Of a DNA stretch of 64,000 bases, positions 1-64,000 are shown one piece after another. Made by a program: the position numbers and the translations under genes. Below the pieces are notes generated by a model. That model was not told the origin of the DNA. It saw only the letters and a list, made by a program, of their open reading frames with translations, and made no database searches. Position 1 is the first letter of the stretch. Every line of letters begins with the position of its first letter. The DNA is from Microtetraspora fusca (GTDB taxonomy: Bacteria; Actinomycetota; Actinomycetes; Streptosporangiales; Streptosporangiaceae), in contig NZ_BBYK01000043.1 in NCBI RefSeq assembly GCF_001570365.1, positions 164,677 to 228,676 on the forward strand, given 5' to 3'.

Positions 1-274
1 CGGCGGCCATCACGGTCTCCCACTTGGGCCACTCCGTGTTGCCGATCCGCACCGCGACCGGTGAGCCGAGCGTGCGGCCGTGCCGGACGCCGCCGACCAC
101 GCTCACCACGTCCTGCTCGAACTTCATCCGCGCCCCGCGGCCGTAACCGAGGCGGCGACGGCGAAGCGCCTCGTCCAGGTCGGCCGTGGTCACCCCCACC
201 CCTGCGGGCAGGCCTTCAAGGATCGCGACGAGTTCGGGGCCGTGGGATTCCCCGGCGGTCAACCAGCGCAGCAT
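1..274 (-). CDS. aroC: Chorismate synthase, N-terminal part (cut by window edge)
   Basis: Chorismate synthase makes chorismate from 5-enolpyruvylshikimate 3-phosphate using reduced FMN, the last common step of aromatic amino acid synthesis in the cytoplasm. The first 91 codons are present and begin [18 protein letters not shown], the family's hallmark N-terminus with the T-A-G-E-S-H-G motif, followed by the basic [13 protein letters not shown] stretch that helps bind phosphate and FMN. The rest lies outside the window. The ATG at 274 is chosen because family members start here. A prepilin peptidase gene follows upstream on the same strand, an order common in actinomycetes. Confidence 0.95.
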
Positions 275-382
275 GATGACAAGTCTTCCATGTGTCTCGG
301 AGTGCGACGTCCCTCCCGCTCACCAGGCGAGACGGCGATGCCGTTCCGCGCCCCGCGCGGGGGCCGTGACCTGGGCGCGCGT

Positions 383-1081
383 CTACCCGATCGGAAGCAC
401 GACCGCGAGCAGCGCGGCGCCGAGCATGAAGGGGCCGAACGGGAACTCGGTCGCCCGGGTCGCCCTCCGTGCGATCAGCAGCCCGGCCGCGTACAGGGCG
501 CCCAGGACGTGCGCGCCGACCGCGGCGAGGATCACCGCCTCCGTCCCGAACACGCCGGTCACCATGCCGACCAGTGCGGCGAGCTTCACGTCGCCCAGCC
601 CCAGCGCCGCCGGCCGGACGAACCACAGCACGGCGTACGCGGCCACGAGGGCGAGCCCCGACAGCAGCGCCGGGCCGAGGCGGCCGGTGGGCGCGAGCAG
701 GACGGCCAGGACGGGAACCGACGGCAGGGTGATCGCGTCAGGGAGCCGCCGGGTCCGCCAGTCGATCAGGCTGAGCGTCACGCCGGCGACCGCCGCGTAC
801 AGCAGGGCCGCCGTGAGAGCGGCCGGGACGATCGTCTCCGCGTCCGGCGGGCCGGCCAGGCTCGTGGCCCGCCAGGCCAGCAGCCCGAAGACGGCCGCCG
901 TCACCCCCTCGACGACGTACGGCCGGCGCGGAAGGGGAGGGATGCGCGCCGCACGGACGACGGCGTCGCGCGCCTCGCGACGGGGAGCCTCGGAATGCTC
1001 GCCGAAGCCGTCGGCGAGGGCCCGGGCGAACGCTCCGGCGACCAGCCCGAGCAGGCAGGCGGCGAGGACGGCGAGGGGCAC
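383..1081 (-). CDS. Prepilin peptidase (A24 family, type IV leader peptidase)
   Basis: This membrane aspartic peptidase would cleave leader peptides of type IV/Tad-type pilin precursors. The 232-residue protein is almost all hydrophobic helices. The two catalytic Asp motifs are visible: SLIDWRTRRLPD and GLGDVKL (the GxGD signature), with FPFGPFM near the C-terminus. It lacks the N-terminal cysteine-containing methylation domain of the long Gram-negative PilD form, as expected for the short actinobacterial form. GTG start at 1081. It sits between aroC and an SseB-like gene on the same strand. No pilin substrate gene is visible here, so its target must be elsewhere. Confidence 0.9.
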   Translation of the reverse strand: MPLAVLAACLLGLVAGAFARALADGFGEHSEAPRREARDAVVRAARIPPLPRRPYVVEGVTAAVFGLLAWRATSLAGPPDAETIVPAALTAALLYAAVAGVTLSLIDWRTRRLPDAITLPSVPVLAVLLAPTGRLGPALLSGLALVAAYAVLWFVRPAALGLGDVKLAALVGMVTGVFGTEAVILAAVGAHVLGALYAAGLLIARRATRATEFPFGPFMLGAALLAVVLPIG

Positions 1082-1130
1082 GCCGCGACCCTAACCCGCG
1101 CGGCGGTCTCCGCGCCGGGTCGAGGAAGGA

Positions 1131-1697
1131 TTACGAGGCGCGCCTGCGCCGGAACCAGCGGCGGCGCGGCGCGGCTTCGCCGATCTTGGTGACGGTGATG
1201 CCGGGCACCGCGCCGGCGAGGCCGTCCAGGGCCGACGGGTCGCGCTTGACGTCCTCGATCGCGGCCAGGGCCTGCAGCATGCCGCCTTCGATCACGAACG
1301 GGATCGGCCCGGCGACGTCGATCACCACGGCCGCCGCGCCCTCCTGCCGGGCGGCGTGGCACACCTGCGGGCCGCTGGCCTGGATCGGCCGCGCGTCCGG
1401 ACGCCACGTCTTCAGCGCCTCGGTGCCGGTGAAGGCGAGGACCGCCTCCCGCCCGTCCTTGCCGACGAGCTTCGGCAGCGCCATCTCGCTTTCCTTCTCC
1501 TGCTTCAGCCCGTGACCGCCGATCTCGGACTCGGTGAGCAGCGCCACCACGGGCACGAGCAGCCGGGCCTGGCTGATCGCCGGGAGCACGTCGGCGGCGG
1601 ACGCCGTACCGGCCTGGAAGGCGGAGAGCGCGGAGGCGACGGCGGCGTCGGCGCCGCCGTCGTCGTCGGGCACGAGCGGCTGCGGAATGGTCAGCAC
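1131..1697 (-). CDS. SseB-family protein
   Basis: The 188-residue protein starts at a GTG (VLTIPQPLVPDDDG) and contains an SseB N-terminal-type domain. Residues of the form LLVPVVALLTES, then MALPKLVGKDGREAVLAFTGTEALKTW, then a final segment typical of the family are visible. The protein ends in a strongly basic tail (PRRRWFRRRRAS). The molecular role of SseB proteins in actinobacteria is not established. An open frame extends to 1973, but that extension is Arg-rich and overlaps the next gene antisense, so the shorter start is preferred. Confidence 0.75.
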   Translation of the reverse strand: MLTIPQPLVPDDDGGADAAVASALSAFQAGTASAADVLPAISQARLLVPVVALLTESEIGGHGLKQEKESEMALPKLVGKDGREAVLAFTGTEALKTWRPDARPIQASGPQVCHAARQEGAAAVVIDVAGPIPFVIEGGMLQALAAIEDVKRDPSALDGLAGAVPGITVTKIGEAAPRRRWFRRRRAS

Positions 1698-1762
1698 GAT
1701 TGGCGAGCCTACCTGCCCATGTGCCCCCTCCTCACACCGGTCGGAGGGGGCAGGGGCTTCGA

Positions 1763-2869
1763 TCAGGAATGGTCGGCGATGGCGATGACGGGGCCGCCGC
1801 CGGAGGGCCCCTGGTGAACCGCCGCGACCGACACGAAGATCGCCGGGTCGCCGGTCACGGCCGCCGCGACACCGCCGACCGTGGCCTTGATCTGGCGGTG
1901 CCAGTGCACGTCGGAGTCGTCCAGCATGATGTTGCGGCGGCCGCGTACGCGCCCGGAGGGGTCGGCCTCGCACTTCATGAAGACGTTGACCAGCCGTCCG
2001 CCGAGGTCGCTCGGGTGCGGCCGCTCGGGCAGGTCGATGCCCGAGTCGCGGATCGCCTCCCAGATGCCGTCGGCGTCCAGCGCGTCCTTCATCACGGAGT
2101 GGCCGGCGCGGTAACGGCCGCCGATGCCGCGCACGTTGCCCACGACGACGATCTGGGCCTGGTCGAGTTCCACGCCGGACGAGCAGGAGGCCACCGACGA
2201 ATACAGCGACAGGTCCTTGTGGATCTGCTCGGCCGTCGGCATCTCGATCTCGCCGAGCGCGACCGCGATGCCGAGCGCCGTCGTGGAGTTGGAGATGTCC
2301 ATCGACTTGAGGGTGTCCTCGGTGACGACCGTGTGGCCGCGTTCCTTGGCGTCGGTGATGGTCGCGAGCGTCAGCAGCGGCGTCTTGGTCTGCACGTAGT
2401 GGACGTCGGCCGGGTCGTCGATGCCCGCGATCTTCATCGCTTCCCGGACTCCCCTGGCCACCTTCTCCACCATGGCCGGACGGCCGATGTCCTCGGGAAG
2501 GATCACCTCGCTCATCGCCACGCCGACGCTCAGCCGCGGCTCGTCCGTCTGTATGGCGGTCGCCGGGTCGATCGTCGCGAAGACCGTGGCGTGGGGGCTG
2601 AGCACGCCGTCGGTGCCGCCGGACCAGACGAGCGGCACCTGCCTGACCTCCTCCTCGGTCCGCGTCCCCTTACTGACCAGGACCTCGCGGAAGGCGCGGT
2701 CGGCGAGGATGCGGGTGTAGTCGTTCACGCCGCCGTTGCCCTCGGTCTTGCCGATCACCGCGAGCACGCGGTCGGCCTCGATCACTCCGTCGTCGATCAG
2801 CTTCGCGAGCCCGGAGGCGTCGGTGACGCTCTCGATGACGACCTTGCGTACCTCGATCGGATCCGGCAT
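1763..2869 (-). CDS. Ring-opening amidohydrolase (barbiturase / cyanuric acid hydrolase family)
   Basis: This 368-residue enzyme belongs to the small family that hydrolyses barbiturate, cyanurate or related cyclic ureides. The family is built of three similar repeats, each giving a Ser-Lys dyad. All three appear intact: K41 (VIGKTEGNG) with S83 (VWSGGTDG), K162 (VQTKTPLL) with S230/S231 (SCSSGVEL), and K299 (FMKCEADP) with S356 (GPSGGGP). Sequence inspection alone does not separate barbiturase from cyanurate hydrolase. The ATG at 2869 has AGGTGCAGGAG upstream. A carbamate kinase gene lies 200 bp upstream on the same strand, which fits use of a ureido product as a carbamoyl donor. The long open frame upstream of 2869 is a repeat artefact, not coding. 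Confidence 0.9.
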
Positions 2870-2905
2870 CTCCTGCACCTTTCGTTGTCTGGCTCGGATG
2901 TCTCG

Positions 2906-2977
2906 CCCTGTTGTCGGCCCTGGCCCTGGCCCTGTCGTCGGCCCTGTCGTCGGCTCTGTCGTCGGCTCTGTCGTCGG
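2906..2977. repeat. Tandem 12-bp repeat between carbamate kinase and ring-opening amidohydrolase
   Basis: Six consecutive 12-bp units are visible. The last four read ccctgtcgtcgg or ctctgtcgtcgg with one variable base, and the first two are more diverged. The array is in the 200-bp intergenic stretch just upstream of the amidohydrolase start. It keeps the reverse frame open (Pro-Thr-Thr-Glu/Gly units), but there is no family-like protein there. Confidence 0.85.
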
Positions 2978-3069
2978 CGGTTCCGGGTCTGGAACGGGGG
3001 CCGCGTCCGGCGTCGTACCCACTGTCACGGTCGTTGTCGTGGTCGGGTCGAGGCCGCGCGGGGTGTGGC

Positions 3070-4005
3070 TCACTTCTCGAGGATCGTCCCGATCGCGGCG
3101 GCCTCCTCGAGGGCCGTGCCGATGTGCTGCAGTGAGGTGATCACGGCTCGCCGCCCGCCGTCCGTGACGAAGCGCAGCGCGGCCTCCGCCTTGGGCCCCA
3201 TGCTGCCGCTCGCGAAGTGCCCGGCGGCCTGGAGCAGCCGCAACTCGCCGAGGCCGACCCTCCCGATCGGCCGGGCGGCGGGCGTGCCGTAGCCGGCGAC
3301 CGCGCCCGGGACGTCCGTCGCGATGACCAGCGTCGTCGCGCGTACGGCTCTCGCCAGCGCGGCGGCGGCGAGGTCCTTGTCGATGACGGCCTCGATGCCC
3401 TCCAGGGTCCCGTCCGGGGCGCGGACGACCGGCACGCCGCCCCCTCCGGCCGCGACCACGATGTAGCCCGCCTCCATCAGGGCGATCGCCGGCGCGGCGT
3501 CGAGGATCTCGATCGGCTCGGGCGAGGCGACGACCCTGCGCCAGCCGCGCTCGAACCGCCTCCAGCTCTGCCCCAGCTTCTCGAAGCGGTGGGCGTCGTC
3601 TTGGGGGAAGTACTGCCCGATCGGTTTCACCGGGTCGGCGAACGCCCGGTCGTCCCGGTGGACCAGGGTGCGGGTCACCACGGTGGCCACCCTGGCGGGC
3701 CGCGGCGCGAGCGCGCGCTCCAGCGCGTTCATGATGAGGACGCCGATCGTGCCCTGCGTCTGGGCCACGCACCAGTCGAGCGGCACCGGCGGCACGACGT
3801 GCGCGGCGAGTTGGTTCTTGAGCAGGATGTTGCCGACCTGCGGGCCGTTCCCGTGCGTCAGCGTCACCTCGTGCCCGGCCCGGATGAGCGCGGCGACGTG
3901 CGTCATGGCCTGCTCGACCGCCTGGCGCTGGTCCTCCGGCGACGCGCTCCCCTCGGGAGACGTCATGGCGTTTCCGCCCAGTGCGATCAGTACGCGTTCG
4001 CCCAC
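3070..4005 (-). CDS. arcC: Carbamate kinase
   Basis: Carbamate kinase interconverts carbamoyl phosphate plus ADP with carbamate plus ATP. In catabolism it yields ATP while releasing ammonia and CO2. The 311-residue protein has family length and starts [14 protein letters not shown]. The phosphate-binding GGNA, the [11 protein letters not shown] segment, the [10 protein letters not shown] motif and the [12 protein letters not shown] segment with its key Lys are all visible. No arginine deiminase or ornithine carbamoyltransferase gene is nearby. The neighbours are a ring-opening amidohydrolase and, at 40-44 kb, FdrA/DUF1116/DUF2877 genes, so the carbamoyl phosphate probably comes from ureide breakdown rather than arginine; that is inference. 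Confidence 0.95.
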
Positions 4006-4337
4006 ATGGGGAAACTATCCAGCCGGCGACCGCGCTTCATTGGCGAGTTTCGCCCACCGCCGCCCCATCCTTCGGCAAGCCTTGCGCACACGACCTCGCC
4101 GTCATGCGCGATGCCAGAAGGACGACCCCGGGCCGCCATGCCCGGGACGGCCCTCTCCGGAAAGCCGCAGCGCGCGTCACTCTGCCGATCTCACCGCGCC
4201 AATTCCCGACATATCAGACTAAATGCCTCAATCGAGGCATTGGCCATAACTCCAGCGTTAGGAAAGCCGGGAGTACCGATTACCAAAACGTGCTGGTTAG
4301 TCTCCTTCGACACATCGTGCCCCCTAGGAGACACATA
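4006..4337. other. Intergenic region between arcC and S37 peptidase
   Basis: These 332 bases lie between two divergent genes and hold no recognisable gene. The right half is relatively AT-rich and contains the short dyad annotated at 4222-4241. The promoter of each gene should lie here, but no clear -35/-10 pair was assigned. Confidence 0.6.
4222..4241. promoter_or_regulatory. 8-bp-arm inverted repeat upstream of the secreted peptidase
   Basis: The arms aatgcctc and gaggcatt are separated by four bases, about 95 bp before the peptidase start codon. The position suits an operator. No U-run follows, so a terminator is less likely. Confidence 0.45.
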
Positions 4338-5762
4338 GTGCGAACCCGAGTACTCCCCGCCCTCATGTTGTCGGTGCTCGCGGCCGGATCGATCGCCGTC
4401 GGCGGCGTCACCCCCGCCGCGGCGGAGCCTGACCACACTGCCTCCGCCGCGGCGGTCGAGGACGAGCTCCTCGTCAAGCTCAAGGCCATCCCCGGCCTGA
4501 CCGTGGTCTCGGAGACCCGGCCGAGCGGCTATCGCTTCTTCGTCCTGAGCTTCGCCCAGCCGGTCGACCACCGTGACCCGAGCAAGGGAACCTTCCAGCA
4601 GCGGTTCACCCTGCTGCACCGGTCGGCCGACGCGCCGGTCGTGCTCGCCACGGGCGGGTACGGCCTGCCGGTCAACCCCGGCGCCTCGCTGACCGAGCCG
4701 ACCCGGCTGCTGAGCGGCAACCAGGTCTCCGTGGAGCACCGGTTCTTCCGCACCTCCCGGCCGGCCCCGGCGGACTGGAGCAAGCTCGACATCTGGCAGG
4801 AGGCCAGCGACGAGCACCGGATCGTCGAGGCGCTGAAGACGATCTACTCCGGGAAGTGGATCCAGACCGGCGCGAGCAAGGGCGGCATGACCTCGGTCTA
4901 CCACCGGCGCTTCTACCCGGACGATCTCGCCGGCGTGGTGGCCTATGTCGCGCCCAACGACAGGGTCAACCCCTCCGACAAGGCCTACGACGACTTCTTC
5001 GCCAACGTGGCCGACGCGACCTGCCGTACCGCGTTGGACGACGTGCAGAAGGAGGCCCTCAAGCGGCGTGATCGGCTGGTGCCGAAACTGGAGGAGTTCG
5101 CCGCGCGGAACGGGCTCACCTTCGCCCGGTCGCTGGGCACCGCCGACCGGTCGTTCGAGATGACGGTGCTCGACACGGTGTGGGCGTTCTGGCAGTACTC
5201 CAGGGTGTCCGACTGCGCCAGGGTTCCGGCGGCCACTGCCTCCGATGACGCGATCTACAAGTGGATCGACGACATCGCCGGCTTCTCGTTCTACACGGAC
5301 CAGGGCATCGAGTACTACGTGCCGTACTACTACCAGGCGGCGAACCAGCTCGGCTGGCCCTCGCTCAAGTTCAAGCACCTGAAGGGCGTGGCCCGCTACC
5401 CCGACCTGTACCGGGCGTCGTCGGTGCTGCCTCCTGAGCTGCCCGCCGCGCACGACCCGAAGTGGATGCTCGACGTGGACCACTGGGTGCGCAAGGAGTC
5501 GAGCCAGATGATGTTCATTTACGGCGAGAACGACCCGTGGAGCGCGGAGAAGTTCACGCCCAGCGGGAACGACTCCTACCTGTACGTCGCGCCCGGTGCC
5601 AACCACGGCGCGAGCATCTCCCAGCTGAGCCCCACCGAACGCGATGCCGCGACGGCCACGCTCAGGCGCTGGGCAGGGGTGCCCGAGACGGCCTCCGCCC
5701 AATCCCGCGCCCTGGCGTCCCTCCCCGACGACGACATGCTCCCCACCCGTGGAGAGCGCTAG
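4338..5762 (+). CDS. Secreted tripeptidyl aminopeptidase (peptidase family S37)
   Basis: This 474-residue serine peptidase is expected to be exported and to remove tripeptides from the N-termini of extracellular proteins. It starts at a GTG seven bases after AGGAG. It has a typical signal peptide: basic VRTR, a hydrophobic core to about residue 25, then TPAAAEP cleavage region. The mature part shows the S37 nucleophile motif TGASKGGM with Ser180. The later GENDPWSAE and GANHGASI segments likely carry the Asp and His of the triad. The length matches Streptomyces PS-10 type enzymes. The gene is monocistronic and followed by a strong hairpin. Confidence 0.9.
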   Translation: MRTRVLPALMLSVLAAGSIAVGGVTPAAAEPDHTASAAAVEDELLVKLKAIPGLTVVSETRPSGYRFFVLSFAQPVDHRDPSKGTFQQRFTLLHRSADAPVVLATGGYGLPVNPGASLTEPTRLLSGNQVSVEHRFFRTSRPAPADWSKLDIWQEASDEHRIVEALKTIYSGKWIQTGASKGGMTSVYHRRFYPDDLAGVVAYVAPNDRVNPSDKAYDDFFANVADATCRTALDDVQKEALKRRDRLVPKLEEFAARNGLTFARSLGTADRSFEMTVLDTVWAFWQYSRVSDCARVPAATASDDAIYKWIDDIAGFSFYTDQGIEYYVPYYYQAANQLGWPSLKFKHLKGVARYPDLYRASSVLPPELPAAHDPKWMLDVDHWVRKESSQMMFIYGENDPWSAEKFTPSGNDSYLYVAPGANHGASISQLSPTERDAATATLRRWAGVPETASAQSRALASLPDDDMLPTRGER

Positions 5763-5834
5763 GGACCGGGGACCGTACGGAGTCCGGATCTTAGGAGCGG
5801 CCGGAGGCCTTTGAAGAACCGGATCGTGGCTGAT

Positions 5835-5868
5835 CAGGCGGCCGACCGCACGTGCGGTCGGCCGCCTG
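5835..5868. terminator. Long perfect palindrome, probable terminator
   Basis: A 17-bp-arm perfect inverted repeat (arm caggcggccgaccgcac) lies about 75 bp past the peptidase stop and before the convergent membrane-protein gene. It is likely a bidirectional terminator for both. There is no clear U-run, which is common in actinomycetes. Confidence 0.75.
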
Positions 5869-5934
5869 GTCCGTCTTCTCGGGGATCTCCGCCCGGATGT
5901 GTTTCGGTTCTCCGCGAGGAGGTTCTCTCAGGCC

Positions 5935-6402
5935 TCAGCCCAGTGAGACTGTCACGAATACGAACAGCGCCAGCAGGAGCGCCAACATGCCCACCCCGAT
6001 CGCCGACAGAGCGATCGCCAAGCCCATTCCGTTCCATGGCTGCGGGGCGGGGCCGAGGGCGCCTCGGGAGAAGGCCCACACGGGGGCACGGTATTCGAGT
6101 TCGAGCGTCGTCCCGGGCTGGAGCCAGATCGCCAGGTCCGCCGGTCCTATCTGTGGAGGGAGGAGATAAGGCAGGTGGAGGTGAAGGTGATACTGACCGG
6201 GAGGAAGCGGGATGACGTTGCGACCCCAGCGGCCCGGCATCTGGTGGCCGTTGAGGACGATCTTCGGTGTGATCAGGGCCAGTGTGAAGCTGAGCCAGTG
6301 CCGCTTCACATCGAGAACGAGATACGCCTGCGGCCCGGGGTGAGCGGGTGGGGGCGGCTGGCTCCATGGGGTGGGTGGCGCCGGCGGATACATGGCGCTC
6401 AT
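5935..6402 (-). CDS. Hypothetical single-pass membrane protein with Pro-rich N-terminus
   Basis: No family was recognised. The 155-residue protein starts with a Pro-rich segment (residues 5-25). A middle domain follows with LDVKRHWLSFTLALITPKIVLNGH and an alternating HLHLHLPYLLPP stretch. One clear transmembrane helix (LAIALSAIGVGMLALLLALFVF) lies near the C-terminus. It is likely tail-anchored with the domain in the cytoplasm. Similar Pro-rich small membrane proteins are common in actinomycetes. It stands alone, convergent with the S37 peptidase gene. Confidence 0.7.
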   Translation of the reverse strand: MSAMYPPAPPTPWSQPPPPAHPGPQAYLVLDVKRHWLSFTLALITPKIVLNGHQMPGRWGRNVIPLPPGQYHLHLHLPYLLPPQIGPADLAIWLQPGTTLELEYRAPVWAFSRGALGPAPQPWNGMGLAIALSAIGVGMLALLLALFVFVTVSLG

Positions 6403-6513
6403 GCTACTCGCGCCCCGATTTCTCGTGATCTGTCCGGGCGCCCCGCCCCCGACAGGGTCGGCCGTCAGGCCTGATGTCCGGACCCGTCGGCGGGCCGACG
6501 CGGAAAAGAAGAA

Positions 6514-6545
6514 GCGGCCGGGCGCTCTTCCGAGCTCCCGGCCGC
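6514..6545 (-). terminator. Rho-independent terminator of ahpC-ahpD
   Basis: Nine-bp GC arms (gcggccggg / cccggccgc) flank a loop about 35 bp after the ahpD stop. On the minus strand the hairpin is followed by the U-rich tail ttcttcttttcc, a textbook intrinsic terminator. Confidence 0.85.
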
Positions 6546-6579
6546 TCCGTCCTCTGCCGCGCTCAGCGGCCTGACCGCC

Positions 6580-7116
6580 TCATCCCCCGACGGAGACGGC
6601 CTCGGCCTCGAGCGTCGTCGCGACCGCGTTGACCACCGCCGCGACCTTGACGGCCTCCTGGACCTGCTCACGCGACAGGCCGCCGTTGCGGACGACCTTC
6701 TCGTGCGACTCCAGGCAGGTGCCACATCCGCCGATGGCGCTGACGGCGAGGCTCCACAGCTCGAAGTCGAGCTTCTCGACACCCGGGTTGCCGATGATCG
6801 TCATCCTCAGCTTCGCGGGCATCGTGGCGTACGTCTCGTCACCGATGAGGTGCGTCGTCCGGTAGTAGACGTTGTTCATCGCCATGATGCTCGCGGCGGC
6901 CTTCGCCGCGGTGAACGCCTCGGCCGACAGGTAGTCGGCGGCCTCGGCGGACACCTCGGTGATGACCTTCGGCGACCGCGTGGCCACGGCGGTGGCGAGC
7001 AGCGTCCCCCAGAGCTGCTGCTCGGTCAGCGACGACGTGGTGACGAGGGAACCGAGGTTGAGCTTGATGTCCTTGGCGTACGCCGGCAGGGCATCCTTCA
7101 GGTTGCCGATCCCCAT
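6580..7116 (-). CDS. ahpD: Alkyl hydroperoxide reductase AhpD
   Basis: AhpD is a thiol carboxymuconolactone-decarboxylase-fold protein that passes reducing equivalents to AhpC. It can also show weak peroxidase activity. The 178-residue protein has the catalytic CGTC pair at residues 131-134 and the helper His at 138 in ESHEK. Its start overlaps the ahpC stop as TGATG, so the two are translationally coupled. An intrinsic terminator follows. Regulation is probably by the divergent oxyR. Length and motif positions match the actinobacterial family. Confidence 0.95.
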
Positions 7117-7667
7117 CAGCCGGCCAGCAGCTTCTGGGCGTCGAGCGTCGCCTCGCCCTTGTTCCAGTTGCAGGGGCAGAGCTCGTCGGACTGGAGCGCG
7201 TCGAGGACCCGCAGGACCTCCTTCACGTTCCGGCCCACGGAGCCGGCGGTGACCATCGAGAACTGGATCTCGTTGTTCGGGTCGACGATGAACGTCGCGC
7301 GCATGGCCACGCCGTCGTCGCCGAGGACGCCGAGCGCGGAGGACAGCTCGCGCTTGATGTCGGACAGCATCGGGAAGGGGAGGTCGCGCAGGTCGGGGTG
7401 GTTCTTGCGCCACGCGTGGTGCACGAACTCGGAGTCGACGGACGCGCCGAGGACCTGCGCGTCGCGGTCGGCGAACTCGTCGTTCAGGCGGCCGAACTCG
7501 GCGATCTCGGTGGGACAGACGAAGGTGAAGTCCTTGGGCCAGAAGAAGACGACCCGCCACTTGCCTTCGTAGGTCTTGTGGTGGATGGTCTCGAACGCGC
7601 TGTCGGCGTCCAGCGAGACGCAGGCGGTGAGCTCGTATTCGGGGAACTGGTCACCAACGGTGAGCAT
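7116..7667 (-). CDS. ahpC: Alkyl hydroperoxide reductase AhpC (peroxiredoxin)
   Basis: AhpC reduces hydrogen peroxide, organic peroxides and peroxynitrite. The peroxidatic cysteine is C51 in [10 protein letters not shown]. The C-terminal CPCNW pair (C164, C166) provides the resolving thiols, which fits an AhpD-linked actinobacterial AhpC. The start is set at the ATG giving [15 protein letters not shown], where family members begin, with GAAGGTG upstream. An upstream in-frame ATG at 7715 would add 16 atypical residues. It is the first gene of an ahpC-ahpD operon and is divergent from oxyR. Confidence 0.96.
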
Positions 7668-7723
7668 GTCAGGCACCTTCCTGAGGACGACGTTGTCCTG
7701 CTCAGAGTGCCCCACCTACCATT

Positions 7724-7736
7724 GATATGAGAAATC
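7724..7736. promoter_or_regulatory. Candidate OxyR site in the ahpC-oxyR intergenic region
   Basis: A GAT-N7-ATC half-symmetric element lies in the 113-bp gap between the divergent ahpC and oxyR starts. LysR-type regulators usually bind T-N11-A type dyads in exactly such gaps. The match is weak and position is the main support. Confidence 0.3.
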
Positions 7737-7780
7737 GAGCAGTCGGACTAATCTGAGAGGTGATCCTTATCAGTGAGGCG

Positions 7781-8698
7781 GTGCCCACCATTGCCCAGCT
7801 GCGGGCCTTCCTCGCGGTGGCCAACCATCTCCACTTCCGGGAGGCGGCCGCGACCCTGCGCATGAGCCAGCCCGCGCTGTCGAGCGCGGTTTCCGCCCTG
7901 GAGGAGATCCTCGAGACCCGCCTGCTGGAGCGTACGACCCGGAAGGTCCTGCTCACGCCCGCGGGTGAGCGGGTGAGCGCGCACGCCGCCCGGATCCTCG
8001 CCGGTCTCGACGAGCTGGTCAGCGACGTCGCGGAGACGCGGGAGCCGTACAGCGGCCCCGCCCATCTGGGGGTGATTCCCACTGTCGCCCCCTACCTGCT
8101 GCCGCTGCTGCTGCCCATGTTCGCCAAGGACTTCCCCCGCCTGAAGCTGACCGTGCACGAGGCCAAGACGGACACGATCCTCGAAGAGGTGCGGGAGGGC
8201 CGCCTCGACATGGTGCTGCTCGCCCTGCCCACCGACACCAACGGCCTGGTCGAGGAGCCGCTGTACGACGAGGACTTCCTGCTCGCCCTGCCGTACGACC
8301 ACCCGCTCGCCGCGGGCACCGAGCCGCTCGGCCGCGACGTGCTCAAGGGGCTCGACATCGTGCTTCTCAACCAGGGCCACTGCCTCCGGGAGCAGGCCAT
8401 CGACGTCTGCCGCGAGGTCGGCACGAAGGCGACGATGACCACCTACGCGGCGGGCCTCCCCACGCTGGTCCAGCTCGTGGCGGGCGGCCTCGGCGTGACC
8501 CTCCTCCCCGAGCTCGCGGTGCCGGTCGAGACCGGCAAGCGGGTCCGCATCGCGCTGCGCCGGTTCGCGCGTCCCCCGGGCCGCCGCATCGGCCTCGCCT
8601 ATCGCGCCACGTCCCCGCGCGCCGGTGAGTACGCCCGGCTGGCCGACGCCGTACGGTCCGCGATCCGCGCCAGGCGGCTCCCCGTCCGGCTCGTCTGA
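7781..8698 (+). CDS. oxyR: OxyR, LysR-type hydrogen-peroxide sensor
   Basis: This is a LysR-type activator that senses peroxide through a disulfide. The N-terminal winged helix is FREAAATLRMSQPALSSAVSALEE. The redox Cys pair of OxyR is conserved in NQGHCLREQAIDVC, at residues 201 and 210, close to the E. coli positions 199 and 208. The start is uncertain. The GTG at 7781 gives VPTIAQLRAFLAVA as in relatives, while an in-frame GTG at 7760 adds seven residues. A perfect anti-SD match (gaggtgatcc, 7757-7766) overlaps the earlier GTG and is far from the later one. It is divergent from ahpC-ahpD, its expected targets. Confidence 0.94.
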   Translation: MPTIAQLRAFLAVANHLHFREAAATLRMSQPALSSAVSALEEILETRLLERTTRKVLLTPAGERVSAHAARILAGLDELVSDVAETREPYSGPAHLGVIPTVAPYLLPLLLPMFAKDFPRLKLTVHEAKTDTILEEVREGRLDMVLLALPTDTNGLVEEPLYDEDFLLALPYDHPLAAGTEPLGRDVLKGLDIVLLNQGHCLREQAIDVCREVGTKATMTTYAAGLPTLVQLVAGGLGVTLLPELAVPVETGKRVRIALRRFARPPGRRIGLAYRATSPRAGEYARLADAVRSAIRARRLPVRLV

Positions 8699-8745
8699 CG
8701 TCCTGGCACCGGGGATCGAGCGGCCGGCTCTCCGATCCTCTCCTC

Positions 8746-9435
8746 CTACGGCGACTCCGCAGCCGCCTGAGGGTGCCGACGTCGCTCCACGAGGAGGAAG
8801 CGGACGACGATGAAGCCGACACTCACGGCAGCCGCCGTCCACACGACCGTCCGCCCTATGGCCTGGACCACCTCGTTCCTGCCGGGCGGGAGCACGACCA
8901 TCTGTACGGCGGCGCCGACCGGCACGGTCAATCTCGCGAGCAATCCGATCGCTCCCGGTCGCTTGACGCACGCGCCGACGGCGCCCAGAGGCGCTCCTAA
9001 GACGACACTGGCGACCCACCACAGGGGCGGTTCGGACGTGTACCAGGGGAGCTGCCCGCCGCTACGGATGGTGTCCACGATGCTGTAGGCGGCGGTGGCC
9101 GCAAGCAAGGCCAGTGCGCCGGCGAGGGCGCCACCCCACGCCGGTGCTGAGGGACGGCCCTCCCTGGCGCGTGTGATCAGCCACCCCACCGCGACCGCCA
9201 AGCCCGCCCAAGCCCAGCCGGAGTCGAGCAGCACGCTCACGATTTCCGCGATCGACCACCCGCTGGTGGTGTAGGCACGGCTTTCAAAGTCGGCGTAGCT
9301 GTCGGATAGGGCGTTCACGAGGGACGTCGCCGCGCCGAATCCCGCTCCGACCGCCAGAGCGGTCAGGATCTCCGCAGGCCGGGTCACACGCGAGCGGTCC
9401 TGCCGTCGACCGCCATGCCGCTGATCATCAGTCAC
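8746..9435 (-). CDS. Hypothetical multi-pass membrane protein
   Basis: No family was recognised with confidence. The 229-residue protein has about six hydrophobic segments after a short basic N-terminus. They include LTALAVGAGFGAATSLVNAL, AWAGLAVAVGWLI, ALAGALALLAATAAYSIV and VVWTAAAVSVGFIVVRFLL. It starts at a GTG preceded by AGGAAGG. It stands alone, convergent with oxyR and next to a gene-poor patch, and its context gives no functional hint. Confidence 0.75.
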   Translation of the reverse strand: MTDDQRHGGRRQDRSRVTRPAEILTALAVGAGFGAATSLVNALSDSYADFESRAYTTSGWSIAEIVSVLLDSGWAWAGLAVAVGWLITRAREGRPSAPAWGGALAGALALLAATAAYSIVDTIRSGGQLPWYTSEPPLWWVASVVLGAPLGAVGACVKRPGAIGLLARLTVPVGAAVQMVVLPPGRNEVVQAIGRTVVWTAAAVSVGFIVVRFLLVERRRHPQAAAESP

Positions 9436-9729
9436 TGTGCCTTCCTACCGCAAAGATCACGATTTGTACGGCGGATATTCCATGCGATCCAGGGAGGCCC
9501 GCCGGGCTTGATCGTCTTCGACGATGGTCCGGGAGCGGATGGCGGCGCACTGGCCGCCGGACAGGACGTGCGGGGTCATACGCTCGCCGAGCTCGTCGTC
9601 CGGACCGATCTTCGGCATGGGGATCGGCGCGACCGGTCGGCGGGGGCGGACGATGCCGACGCGCTTCCCGATTATTCAGGTGATCGCTTCACTGGAGGCG
9701 ACCCAGCGGCGAGAATCACCCTTTTAGCA
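9436..9729. other. Gene-poor stretch with one doubtful 53-codon frame
   Basis: No convincing gene is present in these 294 bases. A minus-strand frame at 9457-9618 begins MPKIGPDDELGERMTPHVLS and ends EYPPYKS. It has no clear ribosome site, and its codon use does not settle the matter. It could be a small hypothetical or a gene remnant. Confidence 0.4.
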
Positions 9730-9972
9730 CTAGAGTGCCATTAGTGCTCGCACGGATTGAATCCCGATAATTAGTGCGATGCTCACAACGAAACCACCTA
9801 CGGCGACGTTGAGCATTCGTCTCGGAATGATCGGCCTACCAGCGACTTTACTCGCCGTCCAGCGAAGGATGAGACAGGCGACAGTCAGGACAAGCCCGAC
9901 CCTGGCGACTATATACAGAATAGTCATGATCCACCCCAGAATTGGGGGATCGATTCGCTCAAACGGCTCCAT
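9730..9972 (-). CDS. Small two-helix membrane protein
   Basis: This 80-residue protein starts at an ATG with a GGGGGAGGGG ribosome site. It carries two transmembrane helices, roughly residues 13-33 (IMTILYIVARVGLVLTVACLI) and 52-72 (MLNVAVGGFVVSIALIIGI), joined by a basic loop. A longer frame reaches 10101, but its N-terminal part looks non-coding. No family was recognised. The two-helix layout recalls small pilin-like or conjugation-associated proteins, but no partner genes are present. The DNA here is more AT-rich than its neighbours. Confidence 0.5.
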   Translation of the reverse strand: MEPFERIDPPILGWIMTILYIVARVGLVLTVACLILRWTASKVAGRPIIPRRMLNVAVGGFVVSIALIIGIQSVRALMAL

Positions 9973-10346
9973 GCCCCTCCCCCAACGAAGTGCAGAACGA
10001 CCGCGATTCTGCACTCTCGGTCTTGCTATGCGCAGGTCGATTCCTGCTTGAGCAACGGCCTCCTTCGCAGCATCTGACCGCTCAGGTTGCTCGCCCAGCA
10101 CGCCCCGGACAGTTGCGGCAGATTCAGCACCAGTGCGTACTGTCCGTGTACGACTTATTACCTCTCAGTGATCCGCGCTCGCGATTATGGCTGAACAGTC
10201 AACCCCGTCTTGATATGCGGTCAAGATTCACATGGGGCACCGAGGGACGCAAGCCAAATTTCCGCGAACGTTATCCATCGCCGTGACGGCGGAGTCGTGT
10301 CAGCGGCGGGATCGGAATGTCGGTGCCAGGCGGGAGGATCGGCGCC
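9973..10346. other. Gene-free AT-richer stretch
   Basis: I see no gene in these 374 bases. The base composition is visibly more AT-rich than the flanks and stop codons are frequent in several frames. It borders the decayed fragments at 10347-10581 and is probably an insertion or decay scar. Confidence 0.5.
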
Positions 10347-10425
10347 ATGACCGACATCACCTCCGCGATCGCCGATTACTGGGACTCCAGTGCGGCGGAC
10401 AGCGAGCAGGAGGTCATCGCCACCC
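10347..10425 (+). pseudogene. N-terminal fragment of a SAM-dependent methyltransferase
   Basis: The frame begins MTDITSAIADYWDSSAADS with GGGAGGATC upstream. This resembles the N-terminus of class I SAM methyltransferases, which continue with the glycine-rich SAM loop. Here the similarity stops after about 24 codons and the sequence runs into an antisense acyl-CoA dehydrogenase fragment. No SAM-binding motif follows. It is therefore read as a truncated remnant. Family assignment from so short a segment is tentative. Confidence 0.4.
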
Positions 10426-10581
10426 GCCGGTCCGCGCCCGGGCCACGGGCCGCTCGAGGCTCGCCGCGGCCCGTCCCACGAACAGGCCCGCGGTCATGAT
10501 CATGCGCTGGATCCGGTCGGCGCCCTCGTAGATGGGTGGCACCTCGCCGCGTCGTCGCCCATCCGCCGAGAACTTCGCGCA
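10414..10581 (-). pseudogene. C-terminal fragment of an acyl-CoA dehydrogenase
   Basis: The reverse frame reads AKFSADG, then EVPPIYEGADRIQRMIMTAG. The second part matches the conserved C-terminal P-I-Y-E-G-T-N-Q-I-Q-R-M segment of acyl-CoA dehydrogenases. Nothing upstream in any frame gives the FAD-binding core, so only the tail survives. It abuts the methyltransferase fragment on the opposite strand, which marks a deletion junction. Confidence 0.5.
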
Positions 10582-10724
10582 CGCTCGGGCTTTCCCCACC
10601 GTCCAGGGACCTTGGCGTAGGCCCGTTCTCAGCCGAAGATGGTCATCAGACTCCTCGAAGCCGGTCCCCGGCGGAGAACTGGCGTCGAAACCGGAGCCTT
10701 GAGCAGTACGAGACGGAGGAGAGC

Positions 10725-11264
10725 ATGGCCGAGGGCGCACACAGGCCTGACATCCAGGCCGCGGCCGACCGCATGGCCAGCAAGTTCGGGTCCAGGCGCG
10801 AGATCCGCCATCTGGTCGACTACCTCGTTGAGGGTGAGGCCGTCGAGCACATGGCGGCCGGTACCTTCGGCCCCGGCACCGGGCTTGTCGTTCTCACCGG
10901 CCGGCGACTGCTGTTCGTCAAGGACGGTTTGGTGGCGAAGGTCGCCGAGGACTTCATGGTGGGGAAGATCTCAACGGTGCAATGGAAGCCGGGCTCGTCG
11001 CACGGCACGCTGACCGTGACCTCCTCCGGTGACAAGGCCGAGATCGAGAACATCCACAACGACGACGGAGCCCGCATCGCCGACGCGATTCGGCACCGCC
11101 TGTCCGCGCGATCCGCCGCCTCTCCGGCTCCGGCCGAGGCTCCCGTCGCCGGAGAGGACGATGTGTTCGAGGCTTTGCGGAAGCTGGGGGAGCTCCGCGA
11201 CAAGGGTGTGATCACCGACGCCGAGTTCGAGGCGAAGAAAGCCGAACTGCTCGCCCGCATCTGA
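10725..11264 (+). CDS. PH-domain and SHOCT-domain protein
   Basis: The 179-residue protein combines a bacterial PH-like (YokE/bPH type) domain at about residues 30-125 with a C-terminal SHOCT motif. The PH part includes GTGLVVLTGRRLLFVKDGL and a DKAEIENI segment. The SHOCT part is EALRKLGELRDKGVITDAEFEAKKAELLARI. SHOCT segments are short oligomerisation modules. The role is unknown; such proteins are presumed cytoplasmic scaffolds. The ATG at 10725 follows GGAGGAGAGC. The stop overlaps the next gene's start as TGATG, so the two are probably cotranscribed. Confidence 0.85.
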   Translation: MAEGAHRPDIQAAADRMASKFGSRREIRHLVDYLVEGEAVEHMAAGTFGPGTGLVVLTGRRLLFVKDGLVAKVAEDFMVGKISTVQWKPGSSHGTLTVTSSGDKAEIENIHNDDGARIADAIRHRLSARSAASPAPAEAPVAGEDDVFEALRKLGELRDKGVITDAEFEAKKAELLARI

Positions 11265-12523
11265 TGATCTACCCGGTCTCGGCGCGCGGCGGTACGCCGT
11301 TACAGGTGATCATCGTCGGTGGAGGGCTCGGAGGCCTGTGCGCGGCCCACGGCCTGCGTGCCGCCGGCATCGGCGTCACCGTCTACGAGCGTGATCCCTC
11401 GCTGGACCACCGGCCGCAGGGGTACCGGATCCACCTCGACTCCCGGGGGGCGGGCGCGCTGCGCGAGTGCCTGTCCGTCCGGCTGTACGAGCTGTTCACC
11501 GCCACCTCCGGGCAGCGGAGCAGGCGGGTCACCATCGTGGACGAGCGGCTCAGGGAACTGCACGCCGTCGAGTTCGACGGCGTGTCGGCGGACGGGGACC
11601 CGGCGTCGTTCAGCGCCTCGGTCGACCGCATGACGCTGCGCCGGATCCTGCTGGCCGGCCTGGAGGACGTGGTGCGCTTCGGCGCGGAGTTCACCCGCTA
11701 CGAGCCCGAGGGCGAGCGGGTGCGCGCCTGGTTCGCCGACGGCACGAGTGCCGGGTGCGACCTGCTCGTGGGCGCCGACGGCGTCGGCTCGCGGGTGCGC
11801 CGCGAGCTGCTCCCGCACGCGCGGATCAAGGACCTCGGCACCCGGTGCGTCTACGGGAAGACACCGCTGACCGACGCCGTCTCCGAGCTGCTGCCGCCCC
11901 GGCTCGCCGAGGGGTTCATGTCCGTGCGGGCGGGCCGGTTGGGCCTGGCGCTCGGGCTCATGCGCCCGCGAGAGGACCCGGCGCGGGCGGCGGCCCGGCT
12001 GTGGCCGGGTCTGGACCCACGCTGGCGGGGCGACTACGTGATGTGGTCCCTGGCCGTGCCCGCCGCCCTGCTGCCCGGCTCCGACGCCGAGCTGTCGTCC
12101 CGCGGCGCCGAACACCTGCACGGGTTCGTGGCCGAGCGCGTCGCGGGCTGGCACCCGGCTCTGGTGCGGCTGATCGAGGCCGCCGACGTGGACCAGACCT
12201 CCTACGTCCCGATCAGGAGCTCGGTGCCCGTCGCGTCGTGGGAGCCGTCCGCCGTCACGGTGCTCGGCGACGCCATCCATGCGATGAGCCCCGCCCAGGG
12301 CTCCGGGGCGAACTGCGCGCTGCTGGACGCGGCTCTGCTCTGCCGGACGCTCTCCGCGGCCGTGGCCTCGGGCGGGTCCCTGACGGCCGCGGTCGGCGAG
12401 TACGAGCGGCGGATGACCGAGTACGGCTTCGCCGCGGTGCGCGCTTCCGAGCAGGCGGCGTCGTCCTTCGGCGGAGGTCCGCTCGGCCGCATTCTCCAAT
12501 GGATCGGTCGGCGGTCACCCTAG
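11264..12523 (+). CDS. FAD-dependent monooxygenase (aromatic hydroxylase-like)
   Basis: This is a class A flavoprotein monooxygenase of 419 residues. Visible motifs are the FAD Rossmann loop VIIVGGGLGGLCAAHGL near residue 15-31, the DLLVGADGVGSRVRREL (DG) motif, and the C-terminal GDAIHAMSPAQGSGAN (GD) motif. Such enzymes use NAD(P)H and oxygen to hydroxylate aromatic or polyketide-like substrates. The substrate is unknown and no biosynthetic cluster surrounds it. Translation is coupled to the preceding PH/SHOCT gene by a 1-base overlap, an odd pairing that suggests a recent or lineage-specific operon. Confidence 0.88.
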   Translation: MIYPVSARGGTPLQVIIVGGGLGGLCAAHGLRAAGIGVTVYERDPSLDHRPQGYRIHLDSRGAGALRECLSVRLYELFTATSGQRSRRVTIVDERLRELHAVEFDGVSADGDPASFSASVDRMTLRRILLAGLEDVVRFGAEFTRYEPEGERVRAWFADGTSAGCDLLVGADGVGSRVRRELLPHARIKDLGTRCVYGKTPLTDAVSELLPPRLAEGFMSVRAGRLGLALGLMRPREDPARAAARLWPGLDPRWRGDYVMWSLAVPAALLPGSDAELSSRGAEHLHGFVAERVAGWHPALVRLIEAADVDQTSYVPIRSSVPVASWEPSAVTVLGDAIHAMSPAQGSGANCALLDAALLCRTLSAAVASGGSLTAAVGEYERRMTEYGFAAVRASEQAASSFGGGPLGRILQWIGRRSP

Positions 12524-12693
12524 CCGTACTCAAGTGGAACTCCATGGGGTGATGTTTGACACGCCGGTCACGGCCGATGCCACCGGAATTCCGAATCTCC
12601 CGAATCCTGAGACGGCGAACCCTCCCGGCGGATGAACGTCCACGGGTAGAGCAGACGAAGGCAGACCGGTAGAGCGGTGGAGGCTGTCGACGG

Positions 12694-13854
12694 TTAGAGG
12701 CGCTTGAGACGGTCCACGGCCTCGTCGATGACCTCGTCACGCTTGCAGAAGGCGAACCGCACGTACCGTGCGCCGTACTCGGAGTGGTCGTAGAAGACCT
12801 GCGTGGGAATGGCGACCACGCCGGCGCGCTCCGGGAGCTGCCGCGCGAAGGCGAGGCCGTCGTCGAACCCGAGCGGCCGGATGTCGGCCTGGATGAAGTA
12901 CGTCCCGGCGGGGCGGAGCACGTCGAAGCCGGCCGCGGCCAGTCCATCCGCCAGCCGGTCGCGCTTGGCCGAGAGGGACGCCCGCTGGGCGGCCACCCAT
13001 TCCATCTCGTGCCGCAGGCCGTACGCGACGGCGAGCTGCCAGGGCGCGCTGGAGGTGAAGGTCGTGAACTGCTTGACCGCCTGGACCGCGGAGACCAACG
13101 CGTACGGCGCGCAGACCCAGCCGACCTTCCACCCGGTCACCGAGAAGGACTTGCCCGCGGACGAGATGGTCACGGTGCGGTCGCGCATGCCGGGGAAGGT
13201 CGCGAGCGGGATGTGCTCGACCTCGTCGAAGGTGAGGTGCTCGTACACCTCGTCGGTGATGGCGATCAGGTCGTGCGCCTCACACAGGGCCGCGATGGAG
13301 GCGAGTTCCTCGCGGGTGAACACGGTGCCGGTGGGGTTGTGCGGCGAGTTGACGAGGATCGCGCGGGTGCGGGGCCCGACTGCGGCGGCCAGTTCGTCGG
13401 GGTCGAACGTGAACCGCCCGCCCTCCACGCGCAGCGGCACGGGGACGCGCGCGGCTCCCGCCAGCGCGATCGCGGCGGCGTAGGAGTCGTAGTAGGGCTC
13501 GAAGACGATCACCTCGTCGCCCGCCTCGCACAGCGCGAGGACGGCCGCCGCGATGGCCTCGGTGGCGCCCACCGTGACCAGCACCTCGCCGTCCGGGTCG
13601 TAGCCGAGGCCGTAGCACTCCTTCTGGTGATCGGACACCGCGCGCCTGAGCTCGGGGACGCCCGGGCCCGGCGGGTACTGGTTGAGGCCGCCGCGGATCG
13701 CCTCGACGGCGCGCTCCAGCATCGCCTCGGGACCGTCGGTGTCCGGGAAGCCCTGTCCCAGATTGATCGAACCGGTCTCGACGGCCAGTCTCGTCATGGT
13801 CGCGAAGACGGTCGTGCCGAACTCGCGCATCCGTGCCACCAGAGGTTCTCTCAC
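12694..13854 (-). CDS. Class I/II aminotransferase (KYAT / glutamine transaminase K-like)
   Basis: This PLP enzyme of 386 residues resembles kynurenine-oxoglutarate/glutamine transaminase K and bacterial methionine aminotransferases. The N-terminal INLGQGFPDTDGP motif is characteristic. Other landmarks are NSPHNPTGTVF, the DEVYEHL segment, and the PLP-binding Lys235 in SSAGKSFSVTGWKVGW. GTG start at 13854; an ATG eight codons later is possible. It is divergent from a nitrilase-family amidase 100 bp away, a pairing that fits the glutamine transaminase/omega-amidase route. Its substrate remains inference. Confidence 0.9.
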   Translation of the reverse strand: MREPLVARMREFGTTVFATMTRLAVETGSINLGQGFPDTDGPEAMLERAVEAIRGGLNQYPPGPGVPELRRAVSDHQKECYGLGYDPDGEVLVTVGATEAIAAAVLALCEAGDEVIVFEPYYDSYAAAIALAGAARVPVPLRVEGGRFTFDPDELAAAVGPRTRAILVNSPHNPTGTVFTREELASIAALCEAHDLIAITDEVYEHLTFDEVEHIPLATFPGMRDRTVTISSAGKSFSVTGWKVGWVCAPYALVSAVQAVKQFTTFTSSAPWQLAVAYGLRHEMEWVAAQRASLSAKRDRLADGLAAAGFDVLRPAGTYFIQADIRPLGFDDGLAFARQLPERAGVVAIPTQVFYDHSEYGARYVRFAFCKRDEVIDEAVDRLKRL

Positions 13855-13953
13855 GCTCGCAATGTACCGGGTGCCCCACCTCCTCCGGATCAGCCTGTGG
13901 ACAACCGCCCCCGGCATGGTCGGAACCCCATCCGCACGGGCAGACTGGGAGCC

Positions 13954-14769
13954 GTGACACGCGTAGCCCTGTGCCAGATCCCGATCTCCCATGACCCGAA
14001 GACGAACCTCGAAGCCGCGCGTCAGGCGCTCGCGGAGGCCGGGGACGCCGACCTGGCGGTGTTCCCCGAGGCCACGCTGGCCCGTTTCGGCCGGGGGGTG
14101 ACCGAGACGGCGGAGCCGCTGGACGGTCCCTTCGTGACGGGGCTGGCCGACGCGGCGCGCGAGTTCCACACCGCCGTCATCGCCGGGACGTTCGAGCCGG
14201 GAGACGGCCGCGTGCGCAACACGGCCGTGGCGATCTCCGAGGAGGGTGAGCTGAAGGCCGCCTACCGGAAGATCCACCTCTTCGACTCGTTCGGCGCCCG
14301 CGAGTCCGACCTGGTCGTCGCCGGTGACGCGCCCGCGGTGGTCGAGCTGGCCGGGCTCCGCGTCGGGCTGATCACCTGCTACGACGTCCGGTTCCCCGAG
14401 CTGGCCAGGGCGCTGGTCGACGCGGGCGCGGACACGTTCGCGGTCATCGCCGCGTGGGGATCGGGCCCGATGAAGGAGGAGCACTGGGCGACTCTCGTCC
14501 GGGCCCGCGCCATCGAGAACACCACGTGGACGGTCGCGGTCGGCCAGGCCCCCAACCCCTCCGCCTCGGACGGCTTCGGGGTGGGCCGCAGCATGCTGGT
14601 CGACCCCCTCGGCGTCGTACGGCACGACCTCGGCCCCGGGCGCGCCGTGCGGACGGGGGAGATCGATCTGGCCTTCGGCGCCGAGGTGCGGGCCACGGTC
14701 CCCTCGCTCCTGCACCGGCGGCCGGACATTTTCTCCCGCCCATCGGGCGAGGCGGCGCCCGGATCGTAA
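13954..14769 (+). CDS. Carbon-nitrogen hydrolase (Nit1/Nit2-like amidase)
   Basis: A 271-residue nitrilase-superfamily amidase. The catalytic triad is visible as Glu39 (AVFPEAT), Lys106 (YRKIHLFD) and Cys142 (ITCYDVRFPEL). The YRKIHLFDSFG block is typical of the Nit1/Nit2 branch, which includes deaminated-glutathione amidase and omega-amidase. The GTG start at 13954 follows GGGAG. The divergent neighbour is a glutamine transaminase K-like aminotransferase. Together they could convert glutamine or methionine-cycle keto acids, with this enzyme hydrolysing the 2-oxo-acid amide. An overlapping longer frame upstream is antisense to the aminotransferase and is rejected. Confidence 0.9.
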   Translation: MTRVALCQIPISHDPKTNLEAARQALAEAGDADLAVFPEATLARFGRGVTETAEPLDGPFVTGLADAAREFHTAVIAGTFEPGDGRVRNTAVAISEEGELKAAYRKIHLFDSFGARESDLVVAGDAPAVVELAGLRVGLITCYDVRFPELARALVDAGADTFAVIAAWGSGPMKEEHWATLVRARAIENTTWTVAVGQAPNPSASDGFGVGRSMLVDPLGVVRHDLGPGRAVRTGEIDLAFGAEVRATVPSLLHRRPDIFSRPSGEAAPGS

Positions 14770-14779
14770 ACTGTCGGTC

Positions 14780-15238
14780 ATGACCGAGCCGGGACCCAGG
14801 ACGCCGATGCAGAAGGTGATCCCGCCGCGGCTGCTCGTGCCGTATCTGTCGGGAAAGCGGACGATCATCTCGGGATACGTGTACCGCGTGCGGGACTGCG
14901 ACCGGTTCACCACGCCGGCGGCTCTCGTCGGCGCCCTGGACCTGCAGTTCGAGGGGTCCGACCTGGTGCCGGGGGTGCCCGAGCTGTACATCATGCGCTG
15001 GCCGGCGCGCGACACCGACAGCTACGTCGTCCCGTACGGCCCGCACACCGGCGGGGACTGGAACGATGCACCGCCGTTCGCCGGCAACGGATACACCACG
15101 TCACAGGACAGCGCGGTGCCCCAGTTCCACACGATGCCGATGCCGATCCCCGCCGGGGCCGAGATCATCCACCTGACCAGGAGCGGGGAGCGGCTCTTCG
15201 CCCGGTATGACGGCCTGTCCTGGCGACCCGCCGCGTGA
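14780..15238 (+). CDS. Hypothetical protein
   Basis: The 152-residue protein was not recognised. It is soluble, with no signal peptide or membrane helix. It contains RLLVPYLSGKRTIISGYVYRV near the N-terminus and an aromatic-rich middle (YIMRWPARDTDSYVVPYG). The ATG at 14780 is ten bases after the amidase stop, so it may be cotranscribed with the amidase. Function unknown. Confidence 0.7.
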   Translation: MTEPGPRTPMQKVIPPRLLVPYLSGKRTIISGYVYRVRDCDRFTTPAALVGALDLQFEGSDLVPGVPELYIMRWPARDTDSYVVPYGPHTGGDWNDAPPFAGNGYTTSQDSAVPQFHTMPMPIPAGAEIIHLTRSGERLFARYDGLSWRPAA

Positions 15239-15361
15239 CCGGCCCCATGACGGGCCCTATGACGGGCACTGTGGCGGGCACTGCGCCCACGCGCGTACGG
15301 CCACGCCGGAGACGACGCACGAGAGCGACCTCCAAATCACGAGTATGGAGCGGGACGGGTC

Positions 15362-15781
15362 ATGAGTGACATCGAGCCGGTCGGGCTGGGCTTCGTCGCC
15401 GGCCACCGCGGCCAGGCGTACGCCGCCGCCATCGGACCGGACAGCGACGACGTGGTCCTGTTCAGCGAGTCGCCGGAGGAGGGCTTCACGCAGGCCGCGG
15501 GGTACTGGCGGCGCCAGGTCACCCGCGCCGAGCTGGAGTGGCTCACCCTGCTCCGCACGGTCGGCGCGTACGGGGGCGAGCCCTGCGTGGTCCTGGACGA
15601 GGACGACACGGAGGACGTGCCCGGGCTGCACATCGCCTACGCGGGACACAGCGGCGTGCGCGCCGAGGCGCTGGGCTACTGGCTGGTGGACCACGGCGCC
15701 TACGAGGTCGTCGTGTCGCGCGACGAGGTCCAGTCCGTCCGGGTGGAGCGGATCCCCCTCCCCACGACCGGCGACCGATAG
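15362..15781 (+). CDS. Hypothetical protein
   Basis: The 139-residue acidic soluble protein was not recognised. It starts MSDIEPVGLGFVAGHRGQAYAAAIG and ends in VVVSRDEVQSVRVERIPLP. There is no signal peptide, membrane helix or metal motif. The ATG at 15362 is followed by consistent high-GC third positions, supporting coding. It is convergent with the carboxyltransferase gene ten bases away and separated from the previous gene by 123 bp. Confidence 0.65.
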   Translation: MSDIEPVGLGFVAGHRGQAYAAAIGPDSDDVVLFSESPEEGFTQAAGYWRRQVTRAELEWLTLLRTVGAYGGEPCVVLDEDDTEDVPGLHIAYAGHSGVRAEALGYWLVDHGAYEVVVSRDEVQSVRVERIPLPTTGDR

Positions 15782-15791
15782 CCGGGCCCGG

Positions 15792-17279
15792 TCAGGTGCC
15801 CAGCGCCCGGTAGCGGGCCAGCCGCGCGGTCAACCGGTCCTCGGCGGGCCGGGCGAGCAGGCCCGCGATCTCGTATTCGAGGGCCGCGGCCACCCGGCGG
15901 CAGAACGCCTCGGGCTCGTAGGCCGCGTCCGGCCGTTCGGCCACGATCCGGTCGACGACGCCGTCCCGCTTCAGGTCGGCCGCGCGTACGCCCTGGGAGG
16001 CGGCGATCTCGGGGGCGAAGTCCACCGTCCGGTAGAGGATCGCCGAGGCGCCCTCTGGCGGCAGCGGCGACAGCCAGCCGTGCTGGGCGCAGATCACCCG
16101 GTCGGCGGGCAGGAGCGCCAGCGCCGCGCCGCCCGCGCCCTCGCCGAGCAGCAGGCAGACCGTCGGCGCGTCCAGCATGACGAGGTCGGCCAGGCAGCGG
16201 GCGATCTCGGCGGCGAGGCCGCCTTCCTCGGCCGCCTTGGACAGCGCCGCGCCCGCCGTGTCGATCACCGTGACCAGCGGAAGGCCCAGCTCGGACGCGA
16301 GGCGCATGCCGCGGCGGGCGACCCGCAGGCCGGCGGGCCCGAGTGGTCCTCCGGCCCGCAGACGCCGCCGGTCCTGCCCGAGCACGACGGCGGGGACCGT
16401 GCCGAACCGGGCGAGCGCCAGCAGCATGCCGGGGTCGTTCTCGCCGACGCCGGTGCCGTTCAGCGGCGTGACGTCGGAGGCTGCCAGTTTGAGCAGGCTG
16501 CGCACGCCGGGGCGGTCGTCGCGGCGGGAGCGCGTGATCGCCTCCCACGCCTCGGCCGCCTCGGCCCCCTCCTCCGGCTCGGGCGGGAGGGCCAGGCCCG
16601 TCCTGGGCGCGCAGAGGACGGACAGCGCCCGGATGGCGATCTCCCTCGCGTCCTCCGCGGAGACGACCGCGTCCACCAGCCCGTGGGCGTACAGGTTCTC
16701 CGACACCTGCACCCCCGACGGGAACGGGTAGCCGTGCAGGGACTCGAAGACGCGCGGGCCGAGGAACCCGATCAGCGCCCCCGGCTCGGCCGCCGTCACG
16801 TGGCCGAGCGACCCCCACGACGCGAGGACGCCGCCGGTGGTCGGATGGCGCAGGTAGACGACGTACGGCAGGCCGGCGGCGCGATGGGCGGCGACGGCCG
16901 CGGTGATCTTGGCCATCTGGGCGAAGGCGAGGGCGCCCTCCTGCATCCGGGTGCCGCCGCTGGCGGGCGCGGCGAGGAGGGGCAGCCGCTCAGCGGTGGC
17001 GCGCTCGACCGCCCGGGTCAGCCGCTCGGCCGCGGCCACCCCGATCGACCCGGCCAGGAACGAGAACTCGCAGACCGCGACGGCGACACGACGGCCGTCG
17101 AGGGCGCCCTCCCCCGTGATCACGGACTCGTCGTAGCCGGTCCGCTCGCGCGCCGCCCGGAGTTCCTCGGCGTACGGGGAGCCGGGCTCGACCGGGTCGG
17201 CGGGTGGCTGGTCCCAGGACTTCCACGAGCCGGGATCGAGCACCCGGCGGATCAGCGTCCGGGCGTCGGGCCTCGTCAT
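15792..17279 (-). CDS. Fused acyl-CoA carboxyltransferase (beta and alpha halves)
   Basis: A 495-residue protein in which an AccD-like N-terminal half and an AccA-like C-terminal half are joined. The N half (about residues 40-250) shows CEFSFLAGSIGVAAAERL and PASGGTRMQEG. The C half shows LGLPLVTVIDTAGAALS and the oxyanion region LLLGEGAGGAALALLPADRV. No N-terminal zinc ribbon is present. Such fused carboxyltransferases occur in acyl-CoA carboxylases or malonyl decarboxylation systems. No biotin carboxylase or biotin carrier gene is in the window. The start overlaps the stop of the upstream CoA-transferase gene (ATGA), so the two form an operon and probably act on the same acyl group. Confidence 0.85.
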   Translation of the reverse strand: MTRPDARTLIRRVLDPGSWKSWDQPPADPVEPGSPYAEELRAARERTGYDESVITGEGALDGRRVAVAVCEFSFLAGSIGVAAAERLTRAVERATAERLPLLAAPASGGTRMQEGALAFAQMAKITAAVAAHRAAGLPYVVYLRHPTTGGVLASWGSLGHVTAAEPGALIGFLGPRVFESLHGYPFPSGVQVSENLYAHGLVDAVVSAEDAREIAIRALSVLCAPRTGLALPPEPEEGAEAAEAWEAITRSRRDDRPGVRSLLKLAASDVTPLNGTGVGENDPGMLLALARFGTVPAVVLGQDRRRLRAGGPLGPAGLRVARRGMRLASELGLPLVTVIDTAGAALSKAAEEGGLAAEIARCLADLVMLDAPTVCLLLGEGAGGAALALLPADRVICAQHGWLSPLPPEGASAILYRTVDFAPEIAASQGVRAADLKRDGVVDRIVAERPDAAYEPEAFCRRVAAALEYEIAGLLARPAEDRLTARLARYRALGT

Positions 17280-18532
17280 CGCTCGCTCTCGGTCGCGGGT
17301 TCCGTGCCGGACGAGGTCGCGGGCGTGCTTTCGGGCGACGACGCGCCGGAGGGGCCGTGCTCGCTCTCCCGCGCGCGCAGCCAGCCGAGCACCGCGTCGT
17401 TGTCCTGGCCGAGCATGGGCGGCGCGACGTGACGGCGGGCGTGTTCCCGGCCGGACTCGGGGTCCTCGAAGCGCAGCGGCGGCCCGGGCAGCTCGATCGG
17501 GCCGAGCACGGGGTGGTCCACCTCGACGAGGAGTCCCTGCGACCTGACCTGGTCCCAGGCGTACACCTCGTCGATCGTGCGGATCGCGCCGGCCGGGACA
17601 CCGAGCTCTCCCAGGGAGGCGAGCCAGTACGCCCGGTCGTGCGCGGCGAGGGCCTTCTCGAGGTCGGCGATCAGCTCGTCGCGGTGGGCGAACCGCTGGG
17701 CGTTGGTGGCGTACTTCGGCGTGTCGGGGTCGATGTCGAGCAGCACGGCGAACTTGCGCCACTGCCCGTCGTTCGCGACGGCGACCTGGATCATGCCGTC
17801 GGCGCAGCGGAAGGCGCCGTAGGGCGCGATGGAGGCGTGGTGGTTCCCGGCGGCCTTCGGGACCTGGCCGCCGACCGTCCAGGCGGTGCCATGGTAGGCG
17901 TGGACGCCGACGACCGAGGCGAGCAGCGACGTGCGCACCACCTTGCCGCGGCCCGTCCGCTCGCGTTCGTAGAGCGCCGCGACGACGCCGTACGCGCCGT
18001 GGATGCCGCCGAGCAGGTCGGCGATCGAGGCTCCGACGCGGTACGGCTCGTCCGGGGACGGTCCGGTGAGGGACATCAGGCCGGCCTCCCCCTGGGCGAT
18101 CTGGTCGTATCCGGGACGGCCGCCCTCGGGGCCGTCGTGGCCGAACCCGGTGATGGACAGGACGACCAGGCGGGGGTTGAGCTCGTGCAGCCGTTCGACG
18201 GAGAAGCCGAGCCGGTCGAGGACGCCGGTGCGGAAGTTCTCGATCAGCACGTCGCTCTGCCGGACGAGCCGCTCGATGAGCTCCTTGCCGTCGGAAGCTT
18301 TCATGTCCACGGTGATGGACTGCTTGTTGCGGTTGGCCGACAGGAAGTATGTGGATATGTCGTGATCTGGGCCGACGAAGGGCGGGCCCCAGCCGCGCGA
18401 CTCATCCCCGGAGGAGGGATGCTCCACCTTGATCACATGAGCGCCCAGGTCGCCGAGCATCTGACCGGCGTGCGGCCCGGCCAGCGCCCGGGACAGGTCC
18501 AGAACGACGATGCCGTCAAGTGGTCCCCGCAA
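17276..18532 (-). CDS. CaiB/BaiF family CoA-transferase (class III)
   Basis: The 418-residue protein moves CoA between carboxylic acids. The N-terminal LDGIVVLDLSRALAGPHAGQMLGDLGAHVIKVE is diagnostic. The catalytic Asp is D143 in GRPGYDQIAQGEAGLM. The start is a TTG with GGAGGACGAT upstream; no better codon is near. The C-terminal 30 residues are Ser/Glu/Pro-rich and look like an unstructured tail. It is coupled by a 4-base overlap to a fused carboxyltransferase. A substrate such as succinate, malonate or a branched dicarboxylate is possible but not readable from sequence. Confidence 0.92.
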   Translation of the reverse strand: MRGPLDGIVVLDLSRALAGPHAGQMLGDLGAHVIKVEHPSSGDESRGWGPPFVGPDHDISTYFLSANRNKQSITVDMKASDGKELIERLVRQSDVLIENFRTGVLDRLGFSVERLHELNPRLVVLSITGFGHDGPEGGRPGYDQIAQGEAGLMSLTGPSPDEPYRVGASIADLLGGIHGAYGVVAALYERERTGRGKVVRTSLLASVVGVHAYHGTAWTVGGQVPKAAGNHHASIAPYGAFRCADGMIQVAVANDGQWRKFAVLLDIDPDTPKYATNAQRFAHRDELIADLEKALAAHDRAYWLASLGELGVPAGAIRTIDEVYAWDQVRSQGLLVEVDHPVLGPIELPGPPLRFEDPESGREHARRHVAPPMLGQDNDAVLGWLRARESEHGPSGASSPESTPATSSGTEPATESER

Positions 18533-18746
18533 ATCGTCCTCCGCGTCGCGAACGGTTCCTCACGGCAAGCCTGCCAGGTCATCTCCCAGGGTGAACTGTC
18601 AGGTCTTGCCGACCACCTTCGGAATGCCCACCACTTCCGTACGACACTGCTGCGCCGAACGAATTCGACGAGTCCGAGCGGAAACCCGGCCGAAGGGTCT
18701 CAAGATCGCCGCGTGGCGTCGCCATGACCTTGTTCCCCCTGACCCG

Positions 18747-18777
18747 CCGATATACCGTCCGTATACGGATATATCGG
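18747..18777. promoter_or_regulatory. Nested palindromes upstream of secreted protein gene
   Basis: Outer arms ccgatata and tatatcgg flank a 10-bp perfect palindrome ccgtatacgg. The element lies in the 283-bp gap between the CoA-transferase start and the divergent secreted protein start. Its size and symmetry fit a TetR- or GntR-type operator. Confidence 0.5.
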
Positions 18778-18815
18778 ATCTTCACCCCAACACATTCACC
18801 ACCATTGGGGGCACA

Positions 18816-19289
18816 GTGATTCGACCCCTCCGCGCCGTACTCGCCACCGGCCTGACCCTCGCGGCGCTCGCCACCCCGTCGGCCGCGTCGGCGACGACAT
18901 CGGCTCAGCAGGGAATCGATGTCAAGACGTCCAGAATCTCCTCCCTGCAGTTTCCCGAGACCGGGAAGGCCAGGGCACAGCTACGGAACATCACGGTGAC
19001 CTGGCGCAGGGACCGCACCGAGAAGCGGACATGGGTCACCGTGTCCGCGCAGCTCCGCGACTCCGGACCCGGCGACGGACACTGCGCCCGGATGATGCTG
19101 GCGACGGAAGCCAGCATGTTCGAGCCCATCAAAAGCACGGAGACCAAGGAATGCAACGGAGTCTGGCGGACGAAGACGCTCGCCATGGCACCCGGCTTCG
19201 ATGGGGTGGTCATGCTCACCCTCTACACGGCTCCCAACGTGAACAGCAGGACCTACAGGGGACTGACGAACCCCTGGCGGGGGCGGTAG
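18816..19289 (+). CDS. Secreted hypothetical protein
   Basis: A 157-residue exported protein with a clear signal peptide: basic start (VIRPLRAV), hydrophobic core LATGLTLAALATPSA, then an AXA-type cleavage region near residue 30. The mature part of about 128 residues has two cysteines (GHCARM and KECNGVW) that could form a disulfide. No family was recognised. GTG start at 18816 after GGGGG. The gene is alone, downstream of a palindromic operator candidate, and convergent with hyuB. Confidence 0.75.
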   Translation: MIRPLRAVLATGLTLAALATPSAASATTSAQQGIDVKTSRISSLQFPETGKARAQLRNITVTWRRDRTEKRTWVTVSAQLRDSGPGDGHCARMMLATEASMFEPIKSTETKECNGVWRTKTLAMAPGFDGVVMLTLYTAPNVNSRTYRGLTNPWRGR

Positions 19290-19293
19290 ACCA

Positions 19294-19334
19294 CCGAGGG
19301 TGCCGGTCCCTCCCACGGGCCCGGCACCCCTCGG
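19294..19334. terminator. Bidirectional terminator hairpin
   Basis: The arms ccgagggtgccgg and ccggcacccctcgg pair with one bulged base. They lie between two convergent genes, immediately after the secreted-protein stop and before the hyuB stop. Confidence 0.75.
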
Positions 19335-19341
19335 CGCCGGA

Positions 19342-21261
19342 TCAGACGGTGTCGACCTCGGCGTACGGGAGACCACCGGACAGGGTGGGGTACCCGGGGC
19401 CGCGGTCGAAGAAGGGCGACCCCTCCGGCGCCGCGGCCCGGAGGGTCGCGCGCAGCTCGGCCGTCTCCTCGTAGTCGACGCGGAGGTCGTCGCGGAGGTC
19501 GTCGCGGAGGTCGTCGCGGAGGCCGTCGCGGAGGCCGTGCAGGACGACGCCATAGTCCTCCCGCGCCGCCTCAGGGGAGACCTTGCCGTCGCGCACGTCG
19601 GCGGCGACCGCCTCCGGGGCGCGGTTGTACGGCGAGCCCCACCCGCCGCCGCCCGTGGTGCGCACCCGGACGATCTCACCCGCGCGCACCGGGAAGTCGT
19701 CGACCAGGCCCTCCATCGGCACGCCGTTCACGGTGACGACGAACGGCCGGCCGGCGCGGCCTCCGTTGACGCCCCAGCAGGACAGGATGGACCGGTCGGC
19801 GATCGACATGAAGGACGCGTCGCGCAGCATCCGGATGTGCTTGTCGTAGCCCAGGCCGCCCCGGTACTCCCCCGGCCCGCCGCTGTCGACGGCCAGCCCG
19901 AGCCGCTCCACGCGGAACGGCCAGCGCGCCTCGGCGAACTCCACGGGGATGTTGCGCGAGTCGGGCACGACGTGGATCGTGTCCTCCCCGTCGGCGTACC
20001 AGCGGCCGCCGGAGCCGCCGCCGAGGACCTCCCGCATCAGGTACGGCCCGTCGTCGGAGTCGCCGTAGACGCCGGTGTACCTGATCGTCTCCTGGTCGGC
20101 GGGCATCCGGCCGCCGGTCGCCTTGGCCAGCACCCCCGCGAGCACGCCGAGCAGGCGCAGGATCACGAACGTCCGCGCGTTGGTGGGCGCGGGGAAGATC
20201 GGGGTGAGCAGGGTGCCCTTCTCCGGGAACACCATCCTGATCAGCGGGACGACGCCCTCGTTCACGTCGAGCTCCGCCATCCGCTCCGGGGTGTCGGCGA
20301 GGTTGCGCAGGATCGGCGCGAGCCACTTCTTGAGGAAGACGCCGTCCGCGTAGTCGCCCGCATGGTTGATCGGCCCCTTGGCCTGGGGCGACGTCCCGGT
20401 GAAGTCGATCGTCAGCGGGACCTCGGCGGAGTGGTCGACGGTGAGCGTGATGCGCTGGGTGTGCAGCCGGGGCTCGTCCACGCCGTCGTGCTCGGCGTAG
20501 TCCTCCCAGACGTGGACGCCCTCCGGGATCTTCGTCAGCAGCTCGCGGCGGAACGTCTCGGTCGTCTTCGTGATGATCGCGTCGAAGCACGCCTCGACGG
20601 CGGCCCGGCCGTACCGGTCGAACAGCTCGCCGAGTCTGCGGGCGCCCATGAGGCAGGCGGAGCACTCGGCGTCGAGGTCGCCCGCGAGCGAGTCCGGCAT
20701 CCGCGAGTTGCGCGTCATGATCGTCAGCGCGGCGCGGTTGGGCACGCCCTGGTCCCAGAGCTTGATCGGCGGGACCATCAGGCCCTCCTCGAAGGCGCTG
20801 CGCGCGTGCGACGGCATCGAGCCGGGGACGGCCCCGCCGATGTCGTCGTGGTGGCCGAACGCCTGCACGAAGGCCACCACCTCGCCCTCGTGGAACACCG
20901 GGACGGTCACGCACAGGTCGGGGAGGTGCCCGATCCCGCCCTCGGACAGGTAGACGTCGTTGTGGAAGAAGACGTCGCCGGGCTTCATCGTCTCCAGCGG
21001 GAAGTCCCGCACGACTGGCTGGACCAGCGCCGAGTACGACCGGCCGGTCAGCTTGCGCAGCCGTACGTCGTGGATGCCGGCGCGGAAGTCGTGCGCGTCG
21101 CGGATCATCGGCGAGCGGGCGGTCCGCGCGATGGCGGTCTCGACCTCCTTCTCGACCGAGGCGAGCGTCCCCTCCACGATCTCCACGAGCACCGGGTCCG
21201 CCGGGGCCGTCCTCAGGGGCGCCTTCGGGGAAGTCATCGGCTCGTTCCTCCGCTCGCTCAT
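19342..21261 (-). CDS. hyuB: Hydantoinase B / oxoprolinase family protein
   Basis: The 639-residue protein is the B subunit of an ATP-dependent N-methylhydantoinase/5-oxoprolinase/acetone-carboxylase-like enzyme. Typical segments are KPGDVFFHNDVYLSEGGIGHLPD, FGHHDDIGG, and the C-terminal VRTTGGGGWGSP motif. It overlaps the hyuA stop by 4 bases (ATGA), giving a hyuA-hyuB operon. Near the C-terminus (about residues 575-594) an LRDD four-residue unit is repeated several times because of a 12-bp DNA repeat. This insertion is unlike family members and probably lies in a tolerant loop. Substrate: a hydantoin or 5-oxoproline-type lactam. Confidence 0.92.
   Translation of the reverse strand: MSERRNEPMTSPKAPLRTAPADPVLVEIVEGTLASVEKEVETAIARTARSPMIRDAHDFRAGIHDVRLRKLTGRSYSALVQPVVRDFPLETMKPGDVFFHNDVYLSEGGIGHLPDLCVTVPVFHEGEVVAFVQAFGHHDDIGGAVPGSMPSHARSAFEEGLMVPPIKLWDQGVPNRAALTIMTRNSRMPDSLAGDLDAECSACLMGARRLGELFDRYGRAAVEACFDAIITKTTETFRRELLTKIPEGVHVWEDYAEHDGVDEPRLHTQRITLTVDHSAEVPLTIDFTGTSPQAKGPINHAGDYADGVFLKKWLAPILRNLADTPERMAELDVNEGVVPLIRMVFPEKGTLLTPIFPAPTNARTFVILRLLGVLAGVLAKATGGRMPADQETIRYTGVYGDSDDGPYLMREVLGGGSGGRWYADGEDTIHVVPDSRNIPVEFAEARWPFRVERLGLAVDSGGPGEYRGGLGYDKHIRMLRDASFMSIADRSILSCWGVNGGRAGRPFVVTVNGVPMEGLVDDFPVRAGEIVRVRTTGGGGWGSPYNRAPEAVAADVRDGKVSPEAAREDYGVVLHGLRDGLRDDLRDDLRDDLRVDYEETAELRATLRAAAPEGSPFFDRGPGYPTLSGGLPYAEVDTV
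19481..19540. repeat. Five 12-bp tandem repeats inside hyuB
   Basis: Units of the form cggaggtcgtcg (three identical) followed by two variants (cggaggccgtcg, cggaggccgtgc) are directly adjacent. They encode an Arg-Asp-Asp/Gly-Leu repeat in the HyuB C-terminal part and keep the frame. Confidence 0.9.
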
Positions 21262-23306
21262 CGGTCGCTCACCACGATCAGGTTTCCGTGGTCGTCCACG
21301 GTGGCGGTGAAGCCGGGGTGGACGGGCAGGGTCGAGCCGTACTCCTCGACGACGGCCGGGCCCCTGACGACGGCCCCCGCGCCGAGGTCGGCGCGGCGGT
21401 AGATCACGGTGCGCCCCCACGTCTCGTAGAACACCTCGCGGGTCCCCACCGGGCTCGCCTCGCCCACCTGGGCCGGCACGCGGGCGAGCGCGGGCCGCGT
21501 GATCGGGCCGATGCCGGAGACGCGCAGGTTGACCCATTCGACGGCGTGCCGCGGATCGTCGCGGTAGCCGTACCCGTAGAGCTTCTCGTGCTCGGCGTGG
21601 AAGCGCTCGACCACGGCCGCGCACCAGGCGTCGTCGAACGCGCCGCCGGGCGCGGGCACCCGGACCTCGTACGCCTGGCCGTAGTAGCGGAGGTCGGCGC
21701 TGCGGGCGTACACGTGCTCGGCGAACCCCTCACGGTCGAGCGCGTCCGCCGCCTGGGCCTCCAGCTCGGCGTAGATCCCGGCGAGCGCCTCCGGGGCGGG
21801 CGCGCGGGAGACGTGCGTGCGGACGTAGTCGTTCTTGACGTCCACGGTGAGCAGCCCGAACGCGGAGACGTTGCCCGGGTTGGGCGGCACGATCGCGGCG
21901 GGCAGCCCGAGGATGTCGATCAGGCGGCAGGCCAGCAGCGGGCCGGACCCGCCGAAGGCGACCATCGGGAAGTCGCGCACGTCCAGCCCGCGCTTGACCG
22001 TGATCTGCCTGATGGCGTTGGACTGGTTGAAGGCGCTGATCTCCAGGATGCCGGTGGCGCAGCGCTCCGGCGTCAGCCCGAGCTTGCCGGCCAGGGCCTC
22101 GATGCCCGCCCTGGCCGCCGCCACGTCGAGGGGGATCTCGCCGCCGAGCAGGTGCGGGGGCACGCGGCCGAGGAAGACATGGGCGTCGGTGACGGTCACC
22201 TCGGTGCCGCCCCGGCCGTAGCAGAGCGGCCCCGGGTCGGCCCCCGCCGACTTCGGCCCGACCTTCAGCGTCCCCTCCGGGGAGATCCACGCGATCGACC
22301 CGCCGCCCGCGCCCACGGTGACGATGTCGATCATCGGGATCTTGCAGGGGTAGCGGCCGATGCTCCCCTCCGTGGTCAGGGACGGCTCGCCCTCGACGAC
22401 CACGGCGACGTCGGTGGAGGTGCCGCCGCCGTCCAGGGTGATCACGCTGGGACGGCTCGCCGTACCGGCGATCAGTGCGGCGCCGAGCGCGCCCGCCGCG
22501 GGGCCGGATAGGACGGTGGTGATGGGCTGGTGGACCACCTCGGCGGCCGACAGCACGCCGCCGTTGCTCTTCATGACCGAGAACGGCCGGCCGAGCCGGT
22601 CGGACAGGTTCTGGATGTACCGGCGCATGACCGGCTTGACCGCGGCGTCGACCAGCGTGGTCACCGACCGCTCGTACTCCCGGTACTCGCGCAGGACCTC
22701 GCTCGACAGGGACACGACCGCCTCGGGGTGCTCGCGGGCCAGCACGTCCCTCATCCGCAGCTCGTGGACCGGGTCGGCGTACGAGTGGAGGAAGCAGACG
22801 CCGATCGCGGTGACGCCGTGGTCGCGGAACCAGCGCGCCGCCGCCACCGCCTCGTCCTCGTCGAACGGACGGACCTCCCGGCCGAGGTGGTCGAGCCGGC
22901 CGCCCACCGTCTTGACCCGGTGCACCGGGACGATCCTGGGCGGTTTCACCCAGAAGTAGGAGTTGCCGTACCCGTCGGGCACGCTCTGCCGCGCGATCTC
23001 CAGCAGGAACTCGAAGCCCTCGGTGGTGACGAACCCGAGGTGAGCGGTGCCGTCGGCGCGGTCCTCGAGGAGTTGGTTGGTCGCGACGGTGGTGCCGTGG
23101 ACGATGCCGGAGACACCGTCCAGCCCACCCTCCGGGGAATCGGCGTGCAGCTCCAGCACTTTGTGAACCCCTGCCATGAAACCGTCGGCGGGGTTGGCGG
23201 GAGTCGAGGGAGTCTTGGTCGTGACGATCGTGCCGGTGTGCTCGTCGACCAGAACCACGTCGGTGAACGTGCCCCCGGTGTCGACCCCGATGCGGACGCT
23301 AGGCAT
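21258..23306 (-). CDS. hyuA: Hydantoinase A / oxoprolinase family protein
   Basis: The 682-residue A subunit carries the actin-like ATPase fold of the family. The N-terminal phosphate loop DTGGTFTDVVLVDE is at residues 9-22. The HGTTVATNQLLE segment and the second phosphate motif ITLDGGGTSTDVAVV follow. Family members phosphorylate the lactam or ketone with ATP before ring opening. ATG start at 23306. It is the first gene of the hyuA-hyuB pair. Together with a ring-opening amidohydrolase and carbamoyl-transfer genes elsewhere in the window it suggests cyclic amide catabolism. No transporter or regulator is directly adjacent. Confidence 0.94.
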   Translation of the reverse strand: MPSVRIGVDTGGTFTDVVLVDEHTGTIVTTKTPSTPANPADGFMAGVHKVLELHADSPEGGLDGVSGIVHGTTVATNQLLEDRADGTAHLGFVTTEGFEFLLEIARQSVPDGYGNSYFWVKPPRIVPVHRVKTVGGRLDHLGREVRPFDEDEAVAAARWFRDHGVTAIGVCFLHSYADPVHELRMRDVLAREHPEAVVSLSSEVLREYREYERSVTTLVDAAVKPVMRRYIQNLSDRLGRPFSVMKSNGGVLSAAEVVHQPITTVLSGPAAGALGAALIAGTASRPSVITLDGGGTSTDVAVVVEGEPSLTTEGSIGRYPCKIPMIDIVTVGAGGGSIAWISPEGTLKVGPKSAGADPGPLCYGRGGTEVTVTDAHVFLGRVPPHLLGGEIPLDVAAARAGIEALAGKLGLTPERCATGILEISAFNQSNAIRQITVKRGLDVRDFPMVAFGGSGPLLACRLIDILGLPAAIVPPNPGNVSAFGLLTVDVKNDYVRTHVSRAPAPEALAGIYAELEAQAADALDREGFAEHVYARSADLRYYGQAYEVRVPAPGGAFDDAWCAAVVERFHAEHEKLYGYGYRDDPRHAVEWVNLRVSGIGPITRPALARVPAQVGEASPVGTREVFYETWGRTVIYRRADLGAGAVVRGPAVVEEYGSTLPVHPGFTATVDDHGNLIVVSDR

Positions 23307-23436
23307 GTTCCAGTGTCTACAGACCACCGCCGACGGCGGGAACCGGCGCACTCTGCCGAATAATCCGCCGAATAATCGGCGAATCCTCGTCACCCGCCGG
23401 CCGCCCGGGGCCGACCGGGCGGCCGTCAGAACAGGA

Positions 23437-23856
23437 TCAGGAACGCGCCTTGGGCGGGCGCGGCCAGCGCGTCACGGCCGTGCCGCCGGGAGCGCGCCCC
23501 ATGATCTCCTCGATGTGCTGCGGACCGACGTACGACGCCATCCGCATGGCGCGCTCGTTGACCCGGCGCAGCTCGGCCTCGACCTTGGCCTTTCCCGACT
23601 GGCCGCTCTGCACGCCGAAGTACGCGCCGGTGAGCGTGCCCACGACTCCGGCGAGCCCGGCGAAGAGGGTGCTGGCCTGACCCGTGCTCACCACGGCGAC
23701 GCTGAAGCCGACCAGGGTGACCACGAGACCGGTGAGGACGACGTAGAACCCGTACCGCCAGCGGTCGGCGTCCGCCTCGGCCGCGGCCGTGTCATCGGCG
23801 AGCATCATCGCCTCCAGCGGCGTCGACGTCTCCGGCTGCTCCTCTGGCGTGGTCAT
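23437..23856 (-). CDS. Hypothetical two-helix membrane protein
   Basis: The 139-residue protein has an acidic N-terminal tail (residues 1-32), two transmembrane helices (FYVVLTGLVVTLVGFSVAVV and TLFAGLAGVVGTLTGAYFGV), and a basic C-terminal cytoplasmic part. The ATG at 23856 follows GGGAGGTGCG, an excellent ribosome site, which decides against the longer open frame. The GAYFGVQSGQSGK pattern recalls small holin-like or DUF-type membrane proteins of actinomycetes. No function is assigned. Confidence 0.75.
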   Translation of the reverse strand: MTTPEEQPETSTPLEAMMLADDTAAAEADADRWRYGFYVVLTGLVVTLVGFSVAVVSTGQASTLFAGLAGVVGTLTGAYFGVQSGQSGKAKVEAELRRVNERAMRMASYVGPQHIEEIMGRAPGGTAVTRWPRPPKARS

Positions 23857-24062
23857 CGCACCTCCCATGATTCCGATGAAGAGGAATGTCCCATGTTGTA
23901 GACGATCACGCCAACCGCACTGCCCCATCGCACACGGGATATCTCGTCCGCGTTGATCCCACCCTCTAAGATCACCGCGCAGGAACGCCCTGTACGGCGA
24001 CGCAGGCCCGCTCCCCCTGCCGCACTCGCCGGGCGGGACGAGGGCCAGAGGGGACGGGCGAC

Positions 24063-24893
24063 ATGGACGGCGACGCGACCGGGGCGGCCGGACGGCCCCG
24101 GGTGCCGAGGTGCGGGACGAGGCCGCGAACAATCCGGCCGCGCGTCACGGCACTGCTCGCGGTGGCGCTCGCTCTCACCGGCTGCACGAGCGCGGCGGGC
24201 ACGGCGAAACCGGGAGTCGCGGCCCCCGCGACGAGCCCGTCGACCGGAGGTAGGCAGGCGATCCCGGACCTCGCCACCACCCCGGGACGGCCGGTCCCCT
24301 CCACCGAGCCGACCGGCGGCTCGCTCGACCCGTCCCTCATCAGGACGTACAGCGACTACGACCCGGCCCCGTCGCCCGAGGCCCTGGCGGGCAGGACGGC
24401 GATCGTCGCCGGAGGCGTCGTGGACGGATGGCAGCGGGGACCCACCCTCGGCGTCCTCCCGGGCGACCCGCCCGTCCCCTACGTCCTGATGAGGGTGCGC
24501 ATCACGCACCCGCTGAAAGGCGTGCGGACCACTCCGTCACTCAGCGGCGGAATGATGTTCATCGAGTTCGACCGGGCACACGAGGAATCGGTCGCGGACT
24601 TCGCGAAGAGGATCCCGGCGGGCGTCCGGGTGCTCGTGTTCGGCGAGGAGAGGCCGCCGTACGAGATGGGGGTCCGCTCGCCCGGCCACCCCCTGCCCGA
24701 CGGCGCCAAGGTCATGGGCGTCCACCCGCAGGGCCTCGTGCTGGAAGATCCGGGGCTCATGCGCCAGGGAGCCGAACGCACCCTCGTCGGGGGGCGAGAG
24801 CCGCTCACCGGCGGGAGCCGGGCGGCCTGGCTCGAACCCGAGACGATGGACCAGATGATCGACCGGCTCCGGCGGTTCGGATTCTCCGACTGA
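24063..24893 (+). CDS. Putative lipoprotein
   Basis: The 276-residue protein has a hydrophobic segment VTALLAVALALTGC that ends in a lipobox, with the lipidated Cys near residue 41. The long basic N-terminus before it suggests the true start could be later, for example near the Arg-rich TRPRTIRPRV part. A Ser/Pro/Thr-rich linker and a folded domain follow, the latter with VLMRVRITHPLKGV and GVRVLVFGEERPPYEMG. The domain was not recognised. Probably anchored on the outer face of the membrane. Confidence 0.7.
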   Translation: MDGDATGAAGRPRVPRCGTRPRTIRPRVTALLAVALALTGCTSAAGTAKPGVAAPATSPSTGGRQAIPDLATTPGRPVPSTEPTGGSLDPSLIRTYSDYDPAPSPEALAGRTAIVAGGVVDGWQRGPTLGVLPGDPPVPYVLMRVRITHPLKGVRTTPSLSGGMMFIEFDRAHEESVADFAKRIPAGVRVLVFGEERPPYEMGVRSPGHPLPDGAKVMGVHPQGLVLEDPGLMRQGAERTLVGGREPLTGGSRAAWLEPETMDQMIDRLRRFGFSD

Positions 24894-25003
24894 TCGCGCC
24901 GTCGGGCCTGCCCACTCGTCCGGTCGCGGTTCCCGTACGGCGAGGCCGGTGGCCTGGGCGGGACCGGCGTCTGTCGGGAGCGTTACCAGTAAGCTGACGC
25001 CCC

Positions 25004-25708
25004 GTGACTGATCTGTCTGCCTTGTCTTCTTCGCCCACGCAGGGGGGCCGGGACGCCGTGCTCAAGTTCTTCTACGGTCCCATGGACTGCGGGAAGTCCA
25101 CCCTGGCCCTGCAGATGAACTACAACCACCGCAGGCAGGGCAGGCGCGGCATCGTGCTGACCAAGCACGACCGCTCGGGCGGGCCCCGGATCACCAGCCG
25201 GATCGGCATCGACAACGAGGCCGTCGAGGTCGTGGACGGCCTCAACCTGGTCGAGCTGGTCTGCGCGTACGACCGCATCGACTACCTGATCTGCGACGAG
25301 GCGTGCTTCTACAACGTGGAGCAGATCGAGCAGCTCGCCGACCTCGTGGACGACCACGGCATAGACGTCTACGCCTTCGGACTGGCGTCCGACTTCAGGT
25401 CGCAGATGTTCCCGGCCGCGCAGCGGCTGTTCGAGCTGGCCGACGAGGTCGCCCGGCTGCAGGTGGAGGTCCTGTGCTGGTGCGGCCGTCCCGGCCGGTT
25501 GAACGCCCGGATCGTGGGCGGCGTGATGGCCAGGACGGGCGAGCAGGTCGTCATCGCCGACACCGGCTCGGCGGCCCCGGCGGGCTCCGCCGAGCCCGAC
25601 GGCGAGGTGGGCGTGCACTACCGGGTGCTGTGCCGCCGTCACCACCGCAACGGCGACCTCGGCGACGAGGCCGCGTCGTCCAGTCCCCTGGAACCCGCCC
25701 ACGCCTGA
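25004..25708 (+). CDS. tdk: Thymidine kinase (type II)
   Basis: This enzyme phosphorylates thymidine to dTMP in the salvage pathway. The P-loop GPMDCGKST is at residues 25-33. The catalytic Glu99 sits in LICDEACFY. The lasso-domain zinc ligands are WCGRPGR and the final CRRHH segment. The protein is 234 residues, with a C-terminal extension beyond the zinc site. GTG start at 25004. It is a stand-alone gene between a lipoprotein and the convergent DsbA-like gene. A nucleoside theme elsewhere in the window is noted, but operon linkage is absent. Confidence 0.95.
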   Translation: MTDLSALSSSPTQGGRDAVLKFFYGPMDCGKSTLALQMNYNHRRQGRRGIVLTKHDRSGGPRITSRIGIDNEAVEVVDGLNLVELVCAYDRIDYLICDEACFYNVEQIEQLADLVDDHGIDVYAFGLASDFRSQMFPAAQRLFELADEVARLQVEVLCWCGRPGRLNARIVGGVMARTGEQVVIADTGSAAPAGSAEPDGEVGVHYRVLCRRHHRNGDLGDEAASSSPLEPAHA

Positions 25709-25889
25709 CCGGGCGGCGCCGCCGCTCGGAGGTGCGCTCGTTGCGCACGGCGGCCGATCGTAGACGCGCCGCGTCTCGGTGATGGCCTGCTCGCTCAACC
25801 GCCCCTGCCTGCCGAGGGCGATGGCGCCGGCCCCCGGAGGGGATCCGCCCCTCCGGAAACCGGAGCCGCTCCGGACGACAGGAGCCAGG

Positions 25890-26546
25890 TCAGACCGCGC
25901 AGTAGCCGTCGTCGCAGCCGTCGCCGTCGCTCTGGGCGGAGGCGACCGCCGTACGGGCGCGGACCTCCTGGAGGGCGGCGACCAGCGTCTCGACCGGCTG
26001 CGCGCCCGACACGGCGAACTGCCCCTCGAACAGGAACAGCGGAACGCCGCTGATGCCCAGGTCGCGGGCTCTGGCCAGCTCGGCGCGGACCTCCTCGGCT
26101 CCCTCACCGGTGTCGGTGACGCCGAGCTCGGCCGCGAGCTTCGCCAGCGTCTCGGGATCGCCGACGTCGAGACCCTCCTGGAAGTACGCGCGGAAGAGAC
26201 GCTCGACCGCCTCCGCACCGCGTCCCGCGCGCCGCGCCAGCCAGATCAGCCGGTGGGCCTCGAAGGTGTTGGCCTGGACCGCCCGCTCGAAGTCGAACTC
26301 CAGCCCGTCCTCCGCCGCCGCCTGCGCCACCCTCTGCGTGATCTGCGCGACCTGGGCGGGTCCGCCGAACTTGCGTGCCAGTTCGCCCAGCAGCGGCTCC
26401 TTCCGCGAGACCGCGTCCGGGGCGAGCTGGAACGGCCGGTGGACCACCTCGACGTCCCCGTCGAAGAGCTCCACGGCCTTGGCGAGCCGGACATGGCCGA
26501 TGTAGCACCACGGGCAGGCGACGTCGGAGAAAATCTCAATCTTCAC
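25890..26546 (-). CDS. DsbA-family oxidoreductase (FrnE-like)
   Basis: A 218-residue cytoplasmic thioredoxin-fold protein. The active-site CPWC lies at about residues 11-14 in SDVACPWCYIGH. The cis-Pro loop is GISGVPLFLFEGQFAVSGAQP. A second Cys pair sits at the C-terminus (GDGCDDGYCAV), a feature of FrnE proteins linked to oxidative-stress tolerance and some polyketide pathways. There is no signal peptide. GTG start at 26546. It lies 53 bp downstream of a CoxG-like gene on the same strand. Confidence 0.92.
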   Translation of the reverse strand: MKIEIFSDVACPWCYIGHVRLAKAVELFDGDVEVVHRPFQLAPDAVSRKEPLLGELARKFGGPAQVAQITQRVAQAAAEDGLEFDFERAVQANTFEAHRLIWLARRAGRGAEAVERLFRAYFQEGLDVGDPETLAKLAAELGVTDTGEGAEEVRAELARARDLGISGVPLFLFEGQFAVSGAQPVETLVAALQEVRARTAVASAQSDGDGCDDGYCAV

Positions 26547-26599
26547 GATCTGCTCTAACCGGCCGCGAAACGGGACCATTCCCCATCTCAGGCCGGAGG

Positions 26600-27334
26600 T
26601 CAGCGCCGCTGGCGTCCGAGGACCCACCCGATGACCGCGCTGCCGAGCGCGACCCCGGCGCCCATGCCGAACGCGGCGAGCATCGTCCACGGCGGCACGC
26701 CCGCGCGCTGCGGCCGGCCGGCGACCGCCGCCTCCCGGGTGAACACCCGCCCCACCTCCGGCTGGTACGGCACAGCCGGTGTGGCGCCGACGTCCGCTCC
26801 GGCCTCCGTCCCTGCCCGGTCTCCGGCCACGGCCGCGCCGGTCGCCGCACCCACCGCGACCGGCGCCACCGGCACCGCGAGGGCGGCGGCGGCCCGTCCG
26901 GACAGGAGGTGCTCCTCGACGGCGGTGAAGAACTCGCCCGCGGTCTTCTTCGCGACCGAGCCGAGCATCCGCTGGCCGACTCCGCCGATCATGCCGCCGA
27001 CGACGGCCTCGGCGTCGTAGTCGATCCGGGTGCCTCCCTCGACCTCGCTGAGGCTGATGCGCACGGTGGCGTCGACGGTGCCGGGCGCTCCCTGCCCCCG
27101 GGCCCGCAGGACGAACCGCTCCGGCTCCTGCGGGTCGGAGAGCGCGACCTCGCCCTGGTAGATCCCCTTGATGGAGGCCACCCCGGCGTTCACGGTCATC
27201 TTGTAGACGTCGTCGCCGACGGCCTCCAGCCGCTCACATCCGGGGATCGTGCACACCAGGACGCCCGGATCCCGCAGCGCGGTCCAGACGCGGCCCCGCT
27301 CCACACCGAGCATGGCGCTACCCGTGATCTTCAC
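26600..27334 (-). CDS. CoxG-like SRPBCC-domain protein with C-terminal membrane anchor
   Basis: The N-terminal 150 residues form a carbon-monoxide-dehydrogenase subunit G (CoxG) type START-like domain, seen in KITGSAMLGVERGRVWTAL and in CTIPGCERLEAVGDDVYK. An Ala/Val/Pro-rich linker leads to a C-terminal helix (WTMLAAFGMGAGVALGSAVIGWVL). CoxG proteins help recruit molybdenum hydroxylases to the membrane. A three-subunit hydroxylase of the same superfamily is at 32-36 kb, so a functional link is plausible but not shown. GTG start after GAGGTGAT. Confidence 0.88.
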   Translation of the reverse strand: MKITGSAMLGVERGRVWTALRDPGVLVCTIPGCERLEAVGDDVYKMTVNAGVASIKGIYQGEVALSDPQEPERFVLRARGQGAPGTVDATVRISLSEVEGGTRIDYDAEAVVGGMIGGVGQRMLGSVAKKTAGEFFTAVEEHLLSGRAAAALAVPVAPVAVGAATGAAVAGDRAGTEAGADVGATPAVPYQPEVGRVFTREAAVAGRPQRAGVPPWTMLAAFGMGAGVALGSAVIGWVLGRQRR

Positions 27335-27601
27335 ACCATCACCTCTTCCGGCACCCTTCTGGCTCGGAGACTAGGGACTCTCCGACAGCGCGGATAAGGG
27401 CAACATCTGCCCACACCCATGATCGGCCCTCGGCAGGTCTCTCCGCGCCGCACGCGCCGCGCCTCCAGGGTGCCCCGTTTCACACAGCGGACGTCGCGCC
27501 GCTTTCCCGCAGGTCAGGGCGGGACGGGCGCACCGATCACCCCTGTATGGGAGGTATCGACAAGACGCGCCGGATGTCCGGTTGGACCAAGATTGTTGGT
27601 C

Positions 27602-28465
27602 ATGAAGGGCAACCGACGTCTGACAGGCGTGCTGATGGGACTGATTCTGGCCGCGGGATGCGCGGAGGGCGGCGCCACCCAGGCGGAGCCGGCGGCCACG
27701 GCGACGTCGCGCTCCTCCTCCCCCGGCGGCGCGCGTTCCGCGCCCGCCGCGTCGCCGACCCCTCGCGCCGCGCTGCCCCGGCCCGGCGAGGTCGGGCGGA
27801 TCCCCATGCCGGCGAACGGCGTGCCGGTGATCAGCATGATCCCGACCAAGCGGAAGGTCGTCTTCCTGACGATCGACGACGGCTGGGAGCAGGACCCCGG
27901 CTTCCTCAAGCAGGTGCGCGACGAGGGGATCCCGATCACCGTGTTCGCCATGCGCGACGCGGTCGAGGCGAAGGGATCGCCGGACGCCGCGTCCGGCGGC
28001 GGCCGGTACGTGGGCGCGGGCCAGTGGGACTACTTCCGGAACCTGCGCGACGCCGGCGCGCCGATCGAGAACCACACGTTCACCCACCCCAACCTCTGGA
28101 CCCTCGGCTACGACCGGCAGAAGGCGGAGATCTGCGGGATGTCCACCCTCATCCGCAAGGAGACCGGCCGCCGGCCGACCCTGTTCCGGCCGCCGTTCGG
28201 CAACCACAACGCGGCGACCTCCCGGGCGGCCACGGAGTGCGGCATCAAGGCGATCATGATGTGGAGCGCGACCGTGCAGCCCGAGGGCAAGATCGCGTAC
28301 CAGGTGCCGGACAAGCAGCTCCGGCCGGGCGACATCCTGCTGCTGCACTTCCGGCCGAACCTGTCCCGGGACTTCCGGATCCTGGTCAACAAGATCAAGC
28401 GCCGCGGGTTCGAGCTGGGCGATCTGCACGCGTACCTGAAGGCCGGAGGCGTGCCCGTCTCCTGA
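27602..28465 (+). CDS. Polysaccharide deacetylase family lipoprotein
   Basis: A 287-residue exported carbohydrate-esterase-4 type protein. The signal peptide ends in a lipobox (LILAAGC, Cys at about residue 20). The NodB-type domain starts at about residue 78 with VVFLTIDDGWEQ (the metal-binding Asp pair). It then shows NHTFTHPNL (the two metal His), RPPFGNHN and LLLHF. It probably de-N-acetylates peptidoglycan or another surface glycan. The gene is monocistronic, followed by a hairpin. Confidence 0.92.
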   Translation: MKGNRRLTGVLMGLILAAGCAEGGATQAEPAATATSRSSSPGGARSAPAASPTPRAALPRPGEVGRIPMPANGVPVISMIPTKRKVVFLTIDDGWEQDPGFLKQVRDEGIPITVFAMRDAVEAKGSPDAASGGGRYVGAGQWDYFRNLRDAGAPIENHTFTHPNLWTLGYDRQKAEICGMSTLIRKETGRRPTLFRPPFGNHNAATSRAATECGIKAIMMWSATVQPEGKIAYQVPDKQLRPGDILLLHFRPNLSRDFRILVNKIKRRGFELGDLHAYLKAGGVPVS

Positions 28466-28666
28466 CCCACCCTGCCGCGCAAACCGATCCGGCGCGCGCG
28501 GGTTCCCTACCCGCTCGGGACGATCCAGGACAGTCCCGACCTCCCGGGAGCCGATGTCCCTCGCGCGGCGTACCGGGTAATCAGCCCAGCGGCGGACGCC
28601 GTTTTCCGGCGAAGTGTCCATTATCGGAACCGGGCGTCACAGGAGACGTTCCCGGAGACTCAGGTC

Positions 28667-28692
28667 GGCGGTCCCTTCATCCGGGGACCGCC
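28667..28692 (+). terminator. Hairpin downstream of polysaccharide deacetylase
   Basis: Perfect 9-bp arms ggcggtccc and gggaccgcc enclose an 8-base loop. It lies between the deacetylase stop and the cydA operator region and has no U-run. Confidence 0.6.
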
Positions 28693-28799
28693 CGGCCTGC
28701 ATTCTCCTGGAGACGGGACGCGTACCGCGAACGAGGATCATGGGGGCATCGATCCTCGAATGTGACAAAGATCTCGCGGTGCAGTCATCCCACCAATTG

Positions 28800-28846
28800 C
28801 TCTACAAGTTGTAGTACTACTTGAAGTAGAACTACGACGTGTAGAG
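28800..28846. promoter_or_regulatory. Three tandem 13-bp dyads before cydA (operator array)
   Basis: The elements ctacaagttgtag, ctacttgaagtag and ctacgacgtgtag share the form CTAC-N5-GTAG and are spaced by 2 bases, a 15-bp period. The first two are perfect dyads. The whole 47-bp block is itself a near-perfect inverted repeat. It ends 21 bp before the cydA start, where bound repressor would block transcription or initiation. The TACA..TGTA core recalls BlaI/MecI-family operators; that assignment is inference. Confidence 0.75.
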
Positions 28847-28867
28847 CTCGGCACCCGCGAGGGGGAC

Positions 28868-30352
28868 ATGGACGCGCTTGACCTGGCACGGTGGCAGTTC
28901 GGGGTGACCACCGTGTACCACTTTCTGTTCGTACCCCTGACGATCGGCCTCGGGGTCTTCGTCGCCGGTCTGCAGACGGCCTGGCACCGCACCGGCAAGG
29001 ACCACTACCTCACGCTGACAAAGTTCTTCGGCAAGCTGTTCCTGATCAACTTCGCCATGGGCGTGGTCACCGGCATCGTGCAGGAGTTCCAGTTCGGCAT
29101 GAACTGGAGCGAGTACTCGACCTTCGTCGGGGACGTGTTCGGAGCGCCCCTCGCGCTGGAGGCGCTGCTCGCCTTCTTCATGGAGTCGACCTTCCTCGGC
29201 CTGTGGATCTTCGGCTGGGACCGGCTCCCGAAGCGGCTGCACCTGGCCGCCATCTGGGCCGCGGCCATCGGGTCCAACATCTCGGCCTACTTCATCCTGG
29301 CCGCCAACGCCTGGATGAAGCACCCGGTCGGCTACGAGGTGGTGAACGGCCGGGCCAGGATGACCGACCTGTGGGCCGTGCTCACCAACCCCACCGCACT
29401 CGCCCAGATCCCCCACGTCGCCGCCGCCGCCTTCGTCGTGGCGGGCGGCTTCATCCTGGCGGTCAGCGGCTACCGCATCCTGCGCGAGCGCGGCGTCACC
29501 ATCACCGGCAGGCGAACCGCTGCCGGCGGCGTGGGCGACGCCACGGTCCCGCTGCGCCGCCGTACCGACATGTGGCGGACCAGCCTGCGCGGCGCGCTCG
29601 TCATGACGGCGCTCGCCGGGGTCGTGGTCGCCGGGACCGGCGACCTGTCCGGCCAGCTCCTGCGCGAGCAGCAGCCGATGAAGCTCGCCGCGGCCGAGGG
29701 GCTGGCGCGCGACACCGCCGGCGCGGGCTTCAGCATCGTGCCCGGCGTCGAGGTGCCGGGCCTGCTCAGCCTGCTCGCCGCGCACGACCCCGGCGCCACC
29801 ATCCAGGGCATCGAGGACATCCAGCAACGGTACGAGCAGCAGTTCGGCCCGGCCGACTACACCCCGAACCTGCCCGTGATCTTCTGGTCGTTCCGCGTGA
29901 TGATCGGCTTCGGCATGGCGACCGTCGGGCTCTCGGTCCTCGGCCTCTGGCTCACCAGGAAGCGCCGCGGCCCCAGGCGGGGGCGGACGGCGGCGCCGGT
30001 GCCCGTGCCGTCCTGGTTCGCACGCGCCTGCGTGCTGGCGCTCCCGCTGCCCATGGCGGCGATCATCGCGGGCTGGCTGCTCAGTGAGATCGGCCGCCAG
30101 CCCTGGACCGTCCAGGGCGAGCTGCTGACCGCCGCGAGCGTCTCGCCCGGGGTCGGCCTCACCGAGGTCGCGATCTCGCTGACCCTCTTCACCGTCCTGT
30201 ACGGCGTGCTCGCCCTCGCGGAGGCGGTCCTGCTGGTCCGGCACGTGAAGGCCGGGCCGGAGACGCCGCCCGCGCCGCGCGACCCCGCCGTCGCCGAGGG
30301 CTCCGACACCGACTCCGGCGCCGCGCCGCTCGCGCCGACCCTCATGTACTGA
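28868..30352 (+). CDS. cydA: Cytochrome bd oxidase subunit I
   Basis: Subunit I of the quinol-oxidising, oxygen-reducing bd oxidase, a high-affinity terminal oxidase of the membrane. The 494-residue protein begins MDALDLARWQFGVTTVYHFLF, with His18 as the heme b595-type ligand. The second heme His appears in QIPHVAAAAFVVAGG. The axial Met region is IFWSFRVMIGFGM. The Q-loop with KLAAAEGL is of the short type. ATG start after GAGGGGG. It forms an operon with cydB 11 bp downstream. Regulation is probably through the triple dyad just upstream. No cydCD transporter genes are in the window. Confidence 0.97.
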   Translation: MDALDLARWQFGVTTVYHFLFVPLTIGLGVFVAGLQTAWHRTGKDHYLTLTKFFGKLFLINFAMGVVTGIVQEFQFGMNWSEYSTFVGDVFGAPLALEALLAFFMESTFLGLWIFGWDRLPKRLHLAAIWAAAIGSNISAYFILAANAWMKHPVGYEVVNGRARMTDLWAVLTNPTALAQIPHVAAAAFVVAGGFILAVSGYRILRERGVTITGRRTAAGGVGDATVPLRRRTDMWRTSLRGALVMTALAGVVVAGTGDLSGQLLREQQPMKLAAAEGLARDTAGAGFSIVPGVEVPGLLSLLAAHDPGATIQGIEDIQQRYEQQFGPADYTPNLPVIFWSFRVMIGFGMATVGLSVLGLWLTRKRRGPRRGRTAAPVPVPSWFARACVLALPLPMAAIIAGWLLSEIGRQPWTVQGELLTAASVSPGVGLTEVAISLTLFTVLYGVLALAEAVLLVRHVKAGPETPPAPRDPAVAEGSDTDSGAAPLAPTLMY

Positions 30353-30363
30353 GGAGATCCACG

Positions 30364-31305
30364 ATGACGACGTTCTGGTTCATTCTCATCGCGTTCCTCT
30401 GGACCGGTTACTTCGTGCTGGAGGGGTTCGACTTCGGTGTCGGCGCGCTGCTGCCGCTGATCTCCCGGAGCGACGCCGAGCGCCGCCAGGTCCTCGGCAC
30501 GATCGGACCCGTCTGGGACGGCAACGAGGTCTGGCTGATCACGGCCATCGGGGCGATGTTCGCCGCGTTCCCCGCGTGGTACTCGGGCCTGCTCAGCACC
30601 TACTACCTGCCGATGGTCCTCATCGTGGCCGCGCTGATCGTGCGCGGCGTCGGCCTGGAGTGGCGCGGCAAGGTCCGCTCCGGACGCGAGCGCGCGCTGT
30701 GCGACGCGGGGATCGTGACCGGCAGCGTCCTCGCCGCCTTCCTGTGGGGCGCCGTCTTCGGCAACCTCCTGTACGCCACGGCGTTCGCGACCGTCCTCGG
30801 CGGCGTGCTGTCCCTGTCGGTCGCGATCCTGCACGGCGCGGTGTTCGTGACGTTGAAGACGTCGGGGGCGGTGCGCGGCCGGGCCCGCCGGGCGGCCCTG
30901 TTCACCTCGGCCGCGGCCGTCCCGGCCGGCATCGTCGCGCTGCCGTCCGTGCCCGGGTCGGCCATGGACGTCCCAAGCTGGTCCGCCTCACCCTGGCTGT
31001 GGGCCTGCGCCCTGCTCGCGATGGCGACGCTGTCGGCGGGCGTGGCACTGGTGTGGCGGCGGCGCGAGGGCTGGGCCTTCGCCGCCACGGCGCTGTCGAT
31101 CGTGCTGACCGCGGCCGCGCTGTTCGGCGCCCTGTGGCCCGCTCCCCTGCCGGGGCTCACGCTGGCCGAGGCGGCGTCGGCGCCGTACACGCTGACGATG
31201 CTGACCTGGATCGGTCTGCTCGCGCTGCCCGGCGTGCTCGCGTACCAGGGCTGGACCTACTGGGTCTTCCGCAAGCGCCTCACAGTGGACATTTCCCCTC
31301 ATTAG
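30364..31305 (+). CDS. cydB: Cytochrome bd oxidase subunit II
   Basis: The 313-residue multi-pass protein pairs with CydA to form the bd oxidase. Characteristic segments are the N-terminal WTGYFVLEGFDFGVGALLP and IGPVWDGNEVWLI, followed by several helices. It is shorter than the E. coli protein (379), normal for actinobacteria. ATG start 11 bp after cydA with AGGAG upstream, so it is cotranscribed and probably coupled. Confidence 0.96.
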   Translation: MTTFWFILIAFLWTGYFVLEGFDFGVGALLPLISRSDAERRQVLGTIGPVWDGNEVWLITAIGAMFAAFPAWYSGLLSTYYLPMVLIVAALIVRGVGLEWRGKVRSGRERALCDAGIVTGSVLAAFLWGAVFGNLLYATAFATVLGGVLSLSVAILHGAVFVTLKTSGAVRGRARRAALFTSAAAVPAGIVALPSVPGSAMDVPSWSASPWLWACALLAMATLSAGVALVWRRREGWAFAATALSIVLTAAALFGALWPAPLPGLTLAEAASAPYTLTMLTWIGLLALPGVLAYQGWTYWVFRKRLTVDISPH

Positions 31306-31399
31306 AGCAATCGGATGACCGGCAGCCATAACGCTGGATACGTTCTGGCGCATGAGATCCTTATTGAGAGACGCCATACCCGGAACCCATACTGACGAT

Positions 31400-31642
31400 A
31401 TGGAGCGGACGAGGAAGATCACGTTGTCGGTCGAGGAGACCGTGGTGGAGCAGGCGCGCGCCGCCGCCGAGCGGGAGGGGGTCTCCCTCTCGGCTTGGGT
31501 GACCCGGACGATGCGACGTGAGGCGCTCATCGCGGAGTCCGCCGCCGTGGTCGCCGCCGAGCCCCGCATGCGGGAGCTCATCGACGAGCATCGTGCGGCG
31601 AATCGGCGGGCCCTGTCCCGAGCGTTGGACGGCACGACGTGA
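31400..31642 (+). CDS. Ribbon-helix-helix-type antitoxin of a MazF-like pair
   Basis: An 80-residue protein with an N-terminal strand and two helices of the RHH type (RKITLSVEETVVEQ, then AEREGVSLSAWVTRTMRRE). A C-terminal helix rich in Arg and Glu probably neutralises the toxin. The stop overlaps the next start (GTGA), the typical antitoxin-then-toxin arrangement. A longer frame begins at 31352, but the family-like part starts at this ATG. Autoregulation by antitoxin binding upstream is expected. It lies just downstream of cydB but is probably independent. Confidence 0.75.
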   Translation: MERTRKITLSVEETVVEQARAAAEREGVSLSAWVTRTMRREALIAESAAVVAAEPRMRELIDEHRAANRRALSRALDGTT

Positions 31643-31917
31643 GGCGTGGCGAGATCTGGCAGGCGCTCGGGGAGTACCACGTCCTGGCGGTGGGCGCCCC
31701 CGAGGTGTACGACCTGCGCGAGGACATCGCCGTGGTGCCCCTCGTCCCCGATGTCGGGTTGACCGCCGCGACCTTGCCGAAAGTGGGCGACCGCCTGGCA
31801 CACTGCGCGCTGCTCTCGGTGGTCGGCAAGAAGGAGTTCACCCGCAAGACCGGAGAGGCACGGGACGCCGAGCTGCGCGACGTCACAGCAGGTCTGCGGC
31901 TCGTTCTGGGCCTCTGA
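31639..31917 (+). CDS. MazF/PemK-family toxin (endoribonuclease)
   Basis: The 92-residue protein starts VRRGEIWQALGEYHVLAVG, matching the conserved MxRGEIW opening of MazF/PemK ribonucleases. A beta-rich core (IAVVPLVPDVGL) and an ALLSVVGKKEF segment follow. It overlaps the antitoxin gene by 4 bases with a GTG start. It would cleave mRNA when not bound by its partner. It is slightly shorter than the classic 110 residues, and the target sequence cannot be predicted. Confidence 0.7.
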   Translation: MRRGEIWQALGEYHVLAVGAPEVYDLREDIAVVPLVPDVGLTAATLPKVGDRLAHCALLSVVGKKEFTRKTGEARDAELRDVTAGLRLVLGL

Positions 31918-31925
31918 CGGCCGAT

Positions 31926-32156
31926 ATGAGGGTGGTGACCTTCCAGGCCGAGCCGCACGCCGAAGCCGCGCTGGCCGAACTCACAGCCGACGGTCAAGCT
32001 CCCGACGAGGTCATCCGCGACGCGATCGTGATGGCCTGGCGCCTGCGACGCGCGGAGACCGCGCGTCGCGAGGCCCTCGCCGTCGCCGACGACCCGGACG
32101 ATCGCGAGGAAGCCCGAGCGATCATGCGTGACATGGAGTCGCTTCGTGCGTGGTGA
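31926..32156 (+). CDS. Second, solitary antitoxin-like protein
   Basis: A 76-residue protein beginning MRVVTFQAEPHAEAALAEL, followed by charged helices and an acidic DDPDDREEARAIMRDMESL tail. The layout resembles RHH/ParD-like antitoxins that pair with MazF. No complete toxin follows. A frame at 32146 opens with VRGDV, the start of a MazF-type toxin, but loses similarity after about five codons and runs antisense into the next gene. It follows the first toxin-antitoxin pair by 8 bp and may be cotranscribed. Confidence 0.55.
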   Translation: MRVVTFQAEPHAEAALAELTADGQAPDEVIRDAIVMAWRLRRAETARREALAVADDPDDREEARAIMRDMESLRAW

Positions 32157-32174
32157 TGTCCAGGCGTCCCCTTC

Positions 32175-34565
32175 TCACCCCGCGAGCCGTAGGCGCAGGG
32201 TGTGCAGGTCGGACGGCGAGATGGGCATCCGATCGATCGGGATGCCCTCGGCGTCCTCGATCGCCGAGGCGATCACGGCGGACACGGGGATCACGCCGGC
32301 CTCGCCCGCGCCCTTGACGCCCAGCGGGTTCAGCGGCGAGGGCGTCTCCAGGTGGGCGGTCTCGATCCGCGGCACCTCGGTCGCGTAGGGCATCAGGAAG
32401 TCCATGAACGAGGCGTTCAGCAACTGGCCGTGCTCGTCGTAGACCATCTTCTCGTAGAGCGCCCCGCCCACTCCCTGGGCGACGCCGCCGTGGATCTGCC
32501 CCTCCACGATCATCGGGTTGATCAGCTTGCCGCAGTCGTGGACGACGGCGTACCTCAAAATCGTGATCTCGGCGGTCTCCGGGTCCGTCTCCACGATCGC
32601 GGCGTGCATCCCGGAGGCGAACGTGGACCTGATCGGCGAGTAGTAGTCCCGCCCCTCCAGGCCCGGCTCCTCGCCCTCGTCCACCGGCGGCCGGTCCGGC
32701 GCGGACGTCCCGGAGAACTGGGTGGCGCGCTTGGTCTCCTCGTCGAACGCGTACCGGAGCGGGTTGGACAGCACGGCCACGGTGGCGAGGGGGATCGACG
32801 CGGACGGCGTCCCGGCGACGTGGACGATCCCGTCGGTGATCTCCAGGTCGCGCGGGTCGGCCTCCAGGGCGTCCGCCGCGATGCGCAGCGCCTTCTCACG
32901 TACCTTCCGGCAGGCGAGCGCGATCGCGTTGCCGCTCATCACCGCGGCGCGGGAGGCGAAGGTCCCGACGGCGTACCCGAAGCGGCGGGTGTCGCCGGTG
33001 ACGACGGACACCCGCTCGATCGGCACGCCCAGCTCGGTGGCCGCGATCTGCGCGAACACGGTCTCGTGGCCCTGCCCCTGCGAGGTCAGGCCGGTCGATA
33101 CGTGGACCCGGCCGTCGGAGGTGACCTGCACGTGGCCGCCCTCGTACGGCCCGACGCCGGTGCCCTCGACGTAGCAGCCGATGCCGATGCCGATCCGGCG
33201 GCCCTCGGCCGCGGCGCGCGCCTTCATCTCGGGGAAGGAGTCCCAGCCGATCAGCTCCTTGAGCATCCGCAGCGACTCGGGGTAGTTCCCGCTGTCGTAG
33301 ACGAGCGGCCGCCCGTCCTGGAAGATCAGGCCCTGGTCGTAGGGGAACTCGTCCGGCCCGATGAAGTTGGCCGCCCGGACCTCGGTCCGGTCCTTCCCGA
33401 GATACGCGGCGACACGGTCCAGCGTCCGCTCCATGCAGAAGACGCCCTGTGGGCGGCCCGCGCCCCGGTACGGCGTGACCTGCACGGTGTTGGTGTAGAT
33501 CGAGGAGAACTCCACCCGGTAGGCCCCGATCTTGTACGGCCCGAGCAGCTGGGTGGAGGTGATGATCGGCACGATGATCCCGTACGGCGTGTACGCGCCG
33601 TGGTCGTGCAGGATGGTCACGTCCAGGCCGAGGACATGGCCCTCGTCGTCGAAGCCGACCCTGACGTGCTGCACCTGGGCCCGCTCGTGGGCCGAGGAGA
33701 CGAAGTGCTCGCGCCGGTCCTCGGTCCACTTGACCTCGCGGCCGAGCGTCCGGGCCGCCCAGGGCACGAGGATCTCCTCCGGCCACGGGTGCACGATCTT
33801 CACGCCGAAGCCGCCGCCGACGTCGGGGGCGATCACCTCGACCTTGGGCAGCGGCAGCCCGAGCTTGGCCGCGACCGCCATCCGCACGCTGGTGGACGTC
33901 TGGGTGGAGGAGTAGACCCGCAGCGACCCGTCGTCGGCGTCCCAGCGTGCGTACACGCCGCGGCCTTCGAGGGGCATGCTCGCGCTGCGCTCGATGTCGA
34001 GCCGGAACTCCAGCCGGTTCGGCGCGGCGTCGATCGCCTCGGCCGCCGACCGGCCCTCCCGTGACGGCACCTCCTGGACCAGGTGCGCGCCGACGTTGCC
34101 GGGCACGTCCTCGTGGACGAGGTGGACGCCCTGCGCCGCCTCCTCCACGCCGACGACCGGCTTGAGGAACTCGTACTCGACCTCGATGAGCGCGCACGCG
34201 TCCTCGGCGAGGTAGCGGTCCGCGGCGACCACCATCACCACGGGCTCGCCGACGTGCCGCACGATGTCCTTGGCCAGCGGGTACGCCGTACGGCCGTGGG
34301 TGAGCGCGGGGTGCGGGATCAGCAGCGGCAGCGGCTCGGCCAGCGCGCCGGGCAGGTCCTCCCAGGTGTAGACGGCGACCAGGCCCTCCACGTCGAGCGC
34401 GGCCGACACGTCGATGTCCTTGATGCGCGCGTGCGCGTGCGGCGACCGGACGAAGGCGGCGGCCAGCGCGCCCGGCCCGAGGTCGTCCAGGTAGCGGCCC
34501 TGGCCGGTGACCAGCCGGGCGTCCTCGCGCCGCTGGACCGGCTCGCCGAAGAGCTTCGTCGTCAC
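32175..34565 (-). CDS. Molybdopterin-binding large subunit of a xanthine dehydrogenase/CODH-family hydroxylase
   Basis: The 796-residue catalytic subunit of a molybdenum hydroxylase. The cofactor-binding signatures are DVGGGFGVK, TSQGQGHETVFAQIA and GVKGAGEAGVIP, the last carrying the catalytic Glu. Residues 365-371 read PYRGAGR, the form II type motif. The CO-oxidising form I motif AYxCSFR is absent, so CO oxidation is unlikely. The substrate is probably a heterocycle or aldehyde. GTG start overlaps the small-subunit stop (GTGA). The gene order is medium-small-large, a complete operon. An NCS2 nucleobase permease lies directly upstream. Confidence 0.94.
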   Translation of the reverse strand: MTTKLFGEPVQRREDARLVTGQGRYLDDLGPGALAAAFVRSPHAHARIKDIDVSAALDVEGLVAVYTWEDLPGALAEPLPLLIPHPALTHGRTAYPLAKDIVRHVGEPVVMVVAADRYLAEDACALIEVEYEFLKPVVGVEEAAQGVHLVHEDVPGNVGAHLVQEVPSREGRSAAEAIDAAPNRLEFRLDIERSASMPLEGRGVYARWDADDGSLRVYSSTQTSTSVRMAVAAKLGLPLPKVEVIAPDVGGGFGVKIVHPWPEEILVPWAARTLGREVKWTEDRREHFVSSAHERAQVQHVRVGFDDEGHVLGLDVTILHDHGAYTPYGIIVPIITSTQLLGPYKIGAYRVEFSSIYTNTVQVTPYRGAGRPQGVFCMERTLDRVAAYLGKDRTEVRAANFIGPDEFPYDQGLIFQDGRPLVYDSGNYPESLRMLKELIGWDSFPEMKARAAAEGRRIGIGIGCYVEGTGVGPYEGGHVQVTSDGRVHVSTGLTSQGQGHETVFAQIAATELGVPIERVSVVTGDTRRFGYAVGTFASRAAVMSGNAIALACRKVREKALRIAADALEADPRDLEITDGIVHVAGTPSASIPLATVAVLSNPLRYAFDEETKRATQFSGTSAPDRPPVDEGEEPGLEGRDYYSPIRSTFASGMHAAIVETDPETAEITILRYAVVHDCGKLINPMIVEGQIHGGVAQGVGGALYEKMVYDEHGQLLNASFMDFLMPYATEVPRIETAHLETPSPLNPLGVKGAGEAGVIPVSAVIASAIEDAEGIPIDRMPISPSDLHTLRLRLAG

Positions 34566-35083
34566 GCCCTGCCCTCTCGATCCCCCGGCCGGACCTGGGT
34601 CTCCGCCTGGATCTCCGCGGCCCGGTGTACGGCCTTGATGATGTTCTGGTAGCCGGTGCACCGGCACAGGTTGCCGGAGACGGCCTCCAGCGCCTCCTCC
34701 TCGGTCGGCGCCGGGTTGTCCCGCAGGAAGGCCGTCACCGTGCAGAGGAAACCGGGGGTGCAGAAGCCGCACTGCAGGCCGTGGCACTCGGTGAACGCGC
34801 GCTGCACGGGAGAGGGCTCGCCGTCCCGCGCCAGGCCCTCCACGGTGGTGATCTCGTGGCCGTCCACCGTCACCGCGAAGGTGAGACAGGACCGTACCGG
34901 CTCGCCGTCGAGCAGGACCGTGCACGCGCCGCAGACGCCGTGCTCGCAGCCCACGTGCGTACCGGTCAGCCCCAGGTCGTGGCGGAGGAAGTCGGAGAGC
35001 AGCCGCCGCGCGGGCACCGCCGCCTCCCGGACCACGCCGTTGACCACGAGGGTGACGAGATGCCGGGTGGTTTCCTCACTCAT
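34562..35083 (-). CDS. Iron-sulfur small subunit of the molybdenum hydroxylase
   Basis: The 173-residue subunit carries two [2Fe-2S] clusters that pass electrons from molybdenum to FAD. The N-terminal cluster ligands are in HVGCEHGVCGACTVLLDG and a following SCL. The C-terminal ligands are in LQCGFCTPGFLC and GNLCRCTGYQNI. The start overlaps the medium-subunit stop by 8 bases and the stop overlaps the large-subunit start, so translation is tightly coupled. Confidence 0.96.
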   Translation of the reverse strand: MSEETTRHLVTLVVNGVVREAAVPARRLLSDFLRHDLGLTGTHVGCEHGVCGACTVLLDGEPVRSCLTFAVTVDGHEITTVEGLARDGEPSPVQRAFTECHGLQCGFCTPGFLCTVTAFLRDNPAPTEEEALEAVSGNLCRCTGYQNIIKAVHRAAEIQAETQVRPGDREGRA

Positions 35084-35957
35084 CGGCGGCCTCCGTTCCC
35101 GCGTTCCGCGCCGCGTCCTTGAGCGCGCGCACGGCCAGCACGCCCGTCAGGTGCCTCCGGTACTCGGCCGTCGCGTGGATGTCCCCGTCGGGGTCGATCC
35201 GGTCCCGTACGGCCGCCGCGACGGCGTCCCAGGGGACGGACGCGGCCGGCCGCCGGTCGCACGCGTCGGACAGGTCGATCACGACCGGCGCCGGACCGAC
35301 GCTCACGCAGGCGACCCGGGCGGCGGCGATCCGCAGGTCCTCGTCGAGGGTGACCAACGCGGCCATCCCCGCCACCGCGTAGTCGCCGTGCCGCCGTGCG
35401 ACCTCCTGGAACGCGGTGCCCGAGCGCGGCGGCGGCGCCGGGAAGAACGCGGACACCGCGAGCTCCCCGGGCTCGACCGCCGACTCCATCGGGCCGGTGA
35501 AGAAGTCGGCCGCCGCGACCTCCCGCTCGCCGCCGAGCCGCGCGAGCCGTACGGAGCCGCCGAGGAGGGCGAGGACGGCGGGCATCTCGGCGGACGGGTC
35601 GGCGTGGACGAGGCTGCCGACCACGGTCCCCCGGTTCCTGATCACCGGGTGCGCGACCAGGGCGAGCGCCTGGCGCAGGAGCGGCAGGACCGCCGCCGCC
35701 TCGGCCGAGCGCTCGACCGCCGCGTGCCGGGCCAGCGCCCCCACGCGCACGCCGCCGGGACGGGCGGCGATCGTGTTCAGCTCGCCGACCCGGTTGATGT
35801 CCACGAGGTGGGACGGCGCGGCCAGCCGCATGTTGAGCAGCGGGATCAGGCTCTGGCCGCCCGCCAGCACCTTGCCGTGCGGCCCGGTCTCGGCCAGGGC
35901 GGCGAGCGCCTCGTCCACCGAGACCGGGGCGTGGTACTCGAACGGAGGCGGCTTCAC
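35076..35957 (-). CDS. FAD-binding medium subunit of the molybdenum hydroxylase
   Basis: The 293-residue subunit receives electrons through FAD. The two FAD-contact motifs are visible as LAGGQSLIPLLNMRL and NRGTVVGSLVHADPSAEMPAVLALLG. The C-terminal CO-dehydrogenase flavoprotein domain follows. GTG start VKPPPFEYHAP, as in relatives. It is the first gene of the three-gene operon, with the permease stop 45 bp upstream on the same strand, so all four may be cotranscribed. Confidence 0.94.
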   Translation of the reverse strand: MKPPPFEYHAPVSVDEALAALAETGPHGKVLAGGQSLIPLLNMRLAAPSHLVDINRVGELNTIAARPGGVRVGALARHAAVERSAEAAAVLPLLRQALALVAHPVIRNRGTVVGSLVHADPSAEMPAVLALLGGSVRLARLGGEREVAAADFFTGPMESAVEPGELAVSAFFPAPPPRSGTAFQEVARRHGDYAVAGMAALVTLDEDLRIAAARVACVSVGPAPVVIDLSDACDRRPAASVPWDAVAAAVRDRIDPDGDIHATAEYRRHLTGVLAVRALKDAARNAGTEAADE

Positions 35958-36002
35958 GAGGCGGTCGCGCTCCCGTACGGCGTGGCCTGAGCGGCCCGCC
36001 GG

Positions 36003-37367
36003 TCAGCTCGCCGCATCCCGCTCGAATCCGATCTCCCCACCGGAGACCTCCTTCCTCGGGCCGTGCGCGATCACACGGAGCAGGTGGTAGCCGCCGAGCA
36101 CCACGATGGTGCCCAGGGCGATGCCGATCAGGCTGAAGTCGCCGACGATCTGGTGGGTGACCGGGCCGATGGCGAGGATGATCCCGGCGCCGATCGGCAC
36201 CATGTTGACCGGGTCGGAGAAGTCCACCCGGTTCTCGATCCAGATCTTCGCGCCCAGCAGGCCGATCATGCCGTACAGGATGACGGTGATGCCGCCGAGC
36301 ACGCCGTCGGGCGTGGCGGCGACCAGCGCGCCGAACTTCGGGATCAGGCCGAACAGGATCGCGATGATCGCCGCGATGTAGTAGGCGGCGGTCGAGTAGA
36401 CCCTCGTGGCCGCCATGACGCCGATGTTCTCCGCGTACGTGGTGGTGGGCGAGCCGCCCACGGAGGTCGCGACGGCCGTGGCGACACCGTCGGCCGCGAC
36501 CGCCCGGCCCATGTACGGGTCGGCGTCCACACCGGTCATCTCGCCCACGGCCTTGACGTGGCCGACGTTCTCCGCGATGAGCGCGATGACGGCGGGCAGC
36601 ACGAGGACGATGGCCGACACCTGGAATGTCGGACCGTGGAAGTCGGGCCAGCCGAACAGATCGGCCTTCCCCACCCGGCTGAAATCAACCCGGAAGTGCG
36701 ACGTGATCTCGCCAGTGGCCGTGGGCGCGGTGATCTTCCCGGCGGTCTGGTCGAGCACCCAAGAGAGGACGAATCCGAAGACGAGCCCGAGCAGGATGGC
36801 GATGCGCCCGAGGAACCCCTTGAAGACCACCAGGAACAGCGCGGTCGCGGCCATTGTCACGAGGGCGACCCAGTGGTCCTTCGGCCAGTAGATGTCGGCG
36901 ACGACGTAGGCCAGGCCGAAGCCGATCAGCATGACCACCGCGCCGGTCACGACCGGCGGGAAGATCTTGTGGATGATCTGCACGCCCAGGTAGTGGATCG
37001 CGACGCCGACCGCCGCGAGGACCAGGCCGGCGACCAGGATCGCGCCGGTGACGGTCGCGCTGTCGCCCTGCGCCGCGCGGATGGCGGCCACGGCGCCGAC
37101 GAAGGACGCGCTGGTGCCCAGGTAGCTGGGGATCTTCCCCTGCACGATGAGCAGGAACAGGATCGTGGAGACACCGGACATCATGATCGCGAGGTTCGCG
37201 TCCAACCCCATGAGCGTGGGGAAGACGAAGGTCGCACCGAACATCGCGATCACGTGCTGGGCACCGAAGCCGACCATGCGCGGCCAGCTCAGCCTCTCGT
37301 TGGGTTTTACGACCTCACCCGGCGGCAGGGTCTTCCCATCGCCATGCAACTTCCAGCCGAAAGCCAT
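36003..37367 (-). CDS. Uracil-xanthine permease (NCS2 family)
   Basis: The 454-residue transporter has about 12-14 helices and imports a nucleobase with protons. NCS2 landmarks are QHVIAMFGATFVFPTLMGLD near the N-terminus, the ENVGHVKAVGEMTG substrate-site segment with its conserved Glu, and SVGGSPTTTYAENIGVMAATRVYS. The ATG at 37367 follows AAAGGGGC. The upstream open frame to 37550 is not family-like. The UraA/RutG-like features favour uracil or xanthine. Its position next to a molybdenum hydroxylase suggests uptake of that enzyme's substrate. Confidence 0.94.
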   Translation of the reverse strand: MAFGWKLHGDGKTLPPGEVVKPNERLSWPRMVGFGAQHVIAMFGATFVFPTLMGLDANLAIMMSGVSTILFLLIVQGKIPSYLGTSASFVGAVAAIRAAQGDSATVTGAILVAGLVLAAVGVAIHYLGVQIIHKIFPPVVTGAVVMLIGFGLAYVVADIYWPKDHWVALVTMAATALFLVVFKGFLGRIAILLGLVFGFVLSWVLDQTAGKITAPTATGEITSHFRVDFSRVGKADLFGWPDFHGPTFQVSAIVLVLPAVIALIAENVGHVKAVGEMTGVDADPYMGRAVAADGVATAVATSVGGSPTTTYAENIGVMAATRVYSTAAYYIAAIIAILFGLIPKFGALVAATPDGVLGGITVILYGMIGLLGAKIWIENRVDFSDPVNMVPIGAGIILAIGPVTHQIVGDFSLIGIALGTIVVLGGYHLLRVIAHGPRKEVSGGEIGFERDAAS

Positions 37368-37657
37368 GCATGCCCCTTTGTTACCTGGGCCGACGTCCGG
37401 TGGCCACCCCGCGGGCATCCCAGCGCGGCATTGCTGTTGCGGGCACATTAGGCCCGAGATTGCGATTACACACGGGCAGCTTGTGCCAAACCAGTGTGGA
37501 TTGACAGCAATCGTATTGCGCACCGGTCCGGGCGGCACGGTGAGCGTCACATCCCCCCGACGCCCGCCCGCTGGACCCTCCCCCCGGGGGAGACTCCAGC
37601 ATGTGCGCCGACGACCGCGTCCATGAGGCGCACTGCCCGGAAGAGAGGACGAATCCC

Positions 37658-38278
37658 ATGAGCACGCCGAAGACCGACTTCAAGAAGGAGTATCGCGAGC
37701 TGTACACGGCCGGGCCGGAGCCGAGGCTCGTGCAGGCGCCCGAGCTGCCCTATCTCATGATCGACGGCGTCGGGGACCCGTCCTCGTCCGGCTACGCCTC
37801 CGCCGTCAAGGCGCTGTACGGCGTGGCGTACGCGATCCGCTTCGCCCTGAAGGGCGCCGGTGTCGTGGAATATCCGGTGATGCCGTTGCAGGGCCTGTGG
37901 TGGGCGGACGAGAAGCCCCCGTCCGGCTTCGTCGCGCACCGGGACCTGTGGCAGTGGACGATGATGATCCTTCAGCCGCCGCAGGCCGACGCGGCGCTGT
38001 TCGACGAGGCGGTCGCGACCGCGCGCAAGAAGAAGCCGTCGTCGCCGATCGACCGGGTGCGGCTGGAGCCCCTGCGTGAGGGGTGGTGCGGCCAGATCCT
38101 GCACGTCGGCCCGTACAGCACCGAGGACGCCACCCTCGAACGGCTGCATGCCTTCCTGGAGGAGGGCGGCCACGCGATCCGCGGCCGCCACCACGAGATC
38201 TACCTGTCGGTGCCGGGCCGCACCGCGCCGGAGAAGATGAAGACGATCATCCGCTATCCCGTCACGCCGGCCGGCTGA
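37658..38278 (+). CDS. GyrI-like small-molecule-binding domain protein
   Basis: A 206-residue soluble protein of the GyrI-like/SOUL-type fold without a DNA-binding domain. Family features are KTDFKKEYRELYTAG at the N-terminus, PYLMIDGVGDP, ALYGVAYAIRF, and the closing GRHHEIYLSVPGR. Such proteins bind small hydrophobic ligands and some hydrolyse cyclopropanoid toxins. ATG start with AGAGGA nine bases upstream. It is divergent from the permease operon with a 290-bp gap holding no other gene. Confidence 0.88.
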   Translation: MSTPKTDFKKEYRELYTAGPEPRLVQAPELPYLMIDGVGDPSSSGYASAVKALYGVAYAIRFALKGAGVVEYPVMPLQGLWWADEKPPSGFVAHRDLWQWTMMILQPPQADAALFDEAVATARKKKPSSPIDRVRLEPLREGWCGQILHVGPYSTEDATLERLHAFLEEGGHAIRGRHHEIYLSVPGRTAPEKMKTIIRYPVTPAG

Positions 38279-38291
38279 GCGGAGCGCCGGT

Positions 38292-38513
38292 TCACTCGCC
38301 CGGGGCGACGACGCGGATCTCGAAGCCCTCCCCGGTGACGACCTGGCCGGCCCGGATCTTGCACGCCTTGCGCAGCTCGACCGCGCCGTCCACCCGGACG
38401 TTCCCCTCGGCGATCAGGTGCTTGGCCGCGCCGCCCGTCTCCGTGACATAGCAGTACTTCAGCAGGTCGCAGAGTGGGATGTACTCGCCGCGCAGCTCGA
38501 ATGTCTCTTTCAC
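38292..38513 (-). CDS. S4-domain RNA-binding protein (YbcJ-like)
   Basis: The 73-residue protein is a single S4-like RNA-binding domain. The pattern IPLCDLLKYCYVTETGGAAKHLIAEGNVRVDG matches the YbcJ/YaaA-type family. It probably binds structured RNA or ribosomal particles. GTG start at 38513. It ends 14 bp from the convergent GyrI-like gene and lies downstream of the PucR-type gene on the same strand. Confidence 0.88.
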   Translation of the reverse strand: MKETFELRGEYIPLCDLLKYCYVTETGGAAKHLIAEGNVRVDGAVELRKACKIRAGQVVTGEGFEIRVVAPGE

Positions 38514-38551
38514 GGGCGCAAGCTTAGGAGCCCCGGGAGGGAGGGGCGCGT

Positions 38552-40201
38552 TCAGATCCCGCGCATGCGCAGGACGTGCAGCGCCAGCGTCAGGTTGAGC
38601 CGCAGGTGCGCGTCCTCGGTGAAGTTGCCGAGCATCCGCTCCAGCTTCCCGATCCGGTAGCGCAGCGTGTTGTAGTGGAAGTGCAGCCGCCGGGCCGTCT
38701 CCGCGACGTTGAGGTTGGTCTCCAGCAGCACCTGGAGGGTCCGGCGCAGGTCCGCGTTCTCCGCGTCGCCGTCCCCGGCCAGCGACCCGAGCGTCTCGCG
38801 GACGAAGGCGTGCAGCTCCTCGGTGTCGTTCACCAGGGACAGCAGGCGGTACACGCCGAGCTCGTCGAAGTGCGCGACCGCGCCCGCCCCGTGGAGCTGG
38901 CGGCCCACCCGCGCGGCCTTGAGCGCCTGTCCGTACGCGCCGGGGAGCAGGTCCGGTCCCCCGGCGACCCGGCTCAGGCCGGTGGAGAACGTGCAGTCGG
39001 AGACGGCGGCGAGCGCGTCCCTGGCCAGTCGGACGGTGTCCACATCCGCGCCGACGACGGCGACGACCTCGTGCGAGAACCCGGCGACCGCGCCGCGCGG
39101 GTCGAACTTGCGCACGGCGGACTGCCAGGCGGCGAGCATCCGATCCTGGGTGGAGCGCTCCTCCGCGTCCGGGTCGATCTCCGCGACCAGCACGCTGACC
39201 CGGCGCTCCAGGTCCCAGCCGAACGCGCGGGCGCGCTCGGCGACGCGGGTGCCGCCCCTGCCGGTGAGCACGTCCCGCAGGAAGTCCGCGCGGTACTTGC
39301 TCTCGACGGCGGTCACCGCCTCCTGCTTGGTCACGACGAGGGCGGCCACGGTCGCGGCGCGCTCCAGGATGCCGACGTCGCTGGGGGTCAGCGCGCCGGA
39401 GTCGCTGAACGCCACGATCCTGCCGTGGTGGTGGCCGCCCGCCACGACGGGCACCACGGCGTAGTGGCGGTCCGGCGCCATGGTGGCGGCGGCGCGCGGC
39501 CGATCCCGGACCGCCGCGGGCACGGTCCCCGCGGCCGTCGCCGTGCTCTCCACCGCCTGGCAGGTCGCGCGCAGCGTCGCCACCCGCTCGGCGTCGCCGG
39601 CCGTGGCCAGGATGCGGTCCCCGGCGTCCAGTGCCGCGACGGCCACGTCGAGGAGCCCGGCAACCTCCGCCGCGACCTCGCGCATCCCGCCTCCGGCGAG
39701 CACGATCTGGACCAGCGCCCGGTGCGCGTCCTCGGCCCGGGCGAGCAGGCCCGCCTGGCGGTTCAGGATGTCGGTGAGCACCTGGTTGAGGATGTCGTCG
39801 AACCCCACGTCGTTGGGGAGCAGGATCAGCGGGAAGCCCAGCCGGTCGGCCTGCTCGACCATCTCCCCCGGCAGCTCGTCGAGGTACCGGCCCAGCTTGA
39901 TCGCCAGCGCGGCGAGCCCGCGTTCGTCGAGATCGGCCACCAGCCGGTCCAGCGACTGCGGGGTGTTGCGCAGCGGGTAGCCCGTGGTGAGCAGCAGCTC
40001 GTGCGGCTTCACCCAGGCCAGGATGTCGGGCACCTCCATGACGTTGAGGCGCTGCACGATGCGGTCGAGGCCGGATCTCCCGGCGATGAGGCGCGCGTCC
40101 GCGAGGGTCGACACGCCGAGCACCTCCCCGACGGAGACGCCGTGAAGGATGGTTCCTGTGCTGGCCAGCCTCATCGCCGGCGCGGCGGGATCGCTCGTCA
40201 T
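38552..40201 (-). CDS. PucR-family transcriptional regulator
   Basis: A 549-residue PucR-type regulator. The N-terminal PucR domain (about residues 15-140) includes VSVGEVLGVSTLADARLIAG and WVKPHELLLTTGYPLR. A GAF-like middle follows, then a GGDEF-like fold domain with VSVLVAEIDPD. The C-terminal HTH is LETNLNVAETARRLHFHYNTLRYRIGKLE. Family members control purine and ureide catabolism. The ATG at 40201 follows GGAG; an upstream extension is not family-like. It is divergent from the DUF2877-FdrA-DUF1116 operon with a 182-bp operator-containing gap, so it probably controls that operon. Confidence 0.93.
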   Translation of the reverse strand: MTSDPAAPAMRLASTGTILHGVSVGEVLGVSTLADARLIAGRSGLDRIVQRLNVMEVPDILAWVKPHELLLTTGYPLRNTPQSLDRLVADLDERGLAALAIKLGRYLDELPGEMVEQADRLGFPLILLPNDVGFDDILNQVLTDILNRQAGLLARAEDAHRALVQIVLAGGGMREVAAEVAGLLDVAVAALDAGDRILATAGDAERVATLRATCQAVESTATAAGTVPAAVRDRPRAAATMAPDRHYAVVPVVAGGHHHGRIVAFSDSGALTPSDVGILERAATVAALVVTKQEAVTAVESKYRADFLRDVLTGRGGTRVAERARAFGWDLERRVSVLVAEIDPDAEERSTQDRMLAAWQSAVRKFDPRGAVAGFSHEVVAVVGADVDTVRLARDALAAVSDCTFSTGLSRVAGGPDLLPGAYGQALKAARVGRQLHGAGAVAHFDELGVYRLLSLVNDTEELHAFVRETLGSLAGDGDAENADLRRTLQVLLETNLNVAETARRLHFHYNTLRYRIGKLERMLGNFTEDAHLRLNLTLALHVLRMRGI

Positions 40202-40262
40202 CGTGCGCTCCGAGGTAGAGCTTCCAGGGGGATTGGGAGGTCTGTGCGGCTGACGCCGATTG

Positions 40263-40315
40263 TGCCCAACAATCCGACTGTCAGGAAGAGCCAAGCATTT
40301 GGCCTACTGTTGGCA
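40263..40315. promoter_or_regulatory. Inverted repeats between pucR-like gene and DUF2877-fdrA operon
   Basis: An inner dyad gccaa-gcat-ttggc lies at 40290-40303. An outer pair tgcccaaca (40263-40271) and tgttggca (40308-40315) is also inverted. The elements sit in the divergent gap and are plausible operators for the PucR-type regulator. Confidence 0.5.
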
Positions 40316-40383
40316 GCTTTCTCCGTACGGAGCCCGGGGGCGGCGTTCTAGCGTCGGCTCTGACGCGCTATCGGGGAGGTCCG

Positions 40384-41298
40384 TTGACCGTCGACACACG
40401 TCCGAGAGCACGGCGCTCCTTACCCCGCCCCTCGGCAGGCGTGGGAGGACGCACCCAGATCGGCGGAGCCGCCAGCGTCGCGCTCCGCCCGGCGCTCGAA
40501 TCGCCCCGCCGTCCGGCCCGTGTGCTGGCGGCGTTCCCGCTCGCCGTCTACCTGGAGGTCAGGAGCGAGTACGAGCCGCACGTCATCGCCCTCGTCAGCG
40601 GGGAGGCCGCGCGCCTGCCGAACGCGGTGGTGCTCGCGGCGCCGCTCGACCGGCTTCCGCTGGGGGACGAGTGCTGGGTCGGCGAGGGCTCCATCGGCGT
40701 GGGCCGCGTCGGCATCCGGGTGCGCCGCTGGTGGGACCCCGCGCCGCCACTCGGGAGCGCGGAGCCGTCCCGGCTGGCCCGTGCGCTGACGCACCTCGAC
40801 GACATCTGCGACCGCTCCCAGCGCCGGCCCGGCCTGGACATCGCCGGCGCGCCCGGCCTGCTGGCCTCCGGCTGTCTGGCGGGCTCCCTGGTGGACGGCA
40901 TCGTCGCGGCGGAGCGGCTGCTGGGTCTCGGGCCGGGACTGACGCCGAGCGGCGACGACATGCTGTGCGGCCTGCTGGTCGCGCTGCGCCACCTGGGCCT
41001 CGCCGCGGGCGCGCCGCGCGCGGTCTGGCTGGCCGACTGGCTGGCCGCCGCCGTGACGTACGACGCCCGCGCCCGGACGACGCCCATATCGGCCACGCTG
41101 CTGCACTGCGCGGCGCGCGGCCAGGCCGGGTCGGAGGTGCTCGGCGTGCTGCGCGCGGTCGCCGGGCACCAGCCGCTCGACCCCGCGGCGCGCCGCCTGC
41201 TGGGCCTCGGCCACACCTCGGGCGCCGACCTCGCCTGGGGCCTACGGGCCGGGCTGGCCGCCGTCCTCGCGCTGCGGTCATGGCACGGAAGCCGATGA
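40384..41298 (+). CDS. DUF2877 protein (YlbF/AllH-like subunit of a carbamoyltransferase)
   Basis: A 304-residue protein with the DUF2877 signature GLGPGLTPSGDDMLCG at residues 181-196 and a second His-rich end (LLGLGHTSGADLAWG). In E. coli the homologue YlbF (AllH) acts with FdrA and YlbE as oxamate carbamoyltransferase in allantoin fermentation. It is the first gene of the operon. The start is a TTG preceded by GGGGAGG, and no better codon is close. The N-terminal 45 residues are basic and not family-like, so the mature start could be later. Enzyme assignment here is by homology and context. Confidence 0.85.
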   Translation: MTVDTRPRARRSLPRPSAGVGGRTQIGGAASVALRPALESPRRPARVLAAFPLAVYLEVRSEYEPHVIALVSGEAARLPNAVVLAAPLDRLPLGDECWVGEGSIGVGRVGIRVRRWWDPAPPLGSAEPSRLARALTHLDDICDRSQRRPGLDIAGAPGLLASGCLAGSLVDGIVAAERLLGLGPGLTPSGDDMLCGLLVALRHLGLAAGAPRAVWLADWLAAAVTYDARARTTPISATLLHCAARGQAGSEVLGVLRAVAGHQPLDPAARRLLGLGHTSGADLAWGLRAGLAAVLALRSWHGSR

Positions 41299-41342
41299 GG
41301 CCCCCGAACGCAGCGAGCGCAAATAAGCAGGAGGAAGTGTCC

Positions 41343-42758
41343 GTGAATGATCTGGTTGAAGTGCGCGCGGGGGTCTACCACGACTCCGTGAGCCTGATGC
41401 GGGTCAGCCAGGCGCTCGCCGCGCTGCCCGGGGTGAGCGTCGCGATCGTCGCGATGGCCACCGAACTCAACGTCGGCCTGGCCCGGGACGCCGGATTCGC
41501 CGTGCCCGCGACCACACCGGGCGACCTGCTCGTCGCGATCAGGGCCTCCTCGGACGACGCCGTACGGGAGGCCGCGGCCGAGCTGGACCGACGGCTCGCG
41601 GCCCGCGAGGCGGCCGGGACGGCGCGAGGCGAGGACCGGCCGCCGCGCACCACCCGGTCGGCGGCGCGCGCCGCGGCCCGGGGCGCGGCGGGGTCCGGCG
41701 GGGCGACGATCGCCCTGGTCAGCGTCCCTGGGGAGTGCGCCTTCCTGGAGGCGGCCGACGCCGTCGAGGCCGGGCTCTCCGTCATGATCTTCAGCGACAA
41801 CGTGCCCGTCGAGCAGGAGATCCTGCTCAAGGACCGCGCCCGGGAGAAGGGCGTGCTGGTGATGGGACCCGACTGCGGCACCGCTGTGATCGGCGGCGCG
41901 GGGCTCGGCTTCGCCAACGTGCTCCGCCCCGGCCCGGTCGGCGTGGTGGCCGCCAGCGGCACGGGGGCGCAGCAGGTGACGAGCCTGCTCGACCTGGCCG
42001 GCGTGGGCGTCAGCCACCTGCTCGGCGTGGGCGGGCGCGACCTGTCGGCGGAGGTGGGCGGGCGCTCGGCGATCCAGGCGCTGCGGGCGCTCGACGCCGA
42101 TCCGGCGACCGAGCTGATCCTCCTCGTCTCCAAGCCGCCCGCCCCCGAGGCGGCCGACGCCGTACGGGATCTGGGGCTCGGCACGAAGCTGGTCACGGCG
42201 CTGCTCGGGCCGGGGCAGGACGACCTCACGGCCGCCGTGGAGAAGGTCCTCGGCGCGCTCGGCCGCGAGGTGCCGGCCTGGCCCTCCTGGCCCGCGCCGC
42301 CCGGCGCCCCGGGCACGCCGGGATCGGAGTGCCGCGGCCCGCTGCGCGGGCTCTACTCGGGCGGCACGCTGTGCACGGAGGCCGCCGTCATCGCGAGGAG
42401 CGGCGAGTTCACCGACTTCGGCGACGACGCGTACACGCGCGGGCGGGCCCACCCGATGATCGACCCGGCGCTCCGCCTGGAGGCGCTGGACGCCGTCGAG
42501 TCCGGCGTGGTCCTCCTCGACGTGGTGCTGGGCCACGGGGCCGACCCCGACCCGTCCGCGCGGCTGGCGCCGGCGGTGGCGCGGGCGTGCGGGCGCGGCG
42601 TCGCCGTGGTCGTCGCACTCGTCGGCACGGAGGGCGACCCGCAGGGGCTGCACGCCCAGGCGGCCCGGCTGAACGAGGCGGGCGCCGCGGTGTTCACGTC
42701 CAACGCGGCGGCGGCGCGGCACGCCCGTGACCTGGTCGCGGCGCGCGTCCACTCCTGA
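41343..42758 (+). CDS. fdrA: FdrA-family protein (succinyl-CoA synthetase alpha-like)
   Basis: The 471-residue protein belongs to the FdrA family. It has a CoA-binding/ligase fold like the succinyl-CoA synthetase alpha chain: SVPGECAFLEAADAVEAGLSVMIFS, MGPDCGTAVI, and GVVAASGTGAQQVTSLLDLAGVGVSH. The E. coli homologue (AllF) is a subunit of oxamate carbamoyltransferase. An Ala/Arg-rich linker at about residues 85-120 separates the short N-terminal part. The GTG at 41343 is chosen because AGGAGG sits 8 bases upstream; a GTG two codons earlier is too close. Second gene of the operon. Confidence 0.9.
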   Translation: MNDLVEVRAGVYHDSVSLMRVSQALAALPGVSVAIVAMATELNVGLARDAGFAVPATTPGDLLVAIRASSDDAVREAAAELDRRLAAREAAGTARGEDRPPRTTRSAARAAARGAAGSGGATIALVSVPGECAFLEAADAVEAGLSVMIFSDNVPVEQEILLKDRAREKGVLVMGPDCGTAVIGGAGLGFANVLRPGPVGVVAASGTGAQQVTSLLDLAGVGVSHLLGVGGRDLSAEVGGRSAIQALRALDADPATELILLVSKPPAPEAADAVRDLGLGTKLVTALLGPGQDDLTAAVEKVLGALGREVPAWPSWPAPPGAPGTPGSECRGPLRGLYSGGTLCTEAAVIARSGEFTDFGDDAYTRGRAHPMIDPALRLEALDAVESGVVLLDVVLGHGADPDPSARLAPAVARACGRGVAVVVALVGTEGDPQGLHAQAARLNEAGAAVFTSNAAAARHARDLVAARVHS

Positions 42759-42840
42759 CGCCGCAGGCGTCCCAGAACGATCCACGACAGAGCGGCCACG
42801 GCCGATGTCCGCGATCCGGACCGACCCCGAAGGGAGAGCG

Positions 42841-44235
42841 ATGAACCCGACGACGCTGTCCATGCTGAGTCGCGAGCCTCATGTGATCACAGCCGGGACC
42901 GCGCTGCTCGGCGAGGCGCTGGACCAGCAGGCCGTGGCCAGGACCGACGTGGACTGGCGGCCGCCCGTCCCCGGCACCGCCGCCGCGCTGGCCGCGGCGC
43001 TCGCCGACCCGCGCAGGGAGCGGGCCAACGCCACCGCCGTCGGCCGGATGGTGTCCGCCCGGCCCCGGCTCGTCGGCGTACGGCCGGCCCGGGAGGTGCT
43101 GGGCCTGGAGCCGGGCACATTCCTGCACGCGGGGCCGCCGATCTCGTGGGAACGCGCCTCGGGGCCGATGCGGGGGGCGCTGATCGGCGCGATGCTCTTC
43201 GAGGGGCTCGCCTCCTCCCCCGAGGACGCCGAGGAGCGGCTCGCCGCCGGGTCCGGCATCACGCTGGACTCCTGCCACCACCATCGGACGGTCGGCCCGA
43301 TGGCCGGCGTGGTGAGCCCGTCGATGTGGATGCTGGAGGTCGCCGACGCCGAGCACGGCGGCGCCGCCTACTGCTCGCTCAACGAGGGGCTGGGCAAGGT
43401 CCTGCGCTACGGCGCGTACGGACCGGAGGTCGTCGAGCGGCTGCGCTGGATGGGCGACGTGCTCGGACCGGCGCTCCAGGCGGCGCTCGCGCTGAGCGGG
43501 CCGCTCGACCTGCGCGCCCTGATCGCGCAGGCCCTGCAGATGGGCGACGAGCTCCACAACCGCAACCGCGCGGCCACGTCGCTGATGGTGCGGGAGCTCG
43601 CGCCCGCCGTGGTGGAGGCCGCTCCCGGGCACGCCGCCGAGGTGTTGCGATTTATCAATGGGAACGATCATTTCTTCCTGAACGCCGGAATGGCGGCGGC
43701 GAAAGTGAGCGCGGACGCCGCCAGAGATGTGCCCGGCTCCAGCCTCGTGGTGGCGATGGCCCGCAATGGGACCGATTTCGGAATCCAGGTTTCCGGGCTC
43801 GGGGACCGCTGGTTCACCGGTCCCGCCGAGGTTCCCGACGGCCTCTACCTCGGCGCGTACGGCCCCGGCGACGCCAATCCGGACATCGGGGACTCGACGA
43901 TCACGGAGACGACGGGGCTCGGCGGCTTCGCCATGGCCGCCGCCCCGGCGATCGTGCGCTTCGTCGGCGGGGACGTGGCGGACGCCGTCGCGGCGACGAC
44001 CTCGATGTACGAGATCACGTTGGCGGAGCATCCGGCGTACCAGATCCCGGGGCTCGGGTTCCGCGGCACGCCGGTGGGCATCGACGTCACCCTCGTCGCC
44101 CGCACCGGCACGCTACCGGTCGTCAACACGGGGATCGCGGGCCGGGTGGCGGGAACAGGCCAGGTCGGAGCGGGTCTGGTCAGCCCTCCGATGGAGGCGT
44201 TCACGGCGGCGCTGGCGGCCCTGACCGACGCATGA
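42841..44235 (+). CDS. DUF1116 protein (YlbE/AllG-like subunit)
   Basis: A 464-residue DUF1116 protein. Family blocks are VDWRPPVPG near residue 40, ISWERASGPMRGALIGAMLFEGLA, NRAATSLMVRELAPAV, and FLNAGMAAAKVSADAA. The last third has ARNGTDFGIQVSGLGDRWFTGPA. The E. coli homologue YlbE (AllG) is part of the oxamate carbamoyltransferase complex. The ATG at 42841 follows AAGGGAGAG. It is the third gene of the DUF2877-fdrA-DUF1116 set, 82 bp after fdrA. The usual fourth gene, carbamate kinase, is missing here but present at 3070-4005. Confidence 0.9.
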   Translation: MNPTTLSMLSREPHVITAGTALLGEALDQQAVARTDVDWRPPVPGTAAALAAALADPRRERANATAVGRMVSARPRLVGVRPAREVLGLEPGTFLHAGPPISWERASGPMRGALIGAMLFEGLASSPEDAEERLAAGSGITLDSCHHHRTVGPMAGVVSPSMWMLEVADAEHGGAAYCSLNEGLGKVLRYGAYGPEVVERLRWMGDVLGPALQAALALSGPLDLRALIAQALQMGDELHNRNRAATSLMVRELAPAVVEAAPGHAAEVLRFINGNDHFFLNAGMAAAKVSADAARDVPGSSLVVAMARNGTDFGIQVSGLGDRWFTGPAEVPDGLYLGAYGPGDANPDIGDSTITETTGLGGFAMAAAPAIVRFVGGDVADAVAATTSMYEITLAEHPAYQIPGLGFRGTPVGIDVTLVARTGTLPVVNTGIAGRVAGTGQVGAGLVSPPMEAFTAALAALTDA

Positions 44236-44355
44236 ATTCCCTTTGACCCAACTTTGACCCTAATATCGGTTGCCAACCTCACATATCTTGTGAATTCGCG
44301 CGGATCGGGTCTTGGGGGGATTTGTGCGGACTGAGCCAGAATTGGGGACCAGGGC

Positions 44356-46875
44356 ATGACAACCGATCATCTGCTCGGTATGGTCCCCTCCATGCCGGAG
44401 GGTCAAGGTCCCATCGGAGGAGGTACGGCCGGACCGGTGCCCGAAGGGCAGGGACGGCTCGTCGGCAGGCGCTACCGCCTCCTCTCACCGGTCGGCCGCG
44501 GCGGCATGGGCATGGTCTGGCACGCCCATGACGTGCTGCTTGACCGCGACGTCGCGGTCAAGGAACTCCTCCTGCCGTTCGGCCTCGACCAGGCGGGCCT
44601 GCACGGTGCCCACCAGCGCATGCTGCGCGAGGCGCGCTCCGCGGCCAGGCTGAGCCATCCCGGCATCGTCACCGTCCACGACGTGGTCGAGGAGGACGGG
44701 CGGCCCTGGATCGTCATGGAGCTGGTCCGCGCCTGGTCCCTGGAGCAGGCCGTACGGCAGAGCGGGCCGCTGCCCGTCGTGCAGGCCGCCGAGATCGGCG
44801 TGCGCGTGCTCGACGCGCTGCGGCACGCGCACGCGGCCGGGATCCTGCACCGCGACGTCAAGCCGGGGAACGTGCTGCTCACCGCCGACCGGGTCGTGCT
44901 GACCGACTTCGGCATCGCCGCCATCGAGGGCGACGTCACGATCACCCAGACCGGGCTGCTGATGGGGTCGCCCGCGTACATCCCGCCGGAGCGGCTCCAG
45001 GGCCGCCCGATCACGCACGCCGCCGACCTGTGGTCGTTCGGCGCGACGCTCTACGCCGCCGTCGAGGGCCACCCGCCGTACGAGGGGGCGGACGCGGTCG
45101 CCGTGCTCGGCGCGGTGCTCACGAGGGAGCCCGCCCGGCCGCGGCGGGCCGGCGCCCTGCTGCCCGTCATCCAGGGCCTGCTCCGCAAGAACCCCGCCGA
45201 CCGCATCGGGGCCGCGCAGGTCGCCGACATGCTGGAGCGGGTCCTGCGGACCCACGGAGCGGGCGGGTCCACGCCGGGGCACCGGAACGCGATGCCGACC
45301 CCGCAGGACTCAACTCCGGCGCAACTGCTGCCGCCGTTCGACGTACCCTCGGGGCCGCTGCCGTCGCGCATCATCGAGACCCCGTCCGGCCCGATCCGGG
45401 TGCCCGCCGACCCGCTGGCGAGCCCGTCGGGCCCCTATTCCGCCGGGCACACCTCCGGGGCGCACCGGTGGGACGCCGCCGCGTCCGCTCCGGGCGGAGC
45501 GGCGGGACCGGCGGGCGACGCCACGGGTGGCCACACCGCGCCGCCGCGCGACCCCCTCGCCGCACCCGTCGCCCCCCTTCCCGTACGGCGCGGCACGGAC
45601 GGCGCCTCCGTCCCGTTCGGCTCCTCGCCGCCTATGGAGTCCGCGCCGTTCGACCCGTTGACCATGCCGTCCGGATCGATGCACGCGCCGGAGCGCCGGG
45701 CCGAGGCGTGGCCGGTGCCCGGGCCCTCCGACCTGCCGGGGCAGTTGGGCGTCGACCCGGACGATCCGTTCACGACCGGTCCCGGACGGGTCAGGAGACG
45801 CACCGAGGGGGCGCACAGCCGGCCCGAGCCGGATCCCGGCACGGACACGAAGGGCTCGCGGCTGTCCCGGATGGCCAGGAGGTCGCGCGGGTCGAGGAGC
45901 GCGGACGGTTCCGCGACGACCGAGAACGCGGCGGCCGAAAAGGCGGTGACCGGGGCGCACGCGGCCCCGGAGGCGGCCGAAAAGGCGGCAACCGGGATGC
46001 ACGCGGGACCGGAGACGACCGGTAAGACGGCAACCGGGATGCACGCGGGACCGGAGACGACCGGTAAGACGGCAACCGGGGCGTACGCGGGACCGGAGGC
46101 GGCCGAGGCGGCTGCCACCGCCGCCCTCACCGCCGGAGACACGGCCGCCGCGCCCCCCGGGGTCGCCGGACCGGCCAGGAGCGGCGGCAGGCAGGGCGGA
46201 CGGCGCCGGGCCGGAAGCCGGCGGCAGGCCGGCGAACGGACGGGCAGGTCCACGATCCTGATCGTTGTGGCGGCGCTCGCGGTCGTCGCCGTGATCGTCA
46301 CGGTGGTCCTGCTGATCCTCCCCGGAGGGTCGGCCGACAAGGGCGTCCGCTCCGCCGGGCAGCCGAGCGCCGCTCCCATGAAGGCGGACAGCGCGGACGG
46401 CGCGGACGGCGACACGAAGAGCGGCGGCGGCAACGGCGCGGCGGCCGGCTTCGAGACCCCGAAGGGCTACGCCGTCCTGACCGGCGGCGGCGTGTCCGTC
46501 GCCGTGCCCAAGGGCTGGAGGGTGTCGACGGAGTCCGGCGCGACGACCTTCGCCGGTCCCAAGGACAGCGCGCAGAGCGTCGTCGTCCGCAAGATCGCCG
46601 ACGGCGGCCTCGGCGCGCTCAAGGCCGCCGAGCAGCGCGCGAAGTACGACGACTACACGCAGGTGCGCCTGGGCGAGGCCGATTACCGGTGGCCCGCCGC
46701 CGAGTGGGAGTACACCTACACCGCCTCCGGCCAGGTCACGATGCACCGGATCATCCGGTACATCGAGGCGGGAGGCCAGGCGTACTCGGTCGCCGTCACG
46801 TCCCCCGACTACGACTGGAACGATTCCGCCGCCAGCGTACGGAAGGCGGTTTGGGGCAGTTTCGCGCCAGCGTGA
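44356..46875 (+). CDS. Membrane serine/threonine protein kinase (PknB-type)
   Basis: An 839-residue receptor-like kinase. The N-terminal kinase domain (about 40-300) is complete: GRGGMGMVW loop, Lys69 (VAVKELLL), Asp167 (HRDVKPGNVLL), Asp184 (TDFGIA) and the GSPAYIPPE activation segment. A long Pro/Ala/Gly linker follows with four 14-residue repeats at about 531-586. A transmembrane helix lies at about 633-656. The extracellular domain of about 180 residues lacks PASTA repeats and looks like a small sensory fold (GVSVAVPKGWRVSTESG). It is monocistronic and its signal is unknown. Confidence 0.94.
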   Translation: MTTDHLLGMVPSMPEGQGPIGGGTAGPVPEGQGRLVGRRYRLLSPVGRGGMGMVWHAHDVLLDRDVAVKELLLPFGLDQAGLHGAHQRMLREARSAARLSHPGIVTVHDVVEEDGRPWIVMELVRAWSLEQAVRQSGPLPVVQAAEIGVRVLDALRHAHAAGILHRDVKPGNVLLTADRVVLTDFGIAAIEGDVTITQTGLLMGSPAYIPPERLQGRPITHAADLWSFGATLYAAVEGHPPYEGADAVAVLGAVLTREPARPRRAGALLPVIQGLLRKNPADRIGAAQVADMLERVLRTHGAGGSTPGHRNAMPTPQDSTPAQLLPPFDVPSGPLPSRIIETPSGPIRVPADPLASPSGPYSAGHTSGAHRWDAAASAPGGAAGPAGDATGGHTAPPRDPLAAPVAPLPVRRGTDGASVPFGSSPPMESAPFDPLTMPSGSMHAPERRAEAWPVPGPSDLPGQLGVDPDDPFTTGPGRVRRRTEGAHSRPEPDPGTDTKGSRLSRMARRSRGSRSADGSATTENAAAEKAVTGAHAAPEAAEKAATGMHAGPETTGKTATGMHAGPETTGKTATGAYAGPEAAEAAATAALTAGDTAAAPPGVAGPARSGGRQGGRRRAGSRRQAGERTGRSTILIVVAALAVVAVIVTVVLLILPGGSADKGVRSAGQPSAAPMKADSADGADGDTKSGGGNGAAAGFETPKGYAVLTGGGVSVAVPKGWRVSTESGATTFAGPKDSAQSVVVRKIADGGLGALKAAEQRAKYDDYTQVRLGEADYRWPAAEWEYTYTASGQVTMHRIIRYIEAGGQAYSVAVTSPDYDWNDSAASVRKAVWGSFAPA
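45946..46113. repeat. Four 42-bp tandem repeats in the kinase linker
   Basis: Four adjacent units of 42 bp encode a 14-residue motif. The two central units are identical (ATGMHAGPETTGKT) and the outer two are diverged (VTGAHAAPEAAEKA, ATGAYAGPEAAEAA). The number of units keeps the frame. Confidence 0.92.
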
Positions 46876-46912
46876 TGGGATTGCCCGTCATGACTCATGG
46901 CAAACTTCACGC

Positions 46913-48253
46913 ATGACGACGACCCCCCTCAAAACCCCCATAGATGTGTCCCGCGTGCAGCGGCGCGTGCTCGGCGTGCTGTCCGCGGCGCAGATCGTCA
47001 GCGGAGCGGGCGTCGCCGTCGGACTGGCCCTCAGCTCCCTGGTCGTGAGCCGGCTGTCCGGCTCCACGGTGATCGCGGGGTTCGCCGGGACCGCCACCGT
47101 GCTCGGCGCGGCGCTGCTCGCGCTGCCCACGGCGCGGGCCGCCGGACGGGGCGGACGGCGGGCCGGGCTGACCCTCGCCTACGTCTGCGCCCTGCTGGGC
47201 TCGATCGTCGCGGTCGTGGCCATCGGGCTGGAGTCGTGGCAGCTCCTGCTCGCCGGCCTCGTCCTGGTCGGCGGCGGCAGCGCGGGCAACCTGGCCGCCC
47301 GCTACTCCGCGACCGACCTGGCCCCTCCCGGGCACGCCGCCCGCCACCTCTCCCTGGTGGTCTGGGCCTCCACCCTCGGCACCGTGGCCGGACCCAACCT
47401 GGTCAAGCCCGCGCAGGCGGTGGCCGAGCCCCTAGGGCTGACCGGGGCCGCCGGGCCGTTCGCCCTCGCCGCGCTCAGCTTCGCGGTGACCGCGCTGATC
47501 GTCGTCATCGGGCTGCGGCCCGACCCGTTCATCCTCGCCCGGCGGATCGCCGCGCTGCCCGCCGAACCCACCGACCTCGCCGAGCCCGCTGAATCCGCTG
47601 AATCGGCGAAGCCCGCCGCCGCGCGGGACGCGGGCGGTCGGACGCTCCGCACCGCCTGGGAGGCGCTCCGCCGGTCGCCGCAGGGCCGCCGCGCGCTGGC
47701 CGGCATCGCGGTCAGCCACACCGCCATGGTGTCCGTCATGTCCATGACGCCGGTCCACCTCGACCACGAAGGCGCCTCCATCTCGGTCATCGGCATCGTG
47801 ATCAGCGTCCACATCGCCGGCATGTACGTGCTGTCCCCGCTCGTCGGCTGGCTCGCGGACCGGATCGGCAGGCAGAACGTCATGCTCATCGGCATGGGCG
47901 TGCTGATCTGCGCCGCGGTCCTCGCCGGATCGGCGGGCCACCATCACGTGACGCAGGTCGGCGCGGGGCTCCTCCTGCTCGGCATCGGCTGGTCGTGCGG
48001 GCTCGTCTCCGGCTCGGCGATGCTGACCGACGCGGTGGAGATCGAGCACCGCCCGGCGGTCCAGGGCATGTCCGACCTCCTGATGAACGTCTGCGGCGCC
48101 ACCGGAACGATCCTGGCCGGAGCCGTCGTCGGCTTCGCCGGATACGGCGTCCTGGGAGCCGCCGTCGCCGTGCTCATCGGCGTGTTCGCCGTCTGGATCA
48201 TCGTCGCCGCCCGCCGCCTCACCCCGGCCGCCGAGGGCCCGGCCGCCACATGA
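46913..48253 (+). CDS. Major facilitator superfamily transporter
   Basis: A 446-residue permease with about 12 helices. The second-half MFS signature is visible in GWLADRIGRQNVMLIGMGVLI. A cytoplasmic loop of about 50 residues near the middle is Ala/Glu/Pro-rich with a short degenerate repeat (EPTDLAEPAESAESAKP). The substrate is unknown; drug efflux or metabolite export are both possible. ATG start at 46913. It follows the kinase gene by 37 bp on the same strand. Confidence 0.88.
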   Translation: MTTTPLKTPIDVSRVQRRVLGVLSAAQIVSGAGVAVGLALSSLVVSRLSGSTVIAGFAGTATVLGAALLALPTARAAGRGGRRAGLTLAYVCALLGSIVAVVAIGLESWQLLLAGLVLVGGGSAGNLAARYSATDLAPPGHAARHLSLVVWASTLGTVAGPNLVKPAQAVAEPLGLTGAAGPFALAALSFAVTALIVVIGLRPDPFILARRIAALPAEPTDLAEPAESAESAKPAAARDAGGRTLRTAWEALRRSPQGRRALAGIAVSHTAMVSVMSMTPVHLDHEGASISVIGIVISVHIAGMYVLSPLVGWLADRIGRQNVMLIGMGVLICAAVLAGSAGHHHVTQVGAGLLLLGIGWSCGLVSGSAMLTDAVEIEHRPAVQGMSDLLMNVCGATGTILAGAVVGFAGYGVLGAAVAVLIGVFAVWIIVAARRLTPAAEGPAAT

Positions 48254-48281
48254 GCCGCCACCTGGAGCCGGAGGGCATCCG

Positions 48282-49913
48282 TTATTTGGCGTCGGCGTAG
48301 CGGGCGACCGCGACCGCCTCCATCGGGAAGCGGACCGGCGTCTCGCCGAACAGCAGCCGGGTCGCCTCCTCCACCGCCCCCGCCACCGCCACCCGGACCT
48401 CGTCGGCCACGTCGAGCGGGCAGTGCACCATGACCTCGTCGTGCTGGAAGAACACCAGCCGGGCCGGCTCGGGCAGCCGGCCGCGCAGCACCGCCATGAG
48501 CGTTATGGCCCACTCGGCGGCGGTGGCCTGAACCACGAAGTTGCGGGTGAACCGGCCGCGATCGCGGGCGGCCCGCGCGCCGTCCGGCCCGGAGACCAGC
48601 TCCCGCCATCGGGCGGACGGCTGCGGGCAGGTACGGCCGAGCCACGACCTGACCAGCCGCCCCTCCTCACCCGCGCGCGCCGCGTCCTCCACGAACGCGT
48701 ACGCCTTCGGGAAGCGCTGCCGCATCACGGCGAGCAGCTTGGGCGCGTCACCGCTGGTGCCGCCGTACATCGCGGACAGCATGGCGATCTTGGCGGAGTC
48801 GCGCTCGCCGCCGAACGCCTGGGCCAGCGCGGCGTACAGGTCGATCTCGCCCGCCGCGCGGGCCAGCCCCCGGTCGCCGGCCATGGCGGCGAGCACCCGG
48901 GGTTCGAGCTGGGCGGCGTCGGCGACCACCAGCGTCCACCCGGGGTCGGCCGCCACGACCCGGCGCATGACCTTGGGGATCTGCAGCGCGCCGCCGCCGC
49001 TCGTCGCCCACCGCCCGGACACGACGCCGGCCACGACGTACTCGCCGCGGAAGCGGTCGCCGCGCACCCACTGGTCGGCCCAGGCCCAGCCGTGGAAGCT
49101 GTACAGCCGGGCCAGCTCCTTGTACGCGAGCAGCGGGGCCACGCCCGGATGGTCGACGCCCGCGAGGACGCGCGACCTGGTCGACGGGATCTGGATGCCC
49201 GCGCCCTTGAACGCCTTGACGATCTGCTGCGGGGAGTCGGGGTTGACGGGATGGCCGAAGGCGGCGGAGATCTCGTCGGCGAGCGCCTGGAGCCGGGACG
49301 GGCGCATCCCGTGGACGGGACGCGGGCCGAGCAGCTCGGTCAGCAGCGCGTCGTGCACGTCCTCACGCCACGGCATGCCGTCGTGGCCCATCTCGGCCGC
49401 GATCAGCGCGCCCGCCGACTCCGCCGCCACCAGCAGCCGGAACCGCCCCGGGTGGCCGGTGCGCGCGATCCGGGCGAGCTGGTCCTCATACACCTCGCCG
49501 ACGAGGTCGATCTCCGCGACCTCCGGCGCCGTCGCCCGCCCGGGGAGCGCCGGCTCGAACAGGCTTCCCTGCGTCGCCTGGCCCGTCTCCGCCGTCTCAC
49601 TCCGGTCCGGCGGCACCGGGAGCCCGTGCAGCCGCGCGTACGCCGCCTCGGCAGACCGCGGCTCGCCGTACCGGCCGTCGGCGCCGAGCAGCAGCCCCTC
49701 GGTGAGCGCGATGTCGTGGCAGCGCGAAAGCCGTACGCCCCGGGCGAGCAGGCCGGGGTAGATCCGCCGCGCGTCCGCCCAGACCCACCGGGGGCGGACG
49801 GCCGTCTCCAGCTCGCGCACCGCCTCCGCCAGGTCGCCGACCCGTTCAGGTGGACCGCCGAGGGGACGGATCGTCCCCCCGCCATCCGGATCCACCGCGA
49901 CCAGCACCTGCAC
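48282..49913 (-). CDS. Bifunctional 3'-5' exonuclease/DNA polymerase (stand-alone family A)
   Basis: A 543-residue polymerase I-like protein without the 5' nuclease domain. Polymerase motif A is VVADAAQLEPRVLAAMAGD, the O-helix region is RDSAKIAMLSAMYGGTSG, and motif C is FFQHDEVMVHC. The N-terminal exonuclease-like part (VLVAVDPDGGG, WVWADARRIYP, RCHDIALTEGLLLG) lacks some acidic residues, so proofreading may be weak. Such proteins are widespread in actinomycetes as an extra polymerase. GTG starts at 49913 or 49955 are both possible; the former matches family starts. Confidence 0.88.
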   Translation of the reverse strand: MQVLVAVDPDGGGTIRPLGGPPERVGDLAEAVRELETAVRPRWVWADARRIYPGLLARGVRLSRCHDIALTEGLLLGADGRYGEPRSAEAAYARLHGLPVPPDRSETAETGQATQGSLFEPALPGRATAPEVAEIDLVGEVYEDQLARIARTGHPGRFRLLVAAESAGALIAAEMGHDGMPWREDVHDALLTELLGPRPVHGMRPSRLQALADEISAAFGHPVNPDSPQQIVKAFKGAGIQIPSTRSRVLAGVDHPGVAPLLAYKELARLYSFHGWAWADQWVRGDRFRGEYVVAGVVSGRWATSGGGALQIPKVMRRVVAADPGWTLVVADAAQLEPRVLAAMAGDRGLARAAGEIDLYAALAQAFGGERDSAKIAMLSAMYGGTSGDAPKLLAVMRQRFPKAYAFVEDAARAGEEGRLVRSWLGRTCPQPSARWRELVSGPDGARAARDRGRFTRNFVVQATAAEWAITLMAVLRGRLPEPARLVFFQHDEVMVHCPLDVADEVRVAVAGAVEEATRLLFGETPVRFPMEAVAVARYADAK

Positions 49914-49970
49914 CCGCCCAGCCTGCCAGGCGCCACCGACATTTCGCCGCGCCACCCCTGCCCGGCGGGC

Positions 49971-51548
49971 TCAGGAGGGGTTCGCGGCCAGGCTGATCTC
50001 GAACTCGTCCTCCAGCGGAGGGTCGATCTCCTGGGCGAGGCACCCGGTGGCGGCCAGGCAGCGGATGCGCAGCACGTCCCCGCTGACCGACAGGTGCAGG
50101 AAGCTCTTGAAGAACGGGGGCGTGTCCCAGTCGGAGAGCTCGGAGATCCACCGGTGGAAGACCCGGCCCACGGGCAGGTGGAACGGCATCGGCCAGCCGC
50201 CGAGGATCCGGGCCGCCCACCTCATCCGCGCGGTGATCCGCACCGGCGCCGCCCCGATGTCACCTCCGGTGGCGTCCCCGGCCGGCGGCGTGCCGTCCGG
50301 GGCGGCGGCGATCGAGCGCGGCGGAACGTTGCCGACCTGCAGCGACATCAAGGCGAGCCCCTCGTCAGGGGTGAGGTACAGCCAGCGCATACGCAACCGC
50401 CTGCTGTACAGCAGGCTGTAGAACGACAGCGAGTCGCCGCGCAGCGGATAGCACTTGAAGTCGTCCTCGTGGACGCCGCCGACGTCGACGCGCGGGATGG
50501 TGTGGGTGGCGTGCATGAACGCGCCGCCGCCGCCCGAGACGACGTACTGGATGACGCGGTCGCCGACCCGCACCGGGAAGCGCTGGTAGTTGTGGACGTC
50601 GCCGCCGATCGCCGCCACGTAGTTGTGCGCCGGGTCGCGGACGATCTCGTCCACGGTCCCCCCGCCCTGGATCTCGCACGGGTGGTACTCGTTGCGCACG
50701 TAGATCGGCTTGCCGGTGATCAGGATCTTCGGGCGGGGGTCGGCGGAGACCCGGCGCAGCCACTCCCCCTGCTCGCGGTCGATGTCGCCGCGGATGCCGG
50801 TGTCGATCCCCACCAGGAGGAGCCGTCCGAGGTCCAGCACCCAGTACGGCGCGGGCAGGGCCGCCCGCTGCTCCGGCGCCGAGCGCATCTCGCGCGCCTC
50901 GGCCAGCGCCGCCTCGTCGATCTTCTCGGGTTTCTTCCACAGCAGCCCGCGCAGCCCGGAGCCCTGCCGCCGCTCGGGCAGCGGCGGGGCGTCGCAGAAG
51001 ACCCGCATGAAGCCGCCCAGCCCGTCGTACCAGTCGTGGTTCCCCGGCACGGCGTAGATCGGCGCCCGATAGTCCTTGTACGGCCGGAAGAACTTGTCGC
51101 GGTACTCGTTGCCGGAGCCGGTCGGGTAGATCACGTCGCTGGCGATGACCGCGAACGCGGTGCCGGCGCCCTCCTTGAGCAGGCCGGGCACGACGGCGTA
51201 CTGGGAGGCGTCGCCCTCTCCCGTGTCGCCGAGCACCAGGAACGAGAAGTCCTCCCCCACATCCTGAACTATCCGGAAATCGGGGTCCACGCCGCGCGCA
51301 CGCTGCGCCTCGACCCAGCGCTGCCGCACCTCACCGGAGGGGTCGCCGAACAGCTGGGAGAGGATCTCGTTACGCGACCTCCAGAGCGTGCCCGGCCGCA
51401 GCCAGGTGAAGGTCGTCCGGTTCGGCCGCAGGCTCTGGAACGCGCCGATCCGCTGGCAGTTCCAGCCCGCCCCCATCTCCGAGACGCGTGAGGACTGCCG
51501 CGCGCTCCGAGACGTGCGCGAGTCGGCGTCGACATCCACATCGGCCAT
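49971..51548 (-). CDS. Metallophosphoesterase
   Basis: A 525-residue calcineurin-like phosphoesterase. The metal-binding motifs are visible in order: FLVLGDTGEGDASQ, ASDVIYPTGSGNEY, VPGNHDWYDGLGG, and IGGDVHNYQRFPV. The C-terminal third is an added domain not recognised. No signal peptide or membrane helix is seen, so it should act in the cytoplasm. The substrate is unknown; large actinobacterial members of this type are uncharacterised. ATG start at 51548. It ends 57 bp before the polymerase gene on the same strand. Confidence 0.88.
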   Translation of the reverse strand: MADVDVDADSRTSRSARQSSRVSEMGAGWNCQRIGAFQSLRPNRTTFTWLRPGTLWRSRNEILSQLFGDPSGEVRQRWVEAQRARGVDPDFRIVQDVGEDFSFLVLGDTGEGDASQYAVVPGLLKEGAGTAFAVIASDVIYPTGSGNEYRDKFFRPYKDYRAPIYAVPGNHDWYDGLGGFMRVFCDAPPLPERRQGSGLRGLLWKKPEKIDEAALAEAREMRSAPEQRAALPAPYWVLDLGRLLLVGIDTGIRGDIDREQGEWLRRVSADPRPKILITGKPIYVRNEYHPCEIQGGGTVDEIVRDPAHNYVAAIGGDVHNYQRFPVRVGDRVIQYVVSGGGGAFMHATHTIPRVDVGGVHEDDFKCYPLRGDSLSFYSLLYSRRLRMRWLYLTPDEGLALMSLQVGNVPPRSIAAAPDGTPPAGDATGGDIGAAPVRITARMRWAARILGGWPMPFHLPVGRVFHRWISELSDWDTPPFFKSFLHLSVSGDVLRIRCLAATGCLAQEIDPPLEDEFEISLAANPS

Positions 51549-51581
51549 GACCCAAACTTTGCCCGATCATGACCGGCGCCG

Positions 51582-53177
51582 CTACATGATCAGGATGCCT
51601 GGGTTGAGAATCCCGTCCGGGTCGAGGCGCTCCTTGACGCCCCGCAGGACGGCGACGCCCAGTTCCCCGATCTCCAGCGCGTACGCGCCGAGGTGGTCGC
51701 GGCCGACGCCGTGGTGGTGTGAGACGGTGCCACCCGCCTGGCCGATCGCGTCGTTGACCGCCCGCTTGGCCGACTCCCACTGCGCGACCGGGTCGTCCGT
51801 CTGCGCGGTCACCACGGTGAAGTACAGCGAGGCCCCCGTGGCGTACACGTGGGAGACGTGGCACATGATCAGCGGTGACCCCAGGGAGGCCGTCAGCGCC
51901 TCCCGTACGGCCTCGTAGAGGCGCGGGAGGCCGGACCAGAAGCAGGCGGTCTCCAGCGTCTCCACGGTGGCTCCCGCGGCCAGCAGGGAGTCGCGCAGAT
52001 AGGGCGCGGAGTAGCGGCCGTGCGCCCACTTCTCCCCCGGCTCGGGCCCGAGGGGGTCGCCGCCCGCCTCGGCCAGCGTCGCCGCGGCCTGCTCCCGGCG
52101 GTAGGCCACGTCGCCGGGCGCGCCCTCATACCCGGCGATCACCAGGCAGCCGGGCTCGGAGGCGAACGTGCCGAGCTCGTCCGGGCGGGCCAGGCCGACC
52201 ATGGTCTCGGTCTCGTCCGACAGCCGCAGCACGGTCGGCGTGGCCCCCTCCTGCGCCAGCCGGCGCAGTGCGGCGACCCCCGCCGGGAACGACGCGAACC
52301 GCCACCCCTCGTACGCCCGGATCTCCGGCACGGGCCGTATACGGAGGCGGAGCGAGGTGATCACGCCGAACGCGCCCTCGGAGCCGAGGATCACCTGGCG
52401 CAGGTCCGGCCCGGCGGCGGACTTGGGCGCGCGGCCGAGATCGAGCGTGCCACGGGGCGTGGCCACGGTCAGGCCGACCACCATGTCGTCGAAGCGGCCG
52501 TACCCCGCCGACGCCTGGCCGCTGGAGCGGGCCGCCGCGAAACCGCCGAGGGTCGCGTACTCGAAGGACTGCGGGAAGTGGCCGAGCGTGAAGCCGTGCT
52601 CCGCCAGCAGCCGCTCGGCCTCCGGGGCGCGCACGCCGGGCTCGAACTCCGCGACCATGGACTCGGCGTCGACGGAGACCAGCCGGTCGAGCCGCGCCAC
52701 GTCGAGTGCGACGACGCCGGCGAAGCCGTCGCGGGCGGCGACCAGGCCGCCGACGACCGACGTCCCTCCACCGAACGGCACGACCGCGACGCGAAGTTCC
52801 GCGCACACCCGCAGCACCTCGGCGACCTCGTCGTGCGAGCCGGGCAGCACGACCGCGTCCGGCGCGTCCGAGGCGTCGCCCGCGCGCATCCGCAGCAGGT
52901 CCGGGGTGGACTTGCCGCGCGTGTGCCGGATCCGCGTCTCGTCGTCGACGCGCACGTGCTCCTCGCCGACGATCGCCGACAGCGCCTTCAGCGCGGCCGG
53001 GGGCAGCGCCGGCGCGGGCGGCCGCACCTCGTCGAGGGTCGCGGCCGGGGTCTCGGGCGTGCGGACGCCCAGCAGATCGGCGAGCAGTCGGCGTACGGGC
53101 GGGGGCAGTTCGGCGGCCTTGGCGGGGTCTCCCCATCCGGACCAGAGCATCTGCGCGGGGGGCTGCGGTGCTTCCAC
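51582..53177 (-). CDS. FAD-binding oxidase, alkylglycerone-phosphate synthase-like
   Basis: A 531-residue VAO/PCMH-fold flavoprotein resembling alkyldihydroxyacetonephosphate synthase. The FAD pyrophosphate loop is VVPFGGGTSVVGGL (about residue 132-145). The C-terminal SHHHGVGRDHLG motif, with its His cluster, is diagnostic of the AGPS branch, as is RLDPDGILNPGIL. The GTG start follows GAGGTGACG. It is divergent from glpD. The same flavoprotein-glpD neighbourhood is known in mycobacteria (Rv2251/Rv2249c) with a TetR gene between; that regulator gene is absent here. Confidence 0.92.
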   Translation of the reverse strand: MEAPQPPAQMLWSGWGDPAKAAELPPPVRRLLADLLGVRTPETPAATLDEVRPPAPALPPAALKALSAIVGEEHVRVDDETRIRHTRGKSTPDLLRMRAGDASDAPDAVVLPGSHDEVAEVLRVCAELRVAVVPFGGGTSVVGGLVAARDGFAGVVALDVARLDRLVSVDAESMVAEFEPGVRAPEAERLLAEHGFTLGHFPQSFEYATLGGFAAARSSGQASAGYGRFDDMVVGLTVATPRGTLDLGRAPKSAAGPDLRQVILGSEGAFGVITSLRLRIRPVPEIRAYEGWRFASFPAGVAALRRLAQEGATPTVLRLSDETETMVGLARPDELGTFASEPGCLVIAGYEGAPGDVAYRREQAAATLAEAGGDPLGPEPGEKWAHGRYSAPYLRDSLLAAGATVETLETACFWSGLPRLYEAVREALTASLGSPLIMCHVSHVYATGASLYFTVVTAQTDDPVAQWESAKRAVNDAIGQAGGTVSHHHGVGRDHLGAYALEIGELGVAVLRGVKERLDPDGILNPGILIM

Positions 53178-53198
53178 GACGTCACCTCTGAGGTTAGG

Positions 53199-53212
53199 TT
53201 ACTAAAGAGTAA
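53199..53212. promoter_or_regulatory. Dyad operator between AGPS-like gene and glpD
   Basis: The element ttact-aaag-agtaa is a perfect 5-bp-arm dyad in the 58-bp divergent gap, 23 bp before the glpD start. The form fits a TetR-type site. The gap is very short, so one bound regulator could control both genes. Confidence 0.55.
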
Positions 53213-53235
53213 TAGATGAGGATTTAGGAGGTGCG

Positions 53236-54780
53236 TTGGACTCCTCCCTGAACGCGACGCGGCGCGCCCGCGAGCTCGCGGAGATCCGGGACGGCGTGGT
53301 GGACGTGCTCGTCGTGGGCCTCGGGGCCACCGGCGCCGGAGCGGCGCTCGACGCGGCCGCGCGCGGGCTGTCGGTCGCCGCGATCGACGCCCACGACCTC
53401 GCCTTCGGCACCTCACGATGGAGTTCCAAGCTGATCCACGGCGGGTTGCGCTACCTGGCCGGCGGACAGGTCGGGGTGGCCCGGGAGAGCGCGGTCGAGC
53501 GGGGCGTGCTGCTCCGCCACACCGCGCCCCACCTGGTGCGGGCGCATCCGTACCTGCTCCCGCTCACTCCCGCGGTGCGGTCGGCGCAGGCCCGGATCGT
53601 GATGGCCGGCTACCGCCTGGGCGACGGGCTGCGCGCCACCGCCGGGACCCCGCGCCCCCTGCTTCCGGGGCCGTCGCGGCTGACCGCGGAGCGGGCGCTC
53701 CGCCTGGCGCCCGCCCTGCGCGCGGACGGCCTGCGCGGGGCGCTCCTGTCCTGGGACGGCCGGGTCGTGGACGACGCCCGGCTGGTGGTCGCGATCGCCC
53801 GTACGGCCGCCGCCCACGGCGCCCGCGTCCTCACCCGTTGCCGCGCGCTCACGCTGTGCGGCGACGGCGCCCAGGTGCGGGACGAGCTGACCGGCGCCGA
53901 GTTCGGCGTCAGGGCGCGGGCGGTGATCAACGCGACCGGGGTGTGGGCCGGGGGCCTGTCCCCCACGGTGGAACTGCGCCCGTCGCGCGGGACCCACCTC
54001 GTACTGCGTCCCGGTGCCCTCGGCGGCCTCGGGGCCGGGCTGCACGTCCCGATCCCGGGCGAGCGGAACCGGTTCGCGCTCGTCCTCCCCCAGGCCGACG
54101 GGCGGATCTACGTGGGCCTCACGGACGAGCCGGTGGACGGCCCGGTACCCGACGTCCCGGAAGCCCCCGAGAGCGACGTGGCGTTCCTCCTGGACGTCCT
54201 GGGCTCGGTCCTGCGCGAGCCGGTACGGCGGGCCGACGTGGCCGGCGCCTTCGCCGGACTGCGCCCCCTCCTCTCCGCCGGGGACGCGCCGGACGCGCCG
54301 GACGGCGGGCGCACGGCCGACCTGTCCCGGCGGCATGCCGTGATCACCTCGCGCGACGGCGTCGTGACCGTGGTCGGCGGCAAGCTCACCACCTACCGGC
54401 GGATGGCCGAGGACGCGGTCGACGCGGCCTGTCCCACCGCGCCGCGCAGCCGGACCGCGCGGCTGCCGCTGGTGGGCGCGCGGCCCGCTCCCGGGGCGGA
54501 GGCGCGGCACCCCGGCGTGTCGCCCGCCCATCTGGTCGCGCGGTACGGCTGGGAGGCCGGGGCCGTACACGAGCTGGTGCGGCGCGATCCGGCGCTGGGC
54601 GAGACGGTCGTCGCCGGGATCACCCGTGCCGAGCTGGTGTGGGCGGTGCGGCACGAGGGCGCGCTCGACGTGGACGACCTGCTCGACCGGCGGACCAGGA
54701 TCGGCCTGGTCCCCGAGGACCGCTCGGCGGCGCTGCCCGCCGCCGAGGCGGCGCTCGCCCTCGGTCCGCTGAAAGAGTGA
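53236..54780 (+). CDS. glpD: Glycerol-3-phosphate dehydrogenase, FAD-dependent
   Basis: A 514-residue flavoprotein that oxidises glycerol 3-phosphate to dihydroxyacetone phosphate at the membrane, passing electrons to quinone. The FAD loop VVGLGATGAGAALDAA is at residues 27-42. Other landmarks are FGTSRWSSKLIHGGLRYL, the VINATGVW segment, and VVGGKLTTYRRMAEDAVD. The start is a TTG preceded by a perfect AGGAGGTG site, which decides it. The divergent partner is an AGPS-like flavoprotein that could use the product in ether-lipid-like chemistry. Confidence 0.95.
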   Translation: MDSSLNATRRARELAEIRDGVVDVLVVGLGATGAGAALDAAARGLSVAAIDAHDLAFGTSRWSSKLIHGGLRYLAGGQVGVARESAVERGVLLRHTAPHLVRAHPYLLPLTPAVRSAQARIVMAGYRLGDGLRATAGTPRPLLPGPSRLTAERALRLAPALRADGLRGALLSWDGRVVDDARLVVAIARTAAAHGARVLTRCRALTLCGDGAQVRDELTGAEFGVRARAVINATGVWAGGLSPTVELRPSRGTHLVLRPGALGGLGAGLHVPIPGERNRFALVLPQADGRIYVGLTDEPVDGPVPDVPEAPESDVAFLLDVLGSVLREPVRRADVAGAFAGLRPLLSAGDAPDAPDGGRTADLSRRHAVITSRDGVVTVVGGKLTTYRRMAEDAVDAACPTAPRSRTARLPLVGARPAPGAEARHPGVSPAHLVARYGWEAGAVHELVRRDPALGETVVAGITRAELVWAVRHEGALDVDDLLDRRTRIGLVPEDRSAALPAAEAALALGPLKE

Positions 54781-54923
54781 TCTCGCCACGCCGGAACGCG
54801 TACATGAAGTGACGGAGCGCGACCACCGGGACAAGTGTGACGGAGATCTCCATACGGGGCGGTTGACGTGATGCGGAGGGGGCAGTTGTGACCCCCACGC
54901 GTCCCCGCTCGGCGGGGTATCGA

Positions 54924-54942
54924 TAAGGTTAGTCTTGCCTAA
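54924..54942. promoter_or_regulatory. DtxR/IdeR-type iron box
   Basis: The 19-mer taaggttagtcttgcctaa matches the actinobacterial consensus TTAGGTTAGSCTAACCTAA at about 15 positions, with both conserved half-site cores. It lies 75 bp before the start of the sucrase/ferredoxin-like gene, a normal position for repression under iron-replete conditions. Confidence 0.75.
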
Positions 54943-55016
54943 TTCCACCGGCCGGGATCGAGAGATCCCGGCGCGCGGACCGCGACGAGGACGGACGAGT
55001 GGGAGGACAGACCGGC

Positions 55017-55928
55017 ATGGCGAGAGGGTGCGGACATCCCGCCGCGCTGCACACGGGCGAGGCGCCGATCCTCGCCAGCGCGACGGTCGGCGCCCGGTTC
55101 TGGCTGCTCATCGAGCATTCCGGCCCCTGGGCGGCGTACCTCGACGAGTGCCGGCTCCCCGACGACACGCACGCACTGATCGAGCGGGCCACCGCGCTCG
55201 GCATCCGGCCGCAGCTCATCCGCCGACCCGGTCGGCGCGCCGCCGCGGGCGGCCCGCTGCACGTGTTCGTCGCGTCGTCCGCGGGCCCCCGGCCGTGGAT
55301 CGCGGAGGGGACTTTCGAACGGTCCAACGATCTTGACCTGGGCTCACTCGTGCACGGAGTGGTTCCGGAGTCCTGCATACTGGTGGACGAGCCGGTGTTC
55401 CTCGTGTGCACCCACGCCAAGCGCAACGCTTGTTGCGCGCGTCTCGGGCTCCCGCTCGCGCGGTTCCTCGACGAGAACCTCCCGGGCAATGTGTGGGAAA
55501 CCACCCATGTAGGCGGCGATCGATACGCCGCTAACCTCGTATGCTTGCCACACGGGCTTTACTACGGCAGCATGTCTCAGGCTGCTGCGATCGCGGCGGC
55601 AAACGCGTACCGGAACGGCGAGGTCGTCCTTGACCGTTACCGGGGGCGCGCGGGTATCCCTGAGCCACTGCAAGCCGCCGAGCATTTCGTCCGTGCACAT
55701 ACGGGCGAACTCTCGGTCAGCGGGGTGGCCGTGGAATCCTCCCGGTCGGAATCGGAAGGCGACGCCACCGTGTGCATCGTGCACCGCACGAAGCCTGGTG
55801 GTCTGTCGCGGTTTCGGGTAGTGGTCGAGCCTGCGGTGTTCGCGGCACCGTGCGGCACGGCCTGCACCGAACAGATCTCGACCTACAGGCTGACGGAGCT
55901 GAGCGAGCTCAGTCCGGCATTGGCCTGA
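55017..55928 (+). CDS. Sucrase/ferredoxin-like family protein
   Basis: The 303-residue protein belongs to the sucrase/ferredoxin-like (thioredoxin-fold) family. The conserved CTHAKRNACCARLGLPLA and WETTHVGGDRYAANLVCLPHG segments hold the Cys and His residues that could bind a [2Fe-2S] cluster. Additional Cys lie in the C-terminal CGTACTEQ. The ATG at 55017 is preceded by GGGAGGA nine bases upstream, better than the GTG at 54999. An iron box upstream predicts induction under iron limitation, so a role in iron release or iron-sulfur redox chemistry is likely. The exact reaction is unknown. Confidence 0.9.
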   Translation: MARGCGHPAALHTGEAPILASATVGARFWLLIEHSGPWAAYLDECRLPDDTHALIERATALGIRPQLIRRPGRRAAAGGPLHVFVASSAGPRPWIAEGTFERSNDLDLGSLVHGVVPESCILVDEPVFLVCTHAKRNACCARLGLPLARFLDENLPGNVWETTHVGGDRYAANLVCLPHGLYYGSMSQAAAIAAANAYRNGEVVLDRYRGRAGIPEPLQAAEHFVRAHTGELSVSGVAVESSRSESEGDATVCIVHRTKPGGLSRFRVVVEPAVFAAPCGTACTEQISTYRLTELSELSPALA

Positions 55929-56041
55929 GGCTCTGCGAAGAGCTGGGAACACCACGGCTGATCCCGGCGTTGGACCCAGGGACGCCACAAGCGCCCGATG
56001 CGGCACAAACACGAAATACCTCTCACCAAAGGTGGTTTCTC

Positions 56042-56356
56042 ATGTCTCAGGTACGTCGGCAGCTCGCCCGCCCGCGCCCCAGTTGGGGTTGGCAGGATGA
56101 TGCCGCGTGCCGGGGAGAGGACCTTGTGCTGTTCTTCGGTCCTGACGGCGAGCGTCAGCCGGAGCGCGACATCCGCGAGCGCAAGGCCAAGGCCATCTGC
56201 GCTCAGTGCCCCGTGCGTGCCGAGTGCCTCGACTACGCCCTTTCCCGTCCTGAGAAGTACGGCACCTGGGGCGGGCTGAACGAGGACGAGCGCGCTTCCG
56301 AGCGTCGCCGCCGTATGCGGCGCGCCGCGAGCGCCGGCATCAGCGCGGTCGCCTGA
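56042..56356 (+). CDS. WhiB-family transcriptional regulator
   Basis: The 104-residue Wbl protein has the four cysteines of the [4Fe-4S] cluster: AACRGEDLVLFF, then ICAQCPVRAEC (C-x2-C-x5-C). The GTWGGLNEDER turn and the basic C-terminal tail RRRRMRRA for DNA contact follow. Wbl proteins bind the principal sigma factor and respond to redox or nitric oxide. The FFGPDGERQPERDIRERKAKAIC stretch sets it in a distinct conserved actinomycete Wbl subgroup; a specific name is not assigned. ATG start after AAAGGTGG. Confidence 0.94.
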   Translation: MSQVRRQLARPRPSWGWQDDAACRGEDLVLFFGPDGERQPERDIRERKAKAICAQCPVRAECLDYALSRPEKYGTWGGLNEDERASERRRRMRRAASAGISAVA

Positions 56357-56492
56357 GCCGACTGAACGTCTCCCCCCGACACGCGTCACACGAGGCCGCC
56401 GGGCCGTTCCACCCGCCGATACCCCAACACGGCGGGCGGAGCGCCCGGCGGTTTCGTCTGTCCGCCGGACGTTCCGCGATGCTCCGGCGCGG

Positions 56493-57638
56493 CTACGGGC
56501 GGGACCGGCCCGGCTTGCGCATCTCCTTATGGATGATCTTCCACTTGCGCGTCTCCTCGCTGCGGAGCCGCGCGTCGCTGCGCCGGGCCATCCACGCCGC
56601 CTCGCGCTGGAGCTTGAACCAGCTCTCCAGCCGCCGCTCCGGCAGCTCGCCCGCCTCCACCGCCGCCTGTACGGCGCAGCCGGGCTCGCCGTCATGGGCG
56701 CAGTCGCCGAACCGGCAGCCCTCCGCGAGCTCGTCGATGTCGGAGAAGACGAGGTCCACGCCGTCGCTCATGCCGTACAGGCCGACCCGGCGGATGCCCG
56801 GGGTGTCGATGATCAGCCCGCCGCCGGACAGCGGGATCAGCTCGCGGTGGACGGTGGTGTGCCGTCCCCGGCCGTCGGCGGCGCGTACCTGCTGGGTCTC
56901 CATGACGTCCTCTCCGGCGAGCGCGTTCACCAGGGTGGACTTGCCGGCGCCCGAGGGGCCGAGGACGACGGCGGTCTTCGCGCCGTACAGGTAGGCCCGC
57001 ACCACGTCGATCCCCTCCCCCGTCTGCGCGCACACCGCGTGCACGTCCACGCCGGGGGCGGCGGCTCGTACGTCGGCGAGCAGCTCGTCGAGCCCGAGCT
57101 CGAACAGGTCGGCCTTGGTGATGAGCACCACGGGCAGGCCCCCGCTCTCCCAGGCGAGGGCCACCAGCCGCTCGATGCGCCCGAGGTCCGCGAAGTCGGT
57201 CGAATGCATGGACGGCTCGGCCACGAACACGACGTCCACGTTGGCGGCGAGGACCTGGCCCTGCCCGTCGCCGGAGAGCCCGCCCCGCGAGTCCCTGCTG
57301 ACGCCGCCGCGTACGAAGGCCGACGACCTGGGGAGCACCGTGTCCAGCTCGTAGCGCCCCTCGGGCAGCGGTGCGAGGGCGACCCAGTCGCCGACGCAGG
57401 GCAGGCTGACGGGGTCCTCGGCGGCGGCGCGGCGGATCCGGGCGCTGTAGCGGACCTGGAACTGGCCCTCGGCCGCGATGACCTCGGCGGCGCCCCGGTC
57501 GACGCGGGCGACCCGGGCGGGGACGGTGTCGGCGGGAAGCGGCAGCGCGTCGTTCCAGCCGAGAAGAGAAAGATCGATGGAACCGGAGAACGAATCGGAG
57601 AACAACTCGGTGACACCCTTCGGGAACGGGTGCCCCAC
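56493..57638 (-). CDS. rsgA: Ribosome small subunit-dependent GTPase A
   Basis: A 381-residue circularly permuted GTPase that checks 30S subunit maturation. The permuted motif order is visible: VLITKADLFE (G4), then GPSGAGKSTLVNAL (G1), then IIDTPGIRRVGL (G3). The OB-fold domain is at about residues 45-120. The zinc knuckle is CRFGDCAHDGEPGC. GTG start at 57638. Seven bases upstream ends a 17-codon micro-ORF with a strong ribosome site, suggesting coupled translation. The C-terminal tail is basic. Confidence 0.95.
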   Translation of the reverse strand: MGHPFPKGVTELFSDSFSGSIDLSLLGWNDALPLPADTVPARVARVDRGAAEVIAAEGQFQVRYSARIRRAAAEDPVSLPCVGDWVALAPLPEGRYELDTVLPRSSAFVRGGVSRDSRGGLSGDGQGQVLAANVDVVFVAEPSMHSTDFADLGRIERLVALAWESGGLPVVLITKADLFELGLDELLADVRAAAPGVDVHAVCAQTGEGIDVVRAYLYGAKTAVVLGPSGAGKSTLVNALAGEDVMETQQVRAADGRGRHTTVHRELIPLSGGGLIIDTPGIRRVGLYGMSDGVDLVFSDIDELAEGCRFGDCAHDGEPGCAVQAAVEAGELPERRLESWFKLQREAAWMARRSDARLRSEETRKWKIIHKEMRKPGRSRP

Positions 57639-57644
57639 GATCGT

Positions 57645-57698
57645 CTAGTTGGGCACCCGGAGGTTGACGGACGGCATGGTCGTCAGAAAGACCCGCAT
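57645..57698 (-). CDS. 17-residue micro-ORF upstream of rsgA (possible leader peptide)
   Basis: The frame encodes MRVFLTTMPSVNLRVPN and stops with TAG seven bases before the rsgA GTG. It is preceded by AGGGAGGTGA at ideal distance, a stronger ribosome site than that of rsgA itself. No rare-codon run or regulatory amino-acid run is evident. It could couple translation to rsgA or sense ribosome state. It is too short to be recognised by homology. Confidence 0.5.
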   Translation of the reverse strand: MRVFLTTMPSVNLRVPN

Positions 57699-57802
57699 GG
57701 TCGTCACCTCCCTTGAGTGCAGGCCGCGTCCGGATGGCGGCGTCGGAAGAACACTAGCGCACCCGCCGCGCGTCACCGCAACCGATTTTTCCCCAGAAAG
57801 CG

Positions 57803-57838
57803 GCGTGACCACGCCCCCTGCCGAGGGCGTGGTCACGC
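57803..57838 (-). terminator. Terminator hairpin after glyA
   Basis: The arms gcgtgaccacgccc and gggcgtggtcacgc enclose an 8-base loop, 35 bp after the glyA stop and before the rsgA leader. The strong stem and position support a transcription terminator that separates glyA from rsgA. Confidence 0.8.
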
Positions 57839-57872
57839 GTACGCGATGATTACGCGATGGTCCGGCGTCGGG

Positions 57873-59132
57873 TCAGGACAGGCCGGGGGCCGGGAACTTG
57901 GCGGTCAGCTCGCTGACCTCGTTGTGGACCCGGGCGATGACGTCCTCCGCGTCGCCCTTGGCGACCGCGGTGACGACCTCGTCGATCCAGGCGCCGATCT
58001 GGCGCATCTCCGCCTCGCCCATGCCGCGCGAGGTGACCGAGGGGGTGCCGATGCGGATGCCCGACGGGTCGAACGGCTTGCGCGTGTCGAACGGGACGGC
58101 GTTGTAGTTGGTCTCCAGGCCCGCCCGGTCGAGCGCCTGGGCGGCGGGCTTGCCGCCGACGCCCTTGGGGGTCAGGTCCATCAGGATCAGGTGGTTGTCG
58201 GTGCCGCCGGAGACCAGGTCGAAGCCGCGGGAGGCCAGCTCCTCGGCGAGCGCCTTGGCGTTCTTCACGACCTGCGCCGCGTACGCCTTGAACTCCGGCT
58301 GGGACGCCTCGCGCAGCGCGACCGCGATGGCGGCGGTCGTGTGGTTGTGCGGGCCGCCCTGCAGGCCGGGGAAGACCGCCTTGTTGAGCGCGGTGGCGTG
58401 CTCGTCGGAGGTGGCCATCAGCATGGCGCCGCGCGGGCCGCGCAGCGTCTTGTGCGTGGTCGTGGAGATCACGTCGGCGTACCCGACCGGCGAGGGGTGC
58501 GCGCCGCCCGCGATGAGGCCGGCTATGTGCGCGATGTCGGCGGCGAGGACCGCGTCCACCTCGCGGGCGATCTCGGCGAACGCCGGGAAGTCGATGGTGC
58601 GCGGGATCGCGGTGCCGCCGCAGAAGATCAGCTTGGGGCGGTGCTCCAGCGCCAGGGCGCGCACCTCGTCCATGTCGATGCGGCCGGTGTCCTTGCGCAC
58701 GCCGTACCGGACGGGGTTGAACCACTTGCCGGTCGCGGAGACCGACCAGCCGTGCGTGAGGTGGCCGCCGAACGGCAGGCCCATGCCGAGCACGGTGTCG
58801 CCGGGCTTCAGGAACGCCATGTAGATCGCGAGGTTGGCCGGCGAGCCGGAGTACGGCTGCACGTTGGCGTGGTTCACGCCGAACAGCGTCTTGGCCCGGT
58901 CGATGGCGATCGTCTCGATCTGGTCGATGACCTGCTGGCCCTCGTAGTACCGCTTGCCGGGGTAGCCCTCGGAGTACTTGTTCGTCAGGACGGTCCCGGT
59001 GGCCTCAAGCACGGCCCGGGAGACGTAGTTCTCCGAGGCGATGAGCTTGACCGTGTCGGCCTGCCGCCGCTCCTCGGCCCTGATGAGCTCGGCGATCTCA
59101 GGGTCGACGACGTTCAGCGAGTTCTCAGCCAT
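57873..59132 (-). CDS. glyA: Serine hydroxymethyltransferase
   Basis: This PLP enzyme interconverts serine and glycine while loading one-carbon units onto tetrahydrofolate. It is 419 residues long, as usual. Landmarks are LIASENYVS, KYSEGYPGKRYYEG, Asp199 in AADIAHIAGL, the PLP-binding Lys228 in TTTHKTLRGPRG, and SGIRIGTPSVTSRGM. ATG start at 59132 after AAGGAAAGG. A ZTP riboswitch precedes the gene and a hairpin ends it. The riboswitch would raise expression when 10-formyl-THF is low and ZTP accumulates. Confidence 0.97.
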   Translation of the reverse strand: MAENSLNVVDPEIAELIRAEERRQADTVKLIASENYVSRAVLEATGTVLTNKYSEGYPGKRYYEGQQVIDQIETIAIDRAKTLFGVNHANVQPYSGSPANLAIYMAFLKPGDTVLGMGLPFGGHLTHGWSVSATGKWFNPVRYGVRKDTGRIDMDEVRALALEHRPKLIFCGGTAIPRTIDFPAFAEIAREVDAVLAADIAHIAGLIAGGAHPSPVGYADVISTTTHKTLRGPRGAMLMATSDEHATALNKAVFPGLQGGPHNHTTAAIAVALREASQPEFKAYAAQVVKNAKALAEELASRGFDLVSGGTDNHLILMDLTPKGVGGKPAAQALDRAGLETNYNAVPFDTRKPFDPSGIRIGTPSVTSRGMGEAEMRQIGAWIDEVVTAVAKGDAEDVIARVHNEVSELTAKFPAPGLS

Positions 59133-59159
59133 TGGCGCCTTTCCTTGTCAACATCGACT

Positions 59160-59262
59160 GCCGCGGCGACCCAGGCGCACGGCCTCCGCACGTTCGCTCC
59201 CCGGTGGTGCCCCACCTAGCACATGCCTGAGGGCACGTCAGCGCCAGTCGCGACGTCTCCCA
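59160..59262 (-). ncRNA. ZTP (pfl) riboswitch controlling glyA
   Basis: On the minus strand the leader contains, in order, the conserved pieces gtcgcgactggcg, then a variable stem, then ggtggggcaccaccgggg with agcga, then gcgcctgggtcg. These are the hallmark P1-P2 core (GACUGGCG), the CACCGGGGAGCG block and the P3/pseudoknot CGCCUGGG of the ZTP aptamer. It ends about 27 bp before the glyA start, so it probably controls translation or termination there. ZTP riboswitches upstream of glyA are well established. Confidence 0.85.
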
Positions 59263-59350
59263 CCCTATCCGAGCCTCGCGTCCGGCTCACGCCGCCCGAA
59301 CCGGAACGCCGCGGCCTGGAGCGATTCCCCGGCCTCCGGGCGAGGCGGCC

Positions 59351-60298
59351 TCACTCCGCCTGACGGCGCACGGTGCCGGCCAGGGGCCACATGCGGTCCA
59401 CCTCGGCGTTGAGCGTGGCGCCGATGAACACGGCGAGCGCCGTGATGTACAGCCAGAGCAACACGGCGATCGGCGCCGCGAGCGAGCCGTAGATCGACAG
59501 CGGCGTGAACCAGGCGGCGAGCACCTCGCGCAGGACGGCGCCGCAGACGATCCAGATGATGAGCGCGAGCACGGCCCCCGGAAGCTCGCGCCACCAGCGG
59601 GTCCGCATCGGGACGCTGACGTGGTAGAGCAGGGTCAGCATGACCACCGAGCCGATGATCACCACGGGCCAGTAGAGGATCGCGATGAGCACGCTGTAGC
59701 CCGGCAGCGCCCCCGCGAGCAGCGTGGGACCGATGACCAGCACCGGCATGACGACCAGCCCGATGAGCAGGGCCGCCAGGTACAGCCCGAAGGACAGGAC
59801 CCGGGTGCGGATGATCCCCCGGGTCTCGCCCAGGCCGTACGCGATGGAGATGAGGTCCACATACACGAAGAGGGCCCGCGAGCCCGACCACAGCGACAGC
59901 AGGAAGCCCACCGAGATGAGCGAGACCTGTCCCCCGGCGAGCACGTCGTTGAGCAGGGGCAGGACGACCCGGTCCACGGTGTTGTCCGTGAAGAGCAGCT
60001 CGGACTGGTCGATCACCCACTGCTTGATCCGCAGGACGGTCTCGGAGCCGAGGAGTCCGCTCAGGTGGCCCATCACGCCGAGCAGCCCGAGCACGAACGG
60101 CGGCAGGGACAGGAGCGCGAAGAAGGCCGCCTCCCCCGCGAGGCCGGTGACGCGGTAGTTGACCCCCGCCATGGTGGTGGCCTTGGCGAGCGCCCACGCG
60201 TTGGATCCGCGCACCCAGTCCAGCCGGGCCCGGGCACGCGACATGCCCCGGCGCGAGTCGTGTCTCGGCCGACGTGTGGGCGCGTCCGCGGACGTCAT
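59351..60298 (-). CDS. YihY/BrkB-family inner membrane protein
   Basis: The 315-residue protein has about six helices after a basic N-terminal tail. Family features are GLAGEAAFFALLSLPPFVLGLLG, SLWSGSRALFVYVDLISIAYG and the closing LWLYITALAVFIGATLNAEVDR. The family was once misnamed RNase BN; its transport or structural role is not settled. ATG start at 60298; the longer open frame upstream is an Arg-rich shadow of yccF. It stands upstream of the glyA riboswitch on the same strand. Confidence 0.92.
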   Translation of the reverse strand: MTSADAPTRRPRHDSRRGMSRARARLDWVRGSNAWALAKATTMAGVNYRVTGLAGEAAFFALLSLPPFVLGLLGVMGHLSGLLGSETVLRIKQWVIDQSELLFTDNTVDRVVLPLLNDVLAGGQVSLISVGFLLSLWSGSRALFVYVDLISIAYGLGETRGIIRTRVLSFGLYLAALLIGLVVMPVLVIGPTLLAGALPGYSVLIAILYWPVVIIGSVVMLTLLYHVSVPMRTRWWRELPGAVLALIIWIVCGAVLREVLAAWFTPLSIYGSLAAPIAVLLWLYITALAVFIGATLNAEVDRMWPLAGTVRRQAE

Positions 60299-60363
60299 GG
60301 CATCTAACCGTATTCGCACAGGCGCGGTGTCATGACACCGATGAATGAACCGGCGACTACCCG

Positions 60364-60759
60364 TCACCGAGTGGAATAGTACGGATTGTCTGCATCCACG
60401 ATACGTGCCCCGAGCGGCAGGAGCGATACCGGGATCATCTTGAGGTTGGCGATGCCCAGCGGGATGCCGATGATCGACACGAACAGCGGAACCGCCGTGA
60501 TGATGTGACCGATCGCCAGCCAGATCCCGGCGAAGATCAGCCAGATGACGTTCCCGATCGCGGACATGACGCCCGCCTCCGGATCCCGGACCACGGTGCG
60601 CCCGAACGGCCACAGCGCGTACGCGGCGATCCGGAAGGACGCGATGCCGAACGGGATCGTGATGATCAGGATGCAGCAGATGATCCCGGCGACCACGTAG
60701 CCCAGGGCGAGCCACACGCCCGCGAAGATCAGCCAGATGACGTTCAGCAGTGTCCGCAT
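60364..60759 (-). CDS. YccF-domain membrane protein
   Basis: The 131-residue protein consists of two similar YccF repeats, each about 50 residues long. The repeat starts are LLNVIWLIFAGVWLALGYV and AIGNVIWLIFAGIWLAIGHI, each followed by a PFGI/PLGI turn. Four hydrophobic helices result. Function unknown; family members are inner membrane proteins. It lies upstream of the YihY gene on the same strand. Confidence 0.93.
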   Translation of the reverse strand: MRTLLNVIWLIFAGVWLALGYVVAGIICCILIITIPFGIASFRIAAYALWPFGRTVVRDPEAGVMSAIGNVIWLIFAGIWLAIGHIITAVPLFVSIIGIPLGIANLKMIPVSLLPLGARIVDADNPYYSTR

Positions 60760-60840
60760 ATCTCAATCATGACGCACGTCACCTTCCGCCGATTTGGCGA
60801 TCTTCCCGGACTTCTCCCTGATTTTGGGTGTTTTTCGGTC

Positions 60841-61653
60841 TCAGGCGGTCTGCCGCGCTCCGGGCTCCCGTCCCGGTCCCGGCGGCCCGGCGTACGCCTG
60901 CGCGATGGACATCCACTCGTGGGCGGTGTCGCCGGTCACGGACAGCGAGGTGTCGGCGATGTGGGAGCGCTGCGTGACGACGAGGCAGAAGTCCTCGACC
61001 GGCCCGCGCACCGCGTCCGCGGCCCCCTCCGGCCCGGCGACCCACAGGGTGCCGTCCGGCAGGGCGAGCTCCACCCGGACCGGCCGCGCGGGCGCCTGCC
61101 GCCCTCGCACCGCGAAGCCGTACGGCATGGCGCGCACGCCCAGCAGGGCCACGTGGCGCAGCCGCATGGTGGGGGCGCGGTCGATCCCGAGCGCGTCGGC
61201 GACGTCCTGGCCGTGCGCCCAGGTCTCCATCAGGCGGGCGGTCGCGAACGAGGCGGGCGACATGTCGGGGCCGTACCACGGGAGCCGGGTGGCGGGATCG
61301 GCCGCGCGGAGCGCGCGGCCCATCCGGGCCCTGGCGGTGTCGAACCAGTCGAGGAGCGCCGCCGGGGCGAGCCCGCGCGCGGCGGCGACCTGGTCGTCCA
61401 TGGCGGCCTCCCCGCGCGCCATCAGCTCCGCGCGGGCGGCGCGGAACCCGTCCGGGTCGGTCAGCGCCGAGGTGGCGGCGTCGTCGAACCAGGCCAGATG
61501 GCTGATCTGGTCGCGTACGACCCAGCCCTCGGAGGGAGTGGGGAGCTCCCAACCGGGAAGGTCGAGAGCGCGGACCATCTCGCGCAGCTCGGCCGTCTCG
61601 GCGCTCAGGTCGATGATCAGTTCGGACATCAGCTCGGACGTGGGACCGGCCAT
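60841..61653 (-). CDS. DinB-like metal-dependent protein (TIGR03084 / maleylpyruvate isomerase type)
   Basis: A 270-residue four-helix-bundle protein. The metal His residues are in RDQISHLAWFDD and RLMETWAHGQDVADALG, matching the maleylpyruvate isomerase/mycothiol-dependent N-terminal domain. The C-terminal part (FAVRGRQAPARPVRVELALPDG) fits TIGR03084. Members probably use mycothiol. The ATG at 61653 follows a perfect AGGAGGTG and sets the start; the longer frame to 61890 covers a small gene on the other strand. Confidence 0.9.
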   Translation of the reverse strand: MAGPTSELMSELIIDLSAETAELREMVRALDLPGWELPTPSEGWVVRDQISHLAWFDDAATSALTDPDGFRAARAELMARGEAAMDDQVAAARGLAPAALLDWFDTARARMGRALRAADPATRLPWYGPDMSPASFATARLMETWAHGQDVADALGIDRAPTMRLRHVALLGVRAMPYGFAVRGRQAPARPVRVELALPDGTLWVAGPEGAADAVRGPVEDFCLVVTQRSHIADTSLSVTGDTAHEWMSIAQAYAGPPGPGREPGARQTA

Positions 61654-61711
61654 GACACCTCCTGGACGGCGAGCGTAACCGAATCTTCTTCTGCTGAAAA
61701 CGGGGCAAATC

Positions 61712-61846
61712 ATGATCTGCGACGCCTGCAAGGACCGGCGGCACGAGAACTGCCGCGGCGGTTCGTGGTGCGACTGCCAGCACCACGAACCACCCGCCCT
61801 GCCCGGCGGGAACGAGCCCGCGCAGAACTGGGTCAGCCAGGGCTGA
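61712..61846 (+). CDS. Small Cys-rich protein (44 residues)
   Basis: The protein begins MICDACKDRRHENCRGGSWC and has Cys at positions 3, 6, 14, 20 and 22 plus His residues, a zinc-binding or cluster-binding pattern. The tail (EPPALPGGNEPAQNWVSQG) is unstructured. Small CDACK-type proteins of this kind appear conserved in actinomycetes, though the name and role are not established. It is divergent from the DinB-like gene and upstream of the sulfite reductase leader. Confidence 0.7.
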   Translation: MICDACKDRRHENCRGGSWCDCQHHEPPALPGGNEPAQNWVSQG

Positions 61847-61946
61847 CCCGCTCGGGCCGGGCGTCGCCCGGCGTCCCGCGGCCCGCCCACGTGGGCACAT
61901 GTCGTCCAGATGTCGTGCGCGTTTCGTCCACATGGTGAAACATAAC

Positions 61947-61975
61947 TTGGACATCACGGACGCCCCGGGTATCGT
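61947..61975 (+). promoter_or_regulatory. Promoter of the sulfite reductase leader transcript
   Basis: A ttggac -35 and a tatcgt -10 element are spaced by exactly 17 bp. Transcription would start about 7 bases later, at or next to the leader-peptide ATG at 61983, predicting a leaderless transcript. Confidence 0.65.
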
Positions 61976-61982
61976 TTGCGGC

Positions 61983-62066
61983 ATGCCAGCGGACCCGTTG
62001 CTCGTCGTGCGACGCCACGTCGACCTTCTGCGTGTCCGCAGCGCCATCTGTATCGACGCCCGTTGA
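61983..62066 (+). CDS. Cysteine-responsive leader peptide upstream of sulfite reductase
   Basis: The 27-residue peptide MPADPLLVVRRHVDLLRVRS continues A-I-C-I-D-A-R and stops. The RRHVDL..V.SA.C motif is that of the actinobacterial leader peptides found before sulfur-assimilation operons. A late Cys codon, as here, is thought to make translation sense charged tRNA-Cys. A promoter lies so close that the message is probably leaderless. The structural gene starts 180 bp later after a possible attenuator hairpin. Confidence 0.85.
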   Translation: MPADPLLVVRRHVDLLRVRSAICIDAR

Positions 62067-62070
62067 TCGT

Positions 62071-62095
62071 CGCCCATCTCTTCTGACAGTGGGCG
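62071..62095 (+). promoter_or_regulatory. Candidate attenuator hairpin
   Basis: The arms cgccca and tgggcg lie immediately after the leader-peptide stop, and a ctttttc run follows about 15 bases later. The position suits ribosome-controlled attenuation of the sulfite reductase operon. The stem is short and support is positional. Confidence 0.4.
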
Positions 62096-62246
62096 CGTGA
62101 GCAGGCGTCCTTTTTCGTGTTCGCCCCCGCACTCGACGATGAGGCGGGAGGCCGCCTGAGGCACGCGTCCGGGGTCGCGCCATGCGTGACCCTCGCCCGG
62201 TTCTCTCCCCGGACCGTTTCGCATCCCTCGGATTAAGGACGCCCTC

Positions 62247-63926
62247 ATGAGCACCCCGGCCCGCCCGGCGAACCGCCACCACAAGCGCCCGCGCGGCGAA
62301 GGCCAGTGGGCTCTCGGTTACCGTGAGCCGCTGAACAAGAACGAGGAGAACAAGAAGGCCGACGACGGGCTCAACGTCCGTCAGCGGATCATCGACATCT
62401 ACTCCAAGAACGGGTTCGACTCGATCGACCCCGCCGACCTGCGCGGCCGGATGCGCTGGTACGGCCTCTACACGCAGCGCAGGCCCGGGATCGACGGCGG
62501 CAAGACCGCGGTCCTGCCCCCGGAGGAGCTCGACGACCGCTACTTCATGCTCCGCGTGCGCCTCGACGGCGGCCGGCTCGACCTGGACCAGCTCCGGACG
62601 ATCGCCGACATCTCCAACGAGTACGCCAGGGGCACGGCCGACATCACGGACCGGCAGAACATCCAGCTCCACTGGATCGAGATCGAGTCGGTCCCCGACA
62701 TCTGGAAGCGCCTGGAGGCCGTCGGCCTGTCCACGACCGAGGCGTGTGGCGACACCCCGCGCGTGATCATGGGCTGCCCGCTCGCCGGGATCGACATCGA
62801 CGAGGTGATCGACGGCACCGCCCAGATCGACGAGATCGCCACCCGGTACATCGGCGACAAGGCGTTCTCCAACCTGCCGCGCAAGTTCAAGACCGCGATC
62901 AGCGGGTGCACCGCGCACTGCACGGTCCACGAGATCAACGACGTCGCGTTCGTCGGCGTGGTCCGCGACGGCGAGGCCGGCTTCGACGTCTGGGTCGGCG
63001 GAGGGCTGTCCACCAACCCGATGTTCGCCAAGCGGCTCGGCGCGTTCGTCCGGCCCGAGCAGGTGCACGAGGTGTGGGCCGGCGTCTGCGGGATCTTCCG
63101 CGACTACGGCTACCGCCGGCTCCGCCACCGCGCCCGGATCAAGTTCCTGATCAACGACTGGGGCGCGGAGCGGTTCCGCGAGGTCCTGGAGACCGAGTAC
63201 CTCGGCTACCGGCTGCCCGACGGGCCCGCCCCCGAGGAGCCGCGGGGCGGCCGCCGCGACCACGTCGGCGTCTTCCCGCAGAAGGACGGCAACTTCTACG
63301 TCGGCTTCGCGCCCAAGGTGGGCCGGGTGGACGGCGACACGCTGCACCGGATCGCCGACATCGCCGAGCGGCACGGCTCCCGCCGGGTCCGCGCCACCGT
63401 CGAGCAGAAGATGGTCATCCTCGACGTCGCGCCCGAGCGGGTCGAGTCGATCGTCACCGAGCTGGAGGCGGCCGGCCTGCAGGTCAACCCGTCCACGTTC
63501 CGCCGCCAGACGATGGCCTGCACCGGCATCGAGTACTGCAAGCTCGCGATCGTCGAGACCAAGGCGACCGCGTCCCGGCTGATCGACGACCTGGAGACCC
63601 GGCTGCCGGACTTCGCCGAACCGCTCACCATCAACATGAACGGCTGCCCGAACTCCTGCGCCCGCATCCAGGTGGCCGACATCGGCCTCAAGGGCCAGCT
63701 CGTGGTGAACGACAAGGGCGAGCAGGTCGAGGGCTTCCAGGTCCACCTGGGCGGCTCGATCGGCCTGAACCCCAACTTCGGCCGCAAGGTCCGCGGGCTG
63801 AAGACCACCGCGGAGGATCTCCCCGACTACGTGGAGCGCGTGGTGCGCAACTTCGAGAAGCAGAAGAACGACGACGAGACGTTCTCCGAGTGGGTCCACC
63901 GGGCCGACGAGGCGGACCTCAAGTGA
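62247..63926 (+). CDS. Ferredoxin-type nitrite/sulfite reductase (probably sulfite reductase)
   Basis: A 559-residue siroheme-[4Fe-4S] enzyme that reduces sulfite to sulfide in assimilation. The four cluster Cys are C425 and C431 (ACTGIEYC) and C467 and C471 (GCPNSC). The two ferredoxin-like half domains and the DITDRQNIQLHWI siroheme segment are visible. The start at 62247 is ATG, and length matches actinobacterial SirA-type enzymes. The leader peptide upstream and a small Cys-containing gene downstream (as in cys operons) favour sulfite over nitrite as substrate. Confidence 0.93.
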   Translation: MSTPARPANRHHKRPRGEGQWALGYREPLNKNEENKKADDGLNVRQRIIDIYSKNGFDSIDPADLRGRMRWYGLYTQRRPGIDGGKTAVLPPEELDDRYFMLRVRLDGGRLDLDQLRTIADISNEYARGTADITDRQNIQLHWIEIESVPDIWKRLEAVGLSTTEACGDTPRVIMGCPLAGIDIDEVIDGTAQIDEIATRYIGDKAFSNLPRKFKTAISGCTAHCTVHEINDVAFVGVVRDGEAGFDVWVGGGLSTNPMFAKRLGAFVRPEQVHEVWAGVCGIFRDYGYRRLRHRARIKFLINDWGAERFREVLETEYLGYRLPDGPAPEEPRGGRRDHVGVFPQKDGNFYVGFAPKVGRVDGDTLHRIADIAERHGSRRVRATVEQKMVILDVAPERVESIVTELEAAGLQVNPSTFRRQTMACTGIEYCKLAIVETKATASRLIDDLETRLPDFAEPLTINMNGCPNSCARIQVADIGLKGQLVVNDKGEQVEGFQVHLGGSIGLNPNFGRKVRGLKTTAEDLPDYVERVVRNFEKQKNDDETFSEWVHRADEADLK

Positions 63927-63951
63927 CGGCCACCCAGGGGCGGAGCCGGTC

Positions 63952-64000
63952 ATGAGCGAGCGCGCGGCTCCCTACTACTGCCCCTACTGCGGCGACGAGG
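63952..64000 (+). CDS. Small zinc-ribbon-like protein of the cys operon (cut by window edge)
   Basis: Only the first 16 codons are present: MSERAAPYYCPYCGDE. The CPYC pair suggests a zinc ribbon. A short protein of this type commonly sits between sulfite reductase and cysH in actinomycete sulfur-assimilation operons. The gene starts 25 bp after the reductase stop on the same strand, so it should be cotranscribed. Confidence 0.75.
   Translation, partial: MSERAAPYYCPYCGDE

Follow-up and report, generated by a model that had tools for sequence, protein, structure and literature searches.

An AllFGH transcarbamylase-like trio in Microtetraspora fusca belongs to a conserved actinomycete gene cluster with a predicted barbiturase

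In Microtetraspora fusca, the genes for an AllFGH trio mark one end of a gene cluster that is widely conserved among actinomycetes; at its other end, a carbamate kinase (CK) gene stands beside a gene for a predicted barbiturase. Judged from the sequence of the 64,000-nucleotide stretch of DNA analysed (the window) and of its relatives, we consider it rather likely that this cluster would convert uracil to barbiturate and further to ureidomalonate, which AllFGH would phosphorolyse to carbamoyl phosphate and malonamate, with subsequent ATP formation by the kinase.

As described in the first-pass annotation of positions 38552-44235, a Pfam scan found a PucR-family regulator together with AllH (DUF2877), AllF (FdrA) and AllG (DUF1116) in this region. 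Reading it as an operon standing alone was nevertheless too narrow, as the permease, Mo hydroxylase, CoxG, HyuAB, CoA-transferase and carboxyltransferase genes between the two ends belong to the same conserved cluster, whose features in the window are as follows:

42841-44235, plus strand: AllG (DUF1116), transcarbamylase-like complex subunit (PF06545, E 1e-97; 3CLQ, E 5e-111)
41343-42758, plus strand: AllF (FdrA) subunit (GTG start, AGGAGG 8 bases before; 3DMY 'Protein fdrA', E 2e-65)
40384-41298, plus strand: AllH (DUF2877) subunit (TTG start after GGGGAGG; PF11392, E 2e-27)
40256-40335, no strand: divergent PucR/AllH control region (conserved blocks, 78 aligned sequences)
38552-40201, minus strand: PucR-family regulator (PF07905, GGDEF_2, HTH_30; PucR, E 3e-36)
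36003-37550, minus strand: NCS2 permease, uracil type, RutG/UraA-like (RutG as best NCBIfam match; UraA structures)
35076-35957, minus strand: Mo hydroxylase FAD subunit (PF00941, E 2e-44; PF03450)
34562-35083, minus strand: Mo hydroxylase 2Fe-2S subunit (NF041020, E 8e-62; this model and other related 2Fe-2S models under cut-off)
32175-34562, minus strand: Mo hydroxylase large subunit, candidate uracil (thymine) dehydrogenase (NF040766; 1T3Q)
26600-27334, minus strand: CoxG-type protein (PF06240, E 8e-22; 20/21 mapped clusters)
21258-23393, minus strand: HyuA, hydantoinase A/oxoprolinase family (PF01968/PF05378; 20/21 mapped clusters)
19342-21198, minus strand: HyuB, hydantoinase B family (PF02538, E 2e-135; homology from ORF residue 143; 20/21 mapped clusters)
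17276-18532, minus strand: CoA-transferase family III (PF02515, E 1e-119; 13/21 mapped clusters)
15855-17276, minus strand: carboxyltransferase-type protein (70% to a protein of locus L152 with PF01039/PF03255; 12/21 mapped clusters)
13960-14769, plus strand: CN_hydrolase family protein (PF00795, E 3e-48; 7/7 mapped clusters from the family of the window, which is itself counted)
3070-4005, minus strand: carbamate kinase of the cluster (PF00696; NF009007; 1E19, E 4e-70)
1763-2869, minus strand: predicted barbiturase, AtzD/TrzD family ring opener (PF09663, E 1e-149; 5HWE Barbiturase, E 8e-177)

The complete set of an oxamate-type transcarbamylase, namely AllG (PF06545), AllH (PF11392) and an FdrA-type AllF, is encoded by adjacent genes, and solved homologues exist for AllG (3CLQ) and AllF (3DMY). 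Identity to the E. coli K-12 proteins amounts to 38% over 504 columns for AllF, 47% over 410 columns for AllG and 35% over 128 columns for AllH, and the whole M. fusca genome contains a single AllG match at E<=0.001. The open reading frames span 38552-40294 (PucR), 40260-42758 (encoding the Ligase_CoA/FdrA-type protein according to Pfam) and 42727-44235 (AllG); better starts than those of the frames are Met 40201 for PucR, GTG 41343 for AllF and ATG 42841 for AllG, while the AllH start region is partially conserved among the aligned sequences.

A co-occurrence search of the kind suggested at first pass, run on 296 genomes of the actinomycete class, strongly linked AllG, the ring opener and a CK. 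AllG was found in 72 genomes, the ring opener in 67 and both in 61 (Fisher 1.6e-44); these genomes are related by descent, an effect which is lessened, not removed, by testing at the level of genera (30 in common, out of 38 with AllG and 36 with the ring opener; p 1.3e-14) or families (p 1.2e-6). Both genes share a contig in 37 of the 61 genomes, 18-45 kb apart in 30 of these 37, and the conserved order runs AllG-AllF-AllH, PucR, uracil-type permease, Mo hydroxylase, CoxG, amide hydrolase, HyuAB, kinase and ring opener. This order is mostly retained in 21 mapped clusters, a non-random sample picked for short distances, and the cluster extends over 12 or more family labels of the class. Because the G+C-position rule used for calling ORFs in the fetched regions misplaced some frames, the cluster maps were built with tblastn; in these maps AllH was matched in 17/21 clusters and the 2Fe-2S gene was mostly masked by the overlap filter.

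The kinase follows the same distribution, as CKs at 55% identity or more occur in 58 genomes, 57 of which have both AllG and the ring opener. Roughly 200 bases separate the window CK gene from the barbiturase-family (PF09663) gene, the pair occupying 1.8-4.0 kb of the window. The CK exceeds the cut-off of the subfamily model NF009007 (296 bits, cut-off 266) and falls below those of the arcC equivalog TIGR00746 (322 versus 358 bits), NF009008 and NF006926, carbamate kinase 1E19 being its best solved match. That the sole CK of the genome is encoded far from AllFGH and paired with a barbiturase-family gene, as first noted, was borne out at E<=1e-30; the early description of the operon as having no kinase of its own is nevertheless misleading, as the one encoded next to the barbiturase is a cluster member.

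Barbiturase-linked AllG proteins also form a group of their own. One AllG clade of 67 rows (100/97) takes in 60 of the 61 genomes with both AllG and ring opener and leaves E. coli AllG outside, and the same clade (100/100) was recovered in a smaller 56-row tree, which covered 34 of the 61 genomes, the larger tree adding the other 27. Branches outside the barbiturase-linked clade are long in both trees. Near-invariant AllG positions number 66 (no more than 2 exceptions among 56 rows), and 9 positions are specific to the clade. Against the proposed pathway, the sole AllG found in one metagenome-assembled genome (G051) belongs to a different clade.

Among the blocks of the PucR/AllH control region conserved across 77 loci and the window are TGTCAGGAAGAGCCAA and a second motif, the inverted repeat TCCGTACGGA. 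The relatives gathered were the closest 80 of at least 563 loci, nearly all Streptosporangiaceae by genus name, a family membership which is shown for a few of the genera and which we presume for most. Of a further inverted repeat in the window, the 15-base ATTGTGCCCAACAAT, only the first half is conserved. The region likely holds one or more PucR operators, and we infer control by PucR from the divergent adjacency and the conserved control region. Within the window, TGTCAGGAAGAGCCAA and TCCGTACGGA are each exact once, other sites having 3-4 differences, or 1 in the case of the 10-base TCCGTACGGA, and no copy upstream of HyuA or the CK-barbiturase genes was judged convincing; these motifs therefore do not prove regulatory unity of the cluster, and a regulon common to its scattered parts was rejected.

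In the proposed pathway, uracil would be imported by the uracil permease and hydroxylated at C6 by the three-subunit Mo hydroxylase to barbiturate, whose ring would be opened by barbiturase to ureidomalonate (H2N-CO-NH-CO-CH2-COOH, i.e. oxalurate plus one CH2). Phosphorolysis by AllFGH would yield carbamoyl phosphate and malonamate; from the former, with ADP, the kinase would form ATP, CO2 and NH3, the last nitrogen would be released from malonamate by an amide hydrolase, the CoA-transferase and carboxyltransferase would direct malonate into acyl-CoA metabolism, and PucR would sense the substrate. By sequence, the NCS2 permease resembles UraA/RutG more than it does purine permeases (UraA, E 3e-54, versus uric acid-xanthine permease, 1.5e-14), RutG being its best NCBIfam match (E 2e-105; 353 bits, under the 759-bit cut-off) and its score likewise staying under the uracil-permease cut-off; its true start is probably downstream of the ORF start. 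The CoxG-type protein is probably accessory to the Mo enzyme, the CoA-transferase possibly forms malonyl-CoA, the carboxyltransferase-type protein possibly decarboxylates it, and the CN_hydrolase family protein is, by a weak assignment, a candidate malonamate amidase. A further-reaching reading is of a complete energy-conserving pathway, in which the Mo hydroxylase would be a uracil/thymine dehydrogenase and the AllFGH clade a ureidomalonate (malonamate) transcarbamylase replacing ureidomalonase, with one ATP gained per ring; we regard the case for it as evenly balanced.

Sharing 75% identity with the solved barbiturase 5HWE, the window ring opener displays, upon alignment to AtzD (4BVQ), the signature N-H-K-V-A, which is the pattern of Group VI, including a characterised barbiturase (Asn195, His321, Lys325, Val345 and Ser/Ala346, AtzD numbering; accessible part of PMC3758960), and we predict that it acts as a barbiturase on barbiturate. 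A barbiturase subgroup is marked by Gln in place of Arg188, Azorhizobium CAH numbering, in the accessible part of PMC4051656. The barbiturase signature was found in the window, in 37 of the 41 class genomes examined (out of 67 with a ring opener) and in Embleya. The triazine or biuret alternative, in which a cyanuric acid hydrolase would be the ring opener and AllFGH would split biuret or carboxybiuret, draws on the match to the cyanuric acid amidohydrolase model NF052395 (475 bits, cut-off 360) and on a Klebsiella plasmid on which a ring opener with the cyanuric acid hydrolase signature lies beside FdrA, DUF1116, CK and atzF; given N-H-K-V-A rather than R-T-R-G-G and the identity to 5HWE, it is scarcely credible for the window. 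As for the Mo hydroxylase, the large subunit, in which homology begins at ORF residue 122, scores 1528 bits (cut-off 950) with NF040766, 'CODH_aero_grp5', and CO dehydrogenases are its next solved relatives after the quinoline and 6-hydroxypseudooxynicotine enzymes. An aerobic CO dehydrogenase with an incidental linkage to barbiturase, as this name implies, is nonetheless very improbable: 61 of the 62 genomes over the NF040766 cut-off also have the ring opener, the closest solved enzyme is the N-heterocycle hydroxylase quinoline 2-oxidoreductase (1T3Q, E 4e-136), and the window large subunit lacks the motif AYXCSFR, which we take to be the active-site motif of form I aerobic CO dehydrogenases, and has YRGAGRP only. 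Xanthine dehydrogenase was also rejected (best chain, E 2e-45). The Mo hydroxylase is retained as a candidate uracil dehydrogenase, uracil being suggested as substrate by linkage; to our knowledge, no gene for the first enzyme of the oxidative pyrimidine pathway is known.

Two further explanations concern the substrate of AllFGH itself. Ureidomalonate is reported to be hydrolysed to malonate and urea by ureidomalonase (accessible part of PMC3758960), which counts against phosphorolysis, and it is conceivable, if unlikely, that an amidase or CN_hydrolase of the cluster performs this reaction while AllFGH uses another ureido acid derived from a second substrate, for example via HyuAB. In 14/21 mapped clusters the Mo-CoxG genes are adjoined by a gene for either an Amidase (6) or a CN_hydrolase (8), HyuAB occurs in 20/21 with no step in the proposed pathway, and one genome (G266) has the permease, Mo hydroxylase, HyuAB and amidase and lacks both ring opener and AllG. 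CN_hydrolases include beta-ureidopropionase. On the other side stand the AllG-ring opener link, far tighter than that of AllG to uricase (the only comparison run), the restriction of the cluster CK largely to genomes with both genes, and a 38 kb stretch of Embleya with AllFGH, CK and barbiturase yet no HyuAB. That AllFGH is instead an ordinary oxamate transcarbamylase for allantoin-derived oxalurate, encoded away from the purine genes, is improbable, although the three subunits are the same as in E. coli at 35-47% identity. The early statement that allantoin genes are missing agrees with the Pfam results for 40 ORF queries covering part of the window, some of them overlapping, which named no allantoin enzyme; it does not extend to the genome, as contig C39 carries a uricase operon with OHCU decarboxylase, two amidohydrolases (one with an allantoinase-domain match below cut-off), glycerate kinase and a xylose-isomerase-like protein. 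An allantoin operon using AllFGH, which the first-pass annotation had named as counter-evidence, was not seen, the 19.5 kb examined around the C39 operon holding no AllFGH match, and the E. coli-type linkage of AllFGH to allantoin genes does not appear here. The enrichment of uricase is weak for AllG (38/72 genomes, one-sided p 0.016) and clear for the ring opener (43/67, p 1.5e-5), a purine tie that stays compatible with co-occurrence alone; a uricase match is absent from 21 of the 59 genomes that combine AllG, ring opener and Mo hydroxylase. An allantoin role was rejected as the main reading because the AllG-uricase link is weak and the purine operon is encoded separately, on contig C39; the separate clade of the barbiturase-linked AllGs argues in the same direction.

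Exceptions to the linkage qualify the ureidomalonate phosphorolysis reading. Among the six ring-opener genomes without AllG, four show non-barbiturase patterns, the remaining two being G014 (72% complete) and G206 (100% complete). G206 has the permease, Mo hydroxylase and barbiturase and neither an AllG match nor a cluster-type CK, and the ring product can therefore be handled in another way; no AllFGH substitute was obvious by Pfam among 10 neighbouring ORFs (three without a family), and searches of the further flanks with cluster proteins gave no match. Where AllG and ring opener are both present, G131 and G241 have distant CKs (41-45%). No CK match was found in G200 and G209, and the ring-opener match of G023 is a 25-residue piece at a contig end.

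The cluster shares features with several known systems. In E. coli, AllFGH is a purified and assayed oxamate transcarbamylase (accessible part of PMC11326118), and the allFGHK set likewise combines three homologous subunits with a carbamate kinase (AllK). The window cluster differs in its partners (barbiturase, Mo hydroxylase, uracil-type permease and PucR), in the clade of its AllG, in the kinase lying beside barbiturase rather than AllH, and in the predicted substrate, ureidomalonate instead of oxalurate. The E. coli yahEFG-yahI and plasmid fdrA operons are also DUF2877-FdrA-DUF1116-carbamate kinase sets, and the stretches shown contain neither a ring opener nor a Mo hydroxylase, while the AtzD/AtzE/AtzF cyanuric acid pathway has a ring opener of the same family, from which the barbiturase active-site signature sets the window protein apart. 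With the oxidative pyrimidine pathway of Rhodococcus, the cluster has in common the Group VI barbiturase signature (accessible part of PMC3758960) and the predicted reaction order; it differs in offering candidate dehydrogenase genes and in a predicted energy-saving phosphorolysis instead of a hydrolysis yielding urea and malonate. Among the matches listed in a literature search with most subscription journals outside its reach, no paper tied AllFGH to barbiturase.

Taken together, co-occurrence, gene order, a separate AllG clade and the barbiturase signature strongly support the initial guess that AllFGH serves barbiturase chemistry and not allantoin breakdown, with ureidomalonate as the predicted substrate. 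For an oxidative pathway known since the 1950s from a handful of bacteria (accessible part of PMC3758960), the cluster offers candidate genes that can be tested step by step, and it predicts ATP from pyrimidine breakdown. The findings further suggest a general role for AllFGH as a ureido-acid phosphorolase working together with several ring openers. They also suggest that a protein group named CO dehydrogenase may consist of pyrimidine hydroxylases, which, if true, would affect CO oxidation inferred from such names.

The AllFGH operon of the 64 kb window is not alone. The positions that the first-pass annotation had given for PucR and the three subunits were confirmed, as was its claim of a lone carbamate kinase, which is the only match in this 9.0 Mb, 108-contig actinomycete genome at E ≤ 1e-30 and has a PF09663 ring-opening hydrolase as neighbour, about 200 bases away. 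The main features are:

1763-2869, minus strand, ring-opening hydrolase (PF09663, AtzD/TrzD family)
3070-4005, carbamate kinase
32175-34562, large (Mo) subunit of a molybdenum hydroxylase
37601-38513, genes for a GyrI-like protein and a small S4-domain protein, between the permease and PucR
38552-44235, PucR, AllH (DUF2877), AllF (FdrA) and AllG (DUF1116)

Between the two ends we found a uracil-type NCS2 permease, the FAD, 2Fe-2S and Mo subunits of the hydroxylase, a CoxG protein, HyuA and HyuB (hydantoinase A/B families), a CoA-transferase and a carboxyltransferase, spread out by other genes such as cydAB. AllG is a single match in the whole genome, and its closest relative among the best 80 of at least 563 loci is that of Microtetraspora malaysiensis (98%). 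Within these 80 named loci, some of them truncated by the 10 kb flanks, there were matches to AllH, AllF, AllG and PucR in 76-80, to the permease and the subunits of the Mo enzyme in 65-69, to the S4 gene in 53 and to the GyrI-like gene in 2.

The existence of a cluster is nearly certain. We mapped 21 clusters, comprising the window, an Embleya record and 19 of the other 29 genomes in which AllG and the ring opener lie within 45 kb of each other, and found the order AllG-AllF-AllH, PucR, permease, FAD, Mo, CoxG, amide hydrolase, HyuA, HyuB, CoA-transferase with carboxyltransferase, kinase and ring opener to be largely kept, with local changes; the distance from AllG to the ring opener falls to 18-19 kb in the most compact genomes. 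PucR, FAD, Mo, AllF, AllG and the ring opener were present in all 21, and AllH, a weak query, was matched in 17. HyuA and HyuB (absent from Embleya), the kinase (absent from G241) and CoxG (absent from G156) each occur in 20, a permease of at least 59% identity in 19 (only distant ones in G102 and G019), the CoA-transferase in 13 and the carboxyltransferase in 12. In 14 of the 21 the Mo-CoxG genes adjoin a gene for an amidase (6) or a CN_hydrolase (8), and a further CN_hydrolase is found close to the carboxyltransferase in all seven clusters from the family to which the window belongs; G241 has hydrolases at both places and G030 neither type at either.

The same association was evident across 296 genomes of the class, where AllG was found in 72, the ring opener in 67 and both in 61 (Fisher 1.6e-44), one of the latter (G023) being counted on a 25-residue match at a contig end; 11 genomes had AllG alone and 6 the ring opener alone. 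It holds at the level of genera (115; both in 30, AllG alone in 8, ring opener alone in 6; p 1.3e-14) and of family labels (46; 14, 4 and 2; p 1.2e-6). The two genes share a contig in 37 of the 61 genomes, at 18-45 kb in 30 and at 90 kb to 1.7 Mb in the other 7. The hydroxylase model NF040766 scored above cut-off in 62 genomes, 61 of which have the ring opener, and 59 genomes, spread over 28 genera and 12 family labels, carry all three genes. In 58 genomes there is a carbamate kinase with 55% or more identity to that of the window, mostly beside the ring opener; 57 of these carry AllG and the ring opener, the exception being G244, and a search whose first pass scores few candidates did not find it in G131, G200, G209 and G241 of the 61. 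In G007 and G221 it is the AllG contig that carries the kinase, and the ring opener was found on a different one.

An AllG tree of 56 rows, covering part of the 61 double-positive genomes, separated the AllGs of barbiturase genomes from the others by a branch with full support; in its alignment 66 positions are near-invariant, and 9 positions are peculiar to this clade. With the rest added (84 rows), a single 67-row clade (100/97) took in 60 of these 61 genomes along with Embleya. Outside it is G051, a MAG (93% completeness, 430 contigs) in which the one AllG found is of a different group; the related G068 carries an AllG of each kind. A lone clade row comes from a genome without ring opener (G108, a MAG of 80% completeness), and the other 10 actinomycete AllGs from such genomes lie outside, as do E. 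coli AllG and YahG and the AllGs of the Klebsiella, E. coli and Peptoclostridium plasmids. The distant type of G051 and G068 (L218, G051:C314; L220, G068:C4; two MAGs of family f9; 38% to the window's) groups with AllGs of G027, G212 and G220, all without ring opener.

Five residues are reported to separate barbiturase from cyanuric acid hydrolase (PMC3758960), and the window's ring opener carries the barbiturase pattern Asn, His, Lys, Val, Ala, as do 47 of 54 ring-opener rows (without repeats, 37 class genomes including the window's, plus Embleya). The 7 other rows (G031, G093 twice, G100, G122 and two plasmids) are less than 50% identical to the window's. Since its best solved relative is, in addition, 5HWE, 'Barbiturase' (E 8e-177, 75% identity), versus E 3e-96 for cyanuric acid hydrolase structures, the NCBIfam name cyanuric acid amidohydrolase looks wrong judging from sequence. 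On a Klebsiella quasipneumoniae plasmid (NZ_CP084773.1; L183:7726-24161), the genes for DUF1116 and carbamate kinase flank a ring opener whose signature, RTRGG, is that of cyanuric acid hydrolases. Genes for FdrA, DUF2877, AtzF and a BMP-type ABC transporter are nearby and an IS3 transposase lies within the set, which suggests a second AllFGH version for triazine or biuret. Further DUF2877-FdrA-DUF1116-kinase sets occur in an E. coli plasmid (L186:3819-11029) and in Peptoclostridium (L185:3595-12357), both accompanied by a cysteine hydrolase and by permeases for cytosine or xanthine, and in E. coli K-12 as yahE-yahF-yahG-yahI (L182:3926-9116), beside the amidohydrolase yahJ and with an AllG-type protein outside the barbiturase clade. 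A plasmid search matched AllG in 96 Escherichia records.

The window's permease matches UraA of E. coli (E 3e-54) more closely than it matches a uric acid-xanthine permease (1.5e-14). For the large Mo subunit the closest relatives are quinoline 2-oxidoreductase and 6-hydroxypseudooxynicotine dehydrogenase, followed by CO dehydrogenases, with xanthine dehydrogenases far; the subunit carries YRGAGRP and lacks AYXCSFR, the CO dehydrogenase motif. Conversion of uracil to barbiturate requires hydroxylation of a ring carbon adjacent to nitrogen, and uracil dehydrogenase is therefore the likeliest identity of this enzyme, one we favour with moderate confidence. The NCBIfam name of NF040766, 'aerobic carbon-monoxide dehydrogenase large subunit, grp5', is probably wrong for the group containing the window's member, because the model tracks the ring opener.

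The genome's uricase gene is on contig C39, in the company of small subunits resembling those of Mo enzymes, an OHCU decarboxylase, two amidohydrolases, a glycerate kinase and a xylose-isomerase-like protein, and the 19.5 kb read around it gave no AllFGH match, so that the allantoin operon using these genes, named by the first-pass annotation as evidence against its proposal, was not found there. Across the class 122 of 296 genomes have uricase, among them 38 of the 72 with AllG (one-sided p 0.016) and 43 of the 67 with the ring opener (p 1.5e-5); it is missing from 21 of the 59 with AllG, ring opener and Mo hydroxylase. The PucR-AllH intergenic stretch contains strongly conserved blocks in 78 aligned sequences, including TGTCAGGAAGAGCCAA and the inverted repeat TCCGTACGGA, with no exact copy of either near other cluster parts.

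Six genomes have a ring opener without AllG; in four of them it carries the non-barbiturase pattern, and only in G206 and in G014 (72% complete; barbiturase and Mo enzyme present) is it of barbiturase type. In G206, PucR, permease, Mo enzyme and barbiturase are present and the genome gave no AllG match, which shows that barbiturase can work without AllFGH; G206 also lacks a cluster-type kinase, consistent with this kinase serving AllFGH, and gave no HyuAB or CoA-transferase match within the stretches read. A reduced cluster in G266 (L191, L213; G266:C35:60000-90000) keeps PucR, permease, Mo hydroxylase, CoxG, HyuAB, a CoA-transferase-like gene and an amidase with no ring opener or AllG match, so HyuAB may by itself act on a product of the Mo enzyme.

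Purified E. coli AllFGH, whose three subunits are all homologous to the window proteins, condenses carbamoyl phosphate with oxamate and so runs the cleavage of oxalurate backwards (PMC11326118), and allFGH of nitrifiers are assigned to oxalurate in a 2025 paper (PMC12625717); a link between AllFGH and barbiturase was not found among the papers listed, within partial literature coverage. Ureidomalonate is oxalurate with one additional CH2, so its phosphorolysis would yield malonamate instead of oxamate, and the amide hydrolases of the clusters fit malonamate. Taken together, these results make it highly probable that AllFGH acts in barbiturate catabolism in these actinomycetes, and phosphorolysis of ureidomalonate to malonamate is a reasonably likely candidate for its reaction.
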